Source: a virus. From it: a stretch of 64,000 bases of DNA. The notes under the pieces were generated by a model. That model saw only the letters and a list, made by a program, of their open reading frames with translations, was not told where the DNA came from and searched no databases. This document shows, piece by piece, positions 1-64,000 of the stretch (position 1 is its first letter; each line of letters starts with the position of its first letter). Where the stretch lies: the IMG/VR virus record IMGVR_UViG_3300005253_000054, positions 1 through 64,000 of that record; one strand, given 5' to 3'. A program made the translations under genes and the position numbers.

Positions 1-93
1 TACTCGTCGTTGTCGTCTTCGTCTAGTATTAGCACATCTTCAGTTAGTACATCCAGCAGTAGTGTATCCAGTAGCAGCAGTCTACTTCCTTAA
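1..93 (+). CDS. C-terminus of a Ser-rich phage protein (partial)
   Basis: Frame 1 is open from the window edge to TAA at 91-93 and encodes about 30 residues, nearly all Ser with some Thr, Val and Ile, ending in LLP. The composition matches the Ser/Thr-rich tail of the protein at 5380-6573, so this is probably the end of a related virion protein whose body lies upstream. The function of the missing part is unknown. The Ser-rich tail may be a flexible linker or a glycosylation target. Confidence 0.7.
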   Translation, partial: YSSLSSSSSISTSSVSTSSSSVSSSSSLLP

Positions 94-107
94 TAGGAGT
101 CTAAATA

Positions 108-533
108 ATGACTAGTGAAAATACAGTAACAGGGAGACTAGGCAAGCACGTGGTTGGTACTACGTTAGTTGCTAGGATCACTAATTGGGCTGTAAACCGT
201 ACTCTTGCCAGTACCAGTGAATGGGGCGATTCCGATAGCGGTGGCTTTACTAACAGAGCAGCAGGCCGTAAGGATGGCACATTCACGACAGAGGGCAAGT
301 TTGATACGGACAGTAAAGTGTTCGATTTGTTCCAACCTGAAGACATTGCAATTGGCACCCTTTGGCTGAATACAACTCTCTATTGGGATTTCCCAAGAGC
401 CCTCAATAATGACTTCGCTCTAACTGTTGACGTTGATACAGAGGAAGTCATTGGTTGGACAAGTGGGTGGGGTGCTGATGGTGTATTCCATTATCCGGGT
501 GAAGCTGGAGCAGCGGCTAGAGTCCTTCCGTAA
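108..533 (+). CDS. Probable tail tube (major tail) protein
   Basis: 141 aa. It starts at ATG 108 behind a clear AGGAG ribosome binding site. It is an acidic, beta-rich soluble protein without signal peptide or membrane segment. Its size and its place just upstream of the chaperone and tape measure genes fit a siphovirus-type major tail protein, which polymerises into the tail tube. No diagnostic motif was recognised, so the call is mainly from gene order; a tail terminator or decoration protein is possible. Confidence 0.45.
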   Translation: MTSENTVTGRLGKHVVGTTLVARITNWAVNRTLASTSEWGDSDSGGFTNRAAGRKDGTFTTEGKFDTDSKVFDLFQPEDIAIGTLWLNTTLYWDFPRALNNDFALTVDVDTEEVIGWTSGWGADGVFHYPGEAGAAARVLP

Positions 534-567
534 GACAACATGATTCTCTACTGGAGGGATTTTCAAG

Positions 568-867
568 ATGTCGCTTAACGAACGTGACGTAGAACGGATA
601 CACACCCGACTAGACGAAATTGTTTCTGACCTATCAGAGGCCAAAACTGATTTACGTGTTGTTGTTGAAAAATTAGAGACACACGACAGAATCATTATGG
701 GCAATGGAAAGGATTCTGTTGATAGTCGTTTGACAAAACTAGAGACGGTTAGTGGTGGCAGATCAAAGGGAAGTTGGATAATCTTAGCTGCTATCATAGG
801 AACCGTTTTCAGTTTGATAGTTTCAGGCGTCACTGTCCTTGCTGGTCATTTGATAACAGGGAATTGA
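568..867 (+). CDS. Small coiled-coil protein with C-terminal membrane helix (XhlA/holin-like)
   Basis: 99 aa. An N-terminal helix, residues about 1-60, is rich in heptad-like charged positions and carries a RLTKLET segment. It is followed by a hydrophobic helix at about 70-94 (WIILAAIIGTVFSLIVSGV). This layout resembles XhlA-type holin accessory proteins and other phage membrane-anchor proteins. No endolysin gene lies beside it, so a lysis role is uncertain. Confidence 0.45.
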   Translation: MSLNERDVERIHTRLDEIVSDLSEAKTDLRVVVEKLETHDRIIMGNGKDSVDSRLTKLETVSGGRSKGSWIILAAIIGTVFSLIVSGVTVLAGHLITGN

Positions 868-870
868 ACA

Positions 871-1089
871 ATGAGTGATATTCTAATAGTACGAAAAGAG
901 GAACATCATTTATGGAGGACTTGCCCGTGTGATTTATGTGCTGCTGAGAGAGATCGAACCACCTATTCTAAACCTACCCTTCCTTCCACTCGGAAAATCC
1001 CCGTGGATGCGGCTTATCTTTTTGGCCTCATCCCTTCACGAAATCCCCACGGTTCGGTTGCTAGAGAATTGATGAAAAAGACTGTTTAG
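871..1089 (+). CDS. Small hypothetical protein with CxCxxC motif
   Basis: 72 aa, beginning three bases after the upstream stop. CPCDLC at about residues 19-24 could bind a metal, but there is no second Cys pair for a full zinc ribbon. The C-terminal half is basic. The protein was not recognised; it sits between the membrane-anchor gene and the tail assembly chaperones. Confidence 0.5.
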   Translation: MSDILIVRKEEHHLWRTCPCDLCAAERDRTTYSKPTLPSTRKIPVDAAYLFGLIPSRNPHGSVARELMKKTV

Positions 1090-1130
1090 AGTTGTTGCTA
1101 AGACCTACAATTTATTAAGGGGACATTACC

Positions 1131-1769
1131 ATGTCAGAAAAGATGGCTCGTGCATTGGGTGCGGGGGGTTCTACTATCGTTATGATCGCAGGGAAGGAAT
1201 GTATGCCTAGACCATTGGGCATTATGGAATTGTCGGAGGTAGAGCGTGACTGTTTGGAACGATATAAGAGATCGTATCTAAAGACATTCTCTGATAATGC
1301 CGACTTGATACCTGAGAATGAAGGAATCAAATTGTTGAGAGGTAAGATGGAAGAAGTGGCTACGTGGGACGTGGGGGATCTGCCAGCCAAGTATGCCCAT
1401 GATCCTGATAAATTGTCGATTACAAAAGGATTGCGAAAGTGGTTGCAAAGTGAGATGTTGGTTGACAAGGATGCTTCTTCTAAACAATTGAAAAGAGTGT
1501 GTGCAACTGCATTAGATCGAGAAATGTTGTCCGCCAAATTGTACGAAAGAAAGACGAAAGAGAAGCCCGCAAAAATGAAGGTGCCTTACGTCAATTGGTG
1601 GATTACTGGTTCCTTTGATGGGATGATTTCGTTGGTGTGGACCTGTTTTAAGGGTAATGGTGTTACAAGGGAACAAGTAGCAGAGTTGATGGTTAAAGAT
1701 CCAGCTATGCTTGCTGGATTATCAAGAGAGATTGAACACCTGTCGGCACCAGAAGTAAAAAATGGTTAG
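1131..1769 (+). CDS. Tail assembly chaperone, G-like
   Basis: 212 aa, with an AAGGGGA ribosome binding site before ATG 1131. Phages with long tails usually place two overlapping chaperone frames just upstream of the tape measure gene; the first (lambda gpG) is abundant and the second is made by frameshifting. This gene has that position. It ends in VKNG-stop immediately after an A AAA AAT heptamer (1757-1763) from which a -1 slip enters an open frame running to 2188. No sequence motif identifies the family, so the call rests on position, slippery site and frame layout. Confidence 0.65.
   Translation: MSEKMARALGAGGSTIVMIAGKECMPRPLGIMELSEVERDCLERYKRSYLKTFSDNADLIPENEGIKLLRGKMEEVATWDVGDLPAKYAHDPDKLSITKGLRKWLQSEMLVDKDASSKQLKRVCATALDREMLSAKLYERKTKEKPAKMKVPYVNWWITGSFDGMISLVWTCFKGNGVTREQVAELMVKDPAMLAGLSREIEHLSAPEVKNG
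1757..1763 (+). promoter_or_regulatory. Programmed -1 ribosomal frameshift site (A AAA AAT)
   Basis: The zero-frame codons are GTA AAA AAT GGT TAG, so the heptamer fits the X XXY YYZ rule and the stop lies two codons downstream. A -1 slip reads on into TGG TTA GGG with no stop until 2186-2188, joining the G-like and T-like frames. Confidence 0.6.
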
Positions 1770-1819
1770 GGGCTGCTACTGAAAAGAGTAGTGGCCCGGA
1801 ACAAGAGCCGATTGGTGGG

Positions 1820-2188
1820 TTGTTATGTGGATTGACACCTTATGAGATTCGATTGTTGACGGATGATCCGATAATTGGTGGGTATGGTCAATCCTTGAAA
1901 GATGTAAAACACTTTACTTTAGACCAAGTGTATATGATATTAGTAGAACGAAAGCATTTGAAAGAACATGATGATGGTGTTAGGACAAAATCAGTTGCTA
2001 GTTCGGATGTGGCTACAAAGGTCGATGCCGATGGGATGGTGGCAGCACGGGCTGAGGATGGTACACGGCTACGTCTGAAGACTGAGGGCAAGTCCCTTGC
2101 TAGGAGACTGATGGAAGAGGAACAGCATAAGAAGGAACGTCGGGCTCGTAAGAAACGACGTGGGAGGAAGCGACGATTGGAGGTATGA
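1820..2188 (+). CDS. Tail assembly chaperone, T-like (-1 frameshift extension)
   Basis: This frame is open from the slip site at 1757-1763 to TGA 2186-2188 and lies -1 to the upstream chaperone. The listed start, TTG 1820, is only the first possible initiator; no good ribosome binding site precedes it. The more likely product is a fusion read from 1131, with an extension of about 141 residues. The extension is charged and ends in a strongly basic Arg/Lys run. In lambda the GT fusion binds the tape measure protein during tail assembly. The 3' end overlaps the tape measure frame. Confidence 0.6.
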   Translation: MLCGLTPYEIRLLTDDPIIGGYGQSLKDVKHFTLDQVYMILVERKHLKEHDDGVRTKSVASSDVATKVDADGMVAARAEDGTRLRLKTEGKSLARRLMEEEQHKKERRARKKRRGRKRRLEV

Positions 2189-4466
2189 GAGAATTGGAAT
2201 TGAACTGGCTCGCGCTTTCGTCACAGTTAGGGCGGATTCGTCTAGGCTTTCCTCTGATTTTGGGAAAGTTCAGAAGAAAACCGGTCAGCTAATGTCTGGC
2301 ATATCGTCACAAATACGTGGCATGTTAGCTGGACTAGGGGTGATTGGTCTTGGTGCTGCATTTGTGGCAGCCGGTAGAGAGGCGGCTACTTTTGAAGACA
2401 CTATGATTTTTGTACGGGCAAATGCTCGTTTATTGGGAAAGGAGGGTGAAAAATCATTTAGGCAATTAGAGGCCGCTGCCAGGAAAATGGGGGCTACCAC
2501 TAGATTTACGGCTGTCCAAGCTGCCGAGGGTTTGAATCAATTGGTATTAGGTGGTTTGAAGGCTAAGGATGCTATAGTAGCATTGTCCAGTGTACTTAAT
2601 TTAGCTGCATCAGCCAATTTGGGATTGGGTGAATCTGCTAAAATTGTTGTGGATAATATGATTGTGTATGGATTAGCAGCAAATGATACGGCTAGAATTG
2701 CAGACTTTTTATCTTCTGCTCAATCCAGAGCACAAATTACAGCGAGGGATTTGGCGGATGGTCTTCAATCGTTGGGATCTATAGCATCAGAAATGGGTGC
2801 CAATTTTAATGATGTTGTGACTATATTGACGAGCATGGGAAGGGCCGGTGCGGATATGCGGTCCGCGGGAACTGCTTTGGCTATGGCTCTGGCAAGGATG
2901 ACAGATAAGACGGGTCCGGCTACGGCGGCCCTTAAAAGTATGGATGTAGAAATAAGAAACTTTACAAAACCTGGTGGCGGTATTGATTTAATACCCTTAT
3001 TTCGTGATATAGCTGACAAGATGCCAACAGATCCTATCGAACGCGGTGCTAAGGCCATAGAGATATTCGGAATAAAAGGCAAGATTATGCTGGGTATTTT
3101 TGGTCTAATGCGTCGTGGTAGATTTGTAGAGGAAACTGCGAAAGGGTTGGAGGATGATTTGGGACGTGCTGCTTTGGTAGCAGCCGCTCGTATGGACACA
3201 TTTTTGGGAATTGTTTTTACGTTAAAGTCGGCATTGTCCGATTTAGCTATCGCTGGATTAACACCCGTCTTGAAAGCCATTGAACCAATGATAGGTGTGT
3301 TCATAAAACTGACGGGGGCAATTTCTTTCCTAACAGAGAAGTTTTCTGAATTGAACAAAATGTCTGATGGGTTTATAAGCACTCTTGTATTAGCCACATT
3401 GGGCACTTTTGCTTTTGTCAGGGCGATTCTATTGATAGGTCCAGCAGCTAGGATTGCTGCTGCTGCTGTGAAGTTAGCAACAATATCTTCAGGTTGGGGG
3501 ATTATAATTGTTGCAATAGGACTTGTTATAGCGAGTTTGATTACCCTTGGGAATCGCATAAAGAAAATGGATAGTTTTCAGAAGACACTAAATGAAAATG
3601 CAGACAAGTTCAAATTGATTTGGATACGAATTAAACAGGTATTCACTGTGATGAGTGAAGCTGTGATAGAGGCATTCAATATAATAACAAGCAAAATTGC
3701 AGAAGTTACTGGTATTGATATTCCAAAACTCGTTGGTTCCATTGAACAGGTTACAGCGGATATGATAGGATTTATAGCCGATTTTGCCTTGGATACCGTG
3801 GAATGGTTTTTGGTTATCTTGAAAAATTCGGGTAAAGCATGGGAAGCCCTAAAGGGTGGATTTAGTGCTGCCGTCTCTTTTATGGGCGATATCTTATCGA
3901 ACTTCGTTGATATGTGGATTGATGCTATGAAAAACATCGGGGAGACTGTTATCGCGTTATTTACAAGTATTCCCAAATTAGCGAAGAAGGCTTTGTTAGG
4001 AGAGAATGTGTTGGGAGAGATTAAGAAAATTGTATCTGAAGGAATGGAGGGTGCCTTTGACGTTAGCAAACTACTAGACCCCAGTAAACGCACAAAGAAG
4101 ATATTAAGGGATAATGTGGAGGGTGCTTTCGGTGATCTTTTGGAGGAAAAAATAGCATTGGAAAAGGGTAGAAAGGATTTGTTGCCCAAAAAAGTTGCCG
4201 TGGAAGATCCATTACAAGATGCAATAGAACAAGGGGAGGCGTTCGGACAGGCTGCTGGAAATCAAATAGACAATATATTGACTTCACTAATAGGTGAGCG
4301 ATTAGGATTTAGAGAATTCGGTAAGACTATTCAAGATGCCCTGATAAAGGGAGGTAAGGACGACAAGGATGAAAAGAGAAATAGTCTTTTGGAGCAGGGT
4401 AACAAAAGGCAAGAAGATCTTATCAAGGCTGTTAAGGATTTGGAATTGCAAGGAGCCTTAACATGA
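2160..4466 (+). CDS. Phage tail tape measure protein (TP901 type)
   Basis: Up to 768 aa. Residues about 70-290 match the PhageMin_Tail/TP901 core in character: FEDTMIFVRAN, then Ala-rich helices with KMGATTRFTAVQAAEGL and a second block including FGIKGKIMLGIF. Long hydrophobic helices lie at about 405-465, followed by amphipathic helices and a charged C-terminus. It sets tail length and may form the channel for DNA entry. The start is uncertain: GTG 2160 lacks a good ribosome binding site, while GGAGG at 2179-2183 precedes only a non-standard ATT at 2193 in this frame. Its end overlaps the next start by ATGA. At about 768 residues, a tail near 100 nm would be expected by the usual scaling. 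Confidence 0.9.
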   Translation: MGGSDDWRYERIGIELARAFVTVRADSSRLSSDFGKVQKKTGQLMSGISSQIRGMLAGLGVIGLGAAFVAAGREAATFEDTMIFVRANARLLGKEGEKSFRQLEAAARKMGATTRFTAVQAAEGLNQLVLGGLKAKDAIVALSSVLNLAASANLGLGESAKIVVDNMIVYGLAANDTARIADFLSSAQSRAQITARDLADGLQSLGSIASEMGANFNDVVTILTSMGRAGADMRSAGTALAMALARMTDKTGPATAALKSMDVEIRNFTKPGGGIDLIPLFRDIADKMPTDPIERGAKAIEIFGIKGKIMLGIFGLMRRGRFVEETAKGLEDDLGRAALVAAARMDTFLGIVFTLKSALSDLAIAGLTPVLKAIEPMIGVFIKLTGAISFLTEKFSELNKMSDGFISTLVLATLGTFAFVRAILLIGPAARIAAAAVKLATISSGWGIIIVAIGLVIASLITLGNRIKKMDSFQKTLNENADKFKLIWIRIKQVFTVMSEAVIEAFNIITSKIAEVTGIDIPKLVGSIEQVTADMIGFIADFALDTVEWFLVILKNSGKAWEALKGGFSAAVSFMGDILSNFVDMWIDAMKNIGETVIALFTSIPKLAKKALLGENVLGEIKKIVSEGMEGAFDVSKLLDPSKRTKKILRDNVEGAFGDLLEEKIALEKGRKDLLPKKVAVEDPLQDAIEQGEAFGQAAGNQIDNILTSLIGERLGFREFGKTIQDALIKGGKDDKDEKRNSLLEQGNKRQEDLIKAVKDLELQGALT

Positions 4467-5374
4467 GTACAAACACGGACCCGTCCACCTGGCGATTGAG
4501 AACGGCCAGTGGGATCAGATACAAATTGATGGAAGGATTCCCCACTGGCACATTCGAGGATGAGAATGCTACTGCTGAAGAGCAGTATATAATACAAGCA
4601 CCCAATCTGTTTGCTTTTGTATTGGAATCGTTCCCCCCACCGATCGTGATTGGCAACTTTTTTATTAACCTACCGAAAAGATCTTTTCCATCATTGGTTT
4701 CTCTTCAGACCAAACGAATATCTTATCAACCATTCGAGGATGGAAGACCGTCTGATCCATTTGGTATTGATCTGGGGGCACCTGATGGCACGTATGCTGA
4801 TTTCTTATTGGTAACAATCAGTTACGCCACGGGTAAGAATAGTGGGGATGATAATAACCCAACTACCTTTTTGGAGATATCATCTAGTGCCACGGGTGAG
4901 ATTATTACAATACCTACAACTGGTAACAACTTTGGTTCACCCACTGGCGATCCAGTCCAAGATGGTGTTGTTCCAGTATCACAAGTTATACCTGAAACAG
5001 AATGGACTGTTAGATGGTCACAAATCCCTAATACTTTCTTTGATGTATTGCTTAATGTGATGCGACCTTTGATGGGGCGAGTAAGCAGTGTTCCAATGCC
5101 ATTGCTTAGAAATGCCGATGCATCTACTATTTTATTCATGGGATGGTCACACGAAGAACAGTTTACGTGGAAAAAGAATTTTGTGGATGCACCTCCTATC
5201 CAAGTGGAGATGCATTTCGTAGAGAAGAATCTTAATATCGACGGGTTTACCATAGGACACAATCACTTCTACAATCCAAAGACTGGGGCTTGGGAACAAT
5301 TATTCAATGCCAAAGGTGAATTGGTTTATCGTTCGGGTAATCTTAATAAAATGTTTCCGCCTTCGGTTGGGTAG
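4463..5374 (+). CDS. Tail-associated protein downstream of tape measure
   Basis: 303 aa, overlapping the tape measure stop by ATGA, so the two are probably translationally coupled. It is a soluble, beta-rich protein with many aromatic residues and no signal peptide. Genes in this position usually encode the distal tail protein or baseplate hub of siphoviruses, but no motif was recognised and that role is inferred only from order. Confidence 0.5.
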   Translation: MSTNTDPSTWRLRTASGIRYKLMEGFPTGTFEDENATAEEQYIIQAPNLFAFVLESFPPPIVIGNFFINLPKRSFPSLVSLQTKRISYQPFEDGRPSDPFGIDLGAPDGTYADFLLVTISYATGKNSGDDNNPTTFLEISSSATGEIITIPTTGNNFGSPTGDPVQDGVVPVSQVIPETEWTVRWSQIPNTFFDVLLNVMRPLMGRVSSVPMPLLRNADASTILFMGWSHEEQFTWKKNFVDAPPIQVEMHFVEKNLNIDGFTIGHNHFYNPKTGAWEQLFNAKGELVYRSGNLNKMFPPSVG

Positions 5375-5379
5375 TTATT

Positions 5380-6573
5380 ATGGCCCGTGAAACCTTCCCC
5401 AGAAAAAAACCTGGTGATAGCTTAGAGGCTTCCCATGTCAATAAGCTATCACGAGTAGCAAGGCGTCTTTCCAATTTCCCGATAGGTTCCCATCAGATAG
5501 GCAAGCAAGGTGGAACATTTTCTGGTTCCGGTCCATACCCTCATTGGACGCAAGCCCCCGTTGAGATCACAAATAAGAAGATCGACTCAGACGATTCCGA
5601 AAACAGTGGATTATATTTATGCAAGATACGTTATTTTGATGGAGAAGAGTGGCAATTACAAGATCAGGAATATCAATTAGATGCTAATTCCATTAAAGAA
5701 AAATACGAAGTAGAGGATATTGTCACAGCCTATTTTTCACGTCAACGTGGGTTGTGGTTACCAATCACTTTTGTAGCCGGGATTCAATCATTCATAGAAG
5801 TAGAGGGAGTCACGACCACAACAATCGAGAAAGAAACGGGCGAAGATAGTTATGAGGTAGAATTTTGGTTAGAGCGTTCCTCTGGTGGACCATTCACCAT
5901 AGTTGGTGGTCGTACTTTCTTTATCAATGCTTACCATGAATCGGAGGATATTTCTGTAACTGGTGTGGGTTTCATTACATTCTTAGCACAACACAATGAG
6001 GTATTCCGATTGGTGGTAAGAGTATCAGAAGTATTGGAGGATGTTTCGAGTGTTTTGGGAGTAATGAAGTTTACGTCATTAGATAAGGATGGTATAACCA
6101 CCTCGGATACTTCGGCACCAGATGCAACCGTTGTAGGACGTCTAAGAGCCGTTGCTGAGGTAAATAATAACGATGGGGAATTGCGTTGGCCTAAGTACGA
6201 AATTCAGAATACATTGGAAGGTGTTAGGATACAAACACCCAAAGAGGAGACTTGGACAATAGAGGCGGACGTTTTGATTACGGCTGTGATCCAACCATCC
6301 TCGGCAAGTTCGGCCAGCACATCCTCGATTAGTACGTCGAGCCAAAGTGATGAGGTTAGCAGTGTTAGCAGTATCAGTACGTCATCCCCATCGTCACAAT
6401 CAATGTCTTCAATATCCACTAGTTCTAGCAGTGGAAGTAGTACTTCAACATCGTCCCAATCACCATCGTCCCAATCTTCGTTGTCATCACAATCCAGTAC
6501 ATCAAGCCAATCAAGTATTTCTACTAGTTCTAGTTCAATCAGCACAAGCAGTCAAAGTGATACTGGGGCATAA
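5380..6573 (+). CDS. Tail protein with long Ser/Thr-rich C-terminal tail
   Basis: 397 aa. Residues about 1-305 form a charged, beta-rich globular region. Residues about 306-397 are an irregular low-complexity tail almost wholly of Ser, Thr and Gln (repeats such as SSQSSISTSSSS). It starts five bases after the upstream gene and directly precedes the glycan-modification genes. The tail is not coding noise: Ser is spelled with both TCN and AGY codons, so selection appears to act on the protein rather than on a DNA repeat. It may be a receptor-binding or fibre protein and a substrate for O-glycosylation by the genes that follow. A second Ser-rich C-terminus ends at position 93. Confidence 0.6.
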   Translation: MARETFPRKKPGDSLEASHVNKLSRVARRLSNFPIGSHQIGKQGGTFSGSGPYPHWTQAPVEITNKKIDSDDSENSGLYLCKIRYFDGEEWQLQDQEYQLDANSIKEKYEVEDIVTAYFSRQRGLWLPITFVAGIQSFIEVEGVTTTTIEKETGEDSYEVEFWLERSSGGPFTIVGGRTFFINAYHESEDISVTGVGFITFLAQHNEVFRLVVRVSEVLEDVSSVLGVMKFTSLDKDGITTSDTSAPDATVVGRLRAVAEVNNNDGELRWPKYEIQNTLEGVRIQTPKEETWTIEADVLITAVIQPSSASSASTSSISTSSQSDEVSSVSSISTSSPSSQSMSSISTSSSSGSSTSTSSQSPSSQSSLSSQSSTSSQSSISTSSSSISTSSQSDTGA

Positions 6574-6595
6574 TCGTTTTTAGTGGAGACCCGAA

Positions 6596-7591
6596 ATGTC
6601 GTGTGTGTATCTTCGGAAAAGGGATGGCAAATCTGACCTATGTAATCTGTACGATGCGAAAGCAAAGTGCAAAAAATGCGAAGATATTCTTACGTTAGAT
6701 GATCCAGACCTATCATCCAAATTCAAAGACCCCCTAATTCTTACAGATCAAGACAGAAACAAGATAACCTGTTTTAGAAATCTGTTAGCTGGTCGCCCCT
6801 CATTCCTTGTTTGTGGTGGCCCGTCCGCGAATCAATTCCCCTTGGAAGTGCTAAACAACAGGGGTTGTTGGTCTATCGCTGTCAATAACATGGGAGGGCA
6901 TTCTCGTTTTCGTCCCAATGCCTTTACGTGTTCTGACCCTCCCAAAAAATTCCATAATGGGATATGGCTTGACCCCGGTATAATGAAGATCATTCCCATT
7001 CCCAAAACGAAAAGGAACCGTGGCAAACTCCGCGAGAAGCTCCCTAACGGGTCATTCCAGGACTTGCGGGATGACAAGGGGGAGATTATGTCATCTTGCG
7101 ATTGCCCGAACGTATGGGGCTATGGGAGGCGTTCCTGGATGGCTCTGGATGAGACGTTCTTTACTGACATAGATGCTGCTTGGGGCAACCATAATGTGGG
7201 AGTGAAGAAAACGGGCCAGCCCAAATGCGTCTGTACGATGCTGCTTGCAATGAGGATTCTTTACTATTTGGGATCGAGGCGAATCTTTCTGGTTGGTGTT
7301 GACTTTAACATGGATTCGTCAAGAGATTTGCTTGCCAATTATGCTTTCGGTGAAGAGCGGGATGATGGGGCTTGTCGATCAAACAACAGTCATTATGACA
7401 TAGTTAATAAGCAGTTATGTGAGATGCAAGAGGGAGGGATTTTCAAGAGATTCGGATTAGAGATATTCAATTGCTTTTCTAATTCAGGATTAAGGGCGTT
7501 TCCCTACGTCTCTTTTGAGGATGCCATAGGATGTGCTACAATGGGAATTCCAAGTGGGCCTTTTGATTTGCGTAACTGGTATAAGTCGTGA
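6596..7591 (+). CDS. DUF115/MptE-like Rossmann protein, probable glycan enzyme
   Basis: 331 aa. The N-terminus has a Cys cluster (LCNLYDAKAKCKKCE). A Rossmann-type start follows at about residue 75 (FLVCGGPSANQFPLEVLNN) with IAVNNM, and later IFLVGVDFNMD. The pattern GGPS...L...N...N and a late GVDF strand are typical of DUF115/MAF-type and sialyltransferase-like proteins acting on nucleotide-activated sugars. The Cys cluster could bind zinc. It opens the modification gene run. Confidence 0.5.
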   Translation: MSCVYLRKRDGKSDLCNLYDAKAKCKKCEDILTLDDPDLSSKFKDPLILTDQDRNKITCFRNLLAGRPSFLVCGGPSANQFPLEVLNNRGCWSIAVNNMGGHSRFRPNAFTCSDPPKKFHNGIWLDPGIMKIIPIPKTKRNRGKLREKLPNGSFQDLRDDKGEIMSSCDCPNVWGYGRRSWMALDETFFTDIDAAWGNHNVGVKKTGQPKCVCTMLLAMRILYYLGSRRIFLVGVDFNMDSSRDLLANYAFGEERDDGACRSNNSHYDIVNKQLCEMQEGGIFKRFGLEIFNCFSNSGLRAFPYVSFEDAIGCATMGIPSGPFDLRNWYKS

Positions 7592-7600
7592 GGTAACAAA

Positions 7601-8371
7601 ATGAGCATAACTTTCGTTAGGGTTTTGTATGGCGATGGTACTGGTTGGCCTAGACCGAAAGATGATCCCACTGGAGAGCACATGCGGGCTAGGAGTGTTC
7701 GTTTACTGAATCAAGATATTGATAGATCGTTTCAGAATGACCGCGATAACTTCTTCCGAGACAAAATCCATTATGTGACGATGGGAGAATGGGCTACTGA
7801 CAAATTACGAACACACAAGGTTAAGAACATCCACCAAGTAAATAAACATCCTTGGTGTCAGCCCAAAGGATATATACACTTCTGGCATAAGCTTTACTTA
7901 GTACGTGAGGCTTTGCGTTTATTTGGTGACGTAGTGTGTACCGATTTCGATTGTGTACCTACTGACGGTTTCGATGCTCGTTTTGGTGAGGCTGTAGATT
8001 CTATGGAGGGTAAAATCTTTCAAGCACCCTTGACCATATACCATCGACGTGCTTTTGCGTGGAGAGAATCAAGTGGGGAAGGCTGGAGTAAGGTCAGTAA
8101 GCACATTGGATTGTGTGGTAGCTTTATGTTGTTTCGGAATGTAGGAATGGTTAATGAATTTTTCGAGGATTGGGAAGAGTTGAATAAACTGTTACCCAAC
8201 AATACGATGGCAAGCGACCAAGCGATTACGTATAGTTTGGAAAAGAGACGGAGGATAAAAACTGTTAGAGAGACTTACGAAGAATGCGAGCCCGAAGCCA
8301 TTATCATACCGCGTAGTCCAATCCACGATTTGGGAATCACGAAAGACTCTGCTATATTCAGCCATAGGTAA
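7601..8371 (+). CDS. Glycosyltransferase-like protein (GT-A, DxD)
   Basis: 256 aa. CTDFDCVP at about residues 110-117 looks like the metal-binding DxD of GT-A glycosyltransferases, with a preceding FWHKLYLVREAL helix and a downstream Gly-Ser strand (GLCGSFMLFRN), a common arrangement in phage and capsule glycosyltransferases. The likely role is transfer of a sugar from a nucleotide donor. GAGGT precedes ATG 7601. Substrate unknown. Confidence 0.55.
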   Translation: MSITFVRVLYGDGTGWPRPKDDPTGEHMRARSVRLLNQDIDRSFQNDRDNFFRDKIHYVTMGEWATDKLRTHKVKNIHQVNKHPWCQPKGYIHFWHKLYLVREALRLFGDVVCTDFDCVPTDGFDARFGEAVDSMEGKIFQAPLTIYHRRAFAWRESSGEGWSKVSKHIGLCGSFMLFRNVGMVNEFFEDWEELNKLLPNNTMASDQAITYSLEKRRRIKTVRETYEECEPEAIIIPRSPIHDLGITKDSAIFSHR

Positions 8372-8376
8372 GATCC

Positions 8377-8787
8377 ATGTTACCAACATTCTCGATACCG
8401 CCCATCGGTCCCAAACAGGGGAAAATATGGGGAGCAACTCAGTTGCTATTTGCTTACAATTCTGTGGAGTGTCATCTTATAGGGATAAGCAAGAGCGGTT
8501 TTTGTTCTAAACATACTCACGAATACAAGTGGAATCGTTTCGTAGTAGTTAGAGGTTCTTTAACTATCGAATCTTACCTCAATCCGGATTCTCCAGACGA
8601 AACCGTACTGATGCCTGGACAGATAACGGATATTCCTCCAGGGGTTCCCCATCGTTTCAAAGCTTCTACTGAGGATTGCATAGCCTTGGAGTTTTATTGG
8701 GTGGTATTGGAACCATTGGACATAGACAGAGGTGGAACCGTGGGAGGTGTGAAAGATGATCCATCGGATAAGAAAGGTGGTGAGTAA
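8377..8787 (+). CDS. Cupin-fold protein
   Basis: 136 aa. Cupin motif 1 is HTHEYKWNRFVVVRGSLTIE with His ligands; motif 2 is PPGVPHRF. This resembles the cupin part of type II mannose-6-phosphate isomerases and sugar epimerase-like proteins. It could be a sugar isomerase, epimerase or binding protein in the glycan pathway. The stop overlaps the next start by one base. Confidence 0.65.
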   Translation: MLPTFSIPPIGPKQGKIWGATQLLFAYNSVECHLIGISKSGFCSKHTHEYKWNRFVVVRGSLTIESYLNPDSPDETVLMPGQITDIPPGVPHRFKASTEDCIALEFYWVVLEPLDIDRGGTVGGVKDDPSDKKGGE

Positions 8788-9035
8788 TGGGTCAGATGCA
8801 AACGTATGAAGTAGTTTATGTTGAGGGATTAGAAGCTGAGGTAAAACGATTGCGGAAGTTGTTTAGAGAAGTCCGCCAAGATTTTTTTGAGCAAGCAGAG
8901 GAAGAAATAAGGGAATATGCAGACAAGGGTAAAAGTTGGGTGGAAATTGAGGATATGCCGAAACGGAAAAAGTATTTTGATGCAGAGACAGAAAAACTTT
9001 GCAAAGGTGAAGACGATGAACCATCGAACGAATAA
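8787..9035 (+). CDS. Small charged coiled-coil protein
   Basis: 82 aa with repeated Glu/Lys/Arg over residues about 10-60, predicted to be helical. Not recognised. It lies between the cupin and a methyltransferase and overlaps the latter's start by about 20 bases. Confidence 0.5.
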   Translation: MGQMQTYEVVYVEGLEAEVKRLRKLFREVRQDFFEQAEEEIREYADKGKSWVEIEDMPKRKKYFDAETEKLCKGEDDEPSNE

Positions 9036-9522
9036 ACTGATTAAGGTTCTGAACGATTACAAGATCAATCCTAAGATGGGTGCCGAGGTAGGCGTACAGT
9101 TTGGTAAGAATGCCTATGGAATGTTAAAGACTTTTCCTGATTTGCATTTGCTATTAGTTGATAGTTACGATCCGACTACGTTTTTCCATGATAGGCATAC
9201 GGCAGAAAATGCCCGGAATATGGCATTGGTTAGGTTGTTTAACTTTACCGATAGGACACAGTGGTTTGTAAAAACCAGTGTGGAAGCAGCAACAGAGATT
9301 CCAGACTATTCTCTCGACTACGCATTCATCGATGCAGGGCATGGTTACGACGACGTAAGAGCCGACATAGCAGCATGGTCTCCCAAGATACGTCATGGGG
9401 GCATACTTGCGGGACACGACTATACAAGACGTTTTAGAGGGGTTGTGAAGGCAGTCAATGAAGCCTTCGGTGGAAAGCACGAACGCAAAGGAGATCTATG
9501 GTGGATACAGATGGGAAAGTGA
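9016..9522 (+). CDS. Class I SAM-dependent methyltransferase (Methyltransf_24-like)
   Basis: 168 aa from ATG 9016, chosen because AGGTGAAG lies just upstream; the frame is open further back without a better site. Motif I is GAEVGVQFGKNAYGM, followed by LLVDSYDP, then DYAFIDAGHGYDDVRADI and GGILAGHDY. This is the pattern of short sugar or peptide O-methyltransferases found beside glycosyltransferases. The acceptor is unknown. It overlaps both neighbours. Confidence 0.7.
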   Translation: MNHRTNKLIKVLNDYKINPKMGAEVGVQFGKNAYGMLKTFPDLHLLLVDSYDPTTFFHDRHTAENARNMALVRLFNFTDRTQWFVKTSVEAATEIPDYSLDYAFIDAGHGYDDVRADIAAWSPKIRHGGILAGHDYTRRFRGVVKAVNEAFGGKHERKGDLWWIQMGK

Positions 9523-10313
9523 TTCCTGATTTTACGATTGTTTTAGGTGTTGATCGCAAACATTTGTTTCAATTAGAACATACATTTCCTACGTGGAAAC
9601 GGCATAAACCATCCATGTTAGAACGTCCGATGATTGTGTTCTATGACCATGAGCAACTCGATCCATCAGACGTAAGGAAAGTAATTGACCATCACGATAT
9701 GATTATGATTCCCTGGCCACTTGCTGGAGTAGAGTATGAGGGAGGTAACGACAAATTCACGAATGCAAGACGGTATCGTATGTTGTCTGGATTCGTGCAT
9801 GTTCCGGCAAAGGTAGTGAAGACCCTTTGGTGGCTCAAGATCGACACGGATGCAATTGCCCACGGTATGGATGATTGGATTGATTCTAGTTGGTGGGCTG
9901 ATGATCCTATAATAATCTCACCGGGTTGGCCCTACACCAAGCCACCGAATCAGATGGTATTACTTGATGAATGGGTAGAACGGGAGAAAGACAAGCTGAT
10001 TGATTTTTATGAACGAACAGAGCCTTTGGATATGTTTCCCAAACCCGGAAGTGATCGACTTCCTCACAAACGGATTGGTACTTGGTGTGCCTTTTTCAAG
10101 ACTTCATTTACACAATATGCTTCTATGCTTGCTGAACAGACTTGTGGTCTTGGCAAGCTACCAGTACCATCGCAAGATAGTTACTTGTGGTATCTTGCGA
10201 CTCGTATGGGTCGTGGTATTCGTAGGGAGAACATGAAGAAACGAGGATGGGTATTGTTTGCTACAATGCCTAATATCAAACGATCAGCAGCGGAGGCTAT
10301 GGCAAATGGCTAA
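9498..10313 (+). CDS. Putative glycosyltransferase
   Basis: 271 aa. It begins with a beta strand (DFTIVLGVDRKHLFQLE) typical of GT-A folds; WLKIDTDAIA at about residue 114 provides a DxD-like pair. It overlaps the methyltransferase end by 25 bases and the next gene by 8. No family was assigned. It may act with the neighbouring methyltransferases on one glycan. Confidence 0.45.
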   Translation: MVDTDGKVIPDFTIVLGVDRKHLFQLEHTFPTWKRHKPSMLERPMIVFYDHEQLDPSDVRKVIDHHDMIMIPWPLAGVEYEGGNDKFTNARRYRMLSGFVHVPAKVVKTLWWLKIDTDAIAHGMDDWIDSSWWADDPIIISPGWPYTKPPNQMVLLDEWVEREKDKLIDFYERTEPLDMFPKPGSDRLPHKRIGTWCAFFKTSFTQYASMLAEQTCGLGKLPVPSQDSYLWYLATRMGRGIRRENMKKRGWVLFATMPNIKRSAAEAMANG

Positions 10314-10923
10314 CAGTGGACAAGATTTTATAAAAGCTGTCAAACCATTGCGATGGTCACCCGATGCTATTTATCAGGTAGGTGTGGGAAAACATTACCC
10401 AGAAGTAAAAGCATTCCAAAAGGAATGGCCAGAGGTTCCGATAACTGGTTGTGAACCCCATCCTTCTATTTACAGACGATTGACAGAAAAGTACCCTGGG
10501 AAAATCTACAATATAGCGATGGGTGAAGAGGATGGTTCGGTCGATCTTTACCATCGTAAGAAACACAAGGATGGTAGCTCAGTTTTCCAACGGAAGTATG
10601 ATCCGAATAGACCATTGGTAAAGCATCGTGTTACATGCGGTACTCTTGACACATTCTTTTGCGATAAGATTGCCAATGCCCTGTTATGGTTGGATTGCGA
10701 GGGTAGTGAATTACGGGTATTGCGGGGTGGTAAGAGATTCCTGAAGGGGGTTTCGGTTATCAATGTGGAAATGATTTCCGAGCCACCTTGTGATGGGTGG
10801 TGTTCTGCTAAGGATGTAAACAATGAATTGATAGGTAATGGATTTGTGTTACATTCGTCCCACACCCATCGAGATAATCACAATCAGTATGATGCCATTT
10901 ACGTAAGGAGTGGGATGGTATGA
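10306..10923 (+). CDS. FkbM-family methyltransferase
   Basis: 205 aa from ATG 10306, which has GGAGG at 10292-10296; the longer upstream frame overlaps the previous gene. Motifs are YQVGVGKHYPE and CEPHPSIYRRL in the SAM-binding half, and then the FkbM hallmark LLWLDCEGSELRVLRGG with INVEM. FkbM enzymes O-methylate sugars and natural products. It overlaps the next ATG by ATGA. Confidence 0.75.
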   Translation: MANSGQDFIKAVKPLRWSPDAIYQVGVGKHYPEVKAFQKEWPEVPITGCEPHPSIYRRLTEKYPGKIYNIAMGEEDGSVDLYHRKKHKDGSSVFQRKYDPNRPLVKHRVTCGTLDTFFCDKIANALLWLDCEGSELRVLRGGKRFLKGVSVINVEMISEPPCDGWCSAKDVNNELIGNGFVLHSSHTHRDNHNQYDAIYVRSGMV

Positions 10924-11795
10924 CCAAACGCAGAGTGATGTATCTGGAAACAGGACCGGCCCACTTCCATAATTTGGTTGTGTCAATGTGGTCATTACGT
11001 AAGCATTGCGACGTACCAATACTTCTATACGCTTGGCCTCAGTCGTACGAAGTGGCTAAGCAGATAGCAGAGGATGATAGATTGGGAATTGAGGAAGTAA
11101 TTGAGTGGGTTCCTGATTGGATGGGTGGAGGTACTACGGCACAGTCAGAATGCAAACAGCAAATCATTCAGACAATAGATGCGGACGTGGTGTTATACCT
11201 TGATGCTGATACGTTGGTCGTTGATAGTCTGTGGACGTTGTTTGAGGGTGCATGGCATTATGGATTTTGTGGAGCCCAATTTAACAAGTGGATTACTACT
11301 GGTAAGAAGATAAGCAAACGCATTAGAAACTTGAGACAGTTTCCAGAGATTGATAAGGATTTGATTGACCGGCTATTAGCAATTCCTTGGCCAGCTACGA
11401 ACAGTGGAATCTTTGCTTGTGATCCCAAGTCCCCTGTAATTCCCAAATGGTATGAATATACAGTAGCAGCACGGAAATCTTTTATTCCAGACGAGAATTG
11501 TCTGTATCTTATGATGCCCTTATTCAAACCATTTGGGAATATGGCTGTGTTGGAAGGTGGGGCATGGAATAGTTCGACGCATTATCAAGACCCTGATTTG
11601 AAAGATGAAGACGTTGTTATCTGGCACTTCCACGGAGATAGCAACACACGTCCTAAGAAGTCTCCCAAGGGTGTAGAATTATGGTGGCCAGCCTATCAAG
11701 AGTGTGTGAAAGAGAACGTAGGAAACATACAATCGTGGAGAGAATCGGTTAGGAACAAACACTTAGATCGGCTGCTAAGAAAGAGATCACTATGA
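10920..11795 (+). CDS. GT8-like glycosyltransferase, paralog 1
   Basis: 291 aa. VLYLDADTLVVDSL at about residue 97 is the GT-A metal-binding DxD; TNSGIFACDP and VIWHFHGD follow, as in GT8-type sugar transferases. It is paralogous to the next gene, sharing the VVS.(W/L)SLRKH start, YLDADT, RL..FPEID and WHFHGD. It is a soluble enzyme expected to use a UDP-sugar. Confidence 0.65.
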   Translation: MTKRRVMYLETGPAHFHNLVVSMWSLRKHCDVPILLYAWPQSYEVAKQIAEDDRLGIEEVIEWVPDWMGGGTTAQSECKQQIIQTIDADVVLYLDADTLVVDSLWTLFEGAWHYGFCGAQFNKWITTGKKISKRIRNLRQFPEIDKDLIDRLLAIPWPATNSGIFACDPKSPVIPKWYEYTVAARKSFIPDENCLYLMMPLFKPFGNMAVLEGGAWNSSTHYQDPDLKDEDVVIWHFHGDSNTRPKKSPKGVELWWPAYQECVKENVGNIQSWRESVRNKHLDRLLRKRSL

Positions 11796-12688
11796 AACGA
11801 CAAATCGTTTATCTAATGAGCAAGCCTGCACATCTTCCATATTTGGTGGTAAGTCTTGAATCATTACGAAAGCATTGGGATGGGAAAATAAAGGTTTATG
11901 CTTGGGCAGAATCCTATGATCTTGTAAAGAGGATTGCTGAAGATGAGCGATTGGGTATCAAAGCAAGCCTATTCGACCCATGCCACAAAGGACGCAATGC
12001 CCAATTTGAGTGCAAGCAACGGGTTATGCAATGGACTGATTGTGATGCGGGATTATACCTTGATGCTGATACGATGATTTGGAGCAGTCTCGATTTGTTA
12101 TTTGAAAGGGCGGAACGGTTTGGGTTTGCCGCCACCCAATACTGTGATCGTTACACTGATTGGCTTATCATACGAAATAGAATCAAGAGATTAAGGACGT
12201 TCCCTGAAATAGATAATGAGTTGATAGAGAAGTTACTGACAAACAGATGGCCTACTGTAAATGGTGGTGTGTTCGCGTGTAAACCGTCGTCCCCAGTTCT
12301 ACCCTTGTGGCACAAATGGACAAAGGCAGCTAGGGAGATTTACATTGCGGATGAGGTTGTTCTGCACACTATGATGGTCAAGTTTGGTTTGTCGATGGAA
12401 ATGACAGTGGTAATGGAACAGGGCAAATACAATTGTTCTACTATGACTTACCTACATCCTCAAGGGTTGCGGGACGATCATGTACACGTTTGGCATTTCC
12501 ACGGTGATAAGTGTGTAAAGATAAACGATAAGAGGCCACACGAAGGCCATTGGTCGCCCAAAGGAATTGGGCTGTGGTGGCCTGCTTTCTGTAGTGCTGT
12601 GAATCGAAACGTAGGTGGAATGCAGGAATGGTGGAAGGATGTTGATAACAAACATTTAATGAATCTTTACGATAGGGTAACAATATGA
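11792..12688 (+). CDS. GT8-like glycosyltransferase, paralog 2
   Basis: 298 aa, overlapping the previous gene by ATGA. It shares its architecture: GLYLDADTMIW near residue 88, NGGVFACKPSSPVLP, and VHVWHFHGDKC near the end. This is a tandem duplication with clear divergence, so the two may transfer different sugars or act at successive steps. Confidence 0.65.
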   Translation: MKRQIVYLMSKPAHLPYLVVSLESLRKHWDGKIKVYAWAESYDLVKRIAEDERLGIKASLFDPCHKGRNAQFECKQRVMQWTDCDAGLYLDADTMIWSSLDLLFERAERFGFAATQYCDRYTDWLIIRNRIKRLRTFPEIDNELIEKLLTNRWPTVNGGVFACKPSSPVLPLWHKWTKAAREIYIADEVVLHTMMVKFGLSMEMTVVMEQGKYNCSTMTYLHPQGLRDDHVHVWHFHGDKCVKINDKRPHEGHWSPKGIGLWWPAFCSAVNRNVGGMQEWWKDVDNKHLMNLYDRVTI

Positions 12689-13311
12689 AGAATTTTGACA
12701 TTGATATGTCAGAGCATGATTTTAAGTTCAAGCGGAAGTGGTTTAAGAATCGCAATTTGCAAACATTTGTTGAATACATTTACCTCAAGTGGGCAGGTAA
12801 ACCCATTTTGTATTTGGAAATAGGTGTGTTTGAGGGAATGAGTTTAACGTGGATGTTTCAGCACATTTTAACCCATCCTGAATCTAGGGCTGTAGGAATC
12901 GACCCTTGGCTACCAATGCCTCCCAAATGGAATATGGAGCAGATAATAGGGATAAGAGAACATGCCTTACACAACTTGAGTATGAGGGATCGTCTTGAAT
13001 TGATTCATGCTAACAGTGTTACGATCCTTGATGTAATGTTAAGGAAAAAAGGCTATGCTGGAGTTAGTCGGGGCTCATTAGATTTGTGTATGGTGGATGG
13101 TGACCATCACGCTTTGGGTATGTTGGCCGATGCCAAAATGTGTTTGCCTTTGATGAGGAAAGGTGGTTGGTTATTGTTCGATGATGTGGAATTATCAATG
13201 CCGAGGAAAGACCAAGTCAAAGAAGGATTACGGATGTTTGTAGAACAACACGGGAATGAAGTAAAGAGGGTTTTCAAGCATAAACACATGGAAGCTTACG
13301 AGGTATTGTGA
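12685..13311 (+). CDS. SAM-dependent methyltransferase (Methyltransf_24-like)
   Basis: 208 aa. ILYLEIGVFEGMSLTWMF is motif I; VGIDPW gives the acidic ribose-binding position; LDLCMVDGDHHALGMLADA and GGWLLFDDVE complete the pattern seen in cephalosporin hydroxylase/Methyltransf_24 proteins. It overlaps both neighbours by four bases. Confidence 0.65.
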   Translation: MKNFDIDMSEHDFKFKRKWFKNRNLQTFVEYIYLKWAGKPILYLEIGVFEGMSLTWMFQHILTHPESRAVGIDPWLPMPPKWNMEQIIGIREHALHNLSMRDRLELIHANSVTILDVMLRKKGYAGVSRGSLDLCMVDGDHHALGMLADAKMCLPLMRKGGWLLFDDVELSMPRKDQVKEGLRMFVEQHGNEVKRVFKHKHMEAYEVL

Positions 13312-14021
13312 TATCAGCCAGATTCCAAATCGTATTTACCTACCGTTGCAATCTGAATTGCAAATGGTGTGATAGGTTTATGGACTCTGTTCCTTGGCCT
13401 GATTCTGATATGGTAGGGGGTGATTTAGCATTTGGGTTAAGTGCCATTAAGCAGAGTGGGATTGAGATTGAGCAATGCCGTATTGGTGGTGGTGAAGCTA
13501 AGATGCACCCATGTTTTGCTAGTATGGCATACTACGTTAGGTTCATTTGGGGTAATGATAAAATCAGAACGTCAGTTTCTACTAATACTTTGATACCAAA
13601 TGACAAAAGCCTAGAAGTAATCTACCAAGAGGCTGGACCGAAAACGAAAAGTAAACACACTCCAGTAATGATTTCCCCTTACGATTTGGGCCTCGATCCG
13701 GAGCAGGGTTTTGTGAGTCCGTGTCGTATGTCCCGCGTATGTGGTAGGCTATTTGATGCCTTTGGTTTTGCTGCCTGTCCTTACGAGGGGCCTATGGGTA
13801 GGTTATTTGGTATTGATCCTTACCAAGCAGAGCCCGTGATGTTGGGACGATATGATTTGTGTTGTCATTGCGTCCATTCATTACCTACAAAAAAGAAGAA
13901 AGCAGTATGGCAGGATGCTTTGGATGGTAAGATAGAATTCCCAACCAAGTCTTATCGAGAAGCATTAGATAGGTTTGCAGAACATCCCACCGTGTTCAAA
14001 CGATTCCAAGAGAGATTGTAA
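13308..14021 (+). CDS. Radical SAM protein with C-terminal Cys cluster
   Basis: 237 aa, GTG start overlapping the upstream TGA. CNLNCKWC at about residues 15-22 is the CxxxCxxC 4Fe-4S site of radical SAM enzymes; RIGGGEAKMHP fits the downstream GGE motif. Further Cys residues in the C-terminal half (CRMSRVCG, CPYEG, CCHCVHS) suggest an auxiliary SPASM/twitch-like cluster. Such enzymes do demanding radical chemistry on peptides or sugars. The protein is short for a full TIM barrel, and its substrate is unknown. Confidence 0.7.
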   Translation: MISARFQIVFTYRCNLNCKWCDRFMDSVPWPDSDMVGGDLAFGLSAIKQSGIEIEQCRIGGGEAKMHPCFASMAYYVRFIWGNDKIRTSVSTNTLIPNDKSLEVIYQEAGPKTKSKHTPVMISPYDLGLDPEQGFVSPCRMSRVCGRLFDAFGFAACPYEGPMGRLFGIDPYQAEPVMLGRYDLCCHCVHSLPTKKKKAVWQDALDGKIEFPTKSYREALDRFAEHPTVFKRFQERL

Positions 14022-14023
14022 CG

Positions 14024-14602
14024 ATGAGACAATGCACGGCTAATGGTGGTTTTCCAAGACGTCACGCGAAGAAAAGAGGGGATGCCTTCAGTGATAAGAT
14101 AGCACAGATTATCGAAATGGTAATCCCAAAAGATAAATTAGTTGTCGATTTTGGTGCAGGTGCTTATGGTACGTATGTTCGATGGATGTTGGATAATGGG
14201 TGGGAAAACGTGGCGGGTGTTGATGGATCGTGGGGGGTTGAAAAGTTAAGTAAGGGTCTTGTAAAGTTTGGTGATTTGTCGTTATGTCTAACTGTTGGTG
14301 AGGGTAGAATGATTCCTGTTATTCCAGACTGGATTATCAGCATCGAAGTAGGAGAGCATATACCACCAGAGAAAGCCGATGTATTTATGGACAATCTTTC
14401 GGTAGCTAAAGAAGGGATTCTAATGAGTTGGGCTTTGCCAGGGCAAAAGGGATTCCATCACGTCAATTGCCGGATGATTGAATGGGTTGCTTGTGAGATG
14501 GGTAAACGCGGATTCTCTGTTGATGACGTTGCAACGATGGAAGCTAGAACTTTTCGCAGGCATGTATTACGTAAGAGATTATTAGTTCTGAAAAGGGATT
14601 GA
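14024..14602 (+). CDS. SAM-dependent methyltransferase
   Basis: 192 aa. VVDFGAGAYGTYVRWMLDNG is motif I, with VAGVDGS next and WIISIEVGEHIPPEKADVF resembling the motif IV region of Methyltransf_11/23 enzymes. N- and C-termini are basic. It starts two bases after the radical SAM gene, so a coupled role is possible. Confidence 0.65.
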   Translation: MRQCTANGGFPRRHAKKRGDAFSDKIAQIIEMVIPKDKLVVDFGAGAYGTYVRWMLDNGWENVAGVDGSWGVEKLSKGLVKFGDLSLCLTVGEGRMIPVIPDWIISIEVGEHIPPEKADVFMDNLSVAKEGILMSWALPGQKGFHHVNCRMIEWVACEMGKRGFSVDDVATMEARTFRRHVLRKRLLVLKRD

Positions 14603-14606
14603 ATCA

Positions 14607-15164
14607 ATGATCCATTACCCAACGTTCCAATTTGCCAGCCCTCCACGGACAGCCACGACTTGGTTTTGTCAGGCTGCCCACATAGCCGGATTGGGTTGGG
14701 GTGATAAGGCCCATGCCCACATACCACCTCCAGAAAACTTTGGTGGTGTCAACGTTTGCTTGGTGAGACATCCTTACGATTGGCTTGTGAGTTATTACTA
14801 TGCTTTGCTAGGTGGGGCCATTGGTGTGGATTGTGTAGATGTGTTTGTCCCTATGGCGAGGGAGTCTAAAGACCTCAAGCAGTTCGTTAGAAGATACACA
14901 ATAGAATATCCCGGAGCTATTTGGGATATGCACCGAGCATACCAAGCCTCGATTGTGTATAGAGTGGAAGACTTGCCTTGGAATGTGATCGGATTTTTTG
15001 AGTCATTAGGTGTGAAGAAACATCTGTTAAAGAAACTGGAAACGGCCGGGCCTACGAATGTCTGCCAAAACATACCATATGCAGACTTCCCAAAATTGAA
15101 GAAAAGAGTTTGCGAAGTAGAGAAAGAATTTTGTGAGAGGTATGACTATGACTATTGGAACTAA
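14607..15164 (+). CDS. Sulfotransferase-like protein
   Basis: 185 aa. SPPRTATTWFCQAAH at about residues 11-25 resembles the 5'-phosphosulfate binding loop of PAPS sulfotransferases (RxGTT pattern), and CLVRHPYDWLVSYYY at about 51-65 matches the 3'-phosphate binding segment (RxPxxxxxSxY). It is shorter than most family members. It would put sulfate on a sugar or protein hydroxyl using host PAPS. Its place between methyltransferase and KdsB supports a glycan substrate. Confidence 0.65.
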   Translation: MIHYPTFQFASPPRTATTWFCQAAHIAGLGWGDKAHAHIPPPENFGGVNVCLVRHPYDWLVSYYYALLGGAIGVDCVDVFVPMARESKDLKQFVRRYTIEYPGAIWDMHRAYQASIVYRVEDLPWNVIGFFESLGVKKHLLKKLETAGPTNVCQNIPYADFPKLKKRVCEVEKEFCERYDYDYWN

Positions 15165-15879
15165 ATACACTGATAGCATGGTTGTGATTCCTGCCCGTTT
15201 GCAATCAAGACGGTTTCCAAGGAAACCATTACAGATGGCAGGCAACAATTCTTTGTTACAACATACCCACCATCAAGCTAGGAAATCAAGGGCATCTGTG
15301 GTATGCGTTGCCTCTGCCGATCCAGAGATTCAAGATCATTGTGGTAGGAATGGGATAGCTTGGTGGCCCACGTCACAAGCTCACATGACGGGCACCCATC
15401 GCTGTGCTGAGGTTTTAGAGTTGGTGGATGGATCAGTGGGGATTGTAATCAATTGGCAGTGTGATGAACCGTTAGTCCTACCTGAGTGGATTGACTTGAT
15501 GATCGAGAAAATCATCCAGATTGGTGCTGATATTGTAACGTTGGTAGCATCCTTATCAGCACCAGCGGCAGAAAATAAGAACGTTGCAAAGGTTGTTGTG
15601 TCAGATGATAGGTGTATGTGGTTTAGTCGATTGCCATTGTATGATAGTAAAGCTCACATAGGAATCTACGCTTTTCGATCTGAGATTCTTAGGAAACTTG
15701 GGAAAATGCAACGAACAAATCTGAGTAGGGGAGAATCGCTTGAACAATTAGCTTGGTTGGAAGCGGGATATAAAATCAGTTATATTGAGGTAGATCATTT
15801 ACCGTTAGCTATTAACACTCCACATGATTGGAAACGGTTTGCAGATAAGTTCGATCAACAGGAAATAAATAGATTGTGA
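15148..15879 (+). CDS. kdsB: CMP-Kdo synthetase (3-deoxy-manno-octulosonate cytidylyltransferase)
   Basis: 243 aa from ATG 15148, chosen for GAGAGG at 15135-15140; GTG 15133 and ATG 15142 are alternatives. VVIPARLQSRRFPRKPL is the nucleotide-binding start of KdsB-type enzymes; TGTHRCAEV, VINWQCDEPLV, FSRLPL, HIGIYAFR and ESLEQLAWLEAG follow in the expected order. The reaction is CTP + Kdo to CMP-Kdo + pyrophosphate, supplying activated Kdo or a related ulosonic acid. A dedicated phage copy implies that such a sugar is used by the neighbouring transferases. Confidence 0.8.
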   Translation: MTIGTKYTDSMVVIPARLQSRRFPRKPLQMAGNNSLLQHTHHQARKSRASVVCVASADPEIQDHCGRNGIAWWPTSQAHMTGTHRCAEVLELVDGSVGIVINWQCDEPLVLPEWIDLMIEKIIQIGADIVTLVASLSAPAAENKNVAKVVVSDDRCMWFSRLPLYDSKAHIGIYAFRSEILRKLGKMQRTNLSRGESLEQLAWLEAGYKISYIEVDHLPLAINTPHDWKRFADKFDQQEINRL

Positions 15880-16556
15880 AGACCCTAACAATCGTGGTCC
15901 ATTGCTGGCATTATGAGCATATGTTGGCCTATCAATTGTCGTCATTGGTAAAACACCCACCTAAAAAGATTCAAGTGGGTATACTGGTTCTTACTGAGAA
16001 AAGAGACACTGAGACAAAAAATCTAGTGGATGGTTTCGGTAAGATGTTTTCTGTTGATGTTAGTTGTTTAGTAACTCATGCTCCTGAGTTTTTTAATCGT
16101 GGTCTTGGTAGGAATTGGGTGGCAAAACGATTACAGCGTGACATAATTTGGTTTGCTGATGCTGATTACTGCTTTGGAAAAGGTTGTCTTGATTCATTAA
16201 CAGATATTGAATTAAAGGATGATTGGTTATATCATCCTAAACAAATCCAGCAAACGAAACATGGTAGTGGTCCAAAATATGATATACCACTAATATGTTA
16301 TGGAACTCGTCCCATAGACCCGTCAGACTTTAGAACCAAAATAATCAAACGTGCTATAGGTGGAATCCAAATCGTTACAGGAAACACGGCACGCAGCAGA
16401 GGATACCACACATACGACTACCGAGTACGTAAAGAGGCAACGGAGTGGGTACGTGGTAGGCATGAAGACGTAAGATACAGAAGACAGTTTCATAAGCTAG
16501 GACAAATCCAATCCATTGATATACCTAATTTGTTTAGGATACACAGGGACCGATGA
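15876..16556 (+). CDS. GT2/galactosyltransferase-like glycosyltransferase, paralog 1 of 3
   Basis: 226 aa, GTG start overlapping the KdsB stop. IIWFADADYCFGKGCLDSL carries the DxD motif; RAIGGIQIVTGNTARSRGY matches the GG..x..R.GY segment of the galactosyltransferase C-terminal domain. First of three tandem paralogs, probably sugar transferases acting on the phage glycan. Confidence 0.65.
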   Translation: MKTLTIVVHCWHYEHMLAYQLSSLVKHPPKKIQVGILVLTEKRDTETKNLVDGFGKMFSVDVSCLVTHAPEFFNRGLGRNWVAKRLQRDIIWFADADYCFGKGCLDSLTDIELKDDWLYHPKQIQQTKHGSGPKYDIPLICYGTRPIDPSDFRTKIIKRAIGGIQIVTGNTARSRGYHTYDYRVRKEATEWVRGRHEDVRYRRQFHKLGQIQSIDIPNLFRIHRDR

Positions 16557-17287
16557 GGAAAAAGAGACTCGATATATTCGTACATTGTTGGCAATTCTCC
16601 AAGACGTTGACGTATCTATTATCATCGTTGGTATTACACCCACCCAAAAATCTAAGGGTGAAAGTGATAGTGGCCTGTACGGAGTCAGACCAACCTACGC
16701 TGGATGTAATCCATTATTTTAGATGGCAGCATAGAGTATGGGTGTTGCCTTATCTAATGACCAAATCTCGATTGTTCAACCGTACCATTGGCAGGAATGA
16801 ACTGGCGAAAAATACAAAGGCTAATCTCGTTTGGTTTACTGATGCTGATTACTTTTTCGGTGAGGGCTGTTTTGATTCATTGGGTGAAAAGATTGAACAC
16901 TTCAAGCCTAACAATATATATTTTCCACATCACATCTTACAGAATAGAACGAAAGAGCAGGGGGATGATTACGTTCGCAAGGTATCTGATTTAGGAGTGT
17001 ATGATATAAAAACCTCTGATTTCGTTGCTAAGTCTATGCAAAGAGCTATAGGTGGAATCCAAATCGTAACAGGCAATACAGCAAGGAAACATGGTTACTG
17101 TGAAACCAAACCAGAATTCTTACGCCCCGTACGTTCGAGGAAATGGAATACCCGGATGTTTTGTGCTGATGTATGGTATCGAGCTTTGGTCGTAGGGAAG
17201 TTGTATTCCAGAGGTTATAGAATTACACTTCCTAATGTTTACCGTATCAGACAATCAATTCCTGGAGTAGTGGATACGTTAGAATGA
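16553..17287 (+). CDS. GT2/galactosyltransferase-like glycosyltransferase, paralog 2 of 3
   Basis: 244 aa. VWFTDADYFFGEGCFDSL and RAIGGIQIVTGNTARKHGY align directly with the previous gene, as does the N-terminal FVHCWQ start. It overlaps both neighbours by four bases. It is the closest relative of paralog 1; the third copy is more divergent. Confidence 0.65.
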   Translation: MRKKRLDIFVHCWQFSKTLTYLLSSLVLHPPKNLRVKVIVACTESDQPTLDVIHYFRWQHRVWVLPYLMTKSRLFNRTIGRNELAKNTKANLVWFTDADYFFGEGCFDSLGEKIEHFKPNNIYFPHHILQNRTKEQGDDYVRKVSDLGVYDIKTSDFVAKSMQRAIGGIQIVTGNTARKHGYCETKPEFLRPVRSRKWNTRMFCADVWYRALVVGKLYSRGYRITLPNVYRIRQSIPGVVDTLE

Positions 17288-18012
17288 AACGAATCGAAAT
17301 AGTTACTCACGTTTATGCTAAGATTTTACCTCATTATGCTCAAGCATTGACGTATCAGTTAAGTTCTCTGAATCTCTACAGATCGAAAGCAGACGTTTCG
17401 ATTATGATTTGCCTTGATATGACGGATGCCAAAGCCGTAGAGGTTTTATTATGGTTCAGTTTGCAATACTCTTTTCCGATTAAGATAAGAAACTTTCCTA
17501 TCGAACGATTAGGACGTAGGGCAATCGGTAGGAATATAGTAGCTAGGGAAACCGAGGCCGATGTGGTTTGGTTTACGGATGTGGATTATCTTTTCGGTGA
17601 GGGATGTTTGGATGCTGTAGCTGATTTCGTTTGGCCTGAGAAATCTGGTTTGGCCTTTCCCCATTATGTACAAATGAGTCACGACCATGAATTAGGAGAT
17701 TCAATTCTATCCGAAGCAGTATATCCCCAACTTGTTGACGTCGATCCTAAAGACTTCTATCCCCATGAGGTTACACAACCTCCGGGTGGTTGTTTTATCA
17801 TCAAGGGGGATTTCGCGAGAGAACACGGTTACCTACCTGGCCATAAGAAATACCAATCGCCGACAGACGGAGTTTTCCTATCGTGCAAATGCGATGTGCC
17901 TTACCGATCCTATTGCAAGCGGAATGGGGATGGTGCAAAGGTAATTGAGATTCCGAACGTGTTTAGAATTAGACATACGAAAACGGCCCATAAACATGGA
18001 GCACAGATGTAA
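17284..18012 (+). CDS. GT2/galactosyltransferase-like glycosyltransferase, paralog 3 of 3
   Basis: 242 aa. VWFTDVDYLFGEGCLDAV keeps the metal-binding acids (DxD as DVD); PPGGCFIIKGDFAREHGY replaces the GGIQIVTGN segment of the other two. Last gene of the modification run; its stop overlaps the next ATG. Confidence 0.6.
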   Translation: MKRIEIVTHVYAKILPHYAQALTYQLSSLNLYRSKADVSIMICLDMTDAKAVEVLLWFSLQYSFPIKIRNFPIERLGRRAIGRNIVARETEADVVWFTDVDYLFGEGCLDAVADFVWPEKSGLAFPHYVQMSHDHELGDSILSEAVYPQLVDVDPKDFYPHEVTQPPGGCFIIKGDFAREHGYLPGHKKYQSPTDGVFLSCKCDVPYRSYCKRNGDGAKVIEIPNVFRIRHTKTAHKHGAQM

Positions 18013-18290
18013 TGTTAGGATGGTTTAAGAGATTGTTAAGATGTTGGTTGTTGGTAGAAAGTCGTCCGTCGATGATTTTGGAAGTGGTGCTTGGTGGTGA
18101 TATTCAGAAAGTTGTAGTAAGTAAGGTTGTAGGTAATCGAATCCTTTGCACAATTCCAGGCAAGGGAGAATCGGCTTGTCATCTGATTGGAATTGGGCAG
18201 GCTGTAGATAAGAAGCATTTTCAAGAGTTGTTAAAGACTTTGGGCGGTGATGAATGGTTCTGGCCTGATGGTTCCGTGGCCAATCTCTAA
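18012..18290 (+). CDS. Hypothetical protein
   Basis: 92 aa. A basic, hydrophobic N-terminus (MLGWFKRLLRCWLL) could be a membrane anchor or amphipathic helix; the rest is a small soluble domain. Not recognised. It is the last gene before the promoter-bearing gap. Confidence 0.5.
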   Translation: MLGWFKRLLRCWLLVESRPSMILEVVLGGDIQKVVVSKVVGNRILCTIPGKGESACHLIGIGQAVDKKHFQELLKTLGGDEWFWPDGSVANL

Positions 18291-18474
18291 CGCTCTCTGT
18301 AGCGTGAACACCCCTCGCTTGGGTATCCTGTTTCTACATTACAGGGGTAGAAAGTGGGCCGATTCTGTCTCTTCTGGAAAAGTTTTTCGTGACCGCAAAC
18401 CCCGTAAAACACGGCATTTACGGCATTTTAACACTCTTTCCGGGCTCAGAGGGAAAAACTTTCTGGATTCGGTA
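18291..18474 (+). other. Gene-free gap with several inverted repeats
   Basis: No gene is seen. The gap holds ACGCT/AGCGT and CCTGT/ACAGG stem-loops right after the last glycan gene, which may end transcription. Next come CCGTAAA/TTTACGG and an imperfect inverted repeat GGAAAAGTTTTTC with GAAAAACTTTCTGG at about 18376-18466, just upstream of the promoter. TTTTCGTGACCGC within it recurs at about 27245. These are candidate operator or terminator structures. Confidence 0.4.
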
Positions 18475-18503
18475 TTGACAGCTTGCCGAAAATATGGTAT
18501 ACT
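18475..18503 (+). promoter_or_regulatory. Sigma70-like promoter
   Basis: TTGACA at 18475-18480, a 17-base spacer, and TATACT at 18498-18503. It faces the GC-rich small-gene block and lies about 55 bases before its first start codon. Confidence 0.75.
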
Positions 18504-18557
18504 TAGATATAGACGAGGGGGAAACAACGGAAACCACTAACCAAGGGAGACGAGACA

Positions 18558-18731
18558 ATGACAACCAGAAACAGAATCGAATGGAGCCGCGAAGACAATC
18601 GACAATACACCATCACTTACAGCGACGGAGTCGAGGTGACAGTCGAAGCTACCCGAAGCGATGACTTGCGAGCCAAGACCCTCCGCTACTACCGAGCGAA
18701 GAAAGGTGAGGTCACTTGGGGAATCAAATAG
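18558..18731 (+). CDS. Small hypothetical protein
   Basis: 57 aa (MTTRNRIEWSRED start, TWGIK end) with AGGGAGA just upstream. Charged, probably a small beta-rich domain. First gene of the GC-rich block, directly behind the promoter, so it should be strongly expressed. Not recognised. Confidence 0.6.
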   Translation: MTTRNRIEWSREDNRQYTITYSDGVEVTVEATRSDDLRAKTLRYYRAKKGEVTWGIK

Positions 18732-18743
18732 GACACGGGAGGC

Positions 18744-18765
18744 CCGCCGGGAATCAGCCCGGCGG
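18744..18765 (+). terminator. GC-rich hairpin, possible terminator or attenuator
   Basis: CCGCCGGG, a six-base loop and CCCGGCGG form an eight-pair stem 12 bases after the stop. It is not followed by a T run, so termination may be weak or the hairpin may instead protect the upstream mRNA. Confidence 0.4.
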
Positions 18766-18769
18766 ATTT

Positions 18770-18877
18770 GGGGTGAATGGTTAGCTCGGGGATATGGTGA
18801 GTGTTGTAAAAAAGCTAGGACCACTTAGCAAATGCAATGCTGCCTCAAGCTGGATGGTTCGATTCCGTCTCACCTCA
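18770..18877 (+). other. tRNA-like element (acceptor stem and T arm, non-canonical body)
   Basis: GGGGTGA at 18770-18776 pairs fully (one G-U) with TCACCTC at 18870-18876. Just before the latter is a perfect T arm, GATGG-TTCGATT-CCGTC. At 108 nt the element is too long for a standard tRNA and the D and anticodon arms do not fold cleanly; a weak TAGCA/TGCTG arm would show TGC. It could be a degenerate tRNA, a tRNA-like regulatory RNA or chance. Confidence 0.25.
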
Positions 18878-18918
18878 CTTTATTTCAAGTATTTTGGCCA
18901 AACCCAAGGGAGAACGAA

Positions 18919-19116
18919 ATGCACAGAATCTGGTTACCAGCAGGCCGCCCCGGTATCGCGATTAACGGGACCGCCTACCAATGGGACAGCGAGAAGCAGC
19001 GGATTCTGCTCGCCGGAACCCTGGCGGTTGAATTCGAGGGCACCGGCATTCCTCTTCGCCTTCGTCATACGGACGGGTTCCGTGTCGATGACGAGGCGAG
19101 AAAGGCCGGACTGTAA
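18919..19116 (+). CDS. Small hypothetical protein
   Basis: 65 aa from ATG 18919, picked because AGGGAGAACGAA precedes it, the same leader style as its neighbours. Starts MHRIWLPAGRPG. GC-rich codon use. Not recognised. Confidence 0.55.
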   Translation: MHRIWLPAGRPGIAINGTAYQWDSEKQRILLAGTLAVEFEGTGIPLRLRHTDGFRVDDEARKAGL

Positions 19117-19191
19117 TGCCGGCCCGCCACCTAACTCGGCTTCGCAACCGAGCGGGGTGCTTTACTTTTCACTTTCCCAAGGAGCAAGACA

Positions 19192-19434
19192 ATGAGCGAG
19201 AAACGACAATGCTACTGGCTTCAGGAATTGGAACCGAGTTCCAGCCATCCCGACCGGTATCGGGTCTGCGTCGTCACCGAAGGCGAACCGGGATACCACA
19301 AGACCGGCGGCGGTGACGTCGAACCGTGGTATTGGAACCAAGCGACGTGCGATGCGAAAAACAAGAGCTTCTTTGGCCTGAGCAAAGAGGACGCGATGCG
19401 GATCGTCGGTTCGTCGATGTTCTGCGACGCATAA
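19192..19434 (+). CDS. Small hypothetical protein
   Basis: 80 aa with AAGGAGCAAGACA before ATG. Rich in Trp, Tyr and Cys; no paired CxxC. Not recognised. The 75-base gap upstream has a CTCGG/CCGAG hairpin. Confidence 0.55.
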   Translation: MSEKRQCYWLQELEPSSSHPDRYRVCVVTEGEPGYHKTGGGDVEPWYWNQATCDAKNKSFFGLSKEDAMRIVGSSMFCDA

Positions 19435-19478
19435 CCCGAAACGCCGTCCGGCACGAACTCAAACCAAGGAGAACGAAA

Positions 19479-19601
19479 ATGAGTCCGAAAGAAATCGCCA
19501 AATTATACCGAATCGCTTTGATCAGAACCAATGGAAATGTCGAACGTGCTCGCAAATTAGTTGAGGCATATCTTGCAGGTTTTCTCACATCAGAGCATTA
19601 G
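19479..19601 (+). CDS. Very small helical protein
   Basis: 40 aa (MSPKEIAKLYRIAL start) with AAGGAGAACGAAA directly upstream, which supports real translation. Predicted as two helices. Function unknown. Confidence 0.5.
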   Translation: MSPKEIAKLYRIALIRTNGNVERARKLVEAYLAGFLTSEH

Positions 19602-19657
19602 TCGCTGACCGAACACATAGCCGTTTACAATCCTCTTACAATAGGAGATCTGAGAAA

Positions 19658-20194
19658 ATGAAGACTTACCAACCGACAGTCAGACTAACCCACGCGGTGG
19701 GAATCGTGGACGTGCATCAACACGGTGGTTATCCCTATCAGTGTGCCAAGCTGTACGAATCCAAGCAACGAAAGGATGGGGTATGGTATTGGGCTGCTGC
19801 TGGCCCCCAAGGCCCTGACCGACGCGGTGTAGAGATTCTGCAACAGGATGCTAAGGAATTGGCTGCCATCCACGATTGCGAGGTGCTGCCGATCCGATAT
19901 GGCTCTCGGGATGGTTTAGAATCGTTCAACGGATCGGCCCATCTGTCTGGCAATCCGATTGCAGAAATGTCCGATTTCGAGTCTGCTCAAGATGTGCGGG
20001 CCATCCTGTCTGACAATGGATGGATTCCGCTTTGCAAAATCCAAGACGGTGAGCATTGGGTAAAGGAACATTATCGGGCTATGTTGGTCTATTGTGATAA
20101 GCCCGGGGAAGCCAAGGCCGAAACTCTGATGTACGCTCAACTGGTCCATACTGGATCGACGAAGCGTAGTTCTGTTACTGTGGTTACTGATTAG
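19658..20194 (+). CDS. Hypothetical protein
   Basis: 178 aa with AGGAGATCTGAGAAA before ATG 19658. Soluble and mixed in composition; no membrane segment or recognised motif. The largest unknown in the GC-rich small-gene block. Confidence 0.55.
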   Translation: MKTYQPTVRLTHAVGIVDVHQHGGYPYQCAKLYESKQRKDGVWYWAAAGPQGPDRRGVEILQQDAKELAAIHDCEVLPIRYGSRDGLESFNGSAHLSGNPIAEMSDFESAQDVRAILSDNGWIPLCKIQDGEHWVKEHYRAMLVYCDKPGEAKAETLMYAQLVHTGSTKRSSVTVVTD

Positions 20195-20210
20195 AATAAG
20201 GAGAAACGCG

Positions 20211-20480
20211 ATGCGAACGATTACGAAGAATCCGGCACCAGAAACAAAAAAGCCGGTTGCAACTGTCGCTGATATGGATCGCCATAATCTATTCAAGGTC
20301 GCGTCGTACGCCGACTGGTACGGTATCACTGACAATCACGACTGGCCTGTTGTAAATCTCCGTTCGCACACGTTATGGCCTCCGGACTGGCTCAAGAGGA
20401 AGGTCTCCGAAGTCCTCGCTGACGGTGATTCCCTGACGATCGGCCCGGAGGTGAAAGATGGCTCGGCTTCGGACGTATAA
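20211..20480 (+). CDS. Hypothetical protein
   Basis: 89 aa with AAGGAGAAACGCG before ATG. A WPPDWLKRKVSEVL helix lies near the C-terminus. It overlaps the next start by 23 bases in another frame. Not recognised. Confidence 0.5.
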   Translation: MRTITKNPAPETKKPVATVADMDRHNLFKVASYADWYGITDNHDWPVVNLRSHTLWPPDWLKRKVSEVLADGDSLTIGPEVKDGSASDV

Positions 20481-20667
20481 GTGGTGCTGCGAGATGATTA
20501 GCCAGCGTGGTCGATGGGCGCGAGTGAAGGCGTTTGACACGCACCTCATTATCACGACGGGGCCTTTTAGCAGCGGCCCGTTATTTACCGTCAAGCAAGC
20601 CCGGCGTCTCCGCGATTGGCTGGACGCATGGTGCGATGAGGCTGAAAGGCAAGATGATGGCGACTAA
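20458..20667 (+). CDS. Small basic hypothetical protein
   Basis: 69 aa; ATG 20458 follows GGAGGTGAAAG. Basic N-terminus, acidic end. A TVKQARRLRDWLDAWCDE helix suggests a small all-helical or mixed domain. Not recognised. Confidence 0.5.
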   Translation: MARLRTYKWCCEMISQRGRWARVKAFDTHLIITTGPFSSGPLFTVKQARRLRDWLDAWCDEAERQDDGD

Positions 20668-21019
20668 AGAACTGATCGACGCGATTCGGACAGGGACGGA
20701 AGAGACAATGGCCCTTGTGTTTGCCGGTGTTGCCGATAAGAAAATCTTACGTCTGCTCCATTGTGAGAGTCCCGGAAGAGCTGCTGCCGTCACCGCCGCA
20801 AGTGCTGCGATGCTGGAAATCGCCGACGCCATCGTTGCCGCGCGGCCGAAGCCGGAGGATACATACCGTGCATGGGTGAAGTGGGAAGACGTGCCGGAAT
20901 TTGTCACATTGTCCGACGACAAGGGCGAGACAGCCGATTTGTGCGTCGTGAGCGGCGGTCTCCCGAACAACCTCCACCGCGTCACGATAATCAGGGAGCC
21001 ATCATGCCCACAGGAATAA
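20654..21019 (+). CDS. Hypothetical protein
   Basis: 121 aa from ATG 20654 (MMATKELIDAIR); AAAGGC lies upstream and the frame is open further back without better support. An Ala-rich helix spans about residues 40-65. It overlaps both neighbours. Not recognised. Confidence 0.5.
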   Translation: MMATKELIDAIRTGTEETMALVFAGVADKKILRLLHCESPGRAAAVTAASAAMLEIADAIVAARPKPEDTYRAWVKWEDVPEFVTLSDDKGETADLCVVSGGLPNNLHRVTIIREPSCPQE

Positions 21020-21933
21020 GCTACCTCGACGAAGTCTGGCAGCCCGTCACCGGCTGTTCGCCATGTTCGCCGGGATGCGAGAATTGCTACGCTGCCACGA
21101 TGGCACAGACCGGCCGGCTGCGGAATCACCGACGGTATCGCGGATTGTCCAAACATGCCAAGTCTGAATCTGGTTTGACGATCGGCAAGTGGACCGGCGA
21201 GGTGCGTTGCAACGAAGAGGACTTGACGCAACCGCTGCGGTGGAAAAAGCCTCGCACCATCGGGACGGTCTTTATGGGCGATTTGTTCCACCCCGCCGTG
21301 CCGTTCGCGTTCCTCGACAAGGTGTTCGCCGTGATGGCCCTTTGCCTGCAGCATACGTTCGTGACCTGCATGAAACGAGCGGAGCGGATGCGAGAGTATC
21401 TGACCGAGTCAGATACAGAACGGCGAGTCGCTGCGGGCATGGGAGCCTATCGCTTGGATGCCCCGTGGCGAGGGCTGGACGGCCTTTGGCCCCTCCCAAA
21501 CGTCCACTTGGGCGTTACTGTGGAGTCACATGGCCAGACAAACAGGATCGTTCACCTACTAAAGGCACCGGCGGCGCATCGTTGGCTGTCGATCGAGCCG
21601 ATGCTTGGGCCTGTAGACCTGACAAATGTCGCCAACAAAACCCGGCCACCCGCCGTTATTTCCGGGAGCGTCCTTGGTTCTGACGGCCGTGGATTCACAC
21701 CCGGCGGGGCGAACGGTACCGGCATCGACGGCGTCATCCTCGGCTGCGAGTCTGGCCCGAACCGTCGCCCGTTCGACCTCGACTGGGCTCGCCGAGTTCG
21801 CGACGACTGCCAAGCCGCCGGAGTGAAACTGTACGTCAAGCAACTGAGCATCGACGGCAAGGTCGTGACGGCCCCGGCGTTGTTCCCGGAAGGTTTGAGA
21901 AGCCGCGAGCTTTCGTGGAAGGTGAACAAATGA
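21004..21933 (+). CDS. DUF5131 (phage Gp37/Gp68 family) protein, radical-SAM-like Cys motif
   Basis: 309 aa from ATG 21004 behind AGGGAG. VTGCSPCSPGCENCYAATMA at about residues 15-34 is the hallmark of the Gp37/Gp68 (DUF5131) family, whose Cys spacing resembles a radical SAM iron-sulfur site. Family features downstream: FMGDLFHP, WPLPNVHLGVTVE, RWLSIEPMLG, VILGCESGPNRRPF and GVKLYVKQL. Common in phages and mobile elements; the reaction is unknown. GC-rich codon use like its neighbours. Confidence 0.8.
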   Translation: MPTGISYLDEVWQPVTGCSPCSPGCENCYAATMAQTGRLRNHRRYRGLSKHAKSESGLTIGKWTGEVRCNEEDLTQPLRWKKPRTIGTVFMGDLFHPAVPFAFLDKVFAVMALCLQHTFVTCMKRAERMREYLTESDTERRVAAGMGAYRLDAPWRGLDGLWPLPNVHLGVTVESHGQTNRIVHLLKAPAAHRWLSIEPMLGPVDLTNVANKTRPPAVISGSVLGSDGRGFTPGGANGTGIDGVILGCESGPNRRPFDLDWARRVRDDCQAAGVKLYVKQLSIDGKVVTAPALFPEGLRSRELSWKVNK

Positions 21934-22463
21934 CGCAGACCGCGATACCGTCGACCGGAACGATTACGTGCCCTGAATGCGGCGTGCCCAATGAAATACA
22001 AATGGGTGACGATCGTGGATTTGCAACGTGCAGTTGCGGCAAGAGACTCCGCTGCAGGCACCATTACCCAGAGCCTATCGGCGCATTGGAGGCGTGCGGC
22101 TATAGGCTGTCGGTTGACTGGGACGGCGGTCTATTGGTAGACAGCGACGACGAACCCCCGGAAGAGGTTCGCAAATGGCTGTTTTTCAATCAATGCGAAC
22201 TGCGATCGACGATCGAATACGTAGGAAAGGCGGCACGTGCGTGTTTCATGGGCGGGTCGAAGAACGGCGAGCGTCATGGCCGCGGTATCCGCCCGCGGTA
22301 TGGACAGATTGAACCAGTCCACGTCCACATCGGCCGTTCTCATTGGGAGACATACGAATTCCGAGACCGAAACGACCCGCGGCTGTTTTTCGTCGGACGT
22401 TCGACGTCGAAAGCCAAAGCGAAGCAAGGCGTATTCGTCCCAACAGGAAAGCGAGGTGAATGA
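21930..22463 (+). CDS. Hypothetical protein with zinc-ribbon-like N-terminus
   Basis: 177 aa from ATG 21930, which overlaps the upstream stop by ATGA and follows GGAAGGTG. CPECG and later CSCG give a possible zinc site in the first 40 residues. The C-terminus is basic. Not recognised. Confidence 0.55.
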   Translation: MTQTAIPSTGTITCPECGVPNEIQMGDDRGFATCSCGKRLRCRHHYPEPIGALEACGYRLSVDWDGGLLVDSDDEPPEEVRKWLFFNQCELRSTIEYVGKAARACFMGGSKNGERHGRGIRPRYGQIEPVHVHIGRSHWETYEFRDRNDPRLFFVGRSTSKAKAKQGVFVPTGKRGE

Positions 22464-22768
22464 TGGCATATAGCTACGACTGGCGGACAAAGGACGGCAA
22501 CCGCATTAGGAGATTAAGAGGTGCGATTCGAGCGTTGGTGTTCGATCTCGCTAACGCCAGAAAGCAACTCGCCGCTCAGCGTGCAATCGTCGCTGCGAAT
22601 GATGCGTACCGATCGCGGCTGATTGATCTACGAGACGCTCAGTCGTTGGACGAGGTCACCGGCGGCGACTCGGCAATCATGGCCGCTGCTGACGTAGACG
22701 AGGCAAACAGAGCGTGTCGGCGGACTCTCGAAATCGCAAAACTAATCGACAAGGAACCCAAGGAATGA
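22460..22768 (+). CDS. Helical hypothetical protein
   Basis: 102 aa; ATGATG start overlapping the upstream TGA. Long Ala/Arg-rich helices (about residues 15-60) suggest a coiled coil. Last gene of the GC-rich block; its stop overlaps the sigma-like gene. Confidence 0.5.
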   Translation: MMAYSYDWRTKDGNRIRRLRGAIRALVFDLANARKQLAAQRAIVAANDAYRSRLIDLRDAQSLDEVTGGDSAIMAAADVDEANRACRRTLEIAKLIDKEPKE

Positions 22769-23256
22769 CCACAACTACAATCCCATCTTACGAGTCTGTG
22801 GAGAAGATGATTTACAAACTCGTTACCAATTTCTGGCAACGATATGGTGGCGATTACGACGATTTATTGTCCGCTGCCAACTGGGTCTATATTATCATTA
22901 TCTGTCAAGATAAATACGATCCTAATAGACACACCAAATTCTCTACGTTTCTTTATCGTTGTATTTATAATCGGTTACTCGACATCGAACTAAAAAACAG
23001 GCGTAGGAAAAAGCGAGAGATGACCGTGGATAACCAGTTTTGGAATGCGGTAATTCCGAAATCCGCTGCCATTTATGATTTTCGACAGGACGCAGAAACA
23101 GTGGTAAGAATGTTGCTTATCAGTCATAGAACAACCTTACAAAAGAAATCACGACGTGAATGCAAAAAGATCCTACGTTGGATTTTGGATGGCGAGGGTT
23201 GGACGGCTAAACAAATCACTGATACTTTTAAGGAGATAGGGAGGGTTTTAGGATGA
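22765..23256 (+). CDS. Sigma-70-like RNA polymerase sigma factor (phage)
   Basis: 163 aa from ATG 22765, coupled to the upstream gene by ATGA. YDDLLSAANWVYIIIICQDKYDP and TKFSTFLYRCIYNRLLDIE at about residues 30-75 match the pattern of sigma region 2 (D-L...A...KYDP...KFSTF....I...L). Basic residues follow, and a C-terminal helix pair (residues about 130-160) could be region 4. It would redirect host RNA polymerase to phage promoters, for example the repeated ones at 37623 and 50290. AT-richer codon use resumes here. Confidence 0.65.
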   Translation: MTTTTIPSYESVEKMIYKLVTNFWQRYGGDYDDLLSAANWVYIIIICQDKYDPNRHTKFSTFLYRCIYNRLLDIELKNRRRKKREMTVDNQFWNAVIPKSAAIYDFRQDAETVVRMLLISHRTTLQKKSRRECKKILRWILDGEGWTAKQITDTFKEIGRVLG

Positions 23257-23489
23257 GTAACACGAAAACGAGAGAAGAGATCGTAAAAGAATGTGCTAAT
23301 GCTGCAATTGGCTGCTGGGAGCATTATTGCGATAGGCCCTTATCCGATATAAGGAAGGCTCTTATTGAAACTCGTATTGATGTTGAATTTCCACATTCGT
23401 TTTCGACAGTGAATTGGACGGCTTACGCTGACCAACGGGATAAAGAACTTGCTGAAGAGGAATTACAGGATGAAACCCCCGAGACTTAG
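23253..23489 (+). CDS. Small hypothetical protein
   Basis: 78 aa, overlapping the sigma gene by ATGA. Acidic C-terminus (ELAEEELQDETPE). Not recognised; may be co-translated with the sigma factor. Confidence 0.5.
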   Translation: MSNTKTREEIVKECANAAIGCWEHYCDRPLSDIRKALIETRIDVEFPHSFSTVNWTAYADQRDKELAEEELQDETPET

Positions 23490-23643
23490 ACTAATACAAA
23501 TAGGGACTAATTGGTGGATCGTCGGACTCGAAAAACCGATGGGGCCTTACAGCAGGAAAGAAGACGCCGAATCGGATCGTCGTGGTGTAATCGACTTTTA
23601 CAAGCACGAAGTGGATAAGGAGGTTATGGGATGTTTTCAATAA
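23470..23643 (+). CDS. Small hypothetical protein
   Basis: 57 aa from ATG 23470, overlapping the previous gene by 20 bases. Small mixed alpha/beta composition with WWIVGLEKP; not recognised. Confidence 0.45.
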   Translation: MKPPRLRLIQIGTNWWIVGLEKPMGPYSRKEDAESDRRGVIDFYKHEVDKEVMGCFQ

Positions 23644-23849
23644 GACAAAAGCGAGAGATTGCAGACAAGATACAGACCATTTTGAGGGAGACAAAACACC
23701 TGGGATTGCCGACTGGCGAGATTGTCTTTCAATTACATGTGCATAGTAAAGAGTCATGGAGTTGGGCGGACATTGAAAATAATGCGGCGGTAAACGACCC
23801 CGAGATAAACCCTTGGAACGAAGATCAAGATAAGAGACAAAATGACTGA
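23631..23849 (+). CDS. Small hypothetical protein
   Basis: 72 aa; ATG 23631 is preceded by AAGGAGG. Contains WSWADIENNAAVNDP, a pattern common in short phage proteins of unknown role. It overlaps the helicase start. Confidence 0.5.
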   Translation: MFSIRQKREIADKIQTILRETKHLGLPTGEIVFQLHVHSKESWSWADIENNAAVNDPEINPWNEDQDKRQND

Positions 23850-25200
23850 GCTGTTCCCATACCAAAAAGAAGATGTTCTGCAAATGGAACGGTTCAATGG
23901 TCGTATATTAAACGCGAGCCAGATGGGCCTCGGTAAGACTCTTGTTACCCTGACCTATCTCCAGCAGCATCCAGAGGCTTTGCCAGCTGTCGTCGTCTGT
24001 CCATCCTCGGTCAAGTATGTTTGGGAGCATGAGGCTCTAACTCACATCCAGATGCACTCCCAAGTATTGGAGGGACAGAAACCACCCCAGAATGGCGACC
24101 ACTTATTCTCCAATCCTGGCAAGTTAATCATCCTCAATTACGACATACTTCAGTATTGGGTTGCGTGGTTACGCAAATTGAAACCACAAACTTTGATTCT
24201 GGATGAATGTCACAAAGTAAAATCCAGAACAACTAAGGTTACCAAGGCCGCAAAAAGTCTATCACGATCCATTCCAAACATGTTTGCCCTCAGTGGCACA
24301 CCTCTTACCAATCGTCCGGCAGAATTATGGCCAACTCTCAATATGCTTCGTCCTGACCTATATCCGGCATTTTGGCCATTTGGAATAAAACATTGTGCTG
24401 GAAAGAAATCTTACTGGGGTTGGGAGTTCAAAGGTGCAACTAATGTTAAAGAGTTGCATGACAAGTTAACAAAACAACTGATGATTCGGAGACGGAAGAA
24501 AGACGTCTTAGACTTACCACCCAAGGTTCGACAAACAATTCCTTGCGAATTATCAGATAGGACAGAATACGAGGAAGCCTCCAATGATCTAATCGGATGG
24601 CTCAGGAAAAACAATCCAAGGAAAGCCGGCGAATCCAAGATGATGGCGATGGTTCGGTTAGGTTACCTATTGCGATTAGCGGCTAGGCTGAAACTAAAAT
24701 CAGTAGTTAGATGGATCAATCGTTTCCACTTGGAATCGGAAGATGAAAAGCTAATCGTATTTGCCCATCACAAGGGAATGATTCGGGTGATAAAGAAACG
24801 ATGTCGAGCCAAATCGGTTGTGATTGATGGATCGGTGGCCGGTCAAAGACGAAAAGCGATGGCCGATCAATTCCAGCAGGATAAGAAAACTCGATTACTG
24901 ATTGGTAACATCCAAGCAGCCGGTGTAGGTCTAACTTTAACAGCCGCGTCTACTGTAGCTTTTGCCGAACTAGATTGGGTGCCTGGAAATATGTTGCAAG
25001 CTGAGGATCGGCCACACCGGATTGGTCAGACAAAAACTGTTTGGATCTATTATCTTGTGGCGGGGGATACGGTGGAAGAGAAGTTATGCAAAGTTTTGCA
25101 AGAGAAACAGAAGATAATTACTAGGATTTTGGATGGGGATTTAGGGGATGGGAAAGAGTTCGACGTGTTCAATGAGCTATTAGGTCTATTGGGAGTATAA
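23842..25200 (+). CDS. SNF2/SMARCAL1-like DEAD-box helicase
   Basis: 452 aa, intact. Motif I is MGLGKTL (residues about 30-36), Ia VVCPSSVKY, II DECHKVKS, III ALSGTPLTN, and the second RecA domain has VFAHHKGM, AGVGLTLTAAS (motif V) and DRPHRIGQ (motif VI). SNF2-family ATPases remodel or anneal DNA; phage copies act in replication or recombination. A second helicase of the same superfamily (45716-49042) carries two inteins; this one has none at the same sites. Confidence 0.9.
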   Translation: MTELFPYQKEDVLQMERFNGRILNASQMGLGKTLVTLTYLQQHPEALPAVVVCPSSVKYVWEHEALTHIQMHSQVLEGQKPPQNGDHLFSNPGKLIILNYDILQYWVAWLRKLKPQTLILDECHKVKSRTTKVTKAAKSLSRSIPNMFALSGTPLTNRPAELWPTLNMLRPDLYPAFWPFGIKHCAGKKSYWGWEFKGATNVKELHDKLTKQLMIRRRKKDVLDLPPKVRQTIPCELSDRTEYEEASNDLIGWLRKNNPRKAGESKMMAMVRLGYLLRLAARLKLKSVVRWINRFHLESEDEKLIVFAHHKGMIRVIKKRCRAKSVVIDGSVAGQRRKAMADQFQQDKKTRLLIGNIQAAGVGLTLTAASTVAFAELDWVPGNMLQAEDRPHRIGQTKTVWIYYLVAGDTVEEKLCKVLQEKQKIITRILDGDLGDGKEFDVFNELLGLLGV

Positions 25201-25204
25201 TAAT

Positions 25205-25384
25205 ATGACTAGAAAGAACGAAACTACACTCGGTGTACCAATGGAATTACGTAAGGAGGTATCGGCCGCTGCTGATAAATCAGGGATGCGAGTACGTGAG
25301 TGGACTCAGTTAGCTTTGCGTTACGTTTTGGATAACATAGTAATCAAGATTGAGATTGACGAACCAATAGGAGGTACCAAGTGA
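25205..25384 (+). CDS. Ribbon-helix-helix (Arc/CopG-like) DNA-binding protein
   Basis: 59 aa. TTLGVPMELRKEVSAAADKS has the beta strand plus first helix of RHH repressors, and VREWTQLALRYVLDN the second helix. These bind operators as dimers, with the strand in the major groove. It sits between the helicase and a run of small genes that share a duplicated start cassette, so local autoregulation is plausible. Confidence 0.65.
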   Translation: MTRKNETTLGVPMELRKEVSAAADKSGMRVREWTQLALRYVLDNIVIKIEIDEPIGGTK

Positions 25385-25749
25385 TGAGTCAATGGACACA
25401 CGTTGCAGCCGTAATCCGTTTTGATGGTGTCAAAGGAATGACCCCTGATCCCAATCTAAATCAGGATGTCCCACAAGGATCAGAAGAGGGATTACATTAT
25501 GGAGTGGTAGAGGTGGGAGAAGGAATCCCAAGATTCACAGTTACAATTTGGGGTGATCTAAGAGAATTTGATTCCGTTGAGGAAATTGTGGCATACTTGG
25601 AAAGGATTACTAAGGGACACACAATCCGTTCTGGAATCGCCGAAATAGATGTAGAGAATCGTCATTTTGTTGTGGTGAGATATAGCTATGATGACAATGG
25701 TGAGAATGGAAAGTGGAGTATAATAAAACAATCAAAGCACAAGTGGTAA
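25384..25749 (+). CDS. Hypothetical protein
   Basis: 121 aa, ATG 25384 overlapping the upstream TGA and preceded by AGGAGG. Mixed beta-rich fold with FTVTIWGDL; similar in style to small phage proteins of unknown function. Confidence 0.5.
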   Translation: MSQWTHVAAVIRFDGVKGMTPDPNLNQDVPQGSEEGLHYGVVEVGEGIPRFTVTIWGDLREFDSVEEIVAYLERITKGHTIRSGIAEIDVENRHFVVVRYSYDDNGENGKWSIIKQSKHKW

Positions 25750-25770
25750 AACAATAGGAGGTAGCAAGTG

Positions 25771-25923
25771 ATGGATGAATACCCAAAATGCGATTGTGGT
25801 GAATACAATGGATTGGCTATGTTTGAGGATCGTATGTGGTGTCCCAAATGTTTGTGGGCTGAGATTCTGTATTTACGTGGTGTGCTCAAAGATTTTGGCA
25901 TTAAACAGGAAGGTACCAAATGA
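25771..25923 (+). CDS. Small zinc-ribbon protein, paralog 1
   Basis: 50 aa. CDCGEYNGLAMF and MWCPKCLWAE give CxC...CxxC. The same layout (CECGENFGLAVF, WWCPKCLRS) occurs in the gene at 26111, so this is a shortened tandem paralog. AGGAGG precedes ATG. Confidence 0.55.
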   Translation: MDEYPKCDCGEYNGLAMFEDRMWCPKCLWAEILYLRGVLKDFGIKQEGTK

Positions 25924-26111
25924 TGATAACCGATGCAAAAGGACGGCCCGTGGAGTTACGTGATTTTGACGCAAAGCACGTAGTTGGCGTTCAGATTGGA
26001 TCGTTAGGACACAAACTGTGGGTATGTATTGATGGGGTGGCTGTGATTAGAGTCAATGCTCCTACAATCGAGTTGGTGGATCAAAGGGAACCGATAGGAG
26101 GTATCAAGTGA
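25920..26111 (+). CDS. Small hypothetical protein
   Basis: 63 aa; ATGATG start overlapping the upstream stop. Beta-rich with GHKLWVCIDGVAVIRVN; not recognised. Confidence 0.5.
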   Translation: MMITDAKGRPVELRDFDAKHVVGVQIGSLGHKLWVCIDGVAVIRVNAPTIELVDQREPIGGIK

Positions 26112-26359
26112 TGGATATGGAAAAGCAACATCCAAAATGCGAATGTGGCGAGAATTTTGGACTAGCAGTTTTCGGGGATCAGTGGTGGTGTCCCAAGTGT
26201 TTGCGGTCTAGGGGTAATCATGTTATAAATGCCGTTTGCAATACCCTTAGTGATGTTTTGAAGATGCCAGACTCACCCGATAGCCGGACGGCACAGGCCC
26301 ATTTGCGGATTCTTTACCACAAGGTTAAAAGTATTGGGGAGGGAAGATTCGCACGATGA
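26111..26359 (+). CDS. Small zinc-ribbon protein, paralog 2
   Basis: 82 aa from ATG 26111. N-terminal zinc-ribbon-like CECG...WWCPKC followed by a helical tail absent from paralog 1. Directly upstream of and overlapping the primase, so it may assist DNA or RNA binding at initiation; that is inference. Confidence 0.55.
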   Translation: MDMEKQHPKCECGENFGLAVFGDQWWCPKCLRSRGNHVINAVCNTLSDVLKMPDSPDSRTAQAHLRILYHKVKSIGEGRFAR

Positions 26360-27234
26360 ATTCAATCACGGAAATCCTAGACGAATTACGAATCCCTTAT
26401 TCCCATTCTGGTGACCATCGGAATGTACGCGAGGGATTCGTTGGAATCGACTGCCCTTGGTGCGGTCACGAAAATGGGAAACGCCACCTTGGAATCTCGA
26501 TAGAGGATGGATTCGGAACATGCTGGCAATGTTCTTACCACTCATTAGCCTCCATTTTGCATACTATCTCAGGGCTCCCATACGACCGTATACGGGCCTT
26601 GTTGGATGGGCTGCCCCAAACACGTCTGAGGAAAAAGCAAGTCCATAGAGGACACCTACGGTTGCCTGATGGGCATTCCTACATCAACGGTGCTCACTAT
26701 CGTTATCTGCGTGGTAGAGGATTTGATGCCTTGAAAGTTGTGGGATTGTGGCACCTTGGAGGATTTACACTACATCCTCAATACAATTGGCGGCTATTCA
26801 TTCCGATCCATTATCGTGGCGAGGTTGTGTCGTGGACTACCCGTTCAACCGGACGGGTAGAATCTGGCAAGTACAAATCGGCTACGCCTGAGCAATCCGT
26901 AATACCTATTAAAGAGTTGCTTTATGGTGAGGATCATGCAAGGCATTCTGTTGTAGTATGTGAGGGTGTAACTGGCGTCTGGAGGATTGGCCCTGGAGCT
27001 GTAGCATTATTCGGGATGGCAGCTACGATACAGCAAGTTAAGAAGTTGTCTCAATTTTCTTTAAGAGTTATCTGTTTCGATAATGAACCAGAGGCCCAAC
27101 GGCGGGCGGATAAACTGGCCGAATTGTTGGCCCCTTATCCTGGAAAAACGGAAAGGGTCTGTCTAAAATCCCCCGATCCTGGGGGTGCAACAGCCGACGA
27201 AGTGGCAGAAATACGGGCGAATTGGTTGTCTTAG
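26356..27234 (+). CDS. DnaG-type DNA primase
   Basis: 292 aa. The zinc-binding domain is at residues about 33-62 (CPWCGHENGKRHLGI, then CWQC). A TOPRIM-like half follows: VVVCEGVTGVWRIG supplies the catalytic Glu and LRVICFDNEPEAQRRADKL the DxE-type acid pair. It makes RNA primers for replication. The length matches compact phage primases. The separate DnaB-type helicase is at 36236-37612. Confidence 0.85.
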   Translation: MNSITEILDELRIPYSHSGDHRNVREGFVGIDCPWCGHENGKRHLGISIEDGFGTCWQCSYHSLASILHTISGLPYDRIRALLDGLPQTRLRKKQVHRGHLRLPDGHSYINGAHYRYLRGRGFDALKVVGLWHLGGFTLHPQYNWRLFIPIHYRGEVVSWTTRSTGRVESGKYKSATPEQSVIPIKELLYGEDHARHSVVVCEGVTGVWRIGPGAVALFGMAATIQQVKKLSQFSLRVICFDNEPEAQRRADKLAELLAPYPGKTERVCLKSPDPGGATADEVAEIRANWLS

Positions 27235-27325
27235 CAGGAATATTTTCGTGACCGCCGACTGGGGTAAGAGCAAGTTTGCGATTAAAGCAAAAGAGAGAGC
27301 CGCAAAGGTTTAGTTTAGTGCGATC

Positions 27326-27363
27326 AACTGAAACCCCTTTTACTTTTAGGAGACAAGGAAATG
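27326..27363 (+). repeat. Direct repeat of a gene leader (second copy at 27712-27750)
   Basis: AACTGAAACCCCTTTTACTT through AGGAGACAAGGAAATG occurs before the genes at 27361 and 27748 with only one extra C in the second copy. It carries the ribosome binding site and start codon. It may be a duplicated translation leader or a regulatory site. The 126-base gap before the first copy shows no gene. Confidence 0.75.
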
Positions 27364-27717
27364 ACAACCGCAGCAGAACGAAACGCACGGGAAGATGGCT
27401 ACGAATTCACAGGCTGCTACGCAAGATCCTACGATAAGGACAAACTGAAACCCGATGCCGCGGAATATTGCCAGCAAGGGTACAGAGTCAGGACAGTGAA
27501 CGTCTATGGTGGGGGTTACAGCCTCTATATCAAGGACACGCCCAAGACCCTCAAAGCGAAAGAGGAGCAAGCCATAAAGGACGAAGAGGCCCGTCAAGCC
27601 ACGGCCATTGACGTGGCTGAATACCTCGTTGCGGTATCGAAACACATCGGCGATTTGGGTGCTTCCAAATTGCAGACACTCAAGCACGTTATCAAACGGG
27701 AATTGGGAGATAACTGA
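27361..27717 (+). CDS. Hypothetical protein
   Basis: 118 aa with AGGAGACAAGGAA before ATG. Charged Lys/Glu-rich middle (about 60-80) and a helical C-terminus. Not recognised. It shares its leader with the next gene. Confidence 0.55.
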   Translation: MTTAAERNAREDGYEFTGCYARSYDKDKLKPDAAEYCQQGYRVRTVNVYGGGYSLYIKDTPKTLKAKEEQAIKDEEARQATAIDVAEYLVAVSKHIGDLGASKLQTLKHVIKRELGDN

Positions 27718-27747
27718 AACCCCCTTTTACTTTTAGGAGACAAGGAA

Positions 27748-29130
27748 ATGAACCTCGACAACGTCATCAACGAAACTGAGAAGCGTAACGGTGGACCCCA
27801 AATCATCAAACAGAATGATGATATGAATTCGATCAAGGCAAATCCTTTCGATAGCCTCCAAGTCTGGGATGCCGCCGAATTCGGCATGACCCGAGAGCAG
27901 GCAATCGAGGAAATCAAAAATGACCCCGTTCAGATGGGACGATTGAAAGAGGCCGCCATTAAGCGGGCCAACCTCAATCAGGCCGATGACGGCTCGATTA
28001 GCATGTTCGTTAGTGCTGATTTGCAAGACGCATGGTGGCACGAACTCGGCAAGTGCATCAGCCATGCCGCCAATTCCCAACAGGCCATTGAACTGGCTAA
28101 CATGGGCTTCATCGCCAAAAAGGTGCCTCTAATGGTGCCAGCAAATTACGATGCCAATACAGACGAAACCAAGGTTGGCAAATCGTATCCCCACAATCCT
28201 TACGAAAAAATGATCCACAGTGGGGCCTACGCTGTCGTCAGAGAAGACAACGGTCACAATCTCACGCAAGGCAAGAGCGTTGGCGGTCGTTACACCGTCC
28301 TACAATACTCGGAAGTTTTCGAGATTATGGACGAAATCGTGGGCCAGGGTGGTGCAAAATTCCACTCGGCAGGTGTCCTCGGTGGTGGCGAACGTGCTTG
28401 GATGCTGGCCGAACTGCCCGAAGAATTCGAGGCAGCCGAAGGCGACAACATTAAGCTCTTTTTACTCGGTGTTGGTTCTCACGACGGGACTGGAGCAACC
28501 AAATTTATGTTGACGTCTGAGCGGGTTGTTTGTGCAAACACCCTCAGACAGGCTCTAAACGGCAAGGATTGCATTTCTTTCCGACACACGAAGAACCAGA
28601 AGGCCAGAGCGAAGCAAGCCGCAAAGGCCCTTCTGATGGCCAAGGTAGGCATCGAACGATTGCAGGCGAAAGTTGCCCGAGCCGTTGATGTTACGGTGGA
28701 CCAGACGCAAGCAGAGGATTACTTCGCTCTGTGCTTGGACGACATTGTGGAGACAACTGTTGCAGATCAGCGGGTTACGGCTGCCAGTTTAACGGATGGA
28801 TCGTTGCTCAGTTCGATTCTAGAAATCACCGATTTGGAAGAGCGGCAGACGGAAGAGAAGAGGTTGGATCGTTGTAAGAATCGCCGGGCGAAACTGCTGA
28901 AAGACATTATTGAGCGTTACGAGTCTGACCGTAATAACGGCATGGTGTCGATCAGAGACACGGGATGGTCGGCGTATAATGCTGTTAGTGAGTTCGCCGA
29001 CCATAGCCCTCTGAACACCTACAAGGGCGACAGGAAAGCAGAGAAGCGATTCGATAGCGTTCTGATGGGGCGTGCCAACCAAATCAAGCAGAACGCCTTG
29101 GAGTTGGTCTTAGAAATGACGGTTGCGTAA
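27748..29130 (+). CDS. DUF932 phage/plasmid-like protein (TIGR03299 type)
   Basis: 460 aa. Residues about 200-320 show the DUF932 pattern: YTVLQYSEVFEIMD, AWMLAELPE, FLLGVGSHDGTGATKFMLT, RVVCANTLRQAL and SFRHTKN. The N-terminal extension of about 120 residues is unusual. DUF932 proteins are common on phages and plasmids and have no established role. Good ribosome binding site in the duplicated leader; a strong hairpin follows the stop. Confidence 0.8.
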   Translation: MNLDNVINETEKRNGGPQIIKQNDDMNSIKANPFDSLQVWDAAEFGMTREQAIEEIKNDPVQMGRLKEAAIKRANLNQADDGSISMFVSADLQDAWWHELGKCISHAANSQQAIELANMGFIAKKVPLMVPANYDANTDETKVGKSYPHNPYEKMIHSGAYAVVREDNGHNLTQGKSVGGRYTVLQYSEVFEIMDEIVGQGGAKFHSAGVLGGGERAWMLAELPEEFEAAEGDNIKLFLLGVGSHDGTGATKFMLTSERVVCANTLRQALNGKDCISFRHTKNQKARAKQAAKALLMAKVGIERLQAKVARAVDVTVDQTQAEDYFALCLDDIVETTVADQRVTAASLTDGSLLSSILEITDLEERQTEEKRLDRCKNRRAKLLKDIIERYESDRNNGMVSIRDTGWSAYNAVSEFADHSPLNTYKGDRKAEKRFDSVLMGRANQIKQNALELVLEMTVA

Positions 29131-29148
29131 GCCTGTCTCGTTTTAGCT

Positions 29149-29172
29149 CCTTACCCTTTGTTGTGGGTAAGG
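29149..29172 (+). terminator. Hairpin after the DUF932 gene
   Basis: CCTTACCC, eight-base loop, GGGTAAGG: eight perfect pairs 18 bases after the stop. The downstream bases are not T-rich, so it may be a partial terminator or a 3'-end protector. Confidence 0.45.
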
Positions 29173-29213
29173 GGCATCAGTGGAAATCCAAATCAAGATA
29201 GGAGACTGAAGAA

Positions 29214-29417
29214 ATGAGTAGTCCTAAATTCCCCCACATAACTGTTCAACTGTCTGGTGAAAATGGAAATGCTTTCTCTATTATGAGGCGTGTAACTAAG
29301 GCAATGAGACGGGCGGATGTGTCAAAAGAGGATATTGATAAATTTCAGGAAGAGTCTATGAGTGGTGATTACGATAATCTTATGCAAGTCTGCATGAAGA
29401 CTGTAGATGTAGAATAA
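29214..29417 (+). CDS. Conserved-style small phage protein
   Basis: 67 aa with AGGAGACTGAAGAA before ATG. HITVQLSGENGNAFSIM and EESMSGDYDNLMQVCM resemble widespread short phage proteins of unknown function. Confidence 0.6.
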   Translation: MSSPKFPHITVQLSGENGNAFSIMRRVTKAMRRADVSKEDIDKFQEESMSGDYDNLMQVCMKTVDVE

Positions 29418-29429
29418 GGAACCCAAACC

Positions 29430-29702
29430 ATGCTAGACGCCAAAACAAAACGATTCGTCCGCGACCAGACCGAGGGAATGGATGATAAACAGGCTGCCAA
29501 ACAGATTCAGAAACTTATTCCCAATTACACAATGGATGAGGCAAGAGAAGTTGTTAGGGAATCCCGATACCAAATGAGGGTAGAGCATGAATATCATGCT
29601 GAAGGTATGAAACCCTGGAGGGTGTATACGTGGGACGGCCACAAGGAATTTCAAACCAAACACGAAACAGAGGCATGGATGGACGATCAAGAAAACCTCT
29701 AA
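29430..29702 (+). CDS. Hypothetical protein
   Basis: 90 aa with AAGGAACCCAAACC before ATG. Charged and helical at first (DDKQAAKQIQKLIPNYTMDEA), then aromatic. Not recognised. Confidence 0.5.
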   Translation: MLDAKTKRFVRDQTEGMDDKQAAKQIQKLIPNYTMDEAREVVRESRYQMRVEHEYHAEGMKPWRVYTWDGHKEFQTKHETEAWMDDQENL

Positions 29703-29724
29703 CCAGAAATAGGAGACTGAGGAA

Positions 29725-29991
29725 ATGTCCGAGTGGAGACAAAACACAAAAGATGGTCGGATTGTGGTTGCTGGAAAACGTCCAGGGCATGGTGCCGTTA
29801 AAGCAAACTGCCTTACGGAAATAGACGCAGTTCAAATTATCCGCGAGCACAACAGCCATGAGGAATTGTTGAAAATATGCAAAGCCGTTTATCTGGACAA
29901 ATATAGTCGGATGCCTAATGATCGGATAACTCTGATGATAAAAAAGGCTTTCAAACTTGCAGACGAAGATATTGATTGCCCATACCCATAA
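29725..29991 (+). CDS. Small phage protein with HNSH segment
   Basis: 88 aa with AGGAGACTGAGGAA upstream. IIREHNSHEELLKICKAV recurs as IVTEHNSHAALLTACKSL in the gene at 30318, so the two are paralogs. The family is common in phages; its role is unknown. Confidence 0.6.
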   Translation: MSEWRQNTKDGRIVVAGKRPGHGAVKANCLTEIDAVQIIREHNSHEELLKICKAVYLDKYSRMPNDRITLMIKKAFKLADEDIDCPYP

Positions 29992-30006
29992 AGGAGACCC
30001 CAGCCA

Positions 30007-30126
30007 ATGGACATTCAATTCGGAAACCTGATTATCCACTGTGCAACCACTTTCCCGTGGTGCATCGCATTTTGGGCAGTGGTTACTCAGATTGTCATTA
30101 TGATCCTTTATCGAATGAGGAGTTGA
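30007..30126 (+). CDS. Very small membrane protein
   Basis: 39 aa with AAGGAGACCCCAGCC before ATG. WCIAFWAVVTQIVIMILY is one membrane helix with a basic end (RMRS). Unknown role; could act at the host membrane. Confidence 0.5.
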   Translation: MDIQFGNLIIHCATTFPWCIAFWAVVTQIVIMILYRMRS

Positions 30127-30130
30127 GAGA

Positions 30131-30325
30131 ATGAAACACGGAAAAGAACACGATTTGGTATACGCCAATCTGCTTATCAACTTGCGAACGCAGGGCATTC
30201 CAGAGGAGCTTTGGCCGACTCACATCCGGATTATGGCCGAAACTACCGCGATTGCAATAGCCGAGGTGCTTCTCGAATCCATTACTCAGCGACGGGAACG
30301 CAAGAAAGGAGCATCCGATGGGTAA
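30131..30325 (+). CDS. Small hypothetical protein
   Basis: 64 aa, mainly helical with a basic C-terminus (QRRERKKGAS). It overlaps the next start by eight bases. Not recognised. Confidence 0.5.
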   Translation: MKHGKEHDLVYANLLINLRTQGIPEELWPTHIRIMAETTAIAIAEVLLESITQRRERKKGASDG

Positions 30326-30566
30326 GTGGGTACAAAACAAAGAGCGACCGTGGATCGTGGAGGATGAGGAAGGCGTGCGGATTGCCGAGTGCGATGGCGA
30401 AGGTGCATCCGAACGAATCGTCACCGAGCACAACTCCCACGCGGCGTTGCTGACGGCGTGTAAATCTTTGAGGCATCGGGCCAATGTCGGGTTTACGATT
30501 CGCGAGGGTGACGTGCATTGCAGACAGCTTGATGAAGCTATCGCCCTTACGGAGCCCTCGCTATGA
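30318..30566 (+). CDS. Small phage protein with HNSH segment, paralog
   Basis: 82 aa; AAGGAGCATCCG precedes ATG. Shares TEHNSHAALLTACKSL and the DxE-rich start with the gene at 29725. Its GC-richer codon use contrasts with that paralog, which suggests separate origins or strong drift. Confidence 0.55.
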   Translation: MGKWVQNKERPWIVEDEEGVRIAECDGEGASERIVTEHNSHAALLTACKSLRHRANVGFTIREGDVHCRQLDEAIALTEPSL

Positions 30567-30796
30567 CAGCACCAAACAAAGAACAAGTGTACAAGTACTT
30601 TGGCAACTTCAATCCGACGTCACCGATACAAATGATCGGCAAAACTCAAAGTGAAACCAAGGAGCGTGTAGAGCAGTTCCTTGCCCGATTCGAGCAGGGC
30701 ATGCCCCGAGAATGCGAAGCCGGAACGGCAGATGAGATGCGTCGCATGGGCTACGTTGGCTTGTATGCTTGGGTTGAAGAGGAGCCATCGGAATGA
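30563..30796 (+). CDS. Small hypothetical protein
   Basis: 77 aa, overlapping both neighbours by ATGA. KERVEQFLARFEQGMPREC is helical. Not recognised. Confidence 0.5.
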   Translation: MTAPNKEQVYKYFGNFNPTSPIQMIGKTQSETKERVEQFLARFEQGMPRECEAGTADEMRRMGYVGLYAWVEEEPSE

Positions 30797-31050
30797 CTTG
30801 GAAAACAACCTGGATGGATAAAAACGGTGGGACCAGAACCTACTGGACCCGATGGAAAGACGACAACACTATCGAGGTGGTCGTCAAATCCGCCGGATCA
30901 AAAATCAATTACAAGCAAATGCACAATCGAACCCCATACCAACACGTTAAGAAACTGGTCAGGATGCCATCCACCACTGTTTTGCTAGATGGCGAACCGA
31001 TGACCAAAGAGGATTTTTTCAAGATGTTAAAACAAAACTATAAGAAATAG
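30793..31050 (+). CDS. Small hypothetical protein
   Basis: 85 aa, Lys- and Trp-rich (MTWKTTWMDKNGGTRTYW), overall basic, so nucleic-acid binding is possible. Overlaps the upstream stop. Not recognised. Confidence 0.5.
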   Translation: MTWKTTWMDKNGGTRTYWTRWKDDNTIEVVVKSAGSKINYKQMHNRTPYQHVKKLVRMPSTTVLLDGEPMTKEDFFKMLKQNYKK

Positions 31051-31062
31051 GAGACTGAGAGA

Positions 31063-31254
31063 ATGGGTTGGTTTTGTAAACACAAGTGGGAAGTATTGGA
31101 CAAAACGGAGTCTCCATCCGCGTATGAGCAGTTAGTCGCAGCGGGCATACCACTTCCAGGTTCGCAATGGTGGGTTTATCAAAAAACGGTATTGGTAATC
31201 GTGGTATGTAAGGAATGTGGTAAGCTGAAGAGTTTCACAAAAGAGAATCTATAA
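31063..31254 (+). CDS. Small zinc-binding-like phage protein
   Basis: 63 aa with AGGAGACTGAGAGA upstream. CKHKWEVLDK near the start and VVCKECGKLK near the end give the CxHxW...CxxCG pattern of a widespread family of short phage proteins. Function unknown. Confidence 0.6.
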   Translation: MGWFCKHKWEVLDKTESPSAYEQLVAAGIPLPGSQWWVYQKTVLVIVVCKECGKLKSFTKENL

Positions 31255-31274
31255 CCAGAATCATTTCCCGGAAG

Positions 31275-31340
31275 ATGGGATTGTGTGGTCCCGAGCAATC
31301 CTGTCCCGCTTGTCGCGGCTCCTATCGTAATCGGGACTTG
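31275..31340 (+). promoter_or_regulatory. Structured leader RNA upstream of 31361 gene
   Basis: GGATTG (31278) pairs with CAATCC (31296); GTCCCG (31303) with CGGGAC (31332), enclosing CCGC/GCGG. The last stem is followed by TTGTTTTAG, so it may be a weak terminator or attenuator in the 106-base gap. Confidence 0.4.
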
Positions 31341-31360
31341 TTTTAGAAAGGATAATTACA

Positions 31361-32395
31361 ATGAACGATTTACCGGATGCGTTGACCATATTGCAACAAC
31401 AGATTGATTTTCTCAATGGTCAATTAGCAAATGAGCACGCAAAAAATATAAAGCTTGCGGATGAGCTTGGGATGTTGAAATGGGAGCAATTGGCAGAGGC
31501 CAACAACCCCGAGACGCCAGACACGGAAGCCGAGCCGGCGGAAGATGAAGACCGCGAATCGTTCGTTGACGCGATTTGCAGCCTTGCAGCCGCGGTTGAT
31601 GGTAAAGCCGAGGAGCTGCCGCCGTTGTCGGAATGGATGAAAACGGTCATCGACAAAGTCCGACATAGTAACGGCGTTGTCACGGTTGACGTCAGGGATT
31701 TGGTTAAAGCTATCCGGGAACTCGAAGCCAATCAACGGCCAGAGCCCGTAGACCTCGGAACGTCCATTCAGACCGCCATAGCTGCCCTTCCGGTGACTTT
31801 CCGTGCTGACGCCACTGAGTTGGCAGAGGTGGCTACAGCAGCCGGAGAGCCCGTCCTGGGGCTGCGTCTGCTGGTGTCGATGCGGGATGAGTTGATCGAC
31901 CGGGAGGCGACGTGCGGGAAATGTAAGCGATACAAGCCGGAGGTCGTCCCCCATGCGTCATGGTGCCAGCAGAAGAAAACGCGAGTCTACGCTAACACTA
32001 CAGCATGTGCGAAAATCCAACGCAAACCGCCGGAATCCAGCGAGGAAACTGGGAGTCTTGCGGAAGAGATACGACTAACGGGGCTCAAAATCAGGCTGGA
32101 TGCGGTGAAGAAAAAGGCGGAATCGGAATCCGAACCGGTCGGCAAGGCGAGGTTTTTTCGGGACACGCTGGGTCAGAACGTAAAACATGATCCGGTCTGG
32201 TGTATGTTGTCGGAAGAAGAGGGGATGTATTTCAACGGCAGATGCAGCACAGAAAGATCTAACTTCACAGTTAATGAACTGACCGATCGTAATGACGTCA
32301 AACAAATCACCGAAGCCCAAGCCTTCGCCGAGCTTGCCGACTGGCCGGAGGGTGAGGCGAAGTTGCGGGAGTTGATTGGAGGGAACGATGAGTAG
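31361..32395 (+). CDS. Hypothetical protein with Cys motifs
   Basis: 344 aa with AAAGGATAATTACA before ATG. N-terminal coiled coil (about 8-45), acidic Pro/Glu-rich linker, a helical middle, then CGKCKRYKPE and further Cys/His residues around residues 187-220 that may bind zinc. GC-rich codon use. Not recognised. Confidence 0.55.
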   Translation: MNDLPDALTILQQQIDFLNGQLANEHAKNIKLADELGMLKWEQLAEANNPETPDTEAEPAEDEDRESFVDAICSLAAAVDGKAEELPPLSEWMKTVIDKVRHSNGVVTVDVRDLVKAIRELEANQRPEPVDLGTSIQTAIAALPVTFRADATELAEVATAAGEPVLGLRLLVSMRDELIDREATCGKCKRYKPEVVPHASWCQQKKTRVYANTTACAKIQRKPPESSEETGSLAEEIRLTGLKIRLDAVKKKAESESEPVGKARFFRDTLGQNVKHDPVWCMLSEEEGMYFNGRCSTERSNFTVNELTDRNDVKQITEAQAFAELADWPEGEAKLRELIGGNDE

Positions 32396-32642
32396 AATAA
32401 CAAACTTGTTCCGACTTATTGTGCAACTCGCCGTGGGATTAACGGCGCTCGTGTTCGTGCTCGCCTGCGCGTTCGGGCCGATCCTTTTGCTGTTTGCTGT
32501 CCACGACTGGACCTTGGGGCCCGAGGAGTCCGATATGGCAGTCGCGTTAGTCGTCGCGGGAAACGGTACGGGTATTGCCGGTTGCCTGATTGTCACGAGG
32601 GTTGGGAGATTTTTTACCCGAGATAAAGGAGAGCACGAATGA
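32388..32642 (+). CDS. Small membrane protein with two hydrophobic segments
   Basis: 84 aa from ATG 32388, which follows GGAGGGAACG and overlaps the upstream stop. Hydrophobic helices at about 11-38 (LIVQLAVGLTALVFVLACAF) and 52-71. Basic C-terminus. Unknown role. Confidence 0.55.
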   Translation: MSRITNLFRLIVQLAVGLTALVFVLACAFGPILLLFAVHDWTLGPEESDMAVALVVAGNGTGIAGCLIVTRVGRFFTRDKGEHE

Positions 32643-33019
32643 TTCAGCGATTCCTCACTGGACCACTTAACGCAGTGGAAGTGGTCCTCTTCACCGACGC
32701 CGAAGCCGACAAGGCCGAAGCGGTTGCTGCTGCCGTCGAGAAGGCGACGGCGGAGCTGCGGGCGGAGTTGGAAACATACCGTCTACGCGAGCCAGAACTC
32801 CATTCGTTCACGGAACTAGAACATCGAGAACTGCGGGCGGAGTTGGTGGAGCGAACCAGGCAACTATTTCACGTTAAGAGTGGATGGGCTGGCCACGATG
32901 AACCAACCTGGTGGCGTGCCGATACGAGCAGATTTGCCGAAAAGCTTGGCGACCGCTTGGTTGAACTCGGTGCGTATGAGAAACGAACGGACCCGGTGTT
33001 GATGTATCGGCCGACTTGA
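32639..33019 (+). CDS. Hypothetical coiled-coil protein
   Basis: 126 aa; overlaps the upstream stop by ATGA. Ala/Glu-rich helix at about residues 20-75, then a Trp-rich domain (TWWRADTSRFAEKLGDRL). Not recognised. Confidence 0.5.
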   Translation: MIQRFLTGPLNAVEVVLFTDAEADKAEAVAAAVEKATAELRAELETYRLREPELHSFTELEHRELRAELVERTRQLFHVKSGWAGHDEPTWWRADTSRFAEKLGDRLVELGAYEKRTDPVLMYRPT

Positions 33020-33037
33020 ATAAAGGGGGTACGAGAA

Positions 33038-33226
33038 ATGAATCTTGATTATCATCAACAACAACACAAACTACTAATCCGTGCTTGTATTTGCAGGATT
33101 GAACAATTAAACGATTGGATTATGTCTGGAAAAGAAAATGGTGGAAAACCCATGATGTTACAATCATGGATCAATCAGAGGAACGTATTGAACGATTCTC
33201 TAGGATTCTTATTAGGAGACAAATGA
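33038..33226 (+). CDS. Small hypothetical protein
   Basis: 62 aa; helical, with HQQQHKLLIRACICRIEQL near the start. AT-rich codon use resumes here. The stop overlaps the next ATG. Confidence 0.5.
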   Translation: MNLDYHQQQHKLLIRACICRIEQLNDWIMSGKENGGKPMMLQSWINQRNVLNDSLGFLLGDK

Positions 33227-33477
33227 TGAAACGAGAACTGAAAGTGTGGAATGGTAAAGAGGCAGAATCGAAGGAAGAGCCACTTGTGTTTTGGTTGGAT
33301 CAAGAGGGTTCCACAGTACGATTGCGTGTTGCTGTAGAATCCGAGGGTGGAGAAGACAACCAATTTTTCATAGGAGAAATTCAGGAAGATGGCGTTCTCT
33401 ACTTATACCCAAGCATTCCAGAACAATTTAGTCTACAACTTGATGACAATGGCCGAATCGTTGTGAAAAATGCATAG
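33223..33477 (+). CDS. Hypothetical protein
   Basis: 84 aa from ATG 33223 (ATGATG) behind AGGAG at 33213-33217. Acidic, beta-rich. Last gene before a promoter and small RNA candidate. Confidence 0.5.
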   Translation: MMKRELKVWNGKEAESKEEPLVFWLDQEGSTVRLRVAVESEGGEDNQFFIGEIQEDGVLYLYPSIPEQFSLQLDDNGRIVVKNA

Positions 33478-33484
33478 CCCCCTA

Positions 33485-33512
33485 TTGACACCAAATCCAG
33501 ATTGTGTATAAT
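33485..33512 (+). promoter_or_regulatory. Sigma70-like promoter
   Basis: TTGACA at 33485-33490, a 16-base spacer and a perfect TATAAT at 33507-33512. It points into a gene-free stretch ending in a strong terminator. Confidence 0.8.
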
Positions 33513-33518
33513 GGGGGT

Positions 33519-33698
33519 ATCGGTTGACGTCGAGTAGTATCCGACGTCTTGTTTTCAATGGTCAGAAACGTGTATTGATAGGAATACTATGTACTTTCTA
33601 AACAACAATACAAAACTGAAGTGCATGTCCTTATCAAGACATGTTCTGACCTCCAAGCCCACCCCCTGGTACTACATCGGGGTGGGCTTTCTTTTTTC
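33519..33698 (+). ncRNA. Candidate small RNA, about 180 nt, with own promoter and terminator
   Basis: No ORF of note lies between the promoter at 33485-33512 and the terminator at 33655-33698. The predicted transcript has GACGTCG/CGACGTC (about 33526-33548), GTATT/AATAC (about 33572-33587) and CATGTC/GACATG (about 33623-33642) stem-loops before the terminator stem. Promoter, compact hairpins and intrinsic terminator are the signature of a free-standing small RNA. Target and family unknown; alternatively it is an attenuated leader of the HNH gene at 33746. Confidence 0.6.
33655..33698 (+). terminator. Rho-independent terminator
   Basis: AAGCCCACCCC, 13-base loop, GGGGTGGGCTT form eleven pairs, followed by TCTTTTTT. 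The clearest intrinsic terminator in the window. Confidence 0.9.
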
Positions 33699-33745
33699 CC
33701 TACAAGGGGATTTCCGCCCAATCTTTCTGACAGGATACCCCTACT

Positions 33746-34123
33746 ATGGATGAAGCACACTATCAATCTCAACTGAAAAGATCCTTACAACAAAGGGATT
33801 TCCACCTGAAAAAGGCCTTAGAATACTCACATAAAGCCACACATCCCGAAGAAAGCTCAGATAATGCTTTCCAAAGTTTGATCGACTTGCTGAAGCAATG
33901 GTGCAAGCAAGGTCGTCCACCATCGCAAAGCAGACGAGCAGCAATCCCACGGGAGGTAAGGCAAACGGTCTTACAGTTAGATGAATTCGGGTGCCGCCGT
34001 TGTGGTAGTGGCTCTGATTTGACGGTCGATCACATCACCCCAATAGCAAAGGGTGGTTCTAACGATGTAAGCAATTTGCAAACACTCTGCCGATCTTGCA
34101 ATTCCAGCAAGGGGAAAACCTAA
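33746..34123 (+). CDS. HNH endonuclease, paralog 1
   Basis: 125 aa. CRRCGSGSDLTVDHITPIAK, then GGSNDVSNLQTLCRSCNSSK form a complete HNH domain with two zinc CxxC pairs at residues about 83-122. The helical N-terminus is shared with the gene at 34436. HNH proteins of this size can be homing, packaging or nicking enzymes. Placement next to another copy and the replication initiator suggests selfish free-standing genes. Confidence 0.8.
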   Translation: MDEAHYQSQLKRSLQQRDFHLKKALEYSHKATHPEESSDNAFQSLIDLLKQWCKQGRPPSQSRRAAIPREVRQTVLQLDEFGCRRCGSGSDLTVDHITPIAKGGSNDVSNLQTLCRSCNSSKGKT

Positions 34124-34150
34124 AATCCTATTCTTAAAGGAGTTTGAACT

Positions 34151-34387
34151 GTGGCACACACAAAGATTTTTCTCAATTTGGAAGACTTACGAAAACTTTT
34201 AGGGGGTCAGGTTATCGAGCTTCATGGAGTATTGCCGAAGGTTCTTATCGAACTTGAGCCGAATGCTCAAGAGCATATTGAATGCATTGAAGGGGTCGGA
34301 AGAATAGAAGTCTATCCTAAAGAAATTGATGAATCTGATTGCAAATGTGGAGTGTGTTCAGATTGTGCTAATATGAATGCCAACTAA
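34151..34387 (+). CDS. Small hypothetical protein with C-terminal Cys cluster
   Basis: 78 aa, GTG start with AAAGGAGTTTGAACT upstream. CKCGVCSDC at about residues 65-73 may bind metal. Lies between the two HNH genes. Not recognised. Confidence 0.5.
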   Translation: MAHTKIFLNLEDLRKLLGGQVIELHGVLPKVLIELEPNAQEHIECIEGVGRIEVYPKEIDESDCKCGVCSDCANMNAN

Positions 34388-34435
34388 CCCTATCCTTGAA
34401 GGAGACCCGATCCTCTTTTGATAGGAGTCCAAATA

Positions 34436-34840
34436 ATGGACACTACTTATTTTGATGAGTTACAAAAACAAGCAGACGAACAAGATCGGTACTATGGGGA
34501 ATTGGAAGAGCTTGCGGAGAAAAGTATCCGTTGTTTACACAAGGCTTTGGATATAGCATCAAAAGCCCGTGGGAAGAATGAAGGATCTCTTATGTTGCTT
34601 ATGGAATTGGAGCAATGGAGAAGTATCAACACACCACCGAAACTAAAGAAACGAAGACCGTTAAAACGAAGTGAAAAGACGGCCATCTTTGAACGGGACA
34701 AACATCGTTGTGTTCAATGTGGTGATTGGAAAAAATTACAAATAGACCATATCGTCCCCATATCCAAAAATGGAACCAACCACGCGGATAACCTACAAAC
34801 GCCTTGCCAAACCTGTAATTCTAATAAGGGGGCAAAGTAA
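34436..34840 (+). CDS. HNH endonuclease, paralog 2
   Basis: 134 aa from ATG 34436, chosen for TAGGAGTCCAAATA just upstream (nearly the same leader as the gene at 108). CVQCGDWKKLQIDHIVPISK and NLQTPCQTCNSNKG are the HNH/zinc core. It aligns over its length with the gene at 33746, with a Lys/Arg-rich insert before the domain. Its last base is shared with the start of the replication initiator. Confidence 0.8.
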   Translation: MDTTYFDELQKQADEQDRYYGELEELAEKSIRCLHKALDIASKARGKNEGSLMLLMELEQWRSINTPPKLKKRRPLKRSEKTAIFERDKHRCVQCGDWKKLQIDHIVPISKNGTNHADNLQTPCQTCNSNKGAK

Positions 34841-35982
34841 TGAATACCAATCAATTCCAAGGTTTCAGAAAACCGAAGGCTAATTACTTCTCTTTACCAA
34901 ACGAATGGACAGACATAATGCCAGAGATAAATTCCCTGGCAGAGTTGAAAGTTATACTCTATGTCTTGCGACATACCTGGGGATTTCATGATCCACGGAA
35001 AAAGATTACTATTGATGAGTTTATGAACGGACGAAGACGTATAGACAGAACTAGAATGGATAAAGGTACTGGTCTAAGCAAACGATCAGTACGACTTGGT
35101 TTGGAGAAAGCCATCGGGCATGGTTTTCTAATTGAGGAAATCAACGATTCCGACAAAGGACGAATCAAAAAGAGATACCATCTAAATTTGTTAATTGATG
35201 AATCGGATGATGGTTTCGACAGCGATTTTGACAGGGATACATTTGGGGAGTCAGAGGGATACAATGTATCCCCCAGATCCGTACAAGGTACCCATCGAGG
35301 GATACAAAGTACCCATCGAGGGATACAAAGTACCCATCGAGGGATACAAAGTACCCATCGTACAGAGAAAGACACTAATAGAAAGACACCTTCTGAAAGA
35401 AAGAAAAAGGGGGGACGGGCAAAGCCGTCCCAATCTTCCGATGATGAATCTGGTTTTTTCCACAATGGTAGTACACGGAAGAAAAGAAGGATTCCAGCCA
35501 AATCTAATCTAACTGAATTTGATATAGACTGGGGCAATCGAATCCGGGGATTGATGGTCGAGCACGATACAGATTTATCTAATGGTAAGTACAAAACATC
35601 CGGGGAAACTTTTGCAAAACAAATACGTAAATTACGGATAAGTAGGAAACGTACCGAATCTGAGATAACGGAGGTGCTTGGTTGGTACACGGAATGCTTT
35701 GCTAAAATCTCCTATCCCAAATTATCCAAGGCATCGGATTTGTGTGATCGGTTCCAAGCAATGTGCGATGCGAAAGAAACATCAGAACGGAGACAGGAGA
35801 CGGCCAAAAAGAATGGGGAGATTCCAAAAGACAAACACTCAAGACTTAGTTCCAAAGTAGCATCAATCTGTATGAGCCGATGGGAAACAATGAACCCAAC
35901 TCAAGATAACGTCGATACGGTTTTGGAAGAGTTGGGTCATCCGGCTGGAATGTTTGATGCCCGAAAAATTGACAATAGTTAG
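34840..35982 (+). CDS. Replication initiator, phage O / DnaD-like
   Basis: 380 aa. Residues about 10-120 resemble the N-terminal winged-helix domain of phage replication proteins (SLPNEWTDIMPEINSLAELK, YVLRHTWGF, GLSKRSVRLGLEKAI). A linker of repeated GIQSTHR heptapeptides at about 150-173 follows, then a basic segment and a helical C-terminus. The linker DNA consists of 21-bp iterons, as in lambda O, where the origin lies inside the gene. It would bind the origin and load the helicase encoded at 36236. Confidence 0.65.
   Translation: MNTNQFQGFRKPKANYFSLPNEWTDIMPEINSLAELKVILYVLRHTWGFHDPRKKITIDEFMNGRRRIDRTRMDKGTGLSKRSVRLGLEKAIGHGFLIEEINDSDKGRIKKRYHLNLLIDESDDGFDSDFDRDTFGESEGYNVSPRSVQGTHRGIQSTHRGIQSTHRGIQSTHRTEKDTNRKTPSERKKKGGRAKPSQSSDDESGFFHNGSTRKKRRIPAKSNLTEFDIDWGNRIRGLMVEHDTDLSNGKYKTSGETFAKQIRKLRISRKRTESEITEVLGWYTECFAKISYPKLSKASDLCDRFQAMCDAKETSERRQETAKKNGEIPKDKHSRLSSKVASICMSRWETMNPTQDNVDTVLEELGHPAGMFDARKIDNS
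35256..35360 (+). repeat. Iterons inside the initiator gene, candidate replication origin
   Basis: GGGATAC-AAT-GTATCCC, a perfect palindrome (35256-35272), is followed by three exact 21-bp copies beginning GTACCCATCGAGGGATAC at 35288, 35309 and 35330 and a 10-bp partial copy at 35351. Each unit contains GGGATAC, the palindrome arm. A unit of exactly seven codons keeps the reading frame. Iterons plus palindrome in an initiator gene are the classic lambdoid origin layout. Confidence 0.65.
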
Positions 35983-35996
35983 GGAGAATTGAGAAG

Positions 35997-36239
35997 ATGT
36001 TTACAAAAAGAGGCTTTTTTGAATTACTTGATAAAATACCAGAACATTTTGGTTTGCAATTGACCAAGCCAGATTGGCATACGATAAAATATTGGACAAT
36101 AACGCTTCGTTTGCGGGGTTGTGAACAAAGACATCTTGCATACCCACGTATTGAGAAAACGAAATCTGTTGTTTTTGAAAAGTTTGAAAGGTGGTATAAA
36201 GAGTGGTGCAATTTGAACTTGGAAGACTTTGAACTTTGA
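35997..36239 (+). CDS. Hypothetical protein
   Basis: 80 aa; GGGAGAATTGAGAAG precedes ATG. Aromatic- and Trp-rich, small single domain. It sits between initiator and helicase, a common place for helicase loaders, but no ATPase motif is present. Stop overlaps the TTG of the helicase. Confidence 0.5.
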   Translation: MFTKRGFFELLDKIPEHFGLQLTKPDWHTIKYWTITLRLRGCEQRHLAYPRIEKTKSVVFEKFERWYKEWCNLNLEDFEL

Positions 36240-37612
36240 AAATCAAACGATACGACAATACGGACAGCAGACGTGTTCTTACTGGAATGATCCTCGATCC
36301 GGTTGTGGTTGCGAGAATCTCTAGCAAGTGGCCACAACAGGGATTGTTTGGCAATCGGTTCGAGAACCTAATCGGTATGTGGGCCGTTAAACATTTCCGC
36401 AAATATGGTACACCAATTGATAAAGAGATAGTTTCGGTATTCGATAGTTGGGCTAATGATAAAGGTAGTAACCAACAAGACGTTATTGATATGATTGAAC
36501 GTCTGTTACAATACATGAGCGATAAGTATGAGCAGGACGGTGAACGGGAATCATCGGACTATGTAATTGATCTTGCTGGTAAGCTTTTCAACAAGGTGCA
36601 ATTGAAACAACTATCGGAAGCAATAGAAGTCGATCTTGAACGTGGGGACTTGGAAGAGGCGGAAACGAGAGTAGCAAACAGAAATAAGGTAGAATTGGGG
36701 ATAGGTTCAGTAATCAAACTGGGGGAAGATTTTGAAGCGTGGCGTCGGGCTTTCGACAATTCTCAAACGAAACCCCTGATTACATACCCTGGACCTTTGG
36801 GAATCTTTTTCGGTAATGCTCTGAGTCGTGATTCGTTCATTGCATTTACCGGTTCAAGTAAACGGGGAAAATCATTCTGGTTGCTTGATTTGGCATATCG
36901 TGGTATAAGACAGAGAAGGCGAGTAGCATATTTTGAGGCTGGGGATTTGAGCGAATCCCAGGCATTGCTCAGATTCGGCGAGAGGGCGACGAGAAGGCCC
37001 CGTAGAGACGTCACTGTAGAATACCCGATAGAATACACGGATCGGGTCAAAGGCCCTAAGATGGAAAGCAGGGAGCTTTCAGCCATATCTGCGGGGGATA
37101 GCCTCAAAGCATGGGATAAGGTACAAAGGGGAAGGGACAAATTCAGATTATCTTGCCATCCAAATAGCAGTTTGTCGGTGGATGTGGTATCATCGCTAAT
37201 TCAGGATTGGAGTAGGGAGGAGTGGGTGCCAGATGTAATTGTGATTGACTACGCTGATATTTTGGCACCACCCCAAGGGGTAAAAGAAATTAGAGAAGCG
37301 ACTAATGAGAACTGGAAACACTTGCGTAGAATCTCTCAAGAGTTTCATTGTTTAGTGGTGACGGCTACACAGGGAGATACGAAAAGTTATGATGCTCCGA
37401 TCCTCAGACGTGGTAATTTCTCTGATGATCGACGAAAGAACGATCATGTAACTGGGATGGTCGGAATCAATGCATCGGAAGAGGATGAGAGAGTCGGAGT
37501 GAAGCGGCTGAATTGGTTAGTACGTCGAGAGCAGCATTACATAGAGAGTAAGCAGATTTGGGTAGCTGGTTGTTTGGATATTGCCAGCCCGGCTATTAGA
37601 TCGACGTTCTGA
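36236..37612 (+). CDS. Replicative DNA helicase (DnaB type)
   Basis: 458 aa, TTG start overlapping the upstream stop (TTGA). N-terminal helical domain about 1-150. The RecA-like motor has Walker A FTGSSKRGKSF at about 203, YFEAGDLSESQ (H1a-like), Walker B VIVIDYADIL at about 335, and TATQGDTKS (motif 3 Gln). It unwinds DNA 5' to 3' at the fork with the primase of 26356. Confidence 0.85.
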   Translation: MKIKRYDNTDSRRVLTGMILDPVVVARISSKWPQQGLFGNRFENLIGMWAVKHFRKYGTPIDKEIVSVFDSWANDKGSNQQDVIDMIERLLQYMSDKYEQDGERESSDYVIDLAGKLFNKVQLKQLSEAIEVDLERGDLEEAETRVANRNKVELGIGSVIKLGEDFEAWRRAFDNSQTKPLITYPGPLGIFFGNALSRDSFIAFTGSSKRGKSFWLLDLAYRGIRQRRRVAYFEAGDLSESQALLRFGERATRRPRRDVTVEYPIEYTDRVKGPKMESRELSAISAGDSLKAWDKVQRGRDKFRLSCHPNSSLSVDVVSSLIQDWSREEWVPDVIVIDYADILAPPQGVKEIREATNENWKHLRRISQEFHCLVVTATQGDTKSYDAPILRRGNFSDDRRKNDHVTGMVGINASEEDERVGVKRLNWLVRREQHYIESKQIWVAGCLDIASPAIRSTF

Positions 37613-37622
37613 GAAATTAGTT

Positions 37623-37652
37623 TTGGCGATTTTGGATTGGTTGGCGTATAAT
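37623..37652 (+). promoter_or_regulatory. Repeated phage promoter, copy 1
   Basis: TTGGCG (37623), 18-base spacer, TATAAT (37647-37652). The stretch TTTTGGATTGGTTGGCG directly before TATAAT recurs with one change at 50297-50314. The upstream sequence is also similar, so this is a shared promoter module, perhaps for the phage sigma factor. Confidence 0.65.
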
Positions 37653-37690
37653 GAAGTAGCGGGAAATATTGCGGAAATGTCTTTTAAGAA

Positions 37691-37897
37691 ATGGGAAAAC
37701 AAATGATGACAAAGGAATACGTTTTGAGCTTGATGGGATCTAGTAAGAATGAACATGAGTGGAATGCAAATTGTGATGTTGTTAAAAGAGAATATGGAGG
37801 TTATCCAGACTGGTGGTATGCTGAGATTATTTTGTCTGGATTGTTGAGACGAACTTTGGGACAAGGATCGGATGAAATAAAGATATTGACAAAATAA
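37691..37897 (+). CDS. Small hypothetical protein
   Basis: 68 aa, first gene behind promoter copy 1; ATG 37703 is an alternative start. Aromatic-rich middle (GGYPDWWYAEIILSGLL). Not recognised. Confidence 0.5.
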   Translation: MGKQMMTKEYVLSLMGSSKNEHEWNANCDVVKREYGGYPDWWYAEIILSGLLRRTLGQGSDEIKILTK

Positions 37898-37986
37898 GAC
37901 TCCATTTTTGGTTTGGTAGGAAAGCTAAAGCGAAGAATCCCTTGAACCGATACGAAACGGTTGTGATTGGGTGAAGCTGGTCTACA

Positions 37987-38011
37987 GTAGGTTCGAGTCC
38001 TGCCGGAGCCA
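37987..38011 (+). other. tRNA 3'-end-like sequence (T arm plus acceptor strand)
   Basis: GTAGG-TTCGAGT-CCTGC is a perfect T arm, followed by CGGAGCC and A as an acceptor strand. No matching GGCTCCG 5' half lies within about 90 bases upstream; the nearest partial match is GACTCCA at 37898. It could be a tRNA remnant, an attachment-site core copied from a host tRNA, or chance. Confidence 0.3.
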
Positions 38012-38055
38012 CTTGAGTTTTGTTTGCATGTTTTTTCAATAAGGAGTAATTTGCA

Positions 38056-38322
38056 ATGAAACGTAAAGTAGAGGTAGTGGAAACCGAAGAAGGCGGATTT
38101 GTTTCGATGCTGGGAGAAAAAATATGTTTGTTCTGTGGCGTCTATATTTATGCTGGCAAGCTTGTTGGCGTAAATGAGGATCATTTGGAATTAGAAGACG
38201 CCGTTTTGGTTTATGAGACTGGTGAATTATCGTCGGGATCATGGAAAGATGCTCAACCACTTTTGGGGATTCATCGTGTAATGTTACAAGCAATTGAATC
38301 ATGGGGGCCAGCAAAATGTTGA
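38056..38322 (+). CDS. Hypothetical protein
   Basis: 88 aa with AAGGAGTAATTTGCA upstream. Beta-rich, VYIYAGKLVGVNEDHLELEDA, reminiscent of small SH3-like or Lsm-like barrels but not assigned. Confidence 0.5.
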   Translation: MKRKVEVVETEEGGFVSMLGEKICLFCGVYIYAGKLVGVNEDHLELEDAVLVYETGELSSGSWKDAQPLLGIHRVMLQAIESWGPAKC

Positions 38323-38507
38323 TGCCGGTAAATAAGAGACAAAGGTCTAGGTCTAGGTCTAGGTCTGGGTCTGGGTCTGGGTCTGGGTCTAGGTCTAGGT
38401 CTGGGTCTGGGTCTGGGTCTGGGTCTGGGTCTGGGTCTAGGTCTGGGTCTGGGTCTGGGTCTAGGTCTAGGTCTTGGTCTTGGTCTTGGTCTAGGTCTGG
38501 GTCTTGA
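38316..38507 (+). CDS. Possible Arg/Gly/Trp-Ser dipeptide-repeat protein
   Basis: 63 aa if started at ATG 38316, which overlaps the upstream stop; ATG 38301 and 38322 are alternatives. After MLMPVNKRQ the protein is only RS, GS and WS dipeptides encoded by the hexamer array. A clean frame to the TGA and the overlap favour translation, but an array of six-base units keeps any frame open, so it could equally be non-coding. Confidence 0.35.
   Translation: MLMPVNKRQRSRSRSRSGSGSGSGSRSRSGSGSGSGSGSGSRSGSGSGSRSRSWSWSWSRSGS
38344..38505 (+). repeat. 27-copy hexamer tandem repeat GGTCT(A/G/T)
   Basis: Twenty-seven head-to-tail GGTCTN units with no indels; only the sixth base varies (A, G, and T in four late units). 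It sits 49 bases before a ParB-like gene with an AT-hook, so it may be that protein's binding array, a slippage-prone switch, or the code for a dipeptide-repeat protein. Confidence 0.9.
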
Positions 38508-38554
38508 GTTGTTTACGTATTTTTTAATTCTAATTAACTAAGGGAGACGAAAAG

Positions 38555-39991
38555 ATGAGTACATTGCAGATTGAGCGTGGATTAGCTGTGGAATTGCTAG
38601 TGGCAATTGGATTCAAGACGGCGGGACAAATGAAGGATGGGAAGCTGAATAAGAAGATTTGCCAGTTGGATAAGATTGGCAAGCCTGATGACGCTGTGTT
38701 GGATGAGGATCAGGAATCCCTGCTGGCCGAAATTTTGCAAACGATTGAGGATGGGGATAAGATTACTTTGGTTGATGAACTCCCTCCGGACACCGCTGAT
38801 GATGATGCTGATACTGATACTGATGTTGACGGAGAAGGTGAGGATACTCCCGAAACTGTTAGTGACAATGATAGAGAAGAGGGGGAGGATACCCCTGATC
38901 CTAAACCAAAGAAGAAGGGGAGAGGACGGCCGAGGGGTTCTAAGAACAAGGATGGTGGGGAGAAGCCTGAGAAGAAAAATGTGCCGGAAGATGTTATTGG
39001 CGACGATGTTTTGTATAGTGAGGTATCTTCTGGTATCGAACTTGTTACGGCGAAGAGAGCCAAAAAGTTGCTAGGTTGGAAGGAAGAGGCGGACGATGAA
39101 GATTTCGGCAGTAGCTTTCTTTACCGAGGATTGAATAAGAAGAAAGTCCGTTGTGCAAATGTGCTTTCTAATCGACCATTTCGATTGGCTATTGCCAAAC
39201 GATATGCAAATGAGATTCTACGTGGAAAGTGGAAACTTAATGGCGAGTCTGTAATTATTGACAGGTTGGGGCAGGTTCAGGACGCACAACATCGGCTGGT
39301 TGGTCTTGTACTGGCCGAAGACATGCGACAAGACGACGAGGAGAAGTGGGGAGAAAAGTCTGTTGCAATAGAGACGATAATCGTTCTCGGTATTGAAGAG
39401 AGTAAGGGGGTTGTTGATACTCTCAACCTCGGTCTGAAACGATCCTTGAAGGATGTTCTATTTCGCAACCAGGAAATTGTGCCTGATGAAAATTCCAATG
39501 TGAAAAAGAAATTGTCGGGTGTTCTGGCTGGTGCTGTTCGGTTGGCTTGGTTGTATGGCTCTGGCCGAAAGGTATCTGATGCCCCACACTTTCCGCATAG
39601 CGAAGCCCTGGATTTTCTGGCGGATAATCCTGATATCGTTTTGACGGCAGAGCGGATTACCGATTTGAACGATAGCGGTGATGAGAAGAATCGTATTAGT
39701 AGTTACATCACACTTGCGTATGCTACTGGTCTGGCCTATCTAATGGAAGAGGCCAGAAGTGAAGAGGATTCTACAGAATTTTGGACGGCTTTTGCTGATG
39801 GTAGTAAGAAAATGCACCCTGTTCGATTGGCATTAAATAGTGTTGCGACCAGCACAGGTTATGGTCGTGATGCTGTGGTAAGTGTGATTTTCAAGGCATT
39901 CAATCTGATGACAGCAGGAGAAGAGATTACAGCAAAGGCAGTTAAGCCGAAGAAGGGTAAGTTGGTAACGATTGCTGGGGAGGAGAAGTAG
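38555..39991 (+). CDS. ParB/Srx-like (D-x-QHR) protein with AT-hook
   Basis: 478 aa. An acidic Asp/Glu/Thr-rich linker (about 78-112) leads into an AT-hook-like KKKGRGRPRGSKNK at about 118-131. IDRLGQVQDAQHRLVGLVLA at about 229 matches the DGQHR signature of ParB/sulfiredoxin-fold proteins (here DAQHR). These bind or act on nucleotides and DNA. Possible roles are genome partition, transcription control or nuclease. AAGGGAGACGAAAAG precedes ATG. Confidence 0.6.
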   Translation: MSTLQIERGLAVELLVAIGFKTAGQMKDGKLNKKICQLDKIGKPDDAVLDEDQESLLAEILQTIEDGDKITLVDELPPDTADDDADTDTDVDGEGEDTPETVSDNDREEGEDTPDPKPKKKGRGRPRGSKNKDGGEKPEKKNVPEDVIGDDVLYSEVSSGIELVTAKRAKKLLGWKEEADDEDFGSSFLYRGLNKKKVRCANVLSNRPFRLAIAKRYANEILRGKWKLNGESVIIDRLGQVQDAQHRLVGLVLAEDMRQDDEEKWGEKSVAIETIIVLGIEESKGVVDTLNLGLKRSLKDVLFRNQEIVPDENSNVKKKLSGVLAGAVRLAWLYGSGRKVSDAPHFPHSEALDFLADNPDIVLTAERITDLNDSGDEKNRISSYITLAYATGLAYLMEEARSEEDSTEFWTAFADGSKKMHPVRLALNSVATSTGYGRDAVVSVIFKAFNLMTAGEEITAKAVKPKKGKLVTIAGEEK

Positions 39992-39992
39992 A

Positions 39993-41006
39993 ATGAAACT
40001 CAATAGAGAAGCTTTGTTGCAAAAGTTGCAATCTATTTCCCCGGGCTTATCGACAAAGGATGTAATCGAGCAATCGTCCACCTACGTTTTCAAGGATGGT
40101 CGAATCATTACGTTCAATGACGAGGTGTCTTGTAGCATTGACAGCCCTATCGAAGATGCAGAATGCTCCGTGCCATCCAAACCTTTGCTTAGTATCCTTG
40201 AAAAACTCAAGGATGAAGAAATTACAGTGGAAGTTACGGATGATTATTTCTGTGTCAAAGGTAAGAATAACAGAACCCGAATCAGGATGGATAAGGAAAT
40301 CCTACTTCCAATCGAGGCGGTAGAACCACCTGATAAGTGGAAGAAACTACCATCTGATTTCTGTGAGGCCGTCGGATTGGTTCAGACTTGTGCTGGTGAT
40401 GATGCTAGTGATTTCAAAATGACATGTGTTAGGATCACTAACAAATACTTGGAGGCATGCGATAATCATCAGATGATTCGATGGAATACGGAGACACCTA
40501 TTAAGGATTGTCTTCTCAAAAGCGGATCGGTTAAACACGTCTCTCGGTTGGGTATGTCCAAGGCATCCGTTACTGATAGTTGGGTTCACTTCAAAAACGA
40601 AACTGGATTGGTATTGAGTTGTCGAAAATGGAACAATGAGGATTACCCCGATCTTAGTGAGATTCTAAAGACTACTGGAGTTAAGTCTGTACTGCCTGTT
40701 GGATTGGGCGAGGCTGTGGAAAGGGCCTCTGTTTTCTGCGAATCGGATATTACCAGTGGCTCGGTGGAGGTGAAGATTAAAGGATCGAAATTGGTATTGA
40801 AAAGCTACGGTCCTTACGGAGATTATGAAGAGCGTACGAAGATCAAGTATGATGGGGAGCCAATGCGATTTCGTGCGTCCCCGAGGTTGTTAGCTGCCAT
40901 CGCTTCACGTACGAAGGATTGTATTCTAACCGAGACGCGGTTGAAGACGGAGACGGATAAATGGACTTGTGTTGTTTGTCTTGCGAGAGTTGGGAAGGAT
41001 GAGTGA
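39993..41006 (+). CDS. dnaN: Sliding clamp, DNA polymerase III beta-like
   Basis: 337 aa from ATG 39993 behind GGAGAAG. The three-domain clamp character is visible: KDGRIITFNDEVSCSI, SKPLLSILEKLKDEEITVEV and FCVKGKNNRTRIRM in domain 1, and repeated strand patterns to VKIKGSKLVLKSYGPYGDYEE in the last part. It tethers the polymerase to DNA and needs the clamp loader encoded at 50580. Divergent, slightly shorter than bacterial beta. Confidence 0.75.
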   Translation: MKLNREALLQKLQSISPGLSTKDVIEQSSTYVFKDGRIITFNDEVSCSIDSPIEDAECSVPSKPLLSILEKLKDEEITVEVTDDYFCVKGKNNRTRIRMDKEILLPIEAVEPPDKWKKLPSDFCEAVGLVQTCAGDDASDFKMTCVRITNKYLEACDNHQMIRWNTETPIKDCLLKSGSVKHVSRLGMSKASVTDSWVHFKNETGLVLSCRKWNNEDYPDLSEILKTTGVKSVLPVGLGEAVERASVFCESDITSGSVEVKIKGSKLVLKSYGPYGDYEERTKIKYDGEPMRFRASPRLLAAIASRTKDCILTETRLKTETDKWTCVVCLARVGKDE

Positions 41007-41085
41007 TGTTTGATTACTAGATATTTTTGGTTTCGTTGTTACTCTGTTACTGTGTATGAACTTTATTTTTTGGAAGGGGTTTGTC

Positions 41086-41598
41086 ATGTTTCGATTATGT
41101 TTAGTGTTTTTGGTGTTGCTAGTTACTAGGTCAGTTTTGGCAGTTGACGGTCCGATTCCTGAGCCATCATCTGATGTGGGAACCATTCATATCGGACCAG
41201 AGAATTCAGGTGTTTCTCCTGATGATGTATTGGGCGATTATGAGCAGGATGGAGTAACCAACGGAAGAAATCATTACTTTAATGGGGAGTATTTTTTGTG
41301 GTGGCAGCCTGCTGCTGATCTTAATATTTGGCTTTTGACGGACACACCAGGAGTAGATGGAAATGCCGCTGTTTGGGTACAAATCAATGTTGACGAAAAT
41401 CAAGCTGTAGATGCTAGTCCGTATTACCCATCTACTAATGCTTCTGGTCCCAATCTCCGGGCAGCAATCAAGCCAATCCCCGAACCCTCAACCTTTACCC
41501 TCGCCGCCCTTGGCTTTTTGTCATTGGCGTTCTATGGCCGGTGGAGAAGGAAGACTAGTCTATTGGAGCAGATATCCCAAACTGTTAGGATAAATTGA
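41086..41598 (+). CDS. Secreted protein with PEP-CTERM sorting signal
   Basis: 170 aa from ATG 41086, chosen for GGAAGGGG upstream and because it begins with a signal peptide (MFRLCLVFLVLLVTRSVLA, cleavage after LA). Near the C-terminus PIPEPSTFTLAALGFLSLAF, then YGRWRRK, is a textbook PEP-CTERM signal: PEP motif, membrane helix, basic cluster. Host exosortase would process it and send it to the surface or matrix. A short tail after the basic cluster is unusual. A surface role, such as superinfection exclusion, is conjecture. Confidence 0.8.
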   Translation: MFRLCLVFLVLLVTRSVLAVDGPIPEPSSDVGTIHIGPENSGVSPDDVLGDYEQDGVTNGRNHYFNGEYFLWWQPAADLNIWLLTDTPGVDGNAAVWVQINVDENQAVDASPYYPSTNASGPNLRAAIKPIPEPSTFTLAALGFLSLAFYGRWRRKTSLLEQISQTVRIN

Positions 41599-41610
41599 CT
41601 GCTTCAGCAT

Positions 41611-41637
41611 TGTAGGCGGGTTACCTACATACGTTTT
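41611..41637 (+). terminator. Weak terminator-like hairpin
   Basis: TGTAGG, seven-base loop, CCTACA, then TACGTTTT, directly after the PEP-CTERM gene. Six pairs and a short T run, so termination is uncertain; it would let this gene be expressed separately. Confidence 0.4.
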
Positions 41638-41658
41638 GTGGATGATAAGGGATGAATA

Positions 41659-41823
41659 ATGTCCTACATACTTCGTGAGAATACTGAAGAAGAATGTTGG
41701 GAAATCCTGGATATAAAAAGTGAACAATCCCACGATGGGCTAGTAGCAGCAGTATATATCGCTTTGGTATACGATTTTGACAGGGCACAAGTAATTTTGG
41801 ATTTGTTGAATACCTATGCATAA
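41659..41823 (+). CDS. Small hypothetical protein
   Basis: 54 aa (MSYILRENTEEECW start). Acidic, helical. AAGGGATGAATA precedes ATG. Not recognised. Confidence 0.45.
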   Translation: MSYILRENTEEECWEILDIKSEQSHDGLVAAVYIALVYDFDRAQVILDLLNTYA

Positions 41824-41832
41824 GGATTATCA

Positions 41833-43014
41833 ATGCCCGGTTTCTTCACCCCAGACCAGATAAGCACCACCCCGGTCATCCCGCGATGCCCCTCTTGTGG
41901 TTTGCGATACAAGTGCAACTCGCCTAGTATGCCCTACACTGGGGAGGGTAAGAGACGTGTCCTAATCGTCGCAGAGGCCCCCGGTAGGGATGAGGATCAA
42001 GAGGGTACCCAACTCATTGGGAAGTCGGGGAAGCATTTAAGACGCATCCTCGCGAAGCTGGGGGTGGATTTGGACCGAGACTGTTGGAAAACCAACGCTC
42101 TTACCTGTTGGCCTGGGGAAGGGAATCCCAAACCTACCGATAAACAAATCAGCTATTGCCGAGCTAATCTCTTACGAACTATCCAAGAGTTGGAACCCAT
42201 TACCATCATTCTATTAGGTGGTACGGCTGTCAAGAGTTTGATAGGCTACGTTTGGAAAGAGGCCGTTGGTAGGATCGGTCGATGGGTAGGATGGCAGATA
42301 CCCGATAGACGATTCAATACTTGGATTTGTCCGACGTGGCATCCATCCTATTTGCTACGACAGGATGATAAGGTTCTGGAGTTGTGGTTTCGTAGGCATC
42401 TAAAGGCTGCTTTTGAGAAAGAGGGGAAGCCTTATGTAGATACTGGTCTGAGATATGTTCCTGACGTATTTATAGAACATGATCCGAAAACAATAGTAAA
42501 ATTAGTCGATGATTTTATTTGGATCAATAAACCACTTGCTTTTGATTACGAGACAACCAGTATAAAGCCAGAGGGGGATTGGGCTGAGATTGTTTGTTGT
42601 TCTTTTAGTGATGGAGAAGACACGTTCGCGTTCCCTTGGCAGGGTGAAGCAATCCCAGCGATGGGCCGACTGCTGAGAAGCAAAGTACCCAAGATTGCAT
42701 GGAATCTGAAAATGGAAGACCGTTGGACGCGGAAAGAATTTGGCCATCCCGTTAGGAATTGGTTGTGGTGTGGGATGCAAAACTCCCATATCCTAGATAA
42801 CAGACGTGGGATAACTTCTCTCAAGTTTCAAGCATACGTGCAACTAGGTCAAGAGTCCTATGACAATCATATCAAACCTTTTCTAAAAGGTAAACCGGGA
42901 CAGGCGAATCGGATTAGGGAAGTAGATACTGACAAATTGCTAAGGTATTGCGGGATGGATTCGTTAAATGCTTTTGAGATTGCAATGAAACAAATGGAGA
43001 TAATGGGGATGTAA
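41833..43014 (+). CDS. Uracil-DNA glycosylase fused to DnaQ-like 3'-5' exonuclease
   Basis: 393 aa. The N-terminal half is a family 4/5-type UDG: zinc or iron-sulfur Cys (CPSCGLRYKC), VLIVAEAPGRDEDQEG, LIGKSGKHL, TNALTCWP, LLGGTAVKSL and CPTWHPSYLLR. From about residue 215 comes the exonuclease of family A polymerases: FDYETTS (Exo I), IAWNLKMEDRW (Exo II) and RYCGMDSLNAFE (Exo III). It supplies proofreading and uracil removal to the polymerase encoded separately at 43935. The polymerase palm is missing from this polypeptide, hence a split gene. Confidence 0.85.
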   Translation: MPGFFTPDQISTTPVIPRCPSCGLRYKCNSPSMPYTGEGKRRVLIVAEAPGRDEDQEGTQLIGKSGKHLRRILAKLGVDLDRDCWKTNALTCWPGEGNPKPTDKQISYCRANLLRTIQELEPITIILLGGTAVKSLIGYVWKEAVGRIGRWVGWQIPDRRFNTWICPTWHPSYLLRQDDKVLELWFRRHLKAAFEKEGKPYVDTGLRYVPDVFIEHDPKTIVKLVDDFIWINKPLAFDYETTSIKPEGDWAEIVCCSFSDGEDTFAFPWQGEAIPAMGRLLRSKVPKIAWNLKMEDRWTRKEFGHPVRNWLWCGMQNSHILDNRRGITSLKFQAYVQLGQESYDNHIKPFLKGKPGQANRIREVDTDKLLRYCGMDSLNAFEIAMKQMEIMGM

Positions 43015-43208
43015 TGCTTAGTCACGAAGTAGAAACCAATCTGTTAGAAATGTTGGATAGCAGCGATGATGGTATTCCTGATGAATTGATAAAGAGGTGT
43101 GGTAGGATTGAGAAACTTATACAAATGGTAAAGCCTGATGGATTTCTAATTTCTTCTCAGGTTTTGGCAATGGTTGTGGAGCAATGGGAAAGGGAGAATC
43201 AGAAATGA
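43014..43208 (+). CDS. Small hypothetical protein
   Basis: 64 aa, its ATG sharing one base with the upstream stop. Acidic helical protein. Stop overlaps the ATG of the broken MazG-like gene. Confidence 0.5.
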   Translation: MLSHEVETNLLEMLDSSDDGIPDELIKRCGRIEKLIQMVKPDGFLISSQVLAMVVEQWERENQK

Positions 43209-43567
43209 CACTCAAAAGAGTAAAAGTATGGAAACACTTGTGATCATGGATTCAAGAGTTTAATCAGATAGCAGAGCTGATCCATGATTGGGCCATAGAA
43301 AAAGGGCATTGGGATGAGGATCAAAACGACGGAGAAATTATAGCTCTAATTCATAGTGAGTTATCCGAAGCTTTGGAAGGAATAAGGCAAGGAAACCCTC
43401 CTGATAAGCATTGTCCAGAATTCAGCAGCGTAGAAATTGAACTAGCTGACACCGTGATTAGGATTATGCATTATGGGGCTGCCAGAGAATGGGATATTGC
43501 GGGGGCATTGCTGGCGAAAATGGAATTTAACGAGTCGCGGCCACACAAACATGGAAAGAAATTTTGA
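43205..43567 (+). pseudogene. MazG-like NTP pyrophosphohydrolase with in-frame TGA
   Basis: ATG 43205 overlaps the upstream stop (ATGA), reads MTLKRVKVWKHL, then meets TGA at 43241-43243. The same frame continues with SWIQEFNQIAELIHDWAIEK and a MazG-like core: ALIHSELSEALEGIRQG and EIELADTVIRIMHYGA, to TGA at 43567. No ATG, GTG or TTG occurs in this frame from the TGA until TTG 43373, which is inside the catalytic helix. The gene is thus broken, recoded, or uses a rare start such as ATT 43250. MazG enzymes hydrolyse NTPs or ppGpp. Confidence 0.6.
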
Positions 43568-43570
43568 CTG

Positions 43571-43747
43571 ATGGATTCCAAACAAATCCAACTAGCAATT
43601 GAGGCGAGGGAATGGGCCGAATTGTCTATGGAGTTTGCTGAGGCAAATGTAACATCATACGAAATTAGATATTGGGAAACTCTTTCTAAGTTAGTCAATG
43701 CAAAGTTACCAGAACCAGCGAAGAAAAAGAACCGTCTTATAAGATGA
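43571..43747 (+). CDS. Small hypothetical protein
   Basis: 58 aa (MDSKQIQLAIEAREWAELS start), helical with a basic end (KKKNRLIR). ATG three bases after the MazG frame; stop overlaps the next ATG. Confidence 0.45.
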   Translation: MDSKQIQLAIEAREWAELSMEFAEANVTSYEIRYWETLSKLVNAKLPEPAKKKNRLIR

Positions 43748-43938
43748 CGGATGAGGAATCTAAACGATTCGAGAAACAGAAAATCCCGTTTGGTGAATTC
43801 GAGAATCTTACTGTTGACAAGATATTTTTCAATGAAGAGTTAAGAAGTCGATTGGAATGGTACGCGGATGAGGAATCGTTTGTAGACAAATTGAGGCGGT
43901 ACTTAAATTCAGATAGGGTGAAGAGGTTATTACGATGA
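43744..43938 (+). CDS. DUF3820-like small protein
   Basis: 64 aa. KIPFGEFENLTVDKIFFNEE resembles the MPFGK(Y/H)KG..l.ev pattern of DUF3820/exonuclease-associated short domains, followed by a helix. Such proteins often sit beside DnaQ-like nucleases, as here. It overlaps both neighbours by ATGA. Confidence 0.5.
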   Translation: MTDEESKRFEKQKIPFGEFENLTVDKIFFNEELRSRLEWYADEESFVDKLRRYLNSDRVKRLLR

Positions 43939-45344
43939 AACCCGCAACACCCCAAGCAATGGAATTGATGATGAAAGGGGCCATAGCCTTATCTCAAGTA
44001 GAGGCGGACGGGATGCGGATCGACGTTGATTATCTTGATAAGACCATCAAAAAAGTTACGAGGAATATCGCACGACAGACAGAGAAGCTAAAGGAATCAG
44101 AGGAGTGGAAAGTTTGGAAGAAACTCTATGGAAGCAAAATGTCCTTAGAGAGTGGACCACAGTTAGGCAAAGTTCTGTTCGACAAGATGGGTCACAAGTG
44201 TATAGCCAGAACGAAAACGGGCAAGCCAGCAACGGACCAGACTGCTTTGGAGCAACTAGACATCCCATTCGTAAGGAGATTGTTGAGCATTAAGAAGAAA
44301 AAGAAGATGCTCAGCACGAATCTCAAAGGAATCAGACGTGAGGTAGTAGATGGTATTGTAAGACCTTCATTCAATTTGCACCTTGTTACTACATACCGAT
44401 CAAGTGCTGATCGTCCTAACTCAAAAAATATACCAGTTAGGGATAAGAAGATAGGGAGGATGGTACGAAAGGCGTTCATTCCGAGGGATGGTCATGTTTT
44501 GGTAGAGATTGATTACTCTGCCGTAGAATTTAGGGTTGCATCGTGTTTTTGGCAAGATGAGGCAATGGTAGACTATGCCAGTAATCCCAATAAGGATATT
44601 CATAGGGATATGGCTGCCGAGTGTTATATGCTGAGAGAAGAGCAAGTAACAAAGGATGCCAGATTCTATGCTAAGAATCAATTTGTTTTTCCAGAGTTGT
44701 ACGGTAGTTGGTATGGACAATGTGCCATAAATTTATGGGATGCCATTGGAAAAGGAAAGTTGGAAGTTGGTATGACAGATGATGAGGAGTGTCGATGGTG
44801 TGGTGTGGGTTGTCGTAGTGATGTATGTTCAGTTTGTGGGGGAAAGCAGAAACGGGGATTGAAAGATCACCTGAATTCTAAAGGGATTACGGGTGTAGAG
44901 GGATTCAAAAGGGTTGTTCAAGATGCAGAGAATACTTTTAATGAGATGTTTCACGTATATAACGAAAAGAAAGAGGAATGGTGGGAAACCTATCTGAAAA
45001 GGGGTTATATTCGTTTGATGACCGGGTTTGTTTGTCAGGGAGTTATGAGTCGCAATAAGGTTTACAATTACCCCACTCAAGGTCCGGGTTTCCACTGTTT
45101 GCTTTGGTCCCTGATTCAGATGGTAAAGCGATTGCGAAAGGTGAAGTCGATGGTGATTGGAGAAATATACGATAGCCTTATCTTGGACGTACATAGGTCT
45201 GAGTTGGACGATGTTTTGCAAATGGCTAAACAAGTGATGACGGTCGATTTGTTGAAAGCGTGGGACTGGATTATTTGCCCTATGGAAATCGAGGCTGAGG
45301 TTGGCGAGGAAAATTGGGCAGATAAGAAAGAGGTGGAGATATGA
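43935..45344 (+). CDS. polA: DNA polymerase I family A, palm/fingers/thumb
   Basis: 469 aa without exonuclease. Motif A is VEIDYSAVEFRV at about 196-207; the O-helix DARFYAKNQFVFPELYGS at about 240 keeps Arg, Lys and Tyr with two extra residues between Lys and Tyr; motif C is GEIYDSLIL, where YDS replaces the usual HDE. A zinc-finger-like insert (CRWCGVGCRSDVCSVCGG) lies at about 279-296. It is the replicative polymerase, working with the exonuclease at 41833, the clamp and the clamp loader. Start overlaps upstream by ATGA. Confidence 0.9.
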   Translation: MKPATPQAMELMMKGAIALSQVEADGMRIDVDYLDKTIKKVTRNIARQTEKLKESEEWKVWKKLYGSKMSLESGPQLGKVLFDKMGHKCIARTKTGKPATDQTALEQLDIPFVRRLLSIKKKKKMLSTNLKGIRREVVDGIVRPSFNLHLVTTYRSSADRPNSKNIPVRDKKIGRMVRKAFIPRDGHVLVEIDYSAVEFRVASCFWQDEAMVDYASNPNKDIHRDMAAECYMLREEQVTKDARFYAKNQFVFPELYGSWYGQCAINLWDAIGKGKLEVGMTDDEECRWCGVGCRSDVCSVCGGKQKRGLKDHLNSKGITGVEGFKRVVQDAENTFNEMFHVYNEKKEEWWETYLKRGYIRLMTGFVCQGVMSRNKVYNYPTQGPGFHCLLWSLIQMVKRLRKVKSMVIGEIYDSLILDVHRSELDDVLQMAKQVMTVDLLKAWDWIICPMEIEAEVGEENWADKKEVEI

Positions 45345-45517
45345 TTTGGCCATCAGGAATAGAATGTGATAGTAACGAAATTGAGTTGTGGTATGATGAT
45401 CTTGACGAGGATGTTATGGGCAAAATCAATAGGTGTCTAAAAGAAAAGGGTTTTCAGTTTGTGGATGATGGCTTAATACACGATGGGTATTCTGCCTATC
45501 GTTTGGAGAAGTTGTGA
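45341..45517 (+). CDS. Small acidic hypothetical protein
   Basis: 58 aa, ATGA overlap with the polymerase stop. Acidic first half (ELWYDDLDEDVMGKI) and IHDGYSAYRLEKL at the end. Not recognised. Confidence 0.5.
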   Translation: MIWPSGIECDSNEIELWYDDLDEDVMGKINRCLKEKGFQFVDDGLIHDGYSAYRLEKL

Positions 45518-45518
45518 T

Positions 45519-45719
45519 ATGAAAGTTGGGAAAGAAGTTAGTGTGACTCCAGTATGTCAAGGGTGGTGTAGTGTGTTTGCTACAAATTTAGTTCCATTAA
45601 CGGTATCAATACTTGGTAAAACGAAATTAGAAGAAAAATCACAAGTGGAATTTGCTAAAGAAGTTTATGAATGTTATCGACAGAAACAAGCCAAGGAACG
45701 TGGAGAATTAGAAGATTGA
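45519..45719 (+). CDS. Small hypothetical protein
   Basis: 66 aa from ATG 45519. Beta-rich half with two Cys (VCQGWC), then a helix with CYRQKQAKERGE. Stop overlaps the TTG of the intein-bearing helicase. Confidence 0.45.
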   Translation: MKVGKEVSVTPVCQGWCSVFATNLVPLTVSILGKTKLEEKSQVEFAKEVYECYRQKQAKERGELED

Positions 45720-48700
45720 ATTATCAAACATTCCTCAAAACGAAACGACTACGAACCGATCCTAAAGGATTCGATCCGATATGGTTACCAGATTGGTTAT
45801 TCGGATTCCAAAACCATTTGTGTGATTGGTCGATTCGTTTGGGCAGGTCTGCTTTATACGAGGACTGTGGGCTTGGCAAAGGCAGTCCTCCCAATATGCC
45901 TGTTTTAACTCCCACTGGATTTGTCCCAATAGGCAGTTTGGAAATTGGTGATTCTGTTATAGCTTCTGATGGAAAATCCTATGATGTAAAGGGGGTTTAC
46001 TTCAAACCGAGGCAGGATGTTTTCAGATTATGGTTTAGTGATGGTGTTTCGTTAGTAGTGGATTCTGACCATTTGCATATATGCCGAACAAATAATGACA
46101 GACAAAGAGATAAGCCCTGGCGTGTTTTGAGTACCAAGGAATTGTTGGAATGTAATAATTTGAGATATGGTAGTGATGGGAAGTCTCGTAATTACGATAT
46201 TCCCGTTGTTGGTCCAGTGGAGTTTTCAGTGGATTGCCCCAAAACATTGACACCATATATTATCGGAGCCTTGTTGGGAGACGGTTGTACTTCTCAACCA
46301 AGTATGATTCAATTCACATCTGCGGATTCTGAGATTGTCAACAGGATCAATAATGAATTGTTGGGTGGTGTTGAATTAGTTTATAAAGATCGTTATGAAT
46401 ACCGGTTAAAAACTGGTAAGACTGGTTGTGTGAAACATCCTATTCGTGCTTTTTTGTATCGGATTGGGATGATGGGGAAATTGTCGTATCAAAAAAGTAT
46501 TCCAAAAGAATACCTTATGTCGAAACGAATAGAGGATAGGTTGGATTTGCTTCGTGGTTTGATGGACACGGATGGGTACATAATGAAGTGTGGTACTTCT
46601 CAGTTCTATTCTGTTAGTAGAAAGCTTGCGACAGACGTGGAGTTTTTGGTCAGAAGTCTTGGGGGTGTTCCCACTTTTTCTAGGAAGCAAACCAGTTTGA
46701 ATGGAGAACGAAAGAGGGATTGTTATACTGTTACATTTTCATTAAAGACCTTCAATCCTTTCTTTCTGTCGAGAAAAGCAGAAAGATGGAATCCCGATCC
46801 TAGGGACAATGGTAGGTGGATTGATTCCATTGACTATGAGGGACAATCTGAGACAGTGTGTATTTCTGTTGATTCTCCTGATTCTAGTTATGTCACTAGG
46901 AGTTTCATTGTTACACACAATACTCCCCAGCAATTAGTATGGGCTGAGAATGTGGTTAGACACACAAACAAACCCGTTTTGATTGTGGCACCTTTGGCTG
47001 TATCCGCTCAGTTTGTTACAGAGGCAGAGAAGTTTGGGGTAGGGATACATCGTAGCCGTGATGGTAGATTGAAAAAGGGAATCAATGTTACGAATTACGA
47101 GCGATTACATCATTTTGATCCGAAGAGATTAGCTGGAATATCCTGCGACGAGTGTTTCCCTCCGGGAACGGCAATAGATGTTGTGAACCCCCTTGACAAT
47201 TCTTTAGAAAAGAAGTATATTGAAGATATTGCACGGGGTGACCAAATTCTCAATGCTTCTGGAGTAGATCATGTCAAACATATATGGAAGAGAAAAATCA
47301 ACGGGGCGGTTCAAGTCGGCACCGAAGGATCTAAAATTACCTGTAGCGAAAATCATCCATTCTTTACCTTGCATGGTTGGAAATTCGCACGAGATTTACG
47401 AGCCGGAGATTGTGTCATGGAGACAGCCTCGGCAATGTACTTGGTGCGGGGAGATTTTCAATCCGAAATATGTAGCGAACAAGATGGCGAGATTTTGCGG
47501 AACATCTTGCTCAGCGAAATGGCGGATGAATACACCGGAACACAAAGCAAAAGTACACAATCCAACTGTTGCCAAAAAAAGAGGAAAATCGAAAGCATTA
47601 TGGTTCAGAGGAGGATCAGCAACAGCCAAAAAAGAACTCAAGCGGATAGCCGAGTTGTGTCCGATGAAAGATCCGAAAGTGAGAGCGAAGGTGTCCAAAC
47701 GATTGAAAGAGATAGGACACAAGCCGAGGATTCAGGGAGGGAATGGGAGACCTTTGACGGAGCCGCAACAGATGCTATTAGATTTGTTGGGTGGGGAGTG
47801 GGTTGCAGAATATCCAATTACCCTTGGGAAAAAGATACCCGGATATCCAACGAATTACAAGGTAGATATAGGTTGCCAATTACGAAAAACAGCAATCGAG
47901 TTGGATGGGCATTCTCATTATTCCAGAAAAGAATTGGATCAGAAGAAAGACGAAATGCTGGCTTCGTTAGGGTGGACAGTGTTGAGGTTTTGGAATTGGG
48001 ACATCCTAGATTGGATAAATGGAGGGATGAAAAAGGAGACGTCTATTTCTATGATATTGAAGCAACACGACATCCATCTTTCAGTGTGAATGGTTTGTTA
48101 GTACACAATTCGTCTATCCTAAAAAACTTTGATGGAAAGATGCGAAGAAGAATTACAGATTTTGTATCATCTATCAATTATCGTCTCCTATGCACGGCCA
48201 CCCCAGCACCAAATGACCACATGGAATTGGGAACATCCTCCGAAGCATTGGGTGTAATGAGCCGTGGTCAGATGCTAGGAATGTTTTTCGTTAATGGTGG
48301 GGAAACAACGCAACAATGGTTGCTAAAAGGTCACGCGAAGAAACGATTCTGGCAATGGATGGGAACGTGGGCCAGGGCTATTCGTATGCCATCTGATCTT
48401 GGTTTTGATGACGGGGATTTTATTTTACCAGAGTTGATAATGAAACAGCATCTTGTACCTAGTGAGGTTACGGATGGATTCTTTCCTACTATGGCTGTTA
48501 CGTTGGATGAGCAGAGGGCAGAACGAAAACGGACGATGCAGGCTAGGTGCGAAAAAGTGGCTGAGATTGTTCCTAATGATAGGCCATTTGTTGCTTGGTG
48601 TCATCTGAATCCAGAATCAGATTTGCTGGAGAAGTTGATTCCTGATGCCGTTCAAGTTAGTGGTAGTATGAAAGATGAGGTGAAAGAGGAGCGATTGAAA

Positions 48701-49042
48701 GCGTTTGCTGATGGGCAGATAAGGGTACTGGTTACTAAACCAAAAATTGCTTCATTCGGTCTTAATTGGCAGCACTGTGCTGATATGTCATTCTTCCCGT
48801 CTCATAGTCATGAGCAATTTTATCAGTCTTTACGACGATGTTATCGGTTCCAACAAGAGAATTCAGTAACTTGTAATATCGTTACGAGTGAGGCTGAGAG
48901 TAGAGTTTTGGATAACATGATGCGGAAAGAGCGGCAGGCTGTGGAAATGTATGATGGGATCGTAAGAGAAATGGGTAGGGCTTTGGATGAATCGAATGGG
49001 CAAAAAGGAAACGAGGAAACGAGTATACCGTCATGGTTGTAA
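45716..49042 (+). CDS. SNF2-like helicase interrupted by two inteins
   Basis: 1108-aa precursor, TTG 45716 start overlapping the upstream stop (TTGA) behind TGGAGAATTAGAAGA. Removing both inteins leaves 442 residues: 55 + 77 + 310. The mature Walker A is CGLGK-TPQQLVWAE and motif II is SCDE-SSILKNFDG, each cut by an intein. Further motifs are CTATPAPND (III), VAWCHLNPESDLLEKL (IV), ASFGLNWQHC (V) and FYQSLRRCYRFQQ (VI). Neither ATPase motif is complete without splicing, so activity depends on both excisions. The methyltransferase at 49033 overlaps the 3' end. Confidence 0.85.
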   Translation: MNYQTFLKTKRLRTDPKGFDPIWLPDWLFGFQNHLCDWSIRLGRSALYEDCGLGKGSPPNMPVLTPTGFVPIGSLEIGDSVIASDGKSYDVKGVYFKPRQDVFRLWFSDGVSLVVDSDHLHICRTNNDRQRDKPWRVLSTKELLECNNLRYGSDGKSRNYDIPVVGPVEFSVDCPKTLTPYIIGALLGDGCTSQPSMIQFTSADSEIVNRINNELLGGVELVYKDRYEYRLKTGKTGCVKHPIRAFLYRIGMMGKLSYQKSIPKEYLMSKRIEDRLDLLRGLMDTDGYIMKCGTSQFYSVSRKLATDVEFLVRSLGGVPTFSRKQTSLNGERKRDCYTVTFSLKTFNPFFLSRKAERWNPDPRDNGRWIDSIDYEGQSETVCISVDSPDSSYVTRSFIVTHNTPQQLVWAENVVRHTNKPVLIVAPLAVSAQFVTEAEKFGVGIHRSRDGRLKKGINVTNYERLHHFDPKRLAGISCDECFPPGTAIDVVNPLDNSLEKKYIEDIARGDQILNASGVDHVKHIWKRKINGAVQVGTEGSKITCSENHPFFTLHGWKFARDLRAGDCVMETASAMYLVRGDFQSEICSEQDGEILRNILLSEMADEYTGTQSKSTQSNCCQKKRKIESIMVQRRISNSQKRTQADSRVVSDERSESESEGVQTIERDRTQAEDSGREWETFDGAATDAIRFVGWGVGCRISNYPWEKDTRISNELQGRYRLPITKNSNRVGWAFSLFQKRIGSEERRNAGFVRVDSVEVLELGHPRLDKWRDEKGDVYFYDIEATRHPSFSVNGLLVHNSSILKNFDGKMRRRITDFVSSINYRLLCTATPAPNDHMELGTSSEALGVMSRGQMLGMFFVNGGETTQQWLLKGHAKKRFWQWMGTWARAIRMPSDLGFDDGDFILPELIMKQHLVPSEVTDGFFPTMAVTLDEQRAERKRTMQARCEKVAEIVPNDRPFVAWCHLNPESDLLEKLIPDAVQVSGSMKDEVKEERLKAFADGQIRVLVTKPKIASFGLNWQHCADMSFFPSHSHEQFYQSLRRCYRFQQENSVTCNIVTSEAESRVLDNMMRKERQAVEMYDGIVREMGRALDESNGQKGNEETSIPSWL
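45881..46921 (+). mobile_element. Intein 1: LAGLIDADG type, class-3-like, in Walker A
   Basis: 347 aa. The conserved GLGK/T Walker A and alignment with the other two inteins place residue 1 at Gly (GSPPNMPVLTP) rather than Cys or Ser; starting at Ser would leave GLGKGT. It ends FIVTHN before Thr. The in-frame endonuclease motifs are IIGALLGDG and LLRGLMDTDGYI. A Trp in PWRVLSTKEL, Cys in TVCISVDSPD and Thr in VTHN match the W-C-T signature of class 3 inteins, which do not need a nucleophile at position 1. Confidence 0.85.
47153..48109 (+). mobile_element. Intein 2 in helicase motif II, with endonuclease in another frame
   Basis: 319 aa from Cys (CFPPGTAIDVV) to LLVHN before Ser. Splicing blocks: A at the start, B ITCSENHPFFTLHGWKFA at about 64-81, F VYFYDIEATRHPSFSV and G GLLVHN. 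Between B and F the intein frame is open but has no recognisable domain; the same DNA in the +1 frame encodes a Vsr/DUF559-like nuclease (47271-48089). Class 1 by its Cys1. Confidence 0.85.
47271..48089 (+). CDS. Vsr/DUF559-like homing endonuclease nested in intein 2 (+1 frame)
   Basis: 272 aa. ATG 47271 has GGAG at 47261-47264 with a six-base spacer; GTG 47412 is an alternative. The domain-like part starts near residue 50 with CTWCGEIFNPKYVANKMARF and CGTSC (zinc finger), then basic helices. YKVDIGCQLRKTAIELDGHS, HYSRKELDQKKDEMLASLGW and TVLRFWN are the PD-(D/E)XK-derived core of Vsr/DUF559 nucleases (D...ELDGxxH). These features are absent from the intein frame, so this is the true coding frame for the middle of the element. 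Confidence 0.8.
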   Translation: MSNIYGREKSTGRFKSAPKDLKLPVAKIIHSLPCMVGNSHEIYEPEIVSWRQPRQCTWCGEIFNPKYVANKMARFCGTSCSAKWRMNTPEHKAKVHNPTVAKKRGKSKALWFRGGSATAKKELKRIAELCPMKDPKVRAKVSKRLKEIGHKPRIQGGNGRPLTEPQQMLLDLLGGEWVAEYPITLGKKIPGYPTNYKVDIGCQLRKTAIELDGHSHYSRKELDQKKDEMLASLGWTVLRFWNWDILDWINGGMKKETSISMILKQHDIHLSV

Positions 49043-49986
49043 AGAAACAACTAATTACTGATAACTATGCTCTCCATTGCGGTGATTGCGTGGAGGTGTT
49101 AGCAGATTATCCGGATGAATCAATTGGCTTTTCCGTATTCTCACCACCGTTTAGTGATTTGTATTCGTACACGGATGAGCAAGAGGATATGAGCAACGTC
49201 AGGGATTACAAGGAATTCTTTAAGCATTTCAGATTCTTAGTCAATGAATTGCTTCGTCTTATGCTTCCTGGTCGTGTGGTGGCTGTGCATTGCATGGATA
49301 TACCTACTTACAAACGGGATGGTGAGGGTATAGGGATTCGGGATTTTCCGGGTGATATTGTCCGATGTTTTCAGAAAGTGGGGTTCATTTTTCATAGCCG
49401 TCATTGCATCTGGAAAGATCCCCTGATAGCAGCGACTAGAACGAAAGCAATCGGACTAGCCCACAAGTCAGTAGTAAAGGATAGCAGTATATGTCGTACT
49501 GGTATTCCAGATTACATCGTGTCGTTCCGAAAGCCTGGGGAGAATCTGAAACCGATTGAGAATCTGAATGGGTTTACTGAATACATAGGTTCTCGATCAG
49601 TTCCTAAAGACTTTGATAAGTATATTGGCTGTGAGATTCCAAAAAAGAACAGACGATCCCAATGGATTTGGCAACAGTACGCTTCCCCTGTTTGGTTTGA
49701 TATTGACCAAACAAAGGTATTGCCATTTAGGAATGCAAAGGGGAAGGATGATACTAAGCACATTTGTCCTTTACAACTTCAGACGATAGAAAGGTGTATG
49801 GTATTGTGGTCGAGGGAAGGTGATAATGTTCTATCACCATTTATGGGAGTGGGTAGTGAGGTTTATGTAGCTGTAAAGAATGGGAGAAGGGGTATCGGTG
49901 TAGAACTCAAAAAGAGTTATTATAGGCAAGCCGTTTTGAATGTGAAACAAGCCGAGAAGAAAAGGTCAGCTGGTTTCGATTTGTAA
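49033..49986 (+). CDS. DNA methyltransferase, N6-adenine/N4-cytosine type
   Basis: 317 aa, overlapping the helicase by ten bases. The catalytic motif IV SPPF (FSVFSPPFSDLYSY) at about 37 precedes the SAM-binding motif I LSPFMGVGSE at about 270 and GIGVELKKSYY, the beta-class order. The motif is SPPF rather than the common DPPY. No cognate restriction gene is nearby, so it probably protects phage DNA from host nucleases or has a regulatory role. Confidence 0.85.
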   Translation: MVVKKQLITDNYALHCGDCVEVLADYPDESIGFSVFSPPFSDLYSYTDEQEDMSNVRDYKEFFKHFRFLVNELLRLMLPGRVVAVHCMDIPTYKRDGEGIGIRDFPGDIVRCFQKVGFIFHSRHCIWKDPLIAATRTKAIGLAHKSVVKDSSICRTGIPDYIVSFRKPGENLKPIENLNGFTEYIGSRSVPKDFDKYIGCEIPKKNRRSQWIWQQYASPVWFDIDQTKVLPFRNAKGKDDTKHICPLQLQTIERCMVLWSREGDNVLSPFMGVGSEVYVAVKNGRRGIGVELKKSYYRQAVLNVKQAEKKRSAGFDL

Positions 49987-50002
49987 ATGGGAGGTAGCGA
50001 AA

Positions 50003-50095
50003 ATGTGCAAATCAAATGATGACGGTTTTGACGAGGATTTCGACGATGATCTTGACGATGAATGGTGGGACGAAGATGGGGATGAAGACGAATGA
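50003..50095 (+). CDS. Very acidic 30-residue peptide
   Basis: ATG 50003 with GGGAGGTAGCGAAA upstream; about two thirds of residues are Asp or Glu (DDGFDEDFDDDLDDEWW). Its stop overlaps the next ATG. The strong ribosome binding site argues for translation. It could be a DNA mimic or chaperone-like tail, but nothing shows this. Confidence 0.45.
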   Translation: MCKSNDDGFDEDFDDDLDDEWWDEDGDEDE

Positions 50096-50286
50096 CAGTT
50101 ACTTTTGACGAACTGATAATTGAATCCAGATCATTGGCACAGCAAGACAAATCCTGGGGCCAGACGTGGGATGTTGTCGGTCCCCAGGTGGATCAAGGCA
50201 TGGTGCTCGGAAGGATTGTTGGAGCTAAGCACGCAAATAGAATAAAGCTTTATCTGTCGTGGGTAAGCGGTCAGAAAACCAAATGA
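50092..50286 (+). CDS. Small hypothetical protein
   Basis: 64 aa overlapping the acidic peptide by ATGA. Helix followed by beta-rich part (HANRIKLYLSWVSGQKTK). Not recognised. Confidence 0.45.
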   Translation: MTVTFDELIIESRSLAQQDKSWGQTWDVVGPQVDQGMVLGRIVGAKHANRIKLYLSWVSGQKTK

Positions 50287-50289
50287 CTT

Positions 50290-50320
50290 TTGCCGTGTTT
50301 TGGATTGATTGGCGTATAAT
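50290..50320 (+). promoter_or_regulatory. Repeated phage promoter, copy 2
   Basis: TTGCCG (50290), 19-base spacer, TATAAT (50315-50320); TTTTGGATTGATTGGCG lies directly before TATAAT, matching copy 1 at 37623 with one substitution. It would drive the clamp loader region. Confidence 0.65.
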
Positions 50321-50342
50321 ATTGTAAGGAGAATGATACGAA

Positions 50343-50564
50343 ATGAGCACCATAAAAATAGATGATGATGGTTATGCGAAAGTCACGACTGGTAATCTTA
50401 CGGCTAGATTCGGTTGGGATGGTCATCCAAATGGTGCTAGGGGAATCGAACGTGCTTGTGAGCAGATAGCTAAGCTACAGAATATAATACTTGAACAACG
50501 CAAAATCCTCGACAAGTTGCCGAAGGATGCTGAAGGAAACGTGTACCCGCCGCCAAGCTCCTAA
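50343..50564 (+). CDS. Small hypothetical protein
   Basis: 73 aa, first gene after promoter copy 2; AAGGAGAATGATACGAA precedes ATG. Beta strand start, then a helix (IERACEQIAKLQNIILEQ). Not recognised. Confidence 0.5.
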   Translation: MSTIKIDDDGYAKVTTGNLTARFGWDGHPNGARGIERACEQIAKLQNIILEQRKILDKLPKDAEGNVYPPPSS

Positions 50565-50579
50565 CCGAAAGGATTGACG

Positions 50580-52421
50580 ATGCCCCCAGAACTCTATCGT
50601 AAATACCGACCTACCAAATTCTCAGAGGTATTAGGTCAACCTGAAGCAATCAAGACCCTAAACGATTGGGGCAAGCAAAAAGCGATACCCCACTTCCTGC
50701 TATTCACAGGCCCTAGTGGGTGTTTGCGTGGGGATACGAAGATATTTGATCCGGTGGATTCTAGTGATTTGTCTATTCGGGAGCGTTGGAGGATTGGTCA
50801 TCCTTTCCATGTTTTGTCGAGGAACGAGGATAACAGGCTGGTAGTGGCGGAAGCGATGCCACCGGTCCGCCATTCTCCAGATTGGATGTATCGTGTAAAA
50901 ACTTCTGAATCGCTTTTTTACGTAACGTCCGAACACCAGTTCCTCGTTGACACTGGTGAGTACCTTTCATTGAGGGAACTTTACGCTCGGAGATTCGACG
51001 GAGTCCATCTTCTGACCACTTGGGACATTTCCCAAGCAATTCAACACCAAGATGCTCACCATTGTTTGCAAACAAGATTAGATTATTCGGATCGTTATCG
51101 GTCTTATCCCCGTTTTTATGATGAACGACTTCCGATTCAGTCAGATATCGATTCAAAATACGCTCAAGCACCAAACGATGTTCTAGGACGTAACCGTTTC
51201 TCGCATTTGGATGTTTTGGCATCCGTATCAAAACATAACCATCCCCGTCAATTACACGACCACCTTTCCAGGCAGGATTATCGACACCACGTTGGAAAGA
51301 ATACTGTGGACGAATTTGGGTGTTTGAACGTTTCAACGATTCACGAACGTTTTGACGTTTTGTCTTCAGACGTTTTGCGATTTGTTTCTGAGTCCAACCG
51401 TCTTGATACATGCCCGAAACTAACTTGTCCCGTTCTGGAGTCCAAATACGACGCCTGTGTGGATAGAAGCCTTTTGGCATTGTCTTCTCCTTGTTTTGAT
51501 AGGACCATATTCTCTAGTACCATTATACAAGATATCTCCCAAACAAGCAAGCAGCCCTACTATGATTTTCATGTTCCTATTTACGAGAATTATTGGGCTG
51601 GTGGTTTGATTCATCATAATTGTGGCAAAACGACTTTAGCCCGAATTCTTCGGAAGAAACTCAAGTGTTCCGACCACGATTTTATAGAGGTGAATGCCGC
51701 CGAGACAAACGGGATTGATATGGTGCGGTCTATCGCGAGGGTAATGGGCCTTGCACCGATGATGGGCAGGTGTAGGGTGTGGCTCATAGATGAGGCTGCT
51801 AGGCTCACTAAGGATGCTCAGAGTGCTTTCCTCAAGATGCTGGAGGATACGCCCGAACACGTCTATTTTATGCTGGCGACAACTGATCCTCAGAAGTTAC
51901 TACCCACGATTATGACAAGGGCATCTGAGATTAAGGTAAAGGCTTTATCTTCTAAGGATATGACGGATTTGGTTAGAGGCGTACGTCATCAAGAGGAGCA
52001 AGCCAATTCTGAAGAGGATTTGGTTGGAATATCCGATGACGTTTGTGATAAAATTATTGACATAGCAGACGGATCGGCAAGGAAAGCATTGGTCCTATTG
52101 CATCAAGTGATTGGTGAAGGGGACGAGGAGAAGCAGTTAGCGGTCTTGCAACAGGCAGATAGCAAGCAACAGGCAATTGAGATTTGCCGATTGCTAATGA
52201 AAGCGAATACATCGTGGAAGCAGATGGCTAAGCTGCTTAGAGCCGTTGACGACGAGCCGGAGGGTATCAGGCGGCTGATGTTGGCTTATATGACCAAGGT
52301 AGGGCTGAGTGGTAATAAGAGGGCCATCGTGTGTCTTGAGGCGTTTGAGGAGCCTTATTTCAATACTGGCAGGGCAGGATTGGTTTTGTCCTGTTGGAAT
52401 GTAATCAATGGAGGTGGATGA
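50580..52421 (+). CDS. Clamp loader ATPase (DnaX/RFC-like) with an intein
   Basis: 613-aa precursor from ATG 50580; TTG 50574 is possible. After removal of the 300-aa intein the protein is 313 residues. N-extein: YRKYRPTKFSEVLGQ, the typical clamp loader start. Walker A is GPSG-CGKTT, cut by the intein. Then VWLIDEAARLTKDAQSAFL (Walker B), LEDTP and FMLATTDPQKLLPTIMTRA (sensor 1 and the SRC-like region). It loads the clamp of 39993 onto primed DNA. Without splicing the P-loop is destroyed. Confidence 0.9.
   Translation: MPPELYRKYRPTKFSEVLGQPEAIKTLNDWGKQKAIPHFLLFTGPSGCLRGDTKIFDPVDSSDLSIRERWRIGHPFHVLSRNEDNRLVVAEAMPPVRHSPDWMYRVKTSESLFYVTSEHQFLVDTGEYLSLRELYARRFDGVHLLTTWDISQAIQHQDAHHCLQTRLDYSDRYRSYPRFYDERLPIQSDIDSKYAQAPNDVLGRNRFSHLDVLASVSKHNHPRQLHDHLSRQDYRHHVGKNTVDEFGCLNVSTIHERFDVLSSDVLRFVSESNRLDTCPKLTCPVLESKYDACVDRSLLALSSPCFDRTIFSSTIIQDISQTSKQPYYDFHVPIYENYWAGGLIHHNCGKTTLARILRKKLKCSDHDFIEVNAAETNGIDMVRSIARVMGLAPMMGRCRVWLIDEAARLTKDAQSAFLKMLEDTPEHVYFMLATTDPQKLLPTIMTRASEIKVKALSSKDMTDLVRGVRHQEEQANSEEDLVGISDDVCDKIIDIADGSARKALVLLHQVIGEGDEEKQLAVLQQADSKQQAIEICRLLMKANTSWKQMAKLLRAVDDEPEGIRRLMLAYMTKVGLSGNKRAIVCLEAFEEPYFNTGRAGLVLSCWNVINGGG
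50773..51480 (-). CDS. HNH homing endonuclease antisense within intein 3
   Basis: 235 aa on the minus strand, the only minus-strand gene supported. ATG at 51480 has AAGGAG about eight bases upstream. An N-terminal helix-turn-helix (DGWTQKQIAKRLKTKRQNV) is followed by GYVLIRMPKHPNARNGYVLE and ESEVVHHKNGDKTDNDPNN, a complete HNH_3-type core ending LILFANNGEH. The C-terminal tail reads the complement of intein block A/B codons and may be dispensable. It would cut intein-free alleles so that the element spreads by repair. Confidence 0.85.
   Translation of the reverse strand: MPKGFYPHRRRIWTPERDKLVSGMYQDGWTQKQIAKRLKTKRQNVRESLKRSNTQIRPQYSFQRGVDNPAWKGGRVIDGDGYVLIRMPKHPNARNGYVLEHRLVLERILNRYLTESEVVHHKNGDKTDNDPNNLILFANNGEHLGVELLGKCPKWSEDGLRRISERKVPSMKGTHQCQRGTGVRTLRKKAIQKFLHDTSNLENGGPVASLPPLPACYPRSSTKHGKDDQSSNAPE
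51522..51550 (-). promoter_or_regulatory. Minus-strand promoter for the nested HNH gene
   Basis: On the minus strand: TTGCTT (51550-51545), a 17-base spacer, and a perfect TATAAT (51527-51522), about 40 bases before the ATG at 51480. The plus strand here codes for the intein's C-terminal part. Confidence 0.55.
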
Positions 52422-52624
52422 TGTCAGAGTACATATTTCCAGAATACTGGATTCAGTGTACCGAATGTGGTAATGATACCGTGATGGTTGCGTTAGTGCC
52501 CACAACAGGTTGTATATCAAAAACGAAAAGAGAGGCGTGGCAGGCAGCAAAAGGGAGTGGTTGGGGGGGGGGTTCTTATTCAAAACCGATTTGTCCAGAT
52601 TGTAAAGGAAAAGAAAACCGATGA
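52421..52624 (+). CDS. Small zinc-ribbon protein
   Basis: 67 aa; ATGATG at 52418/52421 overlaps the clamp loader stop and follows GGAGGTGG. CTECGND and CPDCKGK are a CxxC pair set, so a zinc ribbon is likely. Unknown function. Confidence 0.5.
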   Translation: MSEYIFPEYWIQCTECGNDTVMVALVPTTGCISKTKREAWQAAKGSGWGGGSYSKPICPDCKGKENR

Positions 52625-53112
52625 GTGACAAGTTACGATTAGAAATCGACGAATTCAAACTTGACGAGGAATGGATGGGTCAAGCCAAGTTACGGAGAGA
52701 GTGGGGCGAAAAACATGCCGATGCTATTTTCGAGATGGATGAGGCAAAGTCGAAATTGGCAGTAGTCGAGGCTGAGTTAGGTCGCGAGATGCGGAATGAT
52801 CCTGAGAGTTTTGATCTTGGGAAGAAGGCCACTGAGACTGCAATAAAGAGCACCATACCCCTTCATTCCAAACATCAAGCAGCAACTCGTAATCTGAATG
52901 AAGCCAAGCACGCAGCTAAAATCTTAGAGGCTGCTGTCGAGGGTATTGAGCACAGGAAACGAGCCCTTGAAAAACTTGTTGATTTGCATGGGCGGGATTA
53001 TTTTGGTGACAAACCGAGACCATCCAAGGAAAACAAAGAGGCTGTAGAAGAAATGGAGAAGAGGACTATCAGACGACGTGGACGGAGAAAGGTCAACAGA
53101 GACGATGAGTAG
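52621..53112 (+). CDS. Coiled-coil protein next to SSB
   Basis: 163 aa, ATGA overlap. Charged helices across residues about 10-125, then a basic tail (RTIRRRGRRKVNRDD). Its position between clamp loader and single-strand binding protein recalls recombination mediators such as T4 UvsY, but no motif proves it. Confidence 0.5.
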   Translation: MSDKLRLEIDEFKLDEEWMGQAKLRREWGEKHADAIFEMDEAKSKLAVVEAELGREMRNDPESFDLGKKATETAIKSTIPLHSKHQAATRNLNEAKHAAKILEAAVEGIEHRKRALEKLVDLHGRDYFGDKPRPSKENKEAVEEMEKRTIRRRGRRKVNRDDE

Positions 53113-53293
53113 TCCTTGGTTGACTATCGTCTGTATTTTATTAGGGCTATTCGTTGTGTTGCCATTTGTGGTTTCTCGCAATGTTAGAATAGCAGCATAC
53201 TCATGGCAATGGGGTAAACAACAATTCCAGAAGGAGACAGAAAATGGTGAGTCGAAAGCAGAAGAAGAAAGATCGGAAGAGAGTATCGGCTAA
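53105..53293 (+). CDS. Small single-pass membrane protein
   Basis: 62 aa. LTIVCILLGLFVVLPFVV at about 6-23 is a membrane helix; the rest is charged and acidic at the end. Overlaps the SSB start by 50 bases. Role unknown. Confidence 0.45.
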   Translation: MSSPWLTIVCILLGLFVVLPFVVSRNVRIAAYSWQWGKQQFQKETENGESKAEEERSEESIG

Positions 53294-54452
53294 GCGGCGT
53301 AGGGAGGAACATCAATCAGGTTTTACTGGCACGTCGATTAAGTTGCCAGAGGATACGACATTTTTTCAGATTGAGAAAGCCGGCGTTCGTCGTTTCGATG
53401 TTGTTCCTTACGAGGTTGGTGAGGACGCCGGAAATCCCCATGCTGATTCTGGAGAGAAGTATTTCGAGCGTACATTTTACACGCATCGCATCGGTGCTGA
53501 AAGTAAACCTTATATTTGTCCATTGAAAACCTTTAAGAGACCCTGCCCAGTTTGCGTCGAGCGTGGAAAACTGGCACAAGACCCGGATAATAGTAAGGAG
53601 TTAATTAGTGCTTTATTGCCGAAAGAAAGACAGCTTTGGAATGTGTTTGATAGGGAGAATCCCGAAGAGGGTGTACAGATTTGGGACTACTCTTATCATT
53701 TGTTTGGTAAGCAATTGGATGCAAAATTAGATCATGCTGACGAAGAAGATGAGTATGATTATTTTGCTGATCCCGAAGATGGTTTTACGCTCAAGGTCGG
53801 TTTCTCGAAAAAGTCGGGGGGTGGTTATAATTGGAATGAGGCAACGGATATCGAGTTTAAGAATCGTAAAGAGCCTTTGTCTAAAGAGATTATTGACGCT
53901 GCCCATGATTTAGACAGCCTATTGGTTGTTGAATCTTACGATATACTAAAGAAAGTTTTCTTTGAGATGGGTGACGATGACGACGGCGATGGTGACGAAG
54001 AAGAGGATGAGAAGGAAAAGCCACCGAAAGAGAAGAAACGAAGGTCTAAGAAGGAAAAGAAGAAAGAGACTATGACGGCCGAAGAGGCTGGACTAGAGGT
54101 TGGTGACGAAGTTACTCATAAGGAACATGAAGAGTGGGGCACTTGCGACATCACAAAGATTAGTGGTGATGATACCCCGATTACGATAGAGGATGAGGAT
54201 GGTGAGGAACATCGGGCAATTGGTGTCGAAGATTTGGAGAAGGTCGAGGATGATCCAGAACCCAATCCAGAACCCGAACCTGAAAAGAAAAAGGGTAGGG
54301 GTAAGAAGGGCAAAGGAAAGGATAAGAAGGAAAAGAAGCCCGATCCTGTAGATGATGATGCGGATGGTGATGTTGATGATCAGGACATAGATGAGGCTGA
54401 AGAGAATTGGGACGACGACGACGACGAAGATTGGGACGAAGACGACGACTGA
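53244..54452 (+). CDS. Single-strand DNA binding protein, gp32-like
   Basis: 402 aa with AAGGAGACAGAAA before ATG. The basic N-terminus (RKQKKKDRKRVSAKRRREE) resembles the gp32 cooperativity region. A core with a zinc site (YICPLKTFKRPCPVCVERG) and WNVFDR/IWDYSYHLF aromatics fits an OB fold. The last 170 residues are alternating acidic and Lys-rich repeats ending in an almost pure Asp/Glu tail, as in SSB proteins whose acidic tail recruits replication partners. The tail is much longer than in T4 gp32. Confidence 0.75.
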   Translation: MVSRKQKKKDRKRVSAKRRREEHQSGFTGTSIKLPEDTTFFQIEKAGVRRFDVVPYEVGEDAGNPHADSGEKYFERTFYTHRIGAESKPYICPLKTFKRPCPVCVERGKLAQDPDNSKELISALLPKERQLWNVFDRENPEEGVQIWDYSYHLFGKQLDAKLDHADEEDEYDYFADPEDGFTLKVGFSKKSGGGYNWNEATDIEFKNRKEPLSKEIIDAAHDLDSLLVVESYDILKKVFFEMGDDDDGDGDEEEDEKEKPPKEKKRRSKKEKKKETMTAEEAGLEVGDEVTHKEHEEWGTCDITKISGDDTPITIEDEDGEEHRAIGVEDLEKVEDDPEPNPEPEPEKKKGRGKKGKGKDKKEKKPDPVDDDADGDVDDQDIDEAEENWDDDDDEDWDEDDD

Positions 54453-54463
54453 TTATTTGGCAA

Positions 54464-54660
54464 GGGTGGTAGGTAGTGGGTTTTAGTCGGCCTTATCGCT
54501 GCCTACCATCCTATTTTGAGATTCCGTACTTTGGGTCGTGATGAGTGCAGGTAGTGGTGATATGACCGGCGCGGCTGCGGCAACACCTTTAGGTCGTCAT
54601 ATCAGGGAATGCCGTACTCCCGTTAGTCCAGTCGCAAAGCGTCTGAGGCTAACCCACTAT
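54464..54660 (+). ncRNA. Highly structured candidate RNA
   Basis: The 242-base gap has no gene. GGGTGGTAGGTAG (54464) pairs over 13 positions with CTGCCTACCATCC (54499); GATATGAC (54559) pairs perfectly with GTCATATC (54596); GTTAGTC (54622) pairs with GGCTAAC (54647). TAGTGGGTT (54475) also pairs perfectly with AACCCACTA (54651), in competition with the first stem, which would allow a two-state switch. No T run follows. It may be a cis-acting leader for the downstream recombinase genes or a free RNA; no known class was recognised. Confidence 0.55.
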
Positions 54661-54669
54661 TTTCTGACG

Positions 54670-54690
54670 GGATACCCCTCCTCTGGAGAA
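54670..54690 (+). promoter_or_regulatory. Ribosome binding site in a small hairpin (repeated leader)
   Basis: GGATACCCCT then CCTCTGGAGAA: CTCC pairs with the Shine-Dalgarno GGAG across three bases. The same 21-base leader with one change lies at 61409-61429 before another gene, and its first part at 33732 before the HNH gene. It may be a shared translational control element. Confidence 0.45.
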
Positions 54691-54694
54691 TACT

Positions 54695-55051
54695 ATGGAT
54701 GAGAGAAAAGATATTTTGACCTTATCAAATGGTGAATTGTCGTTGACGTGGCCAGTAGAATTATCTAAGGCAGACTTGGAAGATATACAGCAGTGGCTTA
54801 CTATGCGATTGAATGCTTTTTCACGGGATTCCATAAGAAAACAAAAAACACATTTTCAAAGGATTAGTAGGTTTTTTAATGATTGTGGGAATGAATGGGC
54901 ATTTTTATCAGAGATTCAAGAGATGGTGTGTATCAATAATGCGGCAATTAGGCAGGTTATTTACAATACAAAGAAACAGGAGTTTGTCAGGCAGGCTGAT
55001 CCAGAAGGGTCGAAGAAATCACAGTTTAGATTGAGAGTGTTCAATGACTAA
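54695..55051 (+). CDS. Hypothetical protein, possible winged helix
   Basis: 118 aa. The C-terminal part (FLSEIQEMVCINNAAIRQVI, then basic KKQEFVRQADPEG) has the helix-helix-wing rhythm of a small DNA-binding domain. It overlaps the recombinase start by eight bases. Not recognised as a family. Confidence 0.45.
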   Translation: MDERKDILTLSNGELSLTWPVELSKADLEDIQQWLTMRLNAFSRDSIRKQKTHFQRISRFFNDCGNEWAFLSEIQEMVCINNAAIRQVIYNTKKQEFVRQADPEGSKKSQFRLRVFND

Positions 55052-56207
55052 AAAGACAGACAAGATCAAGGAAGAGCTAACAAAGCCACGTCGGAAGAGA
55101 AGCCCACCGATCAAGGCGTCTGACTTTCTTAGCACTGGATCAACTCTTCTCAATTATGCTTGTACTGGTATGGTGCATGGAGGAATACCCAAAGGTAAGT
55201 TTGTCTTTTTCGTAGGGGATTCTCAGAGTGGTAAGACGTGGTTAGCTTTGTCTTTATTTGCTGAGGCTTGTCGTAACAAATCTTTCGATGACTACCGTTT
55301 GATTTATGATGATGTAGAGGGCGGGGCTTTGATGGACCTAGAACGGTTTTTTGGATCGAAAATGATCGACCGTATTGAACCCCCAGCATTAGACAAAGAG
55401 GGAATTTCAATTTACTCAGAAACTATTGAGGATTTTTATTTCAATATCGATGATGCTTTGCAAGGTGACAGGCCATTCATTTGGGTAGAGGATAGTATGG
55501 ATGCCTTGAGCAGTGATTATGAGGGTAGGAAATTCGAGGAGAAGAAAACGGAAGCAAGGGGAGGGAAGAAAGCCAAAGGTGATTATGGGGACGGTAAAGC
55601 TAAGATGAATAGTAGTTGGCTTAGAGGCATCTTAGCTGGTCTGAGAGATACAGGGTCGATTCTTATCATTGTCAATCAGACAAGAGACAATGTGGGGGCG
55701 GGACTATTCGAGCCAAAAAAGACTCGGTCAGGTGGACATGCTTTGAGATTCTATGCGACATTGGAGATATGGTCATCTGTTGTTGGTCAGATTAAGAAAA
55801 AAGTGAAAGGGATTGATAGACAGATAGGAACATACGTTAGAGTATCCTTGAAAAAGAATCGGGTAAATGGAAGAGTTGACAGATTGGCAGTGATTCCTAT
55901 TTATCATAGCTACGGTATTGATGATGTAGGTAGTTGTGTTGATTTTCTGATTGAGGAGGGTCATTGGGGAAAGGCTGAATCGGAAAAGGATAAAAAGAGG
56001 AAAGTAAAGAGGTCAAAGGAAAAGAAAGAAAAGAAACCGGCTGGAGTCATTGATGTTAAAGAATTTGGGGTAACATTGAAACGAACTCAGTTAATCAAAC
56101 ACATAGAGGATGAGGGATTGCAATTCGAGTTGCGGGATATTGTGTCGGATGTGTGGCAAGAGATAGAAGAGGCTTGTGAGTTGAAACGGAAACCAAGGTA
56201 TGGATAA
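55044..56207 (+). CDS. RecA/UvsX-like recombinase
   Basis: 387 aa. FVGDSQSGKTWLALSLFAEA at about 55-74 is the Walker A; IYDDVEGG the RecA-type Glu region; PFIWVEDSMDAL the Walker B; ILIIVNQTRDNVG at about 210 the DNA-binding L2-side segment, and SGGHALRFYATLEIW follows as in RecA. A Lys-rich linker and a helical C-terminal domain complete it. It catalyses strand exchange with the SSB and SbcCD-type nuclease nearby. Confidence 0.85.
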   Translation: MTKKTDKIKEELTKPRRKRSPPIKASDFLSTGSTLLNYACTGMVHGGIPKGKFVFFVGDSQSGKTWLALSLFAEACRNKSFDDYRLIYDDVEGGALMDLERFFGSKMIDRIEPPALDKEGISIYSETIEDFYFNIDDALQGDRPFIWVEDSMDALSSDYEGRKFEEKKTEARGGKKAKGDYGDGKAKMNSSWLRGILAGLRDTGSILIIVNQTRDNVGAGLFEPKKTRSGGHALRFYATLEIWSSVVGQIKKKVKGIDRQIGTYVRVSLKKNRVNGRVDRLAVIPIYHSYGIDDVGSCVDFLIEEGHWGKAESEKDKKRKVKRSKEKKEKKPAGVIDVKEFGVTLKRTQLIKHIEDEGLQFELRDIVSDVWQEIEEACELKRKPRYG

Positions 56208-56221
56208 AGGAGATTAGGATT

Positions 56222-56536
56222 ATGTTAGTATTGAGTAGGAAAAAGAACGAGAGAATCGTTATCAACGATAACATCACGATTGTCGTGGTCGAAATCCGGG
56301 GTGACAAGGTACGATTAGGAATTGAAGCTCCTAAAGAAGTCCCTGTACATCGACAGGAAGTGTTTGATGCGATTAAGGCGGGTGAGCGGAAAGTTCAAGA
56401 GGAAGAGATTGCAAGACGGTTAGCTCTCGACCCGCTAGATTCAAGGTCAATCGAGGAGGCAGTTGGTCCTGCTGAAGAATTGACCGACGAGGAAATTATT
56501 GAAGGGGAAAGACAATGGGAGATGGAAAAAAAGTAA
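56222..56536 (+). CDS. csrA: CsrA/RsmA-like translational regulator with C-terminal extension
   Basis: 104 aa with AAGGAGATTAGGATT before ATG. MLVLSRKKNERIVINDNITI, then VVVEIRGDKVRLGIEAPKEV and PVHRQEV, is a near-complete CsrA domain including the RNA-contacting Leu-Ser-Arg and VHR residues. CsrA binds GGA motifs in mRNA leaders. The acidic extension of about 45 residues is longer than in bacterial CsrA. A phage copy could block host translation or tune phage leaders. Confidence 0.9.
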   Translation: MLVLSRKKNERIVINDNITIVVVEIRGDKVRLGIEAPKEVPVHRQEVFDAIKAGERKVQEEEIARRLALDPLDSRSIEEAVGPAEELTDEEIIEGERQWEMEKK

Positions 56537-56564
56537 GAAATCAAAGTGGTTAAGGACAAATCCA

Positions 56565-56816
56565 ATGAAACTTAAGATAGTAATAAAAGTCTCTGAGTCG
56601 ATAACATCGGAACAAATGGAACAGATAGAAAAAGGAGTTAAACGGAAGTTAGGATCGGATGTTGATGTATTGGTACTTAATAAAGGTTTGGATGCCGAAT
56701 GGTCTAATGGGTATACAATAGAGGAGAAAATTGGGGATTATCATTGGAAAGCCTCCGTCCAAACTTTTGATGAATTGTTGAAGATTGCGGAAGTCCATCT
56801 TTGTAGGGCGAAATGA
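56565..56816 (+). CDS. Small hypothetical protein
   Basis: 83 aa from ATG 56565 with AAGGACAAATCC upstream. Alternating beta and charged residues (MKLKIVIKVSESITSEQMEQ). Not recognised. Confidence 0.5.
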   Translation: MKLKIVIKVSESITSEQMEQIEKGVKRKLGSDVDVLVLNKGLDAEWSNGYTIEEKIGDYHWKASVQTFDELLKIAEVHLCRAK

Positions 56817-56837
56817 TAAAAACATATTGGAGAAGTA

Positions 56838-57728
56838 ATGTCCACCATCCTCTTACTCGATACCAATTATCTAGCCCATCGTGCTTTCTACAGTACGGGT
56901 CACCTATCCCATGACGGAGAAGGGACGGGGATTCTTTACGGTATCTTACAAACGGTAGACCAATTACAAGACCGATTTGCTACCGATAAAGTGGTATTCG
57001 CTTTCGATAGAGGATACGTCGGCCGCACCGAAATCTTTCCAGACTACAAAGCCAATCGGTATAAGAAGGAAAAGACCGAAGAAGAGCTAGAACAGATTAG
57101 GGAATTTCGAAAGCAACTATCCCAGATTCGGGATAAATGGTTGCCAATGTTGGGCTATCGGAATGTATTCTGGCAGAATGGTTACGAGGCTGATGACGTG
57201 ATTGCCTCATTGTCCTTTATTTTCCCTTTTCATAGTGCTAATACAGTGTATGAATTTATAATCGTGTCATCTGACAAAGATTTGTGGCAATTGGTTAATC
57301 AACACGTTCGCTGTTATAACCCACAGACTCAGGTGCTTACTACATGGGAATCATTCCAAAAAGAATGGGGTGTTGATCCAGAAATGTGGCCACACGTCAA
57401 AGCGATTGCAGGAGACCCCTCTGATGGGATTCCAGGGGTAAAAGGCGTGGGGTTAAAGACGGCTGCTAAATATTATTCTGGGGGATTGAAAGAGGATTCA
57501 GCAGTCTACAAACGTATAATAGGTGAGGGGGTTGAGATTCACAATCGGAATATCAAACTGATTCGATTACCGTTTCCAGGTACAGAGAAGTTTGAGTTGC
57601 GGGAGGATAGGGTAACAGCAAAACGTAGAGAGAAGGTGTTTAGGAAATTAGGATTTGCTGGGGGTAGAGTTAGGGGTGTGAGGAAACGAAAACGTAAAGA
57701 GGTTGTGGAAACAGGCGGATTTTTCTAA
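56838..57728 (+). CDS. 5'-3' exonuclease / flap endonuclease
   Basis: 296 aa. ILLLDTNYLAHRAF (first metal Asp), VFAFDRG, RTEIFPDYKANR (helical-arch Arg/Lys), GYEADDVIA, IIVSSDKDLWQLV, and the helix-hairpin-helix GIPGVKGVGLKTAAKYY match the 5' nuclease domain of Pol I and T4 RNase H. It removes RNA primers and flaps, completing the Pol I functions that are spread over three genes here. Basic C-terminus. Confidence 0.9.
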   Translation: MSTILLLDTNYLAHRAFYSTGHLSHDGEGTGILYGILQTVDQLQDRFATDKVVFAFDRGYVGRTEIFPDYKANRYKKEKTEEELEQIREFRKQLSQIRDKWLPMLGYRNVFWQNGYEADDVIASLSFIFPFHSANTVYEFIIVSSDKDLWQLVNQHVRCYNPQTQVLTTWESFQKEWGVDPEMWPHVKAIAGDPSDGIPGVKGVGLKTAAKYYSGGLKEDSAVYKRIIGEGVEIHNRNIKLIRLPFPGTEKFELREDRVTAKRREKVFRKLGFAGGRVRGVRKRKRKEVVETGGFF

Positions 57729-58078
57729 TGACCGGTAAAAAACTCAATTCGGGATCAAAAGGAAAACGTGGGGAGTGTGAGGCTGCGGCTGAGCTAATCC
57801 GCCTCTTCCGATGTGAAGCCCGAAGAGGCAGACAGTACCAAGGTTCTCCAGAGTCTCCAGACATAAAGACCACGATTCCAAAAGTGCATTTTGAGGTTAA
57901 GCGCACGGAATATCTCAGCCTATACGCTGCAATGGATCAGGCCGAGGAAGACGCTGGTACGGATATTCCAGTGGTGTTGCATCGTAGGAACAATAAGGAT
58001 TGGCTTGCAATCGTAGCCTTGGATGACTTGCCTGGGCTGGTCAAGATTTTGAGTAAGCTATTGAAAGAAAGGGAATAG
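57728..58078 (+). CDS. PD-(D/E)XK nuclease, Holliday-junction-resolvase-like
   Basis: 116 aa. SKGKRGECEAAAELIRLF, GRQYQGSPESPDI and VHFEVKRTEYLSLYAAMDQA supply the Glu, Asp and ExK of the PD-(D/E)XK fold, and PVVLHRRNNKDWLAIV the last strand. This matches small phage resolvases and VRR-like proteins. It would cut branched DNA before packaging. One-base overlap with the 5' nuclease. Confidence 0.7.
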   Translation: MTGKKLNSGSKGKRGECEAAAELIRLFRCEARRGRQYQGSPESPDIKTTIPKVHFEVKRTEYLSLYAAMDQAEEDAGTDIPVVLHRRNNKDWLAIVALDDLPGLVKILSKLLKERE

Positions 58079-58080
58079 TC

Positions 58081-58587
58081 ATGTTACGTCGAGCATTTAT
58101 GAAGTTGATGGGGGCTACGCCTTTGTTGCCTTTGTTACCATTGCCAGAATCAGTTGCCAAGGATATTGTAGAAGATGGCTGTGATGATGGTCCTATTATG
58201 GAGGTGTGGGAATCGGCTTACAAGGGTGATCTTGTCGATGCCGTAGCTGCGGAAGAATGGAAAGGATTAGTTGATTTACAACAATGCCGCCTGGATAGAC
58301 ATTGGTATAGTGTTGTTTACTACGTGTGCATACCTCCGGGGTGTATAGGACATGGTTATCCTGCTTGGGATGGTTTTTACTACGGATTTAAGCATGATTG
58401 TCCATTTGATTTGTATGAGAAATTATTTTGGATGAGGCGTGCTTTGCATAGACGACTAGAGACAAAATATCCGAAGACGTATTATACAGGGCCAGTGAAT
58501 ACTATTGTATCGGAAGTCTGTAAGAGAGGTTTAACAGATACGAAATACACAATTGTAAATTGGGATGATAGCATGAGGTGGGAATAG
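58081..58587 (+). CDS. Hypothetical protein with twin-arginine-like N-terminus
   Basis: 168 aa. LRRAFMKLMGATPLLPLLPLP resembles a Tat signal (RRxFxK plus hydrophobic stretch), which is odd for a gene between nucleases. The remainder is rich in Tyr, Trp and Cys. If the signal works, the product is exported folded; otherwise the N-terminus is just an amphipathic helix. Confidence 0.5.
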   Translation: MLRRAFMKLMGATPLLPLLPLPESVAKDIVEDGCDDGPIMEVWESAYKGDLVDAVAAEEWKGLVDLQQCRLDRHWYSVVYYVCIPPGCIGHGYPAWDGFYYGFKHDCPFDLYEKLFWMRRALHRRLETKYPKTYYTGPVNTIVSEVCKRGLTDTKYTIVNWDDSMRWE

Positions 58588-58596
58588 AGAAAACTG

Positions 58597-59613
58597 ATGA
58601 TAACCAAAATAGGAATCCGCAATTTTCAGTGCCACCGCTCGTTGACAATAGACCTTGACGAATTCGTTACGGTAATTGTTGGCCCCAGCGACTCTGGCAA
58701 ATCTGCAATCATCCGGGCTATTCGATGGCTATGCCTCAATCAGCCTAGCGGGGATTCCTTCATTTGCGACGGTACCGACTCAGTTACAGCCCGAATGAAA
58801 GTTGACGGCCGAACTGTCACAAGGCATCGAGACAAGTCAGATAATCTTTATAAATTAGGTAAAGATGAATTCAAGTCTTTCGGCTCAAGTGTACCAGCTC
58901 CAATCGAGCGTTTGCTAAATATTGGTCCTGTAAACTTCCAGCAGCAGCATGACCCCCCTTATTGGTTGTCCAATTCAGCCGGTCAGGTGTCCCGCGAACT
59001 AAACGCCATCGTCAATTTAGAGGTGATTGACTCGGTTCTGTCGGCCGTCGCCAAGCAAATAACCAAATCCAGAAATGAGGTAGGATTCATTGAGGAACGA
59101 TTAAGCAAAGCAGAAACCGAAGTAAAGGATACGGAATGGGCTGAAGACGCCGAATCCGATCTAAAGCGACTAGATAAGGCTAGATCAGAACATGCCCGTC
59201 AGGTCGTCAGAGTGGCCCATTTTCGCGATGTTGTGGAAGAGGCCATCGAACGTCGCGAAACACACCAACAGGCCAGTAAACAGGCGTCTGCTTTGCGTAC
59301 GGTAGTATCTGCTGGCAAGATGCTGAGGAAACTAGGGAAGCGACGGAAAGGATTGGACGAGTTGCTAGGACAGATAGCCAGTAAAGAGGTAATAGAGGCT
59401 CCCGATATTACTAGATTGGGGGGATTGAAAGAGATATGTAAAACGAGAAGTCAAGCGGCAGTAGGATTGGCAAGTTTGCTAATTGATATTCAAGAGTGTC
59501 ACGAAAAGGTGAATTGGAAGAAATCCGATTATGTGGCGGCTAAGGATCGACTCCGAAAAGAGACTGATGGTAAATGTCCAATATGTGGGAGTTCTTACAA
59601 GGGAGACCTATGA
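58597..59613 (+). CDS. SbcC/Rad50-like ATPase, N-terminal half ending in zinc hook
   Basis: 338 aa. GIRNFQCHRSLTIDLDEFVT and VIVGPSDSGKSAIIRAIRWL form the N-lobe with Walker A (about 30-38); FQQQHDPPYW is the Q-loop region; a coiled coil runs from about 140 to 325 and ends with KCPICGSSYKGDL, the CxxC of the Rad50 zinc hook. Walker B and signature are missing and reside in the gene at 62127. It works with SbcD (59924). Confidence 0.85.
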   Translation: MITKIGIRNFQCHRSLTIDLDEFVTVIVGPSDSGKSAIIRAIRWLCLNQPSGDSFICDGTDSVTARMKVDGRTVTRHRDKSDNLYKLGKDEFKSFGSSVPAPIERLLNIGPVNFQQQHDPPYWLSNSAGQVSRELNAIVNLEVIDSVLSAVAKQITKSRNEVGFIEERLSKAETEVKDTEWAEDAESDLKRLDKARSEHARQVVRVAHFRDVVEEAIERRETHQQASKQASALRTVVSAGKMLRKLGKRRKGLDELLGQIASKEVIEAPDITRLGGLKEICKTRSQAAVGLASLLIDIQECHEKVNWKKSDYVAAKDRLRKETDGKCPICGSSYKGDL

Positions 59614-59927
59614 TGGAATTGTTTAGAAGAAAGTTCAGATATGTAAACAGCTATTGGTGGACTAGCAAGGGTATTGACTTGTCCGCTGATTTGATAACCA
59701 AATTGTTTGATATTCCTGAAAAGATCAAAACGATTTGGATTTCACTTCACGATAAATCGGTATCCAATCGACATATAGCTAGGGTGATAAAAGGCAATTG
59801 GGGTTATCCGGAAGTGTTAGTGGAGACGGAAAAGGGGATTTATAGGTTCGATGATGCAGGATTAGATAGAATACTCAAACCGTTAGTGGGAAAAACGGTG
59901 TACCTAGATTGCGAGTATCTCGAATGA
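59610..59927 (+). CDS. Hypothetical protein
   Basis: 105 aa from ATG 59610 (ATGATG), overlapping the SbcC-N stop; stop overlaps the SbcD ATG. Mixed alpha/beta with VYLDCEYLE end. Its tight coupling between the two nuclease subunits is notable, but its role is unknown. Confidence 0.5.
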   Translation: MMELFRRKFRYVNSYWWTSKGIDLSADLITKLFDIPEKIKTIWISLHDKSVSNRHIARVIKGNWGYPEVLVETEKGIYRFDDAGLDRILKPLVGKTVYLDCEYLE

Positions 59928-60841
59928 AAACACTAGCCATATTTTGTGCAGACTTACATCTGTCTCTGAAACCTCCTTCTGCCCGATCAGCCGAGCTTGA
60001 TTGGCTGGCGTCACAGAAACGCCATTTAGACCAGCTTGGTGATTTGAACAAGGGAGAAATCCCCATTGTAATCGCGGGGGATTTATTAGATCGTTGGAAT
60101 AATAGTAGTGAGTTCGTGAATTTTGTTATTGATTATCTACCAAACTGTTTAAGTCTTGTTGGTCAGCATGATTTACCAAATCATCGTTATGACGATTTGG
60201 ACAGGTCATCTTATGGCACTTTGATTCGGTCTGGAAAAATTCAAAACTTGTCGCCGAATGGGATTGTGTCTATGGGAGGGTTTGTGTTGTATTCTTTTCC
60301 TTGGGGCTCAGATATAAAACCAATAGAATCAAAAGAGGATGGAAAACAACATATAGCAGTTATCCACAAATTTATTTACAAAGGCAAATCAACCTCTTAC
60401 CCAGGGGCACCAAAAGACGAGCAGATACGGGCCTACGCTGATTGTCTCAAAGGATATGACGCCGCCACTTTTGGTGACAATCACATTCCATTTACGGGCA
60501 AGGCGGGTGATTGTAGGGTACTCAATTGTGGTTCTCTGATTCCAAGGAATATAAAAGAGCGAGAGCACAAACCAAGAGTCCTTATGTTGATGGAAGATGG
60601 TAGCTGGGAATCACAAGACCTCGATACATCCGCTGATAAATGGATCGATGCGACAGAAGCAGAGCGATTGGAACATCAAGAGTTGGATATGTCAAAACTG
60701 TTAAGTGAATTGGATAGATTGGGAACGGAAGAAATGGATTATCGGGTTGCAGTGGAACGTTACATAGGAGACAAAGTAAACAAGGTTTGCAAGAGTATTG
60801 CGAAAAGAGTATTGGAGGTATTGGACGATGCCATTGATTGA
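59924..60841 (+). CDS. SbcD/Mre11-like metallophosphoesterase
   Basis: 305 aa from ATG 59924. Metal-binding motifs are FCADLHLS (DxH), IAGDLLDRW (GDxxD), LVGQHDLPNH (GNHD with Gln), AVIHKFIY (His) and FGDNHIPF (GxxH). A helical capping region follows. With the SbcC halves it forms the nuclease complex that processes DNA ends. Confidence 0.8.
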   Translation: MKTLAIFCADLHLSLKPPSARSAELDWLASQKRHLDQLGDLNKGEIPIVIAGDLLDRWNNSSEFVNFVIDYLPNCLSLVGQHDLPNHRYDDLDRSSYGTLIRSGKIQNLSPNGIVSMGGFVLYSFPWGSDIKPIESKEDGKQHIAVIHKFIYKGKSTSYPGAPKDEQIRAYADCLKGYDAATFGDNHIPFTGKAGDCRVLNCGSLIPRNIKEREHKPRVLMLMEDGSWESQDLDTSADKWIDATEAERLEHQELDMSKLLSELDRLGTEEMDYRVAVERYIGDKVNKVCKSIAKRVLEVLDDAID

Positions 60842-61145
60842 AGAACCAAGGAAGTATAAAGAGATTGTGCATAGATTAAGAGTTAAACATGTGCCATTTA
60901 TCCTTAGTCGCATGTTGGGTAAGGGTATGTGGGGTTGGGTTTTTCAAGATTTCAATTGGGTTAGAGATAGTAATGGTTGTTTTGTCGTTCAGCTACGTTG
61001 GACCAATTTGAGAATGTATGCTGTCGAAATCACGTCAGAGCGTTGTGTCGATTATTGGTTCTATGATACTGCGTCGATAAAAAATCAGATAAAGTACCTT
61101 TGGTTTTTGTTTTGGGGTATCAAAGTTAAGGAGCCAAGCAAATGA
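60828..61145 (+). CDS. Hypothetical protein
   Basis: 105 aa from ATG 60828, behind TTGGAGGTATTGG and overlapping the SbcD end by 14 bases. Trp- and aromatic-rich, basic. Not recognised. Confidence 0.5.
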   Translation: MPLIEEPRKYKEIVHRLRVKHVPFILSRMLGKGMWGWVFQDFNWVRDSNGCFVVQLRWTNLRMYAVEITSERCVDYWFYDTASIKNQIKYLWFLFWGIKVKEPSK

Positions 61146-61178
61146 TCCCGCAGTCTAATCAACAGGGAGGGACGGCGG

Positions 61179-61403
61179 ATGAAAAGAGAATATTACGTTG
61201 GTGGGGAGTATACACCGACGCAAGCGGTCATAAGGCAACGTACGTTGGATTTGAGGTGGTTATTGGACAATCAATTTGAGGAGGTGATTCTTTTAGCGGT
61301 AATGAATTACGATATGCTTGATATTGACTTGGTAAAGAGTATGACCGACCGATTTGGGGCGGCAGAGGCACAAATACGGTTAATCGAATTTCTGAGGGAT
61401 TGA
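61179..61403 (+). CDS. Small hypothetical protein
   Basis: 74 aa; GGGAGGGACGGCGG before ATG decides for this frame over an overlapping 45-codon frame that opens at 61142. Helical and acidic. Not recognised. Confidence 0.5.
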   Translation: MKREYYVGGEYTPTQAVIRQRTLDLRWLLDNQFEEVILLAVMNYDMLDIDLVKSMTDRFGAAEAQIRLIEFLRD

Positions 61404-61435
61404 AAAGAGGATACCCCTCCTTTGGAGAAAGTTAA

Positions 61436-61618
61436 ATGAGTAATTGGAAAGAGACAATATTGGGCGGGATGGCCATGGGTATTAGTATTATACTGTTATG
61501 GATAGCTTTTTCCTGGATAGAGGCCAGGCAATACAACAGGCTTACGGGTGGTAATGCAACCACACTTGACGCGATGTTCATTCAGTTACGTGTACAAGGA
61601 AAAGAAAAGGAGACCTAA
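61436..61618 (+). CDS. Small membrane protein
   Basis: 60 aa behind the repeated hairpin leader (GGAG at 61424-61427). GGMAMGISIILLWIAFSWI at about 10-28 is one membrane helix. Unknown role. Confidence 0.5.
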   Translation: MSNWKETILGGMAMGISIILLWIAFSWIEARQYNRLTGGNATTLDAMFIQLRVQGKEKET

Positions 61619-61621
61619 TAA

Positions 61622-61861
61622 ATGCGAGATAAAGAACAAATAGAACAAACAGAGCAGGATCGAGAATGGTGGGTAGAAGTGGGCTTTCTGATCGATCCGA
61701 AAGCCAAGTTGTGCGGTTGGGATCATCGGTATAAGGCTGCATTTGGAAACCCCACTCAGTTTACGGTATGTGGTGCGGCGGCTAGGGTTTTGATGAGACA
61801 GCAAGATAAGCTTAAACAATTTCGTAAAAAGATATTGGAGGTTCGGACGATCGTTGTTTGA
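61622..61861 (+). CDS. Small hypothetical protein
   Basis: 79 aa with AAGGAGACCTAATAA before ATG. Charged ends, KQFRKKILEVRTIVV helix at the C-terminus. Not recognised. Confidence 0.5.
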   Translation: MRDKEQIEQTEQDREWWVEVGFLIDPKAKLCGWDHRYKAAFGNPTQFTVCGAAARVLMRQQDKLKQFRKKILEVRTIVV

Positions 61862-61884
61862 TTAAAAGAAAAGGAATAAGAATT

Positions 61885-62130
61885 GTGGATATCAAAAAGT
61901 TTACTCGGTTAAAAGAAAAAGCAGAAGCCCTACGCACTGAGGCTGAACAGGCCAAGGGTGCCTTGAATCAGCTTAAAAAAAAGTTGGAGGAAGACTTTGG
62001 GTGTCAATCGATTGAGGATGCCGAGAGGTTGTTAGAGAAGTACGAGAAAGAGGTGAAGAAAGCAGAAGAGGATTATGGTGAGGAATTGATTAGCTTTGAA
62101 GAGGAATGGGGTGAGAAACTGAGCAAATGA
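61885..62130 (+). CDS. Coiled-coil protein beside SbcC C-half
   Basis: 81 aa from GTG 61885 (AAGGAATAAGAATT upstream); TTG 61858, overlapping the upstream stop, is the longer alternative. Nearly all heptad-like helix (RLKEKAEALRTEAEQAKGAL). It directly precedes and overlaps the SbcC C-half, so it may contribute coiled coil to the split complex. Confidence 0.5.
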   Translation: MDIKKFTRLKEKAEALRTEAEQAKGALNQLKKKLEEDFGCQSIEDAERLLEKYEKEVKKAEEDYGEELISFEEEWGEKLSK

Positions 62131-62705
62131 CTAACGCTGAATTAGACATTTATCGCCGGCGAGTAACCGAGGCAGTCATCACCCATAAGACTGCTAAGAA
62201 ATCCTTACAACAAACCAAATTAGAACTAAAACAAGCTATCCAAACTAGAGACGAAATCGAACAAACTCAATCAATTTTCCAACACGTAGCCCAAGCCGTC
62301 CAGCAATCCGTACATAACAAAATAGCTGGTGTGGTCTCCCGTTGCTTAGAAACCATCTTCGATGAGCCTTACGAATTCAGAATTACATTTGAGAGAAAAC
62401 GGGGTAGGACAGAAGCAAAACTTTCATTCGTAAGAAACGGAATGGAAGTAGACCCCATGACGGCATCAGGCGGGGGTGTTATTGACGTGGCAGCATTCGC
62501 TTTAAGATTAGCTTGCCTTATCCTCGCCAAGCCACAACAACGTAGGTTAATCATCCTTGACGAGCCTTTCAAGTATTTGTCATTGGAATTCAGGTATAGG
62601 GTAAAAGAGCTACTGATGGGCTTAGCAAAGGAAATGAAAGTGCAATTCCTGATGGTAACCCACTTCAGAGAATTGGAATGTGGGACGGTAATTGAATTGG
62701 AGTAA
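62127..62705 (+). CDS. SbcC/Rad50-like ATPase, C-terminal half
   Basis: 192 aa. A coiled coil (about 5-60) leads to FEFRITFERKRGRTEAKLSF-like strands, the ABC signature TASGGGVIDVAAFALRLA at about 112, Walker B RRLIILDEPFK at about 140-150, and LMVTHF (H-loop). It completes the ATPase of the gene at 58597. No CxxC is present, so the zinc hook exists only in the N-half polypeptide. Confidence 0.85.
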   Translation: MTNAELDIYRRRVTEAVITHKTAKKSLQQTKLELKQAIQTRDEIEQTQSIFQHVAQAVQQSVHNKIAGVVSRCLETIFDEPYEFRITFERKRGRTEAKLSFVRNGMEVDPMTASGGGVIDVAAFALRLACLILAKPQQRRLIILDEPFKYLSLEFRYRVKELLMGLAKEMKVQFLMVTHFRELECGTVIELE

Positions 62706-62720
62706 ATAAAGGAGATAGGA

Positions 62721-62936
62721 ATGTCAATAGTTGATAAACAAACCCCAGTAACTTCAGGATATAAACGACAGTGGACACGTTGTAAGGAATGTAAGAATAT
62801 TGCCTATTACGACTACATACCGTATGGTTTGGGTAATCCTACACGTACATTACCATGCGGTCATGGTCTGTTCCTTCGTTTTGATGAGGCCATAGATTTT
62901 ATTACAGAAGAAGATGCGATAAAGGAAACTTCATAA
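62721..62936 (+). CDS. Small zinc-binding-like protein
   Basis: 71 aa with AAAGGAGATAGGA upstream. RCKECKNIAYYDYIPYGLG and LPCGHG give four Cys/His ligands. Similar short proteins are common in phages; function unknown. Confidence 0.5.
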   Translation: MSIVDKQTPVTSGYKRQWTRCKECKNIAYYDYIPYGLGNPTRTLPCGHGLFLRFDEAIDFITEEDAIKETS

Positions 62937-62964
62937 TGAATGGTCCGAATTGGGGTAAGGGACG

Positions 62965-63216
62965 ATGCAGCAAGATCAGCTAAAGAAGGATAGATTAGAG
63001 AAACGAATCACACACATAATAGGGTTGATGGGGGAAGACCCCACTGATGGGGCCTTACGAGAGAGATTAAGAGTAATGTCAAGACAACGCAGACATGTAC
63101 TAGAGAAGAGGTATTTAAGACTGAGCCGTCTTTTTGAGCTATTAAAGATACTCTTACCTACAGAAGAAAAATCAAAACAATCAAACCGATATATGGAGGT
63201 TCTAATCGAGCGATGA
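62965..63216 (+). CDS. Basic helical protein (faint ribosomal S15 resemblance)
   Basis: 83 aa, strongly basic. RITHIIGL and RLRVMSRQRRHVLEKRYLRL recall the helix with the RR(G/x)L...QRR.LL pattern of ribosomal protein S15, but the resemblance is weak and the His-rich loop is missing. More safely, an RNA- or DNA-binding helical protein. Confidence 0.45.
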   Translation: MQQDQLKKDRLEKRITHIIGLMGEDPTDGALRERLRVMSRQRRHVLEKRYLRLSRLFELLKILLPTEEKSKQSNRYMEVLIER

Positions 63217-63506
63217 ATAAAATAGAACAAATACGAGTAATACTATCTGACTTAGAGCCATCGCGGTCTTCTAATTTGGTACCATTGGTAGCTGATTTAG
63301 TAAAAGATTATGAACGATTAGAGAAGTCTTTGCCTGATTTGGTTGAACTTGCCGGAAAGCATGGTAGAGAAGGAAACGAACCATCAATCTACCAACGTGG
63401 TAATATATGGCGTTATCATGTAAATCGTTGTGGTAATAACTGGGAGGACGATACTGATCCATCTAAAGCAGCCGAGAGAGCAGATAAACAAAAGAGGATC
63501 AAATGA
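63213..63506 (+). CDS. Small hypothetical protein
   Basis: 97 aa with ATGA overlap. Helical first half, then a charged region ending in Lys/Arg. Not recognised. Confidence 0.5.
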   Translation: MNKIEQIRVILSDLEPSRSSNLVPLVADLVKDYERLEKSLPDLVELAGKHGREGNEPSIYQRGNIWRYHVNRCGNNWEDDTDPSKAAERADKQKRIK

Positions 63507-63742
63507 CTAACAAGCAATCCGTACCAAGAGAATATGTAATCACAAGGAAGGAGACGGATTTATGGTCTGCTCAAGGCCCGGTCTATTGGCACGAAAAACC
63601 TATTCATATTGGTCGAGATCGTGAAGGGGCGTTTAAGATACTAGCAAAGGAAAGGAAACGAGATACAAAACGAGCAGAGGGTAAGTCGTTGAGATATACG
63701 TTACTGAATGTTTACTGTGATGGGGATGAAAGATATGGATAA
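63503..63742 (+). CDS. Small basic hypothetical protein
   Basis: 79 aa with ATGA overlap. Lys/Arg-rich (ILAKERKRDTKRAEGKSLRY), so nucleic acid binding is possible. Not recognised. Confidence 0.5.
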   Translation: MTNKQSVPREYVITRKETDLWSAQGPVYWHEKPIHIGRDREGAFKILAKERKRDTKRAEGKSLRYTLLNVYCDGDERYG

Positions 63743-63771
63743 CTCTTAACAAAAACAAGGGAGAAAACAAA

Positions 63772-63918
63772 ATGTTGACAAGCAAACAGATACATCTTAT
63801 CCTCAATTTAATATCAGAGAAGTATGGTGCAGGGTATGTATCGGAAGAGGATCATCCTAAAATGGGTGGACTACAGGCAACCCTGTCTGTTATGTTGGAA
63901 GTGGCATTGAAAAGGTAA
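63772..63918 (+). CDS. Small conserved-style phage protein
   Basis: 48 aa with AAGGGAGAAAACAAA upstream. MLTSKQIHLILNLISEKYG and GLQATLSVMLEVALKR match a pattern frequent in short phage proteins of unknown role. Confidence 0.55.
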   Translation: MLTSKQIHLILNLISEKYGAGYVSEEDHPKMGGLQATLSVMLEVALKR

Positions 63919-63954
63919 AACAATTCCTAACTAACTCTTCAATACTACCCCCAT

Positions 63955-63983
63955 TTGCAAAACAACCCGAAATCCCGTACAAT
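63955..63983 (+). promoter_or_regulatory. Sigma70-like promoter at window end
   Basis: TTGCAA at 63955-63960, 17-base spacer, TACAAT at 63978-63983, then a purine-rich start region. Its gene lies beyond the window. Confidence 0.5.
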
Positions 63984-64000
63984 GGGAAAGGGAGTACAAA

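Follow-up and report, generated by a model that had tools for sequence, protein, structure and literature searches.

A conserved phage gene cassette that probably glycosylates the serine-rich tails of the phage's own candidate virion proteins

Serine-rich repeat glycoproteins of Gram-positive bacteria are glycosylated by GtfA/GtfB, with accessory Sec (SecA2/SecY2). Among phages, the virions of mycobacteriophages Che8, Corndog and Myrna are glycosylated, and the C-termini of mycobacteriophage capsid and tail-tube proteins are decorated by phage-encoded glycosyltransferases (work of Freeman et al. 2023, cited by PMC12619734 and PMC12363180). Phage virion glycosylation as such is therefore already known, and the system described here is a variant of it. 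The phage cases have so far been few and their enzyme sets simple.

The window analyzed here, positions 1-64,000 of IMG/VR record IMGVR_UViG_3300005253_000054, belongs to a viral contig of 100,283 bases. Both contig ends share a 121-base repeat, so the genome is probably complete. Neither the window DNA nor the major capsid, terminase, Maf-like and 11792 proteins found a match among 50,697 phage records, which therefore hold no cultured relative. Homologues of the Maf-like enzyme come mainly from Planctomycetota and Verrucomicrobiota; as far as seen, the lineage is not one of actinobacteriophages, the context of the initial annotation, and it probably consists of tailed phages of Planctomycetota or Verrucomicrobiota. 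All window features below lie on the plus strand. The probable tail-tube protein (108-533; 48-77% identity across the lineage), our landmark directly 3' of the Ser-tailed jelly-roll gene, is assigned from its position and has no PHROGs match; a tail-tube profile search of bacterial genomes found none. It is followed by the tail tape measure protein (2160-4466; phrog_1533, 4.8e-48) and by a tail gene conserved in synteny (4463-5374).

After these tail genes, 17 co-directional genes are packed tightly between 6596 and 18012, with gaps of -26 to +22 bases, and open reading frames and Pfam together bear out the initial count of about 17. Eight products are glycosyltransferase-like (those starting at 6596, 7601, 9498, 10920, 11792, 15876, 16553 and 17284), where six or more had been reported. 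The 7601-8371 product carries a DxD-type VCTDFDC motif and the core enzyme at 9498-10313 (GT9498; 43-52% identity across the lineage) an invariant DxD, neither with a relevant Pfam match. The GT8-like enzymes at 10920-11795 and 11792-12688 are paralogues (48% identity), and 10 of the 19 members of their family match GT8. Three GT2-like proteins close the cassette: those at 15876-16556 and 16553-17287 match Pfam weakly (6e-6 and 0.0055), and the conserved one near the cassette end, at 17284-18012, aligns with them and has invariant D99/D101. The four methyltransferases previously listed are likewise found, at 9010-9522 (Methyltransf_24, 1.7e-14), 10306-10923 (FkbM, 2e-11), 12685-13311 (Methyltransf_24, 2.1e-16) and, weakly, 14024-14602 (Methyltransf_23, 0.005), as are the cupin (8377-8787; Cupin_2, 1.3e-5) and the radical SAM enzyme (13308-14021; 4.8e-6, just under the curated cut-off), of which a second copy, 56% identical, lies at L003:16476-17222. 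The open reading frame at 8787-9035 encodes a small protein with no assigned role. The sulfotransferase-like protein (14607-15164) is recognized by the pattern PxxTxTTW...VRHPxxWLxSYY, and none of the 17 members of its family has a Pfam sulfotransferase match; the sulfotransferase call is thus weak for the window and better for its relatives, one of which, L005, has three proteins with such matches. None of the 17 products has a predicted membrane helix: no 19-residue window exceeded a mean hydropathy of 1.67, compared with 2.28 for a control PEP-CTERM protein. All are soluble, and nothing among them resembles a flippase, polymerase or initiating lipid transferase.

The genome encodes four proteins with Ser-rich regions, two more than the initial annotation had recognized. 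The jelly-roll protein (425 aa; record positions 98978-100255, L004:16478-17755) reaches the window as the C-terminal end of its Ser tail at 1-93, an assignment that follows from the 121-base overlap of the record ends. The candidate virion protein at 5380-6573 has a C-terminal tail of 104 residues, 55 of them Ser. Two further proteins lie outside the window: one of 246 aa (L004:9964-10704) and one of 2095 aa (L003:8334-14621) with about 970 Ser-rich residues, whose gene also contains some degenerate tandem repeats. Ser makes up 53-68% of the Ser-rich regions and 5.9% elsewhere. In the tails, Ser codons of the unlinked TCN and AGY families are mixed about as randomly expected, with an AGY fraction of 0.34-0.44 compared with 0.33 in other genes; this mixing rules out DNA slippage or chance as the origin of the tails, and their Ser is under selection at the protein level. 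Tail length varies freely, and tail composition is extreme.

Which of these proteins would serve as acceptors differs from what was first suggested. The 5380 product does have its Ser tail, shared by the homologue at L005:539-2272, but many homologues lack one, which makes it a variable extra rather than a conserved acceptor. Two other candidates are conserved: the jelly-roll protein, whose gene precedes the tail-tube gene, and a small protein encoded roughly 7 kb upstream. Gene position and fold suggest that the Ser-tailed proteins may sit in the virion. A fold search with the jelly-roll domain returned nothing more specific than generic jelly rolls (Z at most 6.7); cement and turret proteins were among many other matches, and a decoration role is not established.

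A candidate CMP-sugar-to-Ser/Thr transferase for such tails is the product of 6596-7591. Its AF2 model (pLDDT 89.8) best matches the Maf flagellin glycosyltransferase 5mu5 (Z 13.5 over 201 residues), also matches CstII (Z 10.5), and is thus predicted to have a protein O-glycosyltransferase-type, Maf/GT42 fold. Seven of the 17 family members match PF01973 (best 6e-5); the pterin kinase MptE shares this fold (Z 11 to the model), and a sequence-only PDB search with the family was uninformative. Maf of C. botulinum moves Neu5Ac or Kdo onto Ser/Thr (PMC11339370). Maf flagellin glycosyltransferases work with a CMP-ulosonate pathway and Ser/Thr acceptors, as we propose for the phage enzyme, and share its central PF01973/GT42-like fold. 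In contrast to them, the 331-aa phage protein is single-domain, aligning with residues 255-517 of the 632-residue 5mu5 and lacking the additional domains found at both the N- and the C-terminus in cellular Maf; its linkage is to Ser-rich candidate virion proteins and not to flagellin, and a ulosonate synthase is missing from the phage.

A sugar donor could come from the KdsB-like CMP-sugar synthetase (15151-15879; CTP_transf_3, 1e-31; profile match to 1gq9, 8e-52), which phmmer matches to 13 distinct solved CMP-Kdo synthetase sequences. Like KdsB, it has the IPARxxSxRLPxKPL and QxDEP motifs. Unlike KdsB, most of the 15 family members, the phage enzyme included, carry Asn in place of the conserved VDTPED Asp. 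Kdo pathway genes are also absent from the phage: no Kdo-type or sialic-acid-type synthase gene was found in its genome, in a search that detected its positive controls. In related nucleotidyltransferases, GlmU among them, Asn binds the metal. The family assignment made initially holds. A CMP-activated ulosonic acid from the host is likely one sugar used; its identity, like sulfation, we infer from the gene content.

The strongest argument for a functional connection between tails and enzymes comes from related phages. In IMG/VR, the jelly-roll protein lies just 5' of the tail-tube gene in 62 lineage sequence clusters and bears a poly-Ser tail of 23 to 346 residues in 60 of them. Cassette gene order is kept, mostly at 30-55% identity, and in some relatives radical SAM, FkbM and methyltransferase genes adjoin the Ser-tailed jelly-roll and tail-tube genes. 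A complete jelly-roll gene and a Maf-like gene occur together on 28 contigs (26 clusters at 80%), every one of which encodes a long tail (23-238 aa). The Maf-like gene elsewhere lies 6.5-12 kb downstream of the tail-tube gene, and contigs ending within about 12 kb 3' of that gene, which cannot reveal its absence, were excluded from the Maf-less count; one contig (behind L102) is a borderline case, having 12.2 kb of downstream sequence but no Maf-like gene. The sole long contig without a Maf-like gene (62,105 bases) has a jelly-roll tail of 11 residues and also lacks the KdsB-like and GT9498 genes, yet keeps different glycosyltransferases and 9-Ser tags. Tail length and cassette therefore co-vary, rather than showing the clean joint loss raised initially. 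A scan with a single protein of the short-tail relative recovered only itself.

Bacterial genomes show a related pairing. Of 74 distant Maf homologues, 51 have a Ser-rich gene that starts within 1.5 kb; dereplication at 80% leaves 28 homologues, 7 of them so paired. The background is 10 Ser-rich genes in the other 1058 kb. These pairs are prophage-like loci of Phycisphaerales, in which the pairing is direct and separate from the phage lineage; tape measure genes lie upstream in the two loci checked. The phage capsid profile found nothing in the five bacterial genomes searched, of which three carry such pairs, so these prophages, if prophages they are, represent a different lineage. They suggest a minimal version of the system.

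We consider it probable that the phage uses the cassette to attach glycans to the Ser-rich tails of its own virion proteins. This upholds the central idea of the initial annotation as the best explanation, which withstood the comparison of relatives suggested there and is supported by linkage in relatives, the predicted Maf fold and the soluble enzymes, with its acceptors, phage group, sulfation, ulosonate and novelty corrected. We propose that the poly-Ser tails are exposed in the cytoplasm on newly made jelly-roll, 246-aa, 5380 and 2095-aa proteins. The KdsB-like enzyme would convert a host ulosonic acid to its CMP-sugar, from which the Maf-like enzyme could transfer the ulosonate to Ser/Thr; alternatively, it may attach a first sugar. 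The soluble GT8-like and GT2-like enzymes would then lengthen the glycan, and methyltransferases, joined in relatives by sulfotransferases, would cap it. The particle would end up with a hydrophilic, mucin-like coat, which could provide shielding, solubility, adsorption or host-surface mimicry.

Counting against this proposal are the fold shared with MptE, the one Maf-less long contig, the Asn of the KdsB-like enzyme and the presence of cassette homologues in bacterial glycan clusters. Maf-like, GT9498, GT8-like and KdsB-like homologues co-occur in loci of Planctomycetota, Verrucomicrobiota and Bacteroidales, as would suit a cassette that, during infection, alters a host surface polysaccharide or a host glycoprotein to keep out superinfecting or other phages; in that case the Ser tails would be unrelated linkers. 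Surface polysaccharide (O-antigen/capsule) operons, however, include a membrane flippase, polymerase or initiating transferase, none of which the cassette has. Its late-gene position directly 3' of the tail genes, its co-variation with tail length and the prophage-like Maf/Ser-rich pairs also make this reading unlikely.

The extreme composition and free length of the tails would fit unmodified disordered linkers or repulsive brushes, with the cassette acting on other targets such as DNA or small molecules. We judge this a little less probable still, given the linkage of tails and cassette in the lineage, the bacterial pairs and the predicted fold of the 6596 product. Ser-rich repeats are general phosphorylation targets, and 5380 adjoins 6596; the tails might thus be phosphorylated or modified by other enzymes while the cassette glycosylates a subset, for example the 5380 product. 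Pfam finds no kinase gene within the cassette, and we regard this as very improbable.

Self-glycosylation of the virion by a conserved enzyme block that decorates Ser tails would probably yield a type of mucin-like coat so far undescribed among bacterial viruses. If true, bacterial viruses can build such coats lineage-wide, with methyl and sulfate capping. The full version, in which poly-Ser tails of several virion proteins bear methylated, sometimes sulfated glycans and a Maf-type enzyme places CMP-ulosonate directly on Ser, the first virion use of Maf-type glycosylation, is a tentative proposal that we consider less likely than not. The poly-Ser tail with 6596 and 15151 provides a testable acceptor-enzyme pair, and the cassette offers compact soluble enzymes for Ser-tag O-glycosylation. 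Like the Gram-positive serine-rich repeat glycoproteins, this system combines a candidate poly-Ser acceptor with its own glycosyltransferase cluster; it differs in that the cassette has no GT4-type GtfA/GtfB (no Pfam Glycos_transf_1 match) and that its candidate acceptors are putative phage structural rather than cell-wall proteins. As in mycobacteriophages, glycosyltransferase genes stand beside virion genes; the candidate acceptors here would be the C-terminal Ser tails of proteins encoded in the structural gene block. Whereas the sources cited above name one or a few mycobacteriophage glycosyltransferases, this phage has 17 genes, including a Maf-type enzyme, a CMP-sugar synthetase, methyltransferases and, in relatives, sulfotransferases, together with dedicated poly-Ser acceptor candidates read from sequence.

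The viral contig is 100,283 bases long (the window is its bases 1-64000), and because its ends are identical over 121 bases (window 1-121 and L004:17663-17783; L003 and L004 are parts of the same record outside the window), the genome is probably complete at about 100.16 kb. The structural gene block begins with the terminase (L003:6303), continues with the portal and capsid (L004:13093, PHROGs matches) and crosses the record ends to reach the tail genes at the window start, with the tape measure at 2160-4466 (PHROGs match). A Ser-tailed product (5380-6573) stands directly behind the tail genes and is followed by 17 co-directional genes up to 18012, the cassette, with gaps of -26 to +22 bases; the initial annotation described about 17 mostly overlapping genes here. 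Just past the cassette, a GC content of about 43% gives way to 48-58% (window 18000-23000), and a DUF5131 gene lies within this stretch (20872-21933).

Both of the Ser-tailed proteins claimed initially are real, but the genome encodes four: the 5380-6573 product, a 425-aa protein joined across the record ends (L004:16478-17755, ending at window 1-93), a 246-aa protein (L004:9964-10704), and a 2095-aa protein (L003:8334-14621) in which a Laminin_G_3 domain precedes about 970 Ser-rich residues. Ser content is 53-68% in the Ser-rich regions versus 5.9% elsewhere. TCN and AGY codons are intermixed in the tails about as at random, in proportions near background, which shows that the amino acid, not a DNA repeat, is under selection. 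The phage also encodes a PEP-CTERM protein with a signal peptide (41056-41598), the outer domain of which is nearly repeated within the 425-aa protein.

Elsewhere in the genome, two intein-like insertions interrupt a helicase gene (45671-49042; Pfam Intein_splicing, 8e-11; LAGLIDADG_3, 8e-6), and a 272-aa endonuclease-like ORF (47271-48089; DUF559, 3e-13) overlaps the second one on the same strand but in a different frame. A clamp-loader gene (50574-52421) is likewise split by an intein-like insertion, inside which an HNH endonuclease is encoded on the opposite strand (50773-51480, minus; HNH_3, 5e-6). An adenylosuccinate synthetase-like gene (L004:1907-3019, 1.2e-36) is a possible candidate for base modification.

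The known recipe for direct Ser/Thr O-glycosylation is a Maf enzyme plus a CMP-ulosonate pathway, and one Maf accepts Kdo (PMC11339370). The first cassette product (6596-7591) gave a confident AlphaFold2 model from 17 lineage members (pLDDT 89.8, pTM 0.91). Its top VIA-align match is a Maf flagellin glycosyltransferase (Z 13.5, 201 residues), ahead of MptE, a pterin kinase (Z 11.0), and CstII, a CMP-sialic acid transferase (Z 10.5) that Foldseek places first (2.8e-4); PF01973 is matched by 7 of the 17 members (best 6e-5). The CMP-Kdo synthetase assignment held in part: a KdsB-like CMP-sugar synthetase is encoded (15151-15879), but a conserved KdsB Asp is Asn in most lineage members, and the phage was found to have no synthase of the DAHP/KdsA or NeuB type, which would leave the host as the source of the sugar. 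The contigs behind two relatives' loci, L066 (15798-16592 of the record) and L099 (24791-25594), each encode, elsewhere along the contig, one more Maf-like protein that is more distantly related.

In a first relative, L005, the order is Ser-tailed protein, Maf-like, cupin, GT9498 (the glycosyltransferase-like family of 9498-10313), FkbM, GT8-like, methyltransferases, KdsB-like and GT2-like, which matches the window's (38-51% identity for aligned genes). About a hundred contigs were then gathered by scanning with four families (Maf-like, GT9498, tail-tube and capsid), and this order recurs among them. Immediately before the probable tail-tube gene (108-533 in the window), a candidate virion protein whose jelly-roll domain has about 187 residues (model pLDDT 94.4; structure matches are generic jelly rolls) ends in a Ser tail. 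This tail spans 23-346 residues in 60 of 62 clusters, with a mean Ser content of 79%, and another small protein, encoded about 7 kb upstream, is Ser-tailed in nearly all relatives. All 28 contigs (26 clusters) with a complete jelly-roll gene and a Maf-like gene have tails of at least 23 residues.

Only one long contig (62,105 bases) lacks Maf-like, KdsB-like and GT9498 genes; its jelly-roll protein ends SSSSSSSSSGA, and one GT4 and three GT2 enzymes stand where the cassette would be. Similar short tags occur on one or other of the two proteins in three more fragments, apparently of the same subgroup. Acceptor and enzymes thus co-vary, on a single informative contig and with no clean loss of both: the joint loss proposed as a check appears as a shortened tail, but a short tag and other glycosyltransferases are kept. 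Within this subgroup (L103, L136, L139, L140), two unrelated candidate virion proteins share an end tag of 8-9 Ser plus Gly-Ala, Gly-Ile or Gly-Glu.

In other members, the Ser-tailed jelly-roll gene and the tail-tube gene are directly followed by inserted genes for a radical SAM enzyme, an FkbM methyltransferase, another methyltransferase and a protein that matches no Pfam family. A second radical SAM gene lies in this phage's structural region (L003:16476-17222, 56% identical to the cassette copy); in relatives, similar genes follow the tail-tube gene and precede the next tail gene.

Hydropathy indicated no membrane helix in any cassette product, hence nothing like a flippase, polymerase or lipid-linked initiating enzyme, and the cassette enzymes could modify proteins in the cytoplasm, ahead of particle assembly. 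The main rival reading, in which the cassette remodels the host surface, is possible, as the larger Maf relatives of Planctomycetota share their loci with GT9498-like and sometimes KdsB-like genes; these loci are a plausible source of the cassette. Such remodelling, however, accounts for neither the Ser tails nor their co-variation with the cassette. For the phage, the gain could be shielding, solubility, adsorption or mimicry.

Distant Maf relatives in bacterial genomes are mostly from Planctomycetota and Verrucomicrobiota. Among the loci with room downstream, a Ser-rich gene overlaps or directly follows the Maf homologue in 51 of 74 (7 of 28 after dereplication), mostly in Phycisphaerales; the remaining 1058 kb of these loci hold 10 such genes. 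In the two paired loci compared with PHROGs, tape measure genes precede the pair, so these resemble prophages from a different lineage that carry a minimal module; one of them has the order methyltransferase, Maf-like, small ORF and Ser-rich protein. In two Phycisphaerales loci, the Ser/Gly-rich protein adjoining the Maf homologue (L204:11169-12296, L261:10825-12399) contains a domain resembling the autoprocessing Hint type (Hint_2, 1.9e-5 at best, which is below cut-off).

In a limited open-access literature set, nothing was found that describes this lineage or Ser-tail cassettes. The closest parallel in that literature is the mycobacteriophages, some of which add sugars to the C-termini of the capsid and tail-tube proteins that they encode (Freeman et al. 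2023, as cited in PMC12619734 and PMC12363180).

Follow-up and report, generated by a model that had tools for sequence, protein, structure and literature searches.

The gene at 41086-41598 encodes a 170-aa protein that carries an N-terminal signal peptide and a C-terminal PEP-CTERM tag, and its body is, by sequence comparison, a homologous domain in a new context, shared with a 425-aa protein of the phage's own structural module. The gene lies in a window of 64,000 nucleotides, the whole stretch of DNA covered by an earlier note, which spans positions 1 to 64,000 of the viral record IMGVR_UViG_3300005253_000054. As the best explanation, to which we give a probability of roughly 40%, the tagged copy would be displayed on the infected cell or its matrix as a secreted self-decoy derived from a virion domain.

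The 100,283-base record ends in a 121-bp direct terminal repeat, which gives a circular or circularly permuted genome of about 100,162 bases. Profile matches are those of a tailed phage, in which HK97-type capsid, portal, and tape measure scored over their cut-offs, and protease and terminase under theirs. An assembly chimera of host DNA, named beforehand in the earlier note as the outcome that would undo a phage origin, is ruled out by the closing of the genome on itself together with the paralogy between the gene body and the phage's own structural-module domain, and the gene can be taken as phage-encoded. The reading frame runs exactly from the ATG at 41086 to the TGA at 41596-41598, with the ribosome-binding-like site GGAAGGGG at 41072-41079 on its 5' side; with an alternative in-frame ATG at 41056 as the start, the protein would be 10 residues longer. 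The features of the gene are as follows.

41086-41598, + strand: whole gene of the predicted secreted 170-aa PEP-CTERM protein; open reading frame with a ribosome-binding-like site, PF07589 above the gathering score
41086-41142, + strand: predicted signal peptide MFRLCLVFLVLLVTRSVLA; hydropathy peak 3.29 over 11 residues, V/A at -3/-1
41152-41169, + strand: first PIPEPS copy, before the domain (residues 23-28)
41164-41475, + strand: domain common to the 170-aa protein and the 425-aa structural-module protein; 74% amino acid and 77% DNA identity over 313 bases, sharp edges
41473-41553, + strand: PEP-CTERM tag made up of PIPEPS, membrane helix, and basic cluster RWRRK; PF07589 over residues 130-155, GC3 18/27
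41554-41595, + strand: 14-residue extension TSLLEQISQTVRIN after the basic cluster, read from the translation
41611-41629, + strand: weak hairpin with a 6-bp stem, probably not significant; 1 found against 0.8 expected in a consensus scan, fold z = -0.6

The earlier note had read this gene as coding for a secreted PEP-CTERM protein, and the predicted sorting signals bear this out. The signal peptide was called from Kyte-Doolittle hydropathy (11-residue window) and the residues at -3/-1, and its predicted cleavage falls between SVLA and VDG without a lipobox cysteine, so that it does not qualify as a lipoprotein anchoring signal. The C-terminus of the protein matched PF07589 with 24.6 bits (E=2.5e-5; gathering score 20.7), while none of the specific NCBIfam PEP-CTERM families scored above its cut-off. 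A six-frame search of the whole record returned the tag as its sole PF07589 match (E=3.3e-7), which makes a chance match very unlikely. As expected of PEP-CTERM proteins, the top hydropathy windows coincide with the signal peptide and the C-terminal peak with the tag, no membrane helix lies between them, and the C-terminal signal combines the PEP motif, membrane helix, and basic cluster. The tag departs from the very C-terminus by the 14 residues beyond its basic cluster. The shared domain is bracketed by two copies of PIPEPS (residues 23-28 and 130-135; 41152-41169 and 41473-41490), which differ synonymously in 5 of 6 codons, and any repeated 6-mer arose in 12 of 20,000 shuffles of the protein. 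The claim that the gene has its own gap is confirmed, with 79 nt upstream and 60 nt downstream to the next open reading frame, but its supposed hairpin does not hold up: the 6-bp stem is no stronger than chance, and the stretch 3' of the gene folds no better than shuffled sequence (z = -0.6).

Exosortase (PF09721) was not found in the phage record. Since the phage thus supplies both sorting signals but no exosortase, an exosortase-bearing host is implied, and the suggestion that the gene points to a type of host is upheld in this sense. Placement of the protein on the surface or in the matrix, as the earlier note had also proposed, would follow from the two signals and from what is generally known of PEP-CTERM proteins, for which an exosortase step has been proposed (PMC1569441). 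In other searches for the host, the exact tag motif PEPSTFTLAALG had zero matches in all genomes, plasmid matches in the host-from-tag search were weak, the terminase and polymerase gave no matches or distant ones only, and CsrA was uninformative about the host. The phage CsrA (window 56222-56533) scored over the NCBIfam cut-off and has an unusually long C-terminus.

Searching the record with the 170-aa protein returned a second location at 99827-100171 (E=6.8e-50, pairwise). The body of about 104 aa (residues 27-130) is 74% identical to the domain at record 99833-100147, with a well-kept core (77 of 104 residues), and the DNA similarity stops abruptly at both ends. This second copy belongs to the following gene.

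Record 98978-100255, outside the window: full gene of the 425-aa structural-module protein
1-93, + strand: 3' end of the same gene, repeated via the 121-base overlap of the record ends

In the 425-aa protein, an N-terminal domain precedes a long Ser-rich stretch, after which come the shared domain and further Ser-rich sequence. Its gene lies downstream of the capsid, connector, and tail-completion genes and is closely followed by the major tail gene (window 108-533), a position that suggests a place in the virion; this position is next to tail genes and not at a known tail tip, and the protein is not known as a receptor-binding protein. Two other phages have the same gene order and the same protein with its Ser-rich tail, and in both the domain is absent. 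Additionally, a 2095-residue open frame at record 72334-78618 combines an N-terminal LamG-like lectin fold (PF13385) with very long Ser-rich SISTSSQSS repeats.

No known family for the body was found in Pfam, PHROGs, PADLOC, or PDB sequences. Direct searches with the domain returned no relative in INPHARED phages, PLSDB plasmids, IMG/VR, or 84,980 species genomes, the last being covered with the strict patterns that are the only way in which species and host genomes could be searched. Relatives of the domain were reached only via a search with the capsid protein, which yielded 12 relatives. One of these, G011, whose capsid protein is 72% identical, carries two copies of the domain, one in the orthologous protein at the same place and one in a 730-aa fibre-like protein, in both cases between Ser-rich linkers. 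The structural-module copies of G000 and G011 are 34-74% identical to the secreted copy, with homology over the whole domain, and a four-row profile of the domain, A8, matched the 170-aa protein with E=2.7e-53, the protein being one of the profile's own rows. The Ser-rich linkers are missing from the 170-aa protein, where PIPEPS and the targeting signals form the flanks, and the domain stands alone as a predicted secreted protein. Modules in viral record G008 (L013) showed suggestive homology (E=8.7e-6 for one genome), in a record that was chosen by a query motif and is therefore not independent. Two AlphaFold2 runs gave poor models (pLDDT of 49 and 51) that showed nothing beyond beta-hairpins, and no match to them in the PDB fell below E=0.6.

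The gene is surrounded by replication genes, as previously stated, with the clamp before it and the UDG/exonuclease and PolA genes after it.

39972-41006, + strand: upstream neighbour, DNA polymerase processivity factor (clamp); phrog_947, E=2.6e-33
41833-43014, + strand: downstream neighbour, DNA polymerase-related protein with a UDG-like N-terminus and an exonuclease part; phrog_17, E=5.3e-27

The order of clamp and then UDG/exonuclease gene is kept in three relatives, which have different genes in between, and from this comparison the 41086-41598 gene is placed in a variable slot between clamp and polymerase genes. Several other features of the genome were observed. The PolA at window 43935-45341 also gave weak DpoZ model matches, and a PurZ/PurA-like synthetase at record 84407-85516 (L004:1407-2516) scored 221.8 bits with the PurZ model (cut-off 300), so that the two together make an aminoadenine (Z) genome possible. 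In the helicase protein at window 45671-49039, separate stretches match intein-splicing, LAGLIDADG, and Hint, consistent with an intein-like insertion, and a clamp-loader-type AAA protein at window 50574-52418 is broken after its P-loop and has a weak intein match. At window 18500-33000, GC rises to as much as 0.61 (about 0.43 elsewhere) in a block with many small open reading frames that was possibly acquired. Two similar radical-SAM-like proteins (FQIVFTYxCNxxCxxCDR) lie at window 13308-14018 and record 80476-81219, one of them among the successive glycosyltransferase- and methyltransferase-like genes of 7601-18009. The start of a small protein without family match at window 58081-58584, MLRRAFMKLMGATPLLPLLPLP, resembles a twin-arginine-type signal.

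If the protein acts as a self-decoy, it would be exported by Sec during infection, processed at its PEP tag by the host exosortase, on which it would depend because the phage has none of its own, and retained at the cell surface or within the exopolysaccharide. In that position the secreted domain would occupy the ligand of the virion-borne domain, for which a surface or matrix glycan is our guess; the presence of the same domain on virion and infected cell suggests that both bind one ligand. Its occupancy would lower adsorption by the same or related phages (superinfection exclusion) and would let progeny escape capture by the dying cell and its matrix. The exclusion of rivals raised in the earlier note becomes, as a hypothesis, more specific through the shared domain. 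That the decoy coats both cell and matrix via the host exosortase, blocks adsorption of its own kind, and frees progeny is a version that we hold more tentatively still. A precedent for the proposed role is Llp of phage T5, an envelope protein made by the phage that prevents adsorption of T5 itself and protects progeny from debris (PMC4728585). The likeness is one of proposed role only and no homology is claimed: Llp is a lipoprotein and acts by binding the receptor FhuA, whereas the 170-aa protein has a PEP-CTERM sorting tag and a copy of a virion-type domain.

The shared domain could instead serve matrix anchoring, a reading that we regard as unlikely but worth weighing. The domain would bind itself or a shared polysaccharide, and the displayed copy would hold virions in the biofilm or alter aggregation, aiding local spread and not exclusion. 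PEP-CTERM proteins do have a role in bound exopolysaccharide and flocculation (PMC9850573), and in G011 the domain sits on long flexible Ser-rich tethers in two different structural-type proteins, in the manner of an adhesive module. Self-association of the domain is hypothetical, however, and trapped progeny are usually costly for a lytic phage.

Differences between the two copies bear on a further reading, improbable in our view, in which the protein is a secreted effector unrelated to adsorption that shields the infected cell against grazers or competitors or modifies the cell surface, the sharing of the domain reflecting a convenient fold. With the two G011 copies used as outgroups, derived residues in the secreted and virion-type copies were counted as 11:1 (chi-square 8.3) and 8:2 (3.6), by which the secreted copy is the faster-evolving one, and it is also more acidic (net charge -11 vs -8). 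Both properties would fit an effector, but the kept domain core suggests that the same binding property has been retained.

The opposite direction of copying, which we consider improbable to a similar degree, would have the domain start out in a host PEP-CTERM protein. The phage would have acquired it together with the tags, and virion proteins would later have received copies of it that serve as a mimic or adhesin. GC3 is higher in the tag (0.67, 18/27) than in the domain (0.31) or the clamp (0.46; p = 0.025 for tag vs clamp), a weak hint that the tag region has another source than the rest of the gene; PEP-CTERM genes stand near phage genes in two other viral contigs, and the restriction of host genome searches to strict patterns leaves room for this origin. 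Yet the low GC3 belongs to the domain itself, the window copy is the faster-evolving one, the patterns used found no relative in the species genomes, and in G011 the domain is already present at the corresponding position of the orthologous virion protein.

This shared position and the further copy in the fibre-like protein of G011, together with the lack of any PEP-CTERM match in 17 related records (many of them fragments, so that absence is not proof), argues that the virion location is probably ancestral and the tagged copy derived. On the most parsimonious reading, the domain of virion proteins would have been copied into the clamp-polymerase slot and the targeting signals added, and the relative-rate counts are in line with this direction. 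Of the comparisons proposed earlier, that with host proteins for recent capture leaves a hint for the tag region, while the domain probably came from a virion-type protein rather than a host protein, and that with related phages recovered the domain in G011 but not the tag.

Between the two domain copies, dS is 0.72 and dN/dS is 0.26 (bootstrap 0.14-0.49). The copies differ at only 27 residues, compared with at least 37 changes in neutral runs of one branch at half depth, and therefore the secreted copy is probably constrained too, assuming that synonymous changes split evenly between the branches. A non-functional by-product, in which chance recombination joined a structural-protein domain to secretion signals with no role, is very unlikely: the fusion is known from one genome and has an atypical C-terminal extension, but signal peptide, domain, tag, and ribosome-binding-like site are all intact, dN/dS is well below 1, and the whole gene stayed stop-free in just 0.5% of neutral simulation runs at d = 0.36.

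Compared with the PEP-CTERM/exosortase (EpsH) proteins of Gram-negative bacteria (PF07589; Haft et al. 2006, PMC1569441), the 170-aa protein has the same signal peptide, PEP motif, membrane helix, and basic cluster, and is likewise encoded by a single gene with a gap before it. It differs in being phage-encoded, in having a phage structural-module domain as its body, in the 14 extra residues after the basic cluster, and in the lack of an exosortase in the same genome. This phage is not alone in being linked to a PEP-CTERM gene, since the two further viral contigs from IMG/VR (L014:1383-2021 and L015:2858-3535) encode PEP-CTERM proteins of the classic kind close to portal, capsid, or terminase genes. 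Both proteins have the signal peptide and the PF07589 tag and are encoded next to phage structural genes, but their bodies are unrelated to the shared domain, and on such short contigs they may be either phage cargo or host genes at a prophage edge. In the open-licence literature searched, we found no description of a phage-encoded PEP-CTERM protein or of any fusion between a virion domain and a sorting tag of bacteria; each component has precedents, in PEP-CTERM proteins on one side and receptor blockers of phages on the other.

If the self-decoy reading is true, a domain of the phage particle would have been turned into a cell-surface product by the addition of two sorting signals, of which one is particular to bacteria with exosortase, and would offer a testable case of superinfection exclusion by a self-decoy. 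It would also offer a way toward the virion domain's ligand, which both copies should bind, and would tie an uncultured phage to exosortase-bearing hosts.

Follow-up and report, generated by a model that had tools for sequence, protein, structure and literature searches.

The window, i.e. the whole 64-kb stretch of DNA analysed here, is the start of a virus record of 100,283 bases and contains a helicase gene with two inteins. Textbook inteins have their endonuclease in frame, and splicing and homing are combined in one polypeptide. The second intein of this helicase has a long ORF in its +1 frame, which raises the question of what this ORF encodes, how it is expressed and what it does for the intein. 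The locus is very probably a mobile intein, with a homing endonuclease encoded by a gene of its own that is overprinted at +1 and translated by internal initiation. Sequence-based analysis establishes that both frames code, that the nuclease frame is under selection and that stops are excluded from the intein frame; it also establishes the folds, the empty, mini and full alleles and the horizontal movement.

The mechanism that we infer includes protein splicing, initiation at an internal start and cutting of the empty site. Translation of the host frame would result in a single helicase precursor. Intein 2, with two folded splicing halves and a disordered tether, would excise itself and leave the helicase joined across motif II. 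Ribosomes starting at the internal Shine-Dalgarno sequence and ATG 47271 would produce a zinc-finger DUF559/EDxHD nuclease, whose presumed target is the intein-less Walker B (motif II) site in the helicase genes of co-infecting phages. Repair of the cut site would then copy the whole intein-nuclease unit.

The intein and the nuclease in its +1 frame

The features of the helicase locus are as follows.

45671..49042, + strand: host gene, SNF2-like superfamily 2 helicase of 1123 aa with two inteins (ORF; Pfam Helicase_C, Intein_splicing)
45884..46921 (N-terminal boundary approximate), + strand: intein 1, at Walker A, with an in-frame LAGLIDADG endonuclease (LAGLIDADG_3, 7.7e-6)
47153..48109, + strand: intein 2, 319 aa, at motif II, DE^C...HN^SS (Intein_splicing, 4e-12; splicing fold)
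47261..47264, + strand: Shine-Dalgarno-like GGAG with a 6-nt spacer to the nested ATG (sequence)
47271..48089, + strand: nested +1-frame nuclease gene, 272 aa, with N-terminal extension, zinc finger, helical linker and DUF559 nuclease (DUF559, 2.8e-13; AF2 model; codon-phase switch)
47336..47368, + strand: intein block B, ITCSENHPFFT, coding in two frames (both frames constrained in the window subclade, the intein frame only in its siblings)
47436..47510, + strand: nuclease zinc finger, CTWC ... CGTSC (Cys conserved 90-100% in 68 nucleases; weak matches to FCS-type zinc fingers)
47856..47996, + strand: nuclease catalytic core, YKVDIG ... IELDGHSH ... DQKK ... GWTVLRFWN (invariant residues; aligns with 3hrl and I-Bth0305I)
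48038..48109, + strand: intein blocks F and G, with the end of the nuclease gene inside F (coordinates)

Intein 2 is a single open frame of 319 codons. Its +1 ORF has 272 codons (47271-48089), covers block B and stops within block F. Re-derivation of the ORFs returned exactly the coordinates of the original prediction for the intein and the nested ORF, including the overlap that it described with block B (47336-47368) and with block F. The intein has the features of class 1, namely C1, a block-B His, a C-terminal Asn and HN^S or HN^C junctions. C1, His68 of block B and Asn319 are invariant in 84 inteins, and the Pfam profile Intein_splicing matches all 84 of these host-frame inteins. Removal of the intein restores the host motif DE-S/C. 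A group I intron or another known RNA element was rejected as the carrier, since there is no Rfam match between 45 and 53 kb. The N-terminal residue of intein 1, which is Gly or Ser and not Cys, looks unusual.

The DUF559 profile matches each of the 68 +1 ORFs compared, and D199, D212, H216 and D223 are invariant in these 68 sequences. A profile search with the nuclease results in E-values of 3.8e-15 for 3hrl and 0.008 for 3r3p (I-Bth0305I). The AF2 model of the window nuclease has a mean pLDDT of 85.7, with values above 90 for the zinc finger, the helical linker and the core and low confidence for the first ~50 residues. The nearest solved folds in Foldseek are 3hrl, a DUF559 protein, and I-Bth0305I, an EDxHD homing enzyme, followed by Vsr; the E-values are weak, although 3hrl and I-Bth0305I have high probabilities. 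The nuclease had been called Vsr-like and DUF559-like. The DUF559 match stands, but the enzyme is better called DUF559/EDxHD because Vsr ranks after the other two folds.

The AlphaFold model of the host frame has both splicing halves at a pLDDT above 96 and a linker of ~150 residues near 45, and its nearest fold is the gp41-1 intein. The model indicates that the linker in the intein frame is a disordered tether. Since the nuclease folds and the linker does not, one frame of this DNA specifies a folded enzyme and the other a tether. One stretch of DNA would thus hold a splicing element in one frame and the enzyme for its mobility in the other, with an overlap that can include a catalytic intein block. 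In the excised inteins a long disordered tether would take the place of the endonuclease domain, which may serve engineering.

Relatives and selection on the two frames

Two samples of relatives were collected by profile scans. The first, a scan of IMG/VR by the nuclease profile that used no information on inteins, contains 80 viral loci; the nuclease is within a long open host frame in 79 of them, with an offset of +1 in all. The second is another profile scan of 80 loci, some of them on contigs also present in the first. In 75 of these a single open frame contains both the N and the C half of the intein, with the nuclease at +1. The remainder are two nested copies cut by the contig end and three free-standing genes. 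The two halves share one open frame in 98 loci, as they do in 75/80 of the second sample.

After removal of identical nuclease cores, and with distant DUF559 proteins counted apart, the distinct copies number 145 nested, 4 free-standing and 1 in frame. The 145 nested relatives come from IMG/VR, from Vibrio, Corynebacterium and Pseudomonas phages and from genome contigs; all are at +1 and none is at +2. The claim that out-of-frame carriage is a recurrent strategy and not an accident thus has strong support. The insertion site is nearly always immediately after the DE of Walker B/motif II. Pfam assigns most C-exteins to helicases and some to clamp-loader-like ATPases or, in single cases, to other ATPases; in the metagenomic relative L001 the nested unit is in a clamp-loader gene at DE^CH. 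In plasmids, neither frame had a match.

Sequenced phages contribute 40 records with the nuclease, mostly beneath genes annotated as helicases. Eight phage regions from Vibrio, Corynebacterium phi673 and Pseudomonas MR14 were examined whole, and in 8/8 the nuclease is at +1 in an intein at DE^CHH. The nested genes in such phages (Vibrio CP-T1, Corynebacterium phi673, Pseudomonas MR14) are unannotated under the label 'helicase' and are missed by annotation pipelines. The single in-frame copy, L102, is on an archaeal Methanosuratincola contig (1322-4000), where the intein of a UvrD helicase occupies the same DE^C position and has DUF559 in frame. By its sequence, L102 appears to be an in-frame counterpart of the nested form.

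The four free-standing copies are L029, L294, L298 and L324, with no intein halves detected within 2.5 kb. In L029 five stops interrupt what was the intein frame, and the nuclease core is 74% identical to that of the nested L024, which points to a recent escape of L029 from the nested state. The other three have no long open frame across the nuclease. The free copies are dispersed among the nested ones in a tree that is weakly resolved.

Codon-position differences were counted in 16 disjoint pairs of relatives. Differences in the exteins and the N region of the intein are concentrated at host codon position 3, whereas those in the overlap are concentrated at host position 1, which is position 3 of the nuclease. 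The differences per codon at host positions 1, 2 and 3 are 0.36, 0.17 and 0.15 in the overlap vs 0.23, 0.16 and 0.51 in the extein. The codon phase thus switches in the overlap: the nuclease protein is conserved, and the linker in the intein frame is left to drift. The substitution pattern indicates that the nested nuclease is under purifying selection. Intein-frame changes are also somewhat more conservative than a codon-usage null.

Stops are excluded from the intein frame. When the nuclease protein was held fixed and its codons recoded synonymously at the host's own usage, 1013 intein-frame stops were expected in 86 non-redundant loci and none was observed. Stops in the third frame of these loci number 1406 vs 999 expected, so there is no general avoidance of stops. 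The window copy alone (225 codons) has no intein-frame stop vs 19.8 expected. In the reverse test, with the intein-frame protein fixed, the nuclease frame has 0 stops vs 380 expected. Four-fold nuclease codons before AA, AG or GA, at which a T would produce a stop in the intein frame, have T in 0/2103 cases, compared with 1326/5206 elsewhere. The codon-position comparison proposed with the original prediction thus places the nuclease frame under purifying selection, with an intein frame maintained without stops. Interruption of the +1 frame by stops would speak against the nested gene, but the nested relatives have this frame open. The 145 distinct nested sequences are a large natural collection of overlapping genes for measurements of dual-coding constraint.

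Mobility and expression of the nuclease

One helicase gene occurs in closely related Vibrio phages as empty, mini-intein and full alleles. L125 has no intein, L126 and L129 have a mini-intein of 150 residues without a long +1 ORF, and L004, L005 and L006 have the full intein. The inteins of L004 and L005 are 95.8% identical and the gene flanks 77-78%. This excess of intein identity over flank identity is the footprint that recent horizontal homing predicts.

The nuclease could be under selection for a role other than homing, such as restriction or the exclusion of rival phages, and merely be sheltered in the intein. DUF559 proteins are found in many contexts, and the four free-standing relatives have no detected intein, as this explanation would predict. 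However, in nearly all hosts the insertion falls at one site, directly behind the DE of motif II; intein identity exceeds flank identity, empty and mini alleles occur, and the closest characterised folds include the homing enzyme I-Bth0305I. A function unrelated to homing is therefore improbable.

The start of the nested gene bears on how the nuclease is made. In most relatives the gene begins just ahead of the zinc finger, 3' of block B, and by this comparison GTG 47412 was considered as the true start in the window. Codon-position differences in the window subclade reversed this assignment. The window and five relatives share a STGRF motif and a nuclease frame that extends upstream through block B. 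Over the block B stretch the three codon positions are about equally constrained in this subclade, while the siblings have ordinary third-position variation; the position-3 share is 0.32 in the subclade vs 0.49 in the siblings. Six loci drawn at random from the fifteen had as low a share in 1 of 2000 draws, and no such contrast between subclade and siblings is seen in an upstream control region. The dual constraint supports the start first proposed, ATG 47271 preceded by GGAG. Therefore, one catalytic intein block codes in both frames in the window subclade.

Pairing with the anti-Shine-Dalgarno sequence at start codons before the zinc finger is -5.8 kcal/mol vs -3.4 +/- 0.25 kcal/mol at matched control positions, and 0/200 shuffles were equally low. 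An ATG with an upstream GGAG, GAGG or AGGA core is present in only 35/79 loci (12 expected); the others would need weaker starts or GTG/TTG starts. The pairing at the start codons favours internal initiation of the nuclease.

The main mechanistic alternative is programmed +1 ribosomal frameshifting, by which the nuclease would be made as part of the intein and not as an independent protein. The fixed +1 relation of the frames in every nested case is consistent with this mechanism, as is the in-frame fusion of intein and DUF559 in the archaeal contig L102. It does not account for start codons ahead of the zinc finger with pairing above that of the controls. The nuclease's own stop also precedes the end of the intein, and block G would be missing from a shifted product. 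The intein frame is open from end to end of the overlap, a condition for translating the precursor directly. Frameshifting is for these reasons quite improbable, and independent translation of an overprinted homing endonuclease is the preferred reading.

Fractured inteins and other out-of-frame nucleases

Vsr-type nucleases occur as free-standing genes inside fractured split-intein loci. The nested form could accordingly be a transition toward a fractured intein with a free-standing nuclease, and the original prediction placed it before or instead of fracture. Free-standing copies do exist and L029 appears to have escaped recently, as a transition would predict. However, a fractured intein with its halves in separate ORFs around a DUF559 nuclease was found in 0/80 loci of the second sample, and no intein halves were detected within 2.5 kb of the free-standing copies. 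The gp41-1-type fractured loci resemble intein 2 in combining an intein with a separately translated nuclease gene; they differ in that two genes, one on either side of a non-overlapping ORF, encode the intein, whereas intein 2 is one open frame with an overlapping nuclease. In the gp41-1-type loci L201-L250 the ORF between the halves has a NUMOD3 motif and is GIY-YIG-like by eye. The comparison with fractured loci that had been suggested was made for these gp41-1-type loci: they carry a different ORF and were rejected as close kin of the nested form. 'Instead of fracture' fits the data better, and a step before fracture is unsupported, with no fractured relative around this nuclease among the sampled loci; the transition is very unlikely. 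The nested form provides a test of how a homing nuclease can be uncoupled from its carrier with the intein unbroken.

A chance ORF, a sequencing frameshift or an assembly artefact has only the prior caution about overlapping ORFs in its favour and can practically be dismissed, since complete phage genomes sequenced by several laboratories and 145 distinct nested copies have the same arrangement, and since the stop, codon-phase and four-fold-site tests speak for selection; the frameshift error considered with the original prediction is thus not the cause.

Canonical endonuclease inteins (PI-SceI type, and intein 1) resemble intein 2 in several respects: they have splicing blocks A, B, F and G with a nuclease located between B and F, they interrupt a conserved motif, and they occur as presence/absence alleles. 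Their nuclease is in frame and made with the intein, whereas that of intein 2 is a separate +1-frame protein. I-Bth0305I represents a family of homing enzymes of group I introns, which are spliced as RNA (PMC3943268). The nested nuclease core matches I-Bth0305I (3r3p) and 3hrl in profile and fold, but its carrier is a protein-spliced intein and not a group I intron.

A precedent is the ShiLan domain and the Pacc40 insertion in phage DNA methylases, which have an HNH endonuclease out of frame (Arsenault et al. 2025, PMC11855218). These insertions have no detectable splicing domain, and the frame of the interrupted gene is open (PMC11855218). Intein 2 likewise has a homing-type endonuclease out of frame, at +1, in an open host frame with 0 stops; it differs in having a full splicing domain and a DUF559 nuclease in place of HNH. 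In the open-licence literature that was searched no intact intein with an overlapping endonuclease gene was found, and out-of-frame endonucleases were found only in the ShiLan/Pacc40 work. Inteins, DUF559/EDxHD nucleases and the out-of-frame endonucleases of ShiLan are known; their combination in an intact intein appears to be new within that literature.

A second out-of-frame nuclease is present in the window.

50574-52421, + strand: clamp-loader gene, DNA pol III delta'-like (ORF)
50721..51620, + strand: clamp-loader intein, at Walker A, C...HHN^CGKTT (ORF and motifs; Intein_splicing, 0.0023)
50773..51480, - strand: HNH endonuclease, 235 aa, antisense in the clamp-loader intein (HNH_3, 5.4e-6; antisense relatives)

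Two inteins with out-of-frame nucleases had been predicted in this genome. Both nucleases are out of frame, but the second is an antisense HNH (50773-51480). An HNH antisense to an intein-like insert is also found in three viral relatives, the clamp loader L130 and the terminases L132 and L141. In all three the HNH is in the identical relative frame, with 0 host-frame stops vs 6-9 expected, and L130 has an Intein_splicing match of 2e-5. The DNA methylase of L145 (1369-4824) has an intein-like insert, CLSEDTEILT...VTGN^S, with an HNH gene at +1. This insert was identified by its end motifs alone, with no match to the Pfam intein profile, and L145 is possibly a bridge from true inteins to ShiLan-type insertions.

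Since a +1 DUF559, an antisense HNH and a +1 HNH (L145) are all found, out-of-frame carriage arose more than once. Overprinted inteins probably form a separate and widespread class, either sense at +1 (DUF559, HNH) or antisense (HNH), with at least three origins, and are the normal form for phage inteins that carry DUF559. If so, the splicing domain would be freed from the nuclease fold, the nuclease would be under its own expression control and its loss by deletion would be cheap. Within 6 kb, this phage has three modes of carriage of an intein nuclease: in frame, at +1 and antisense.
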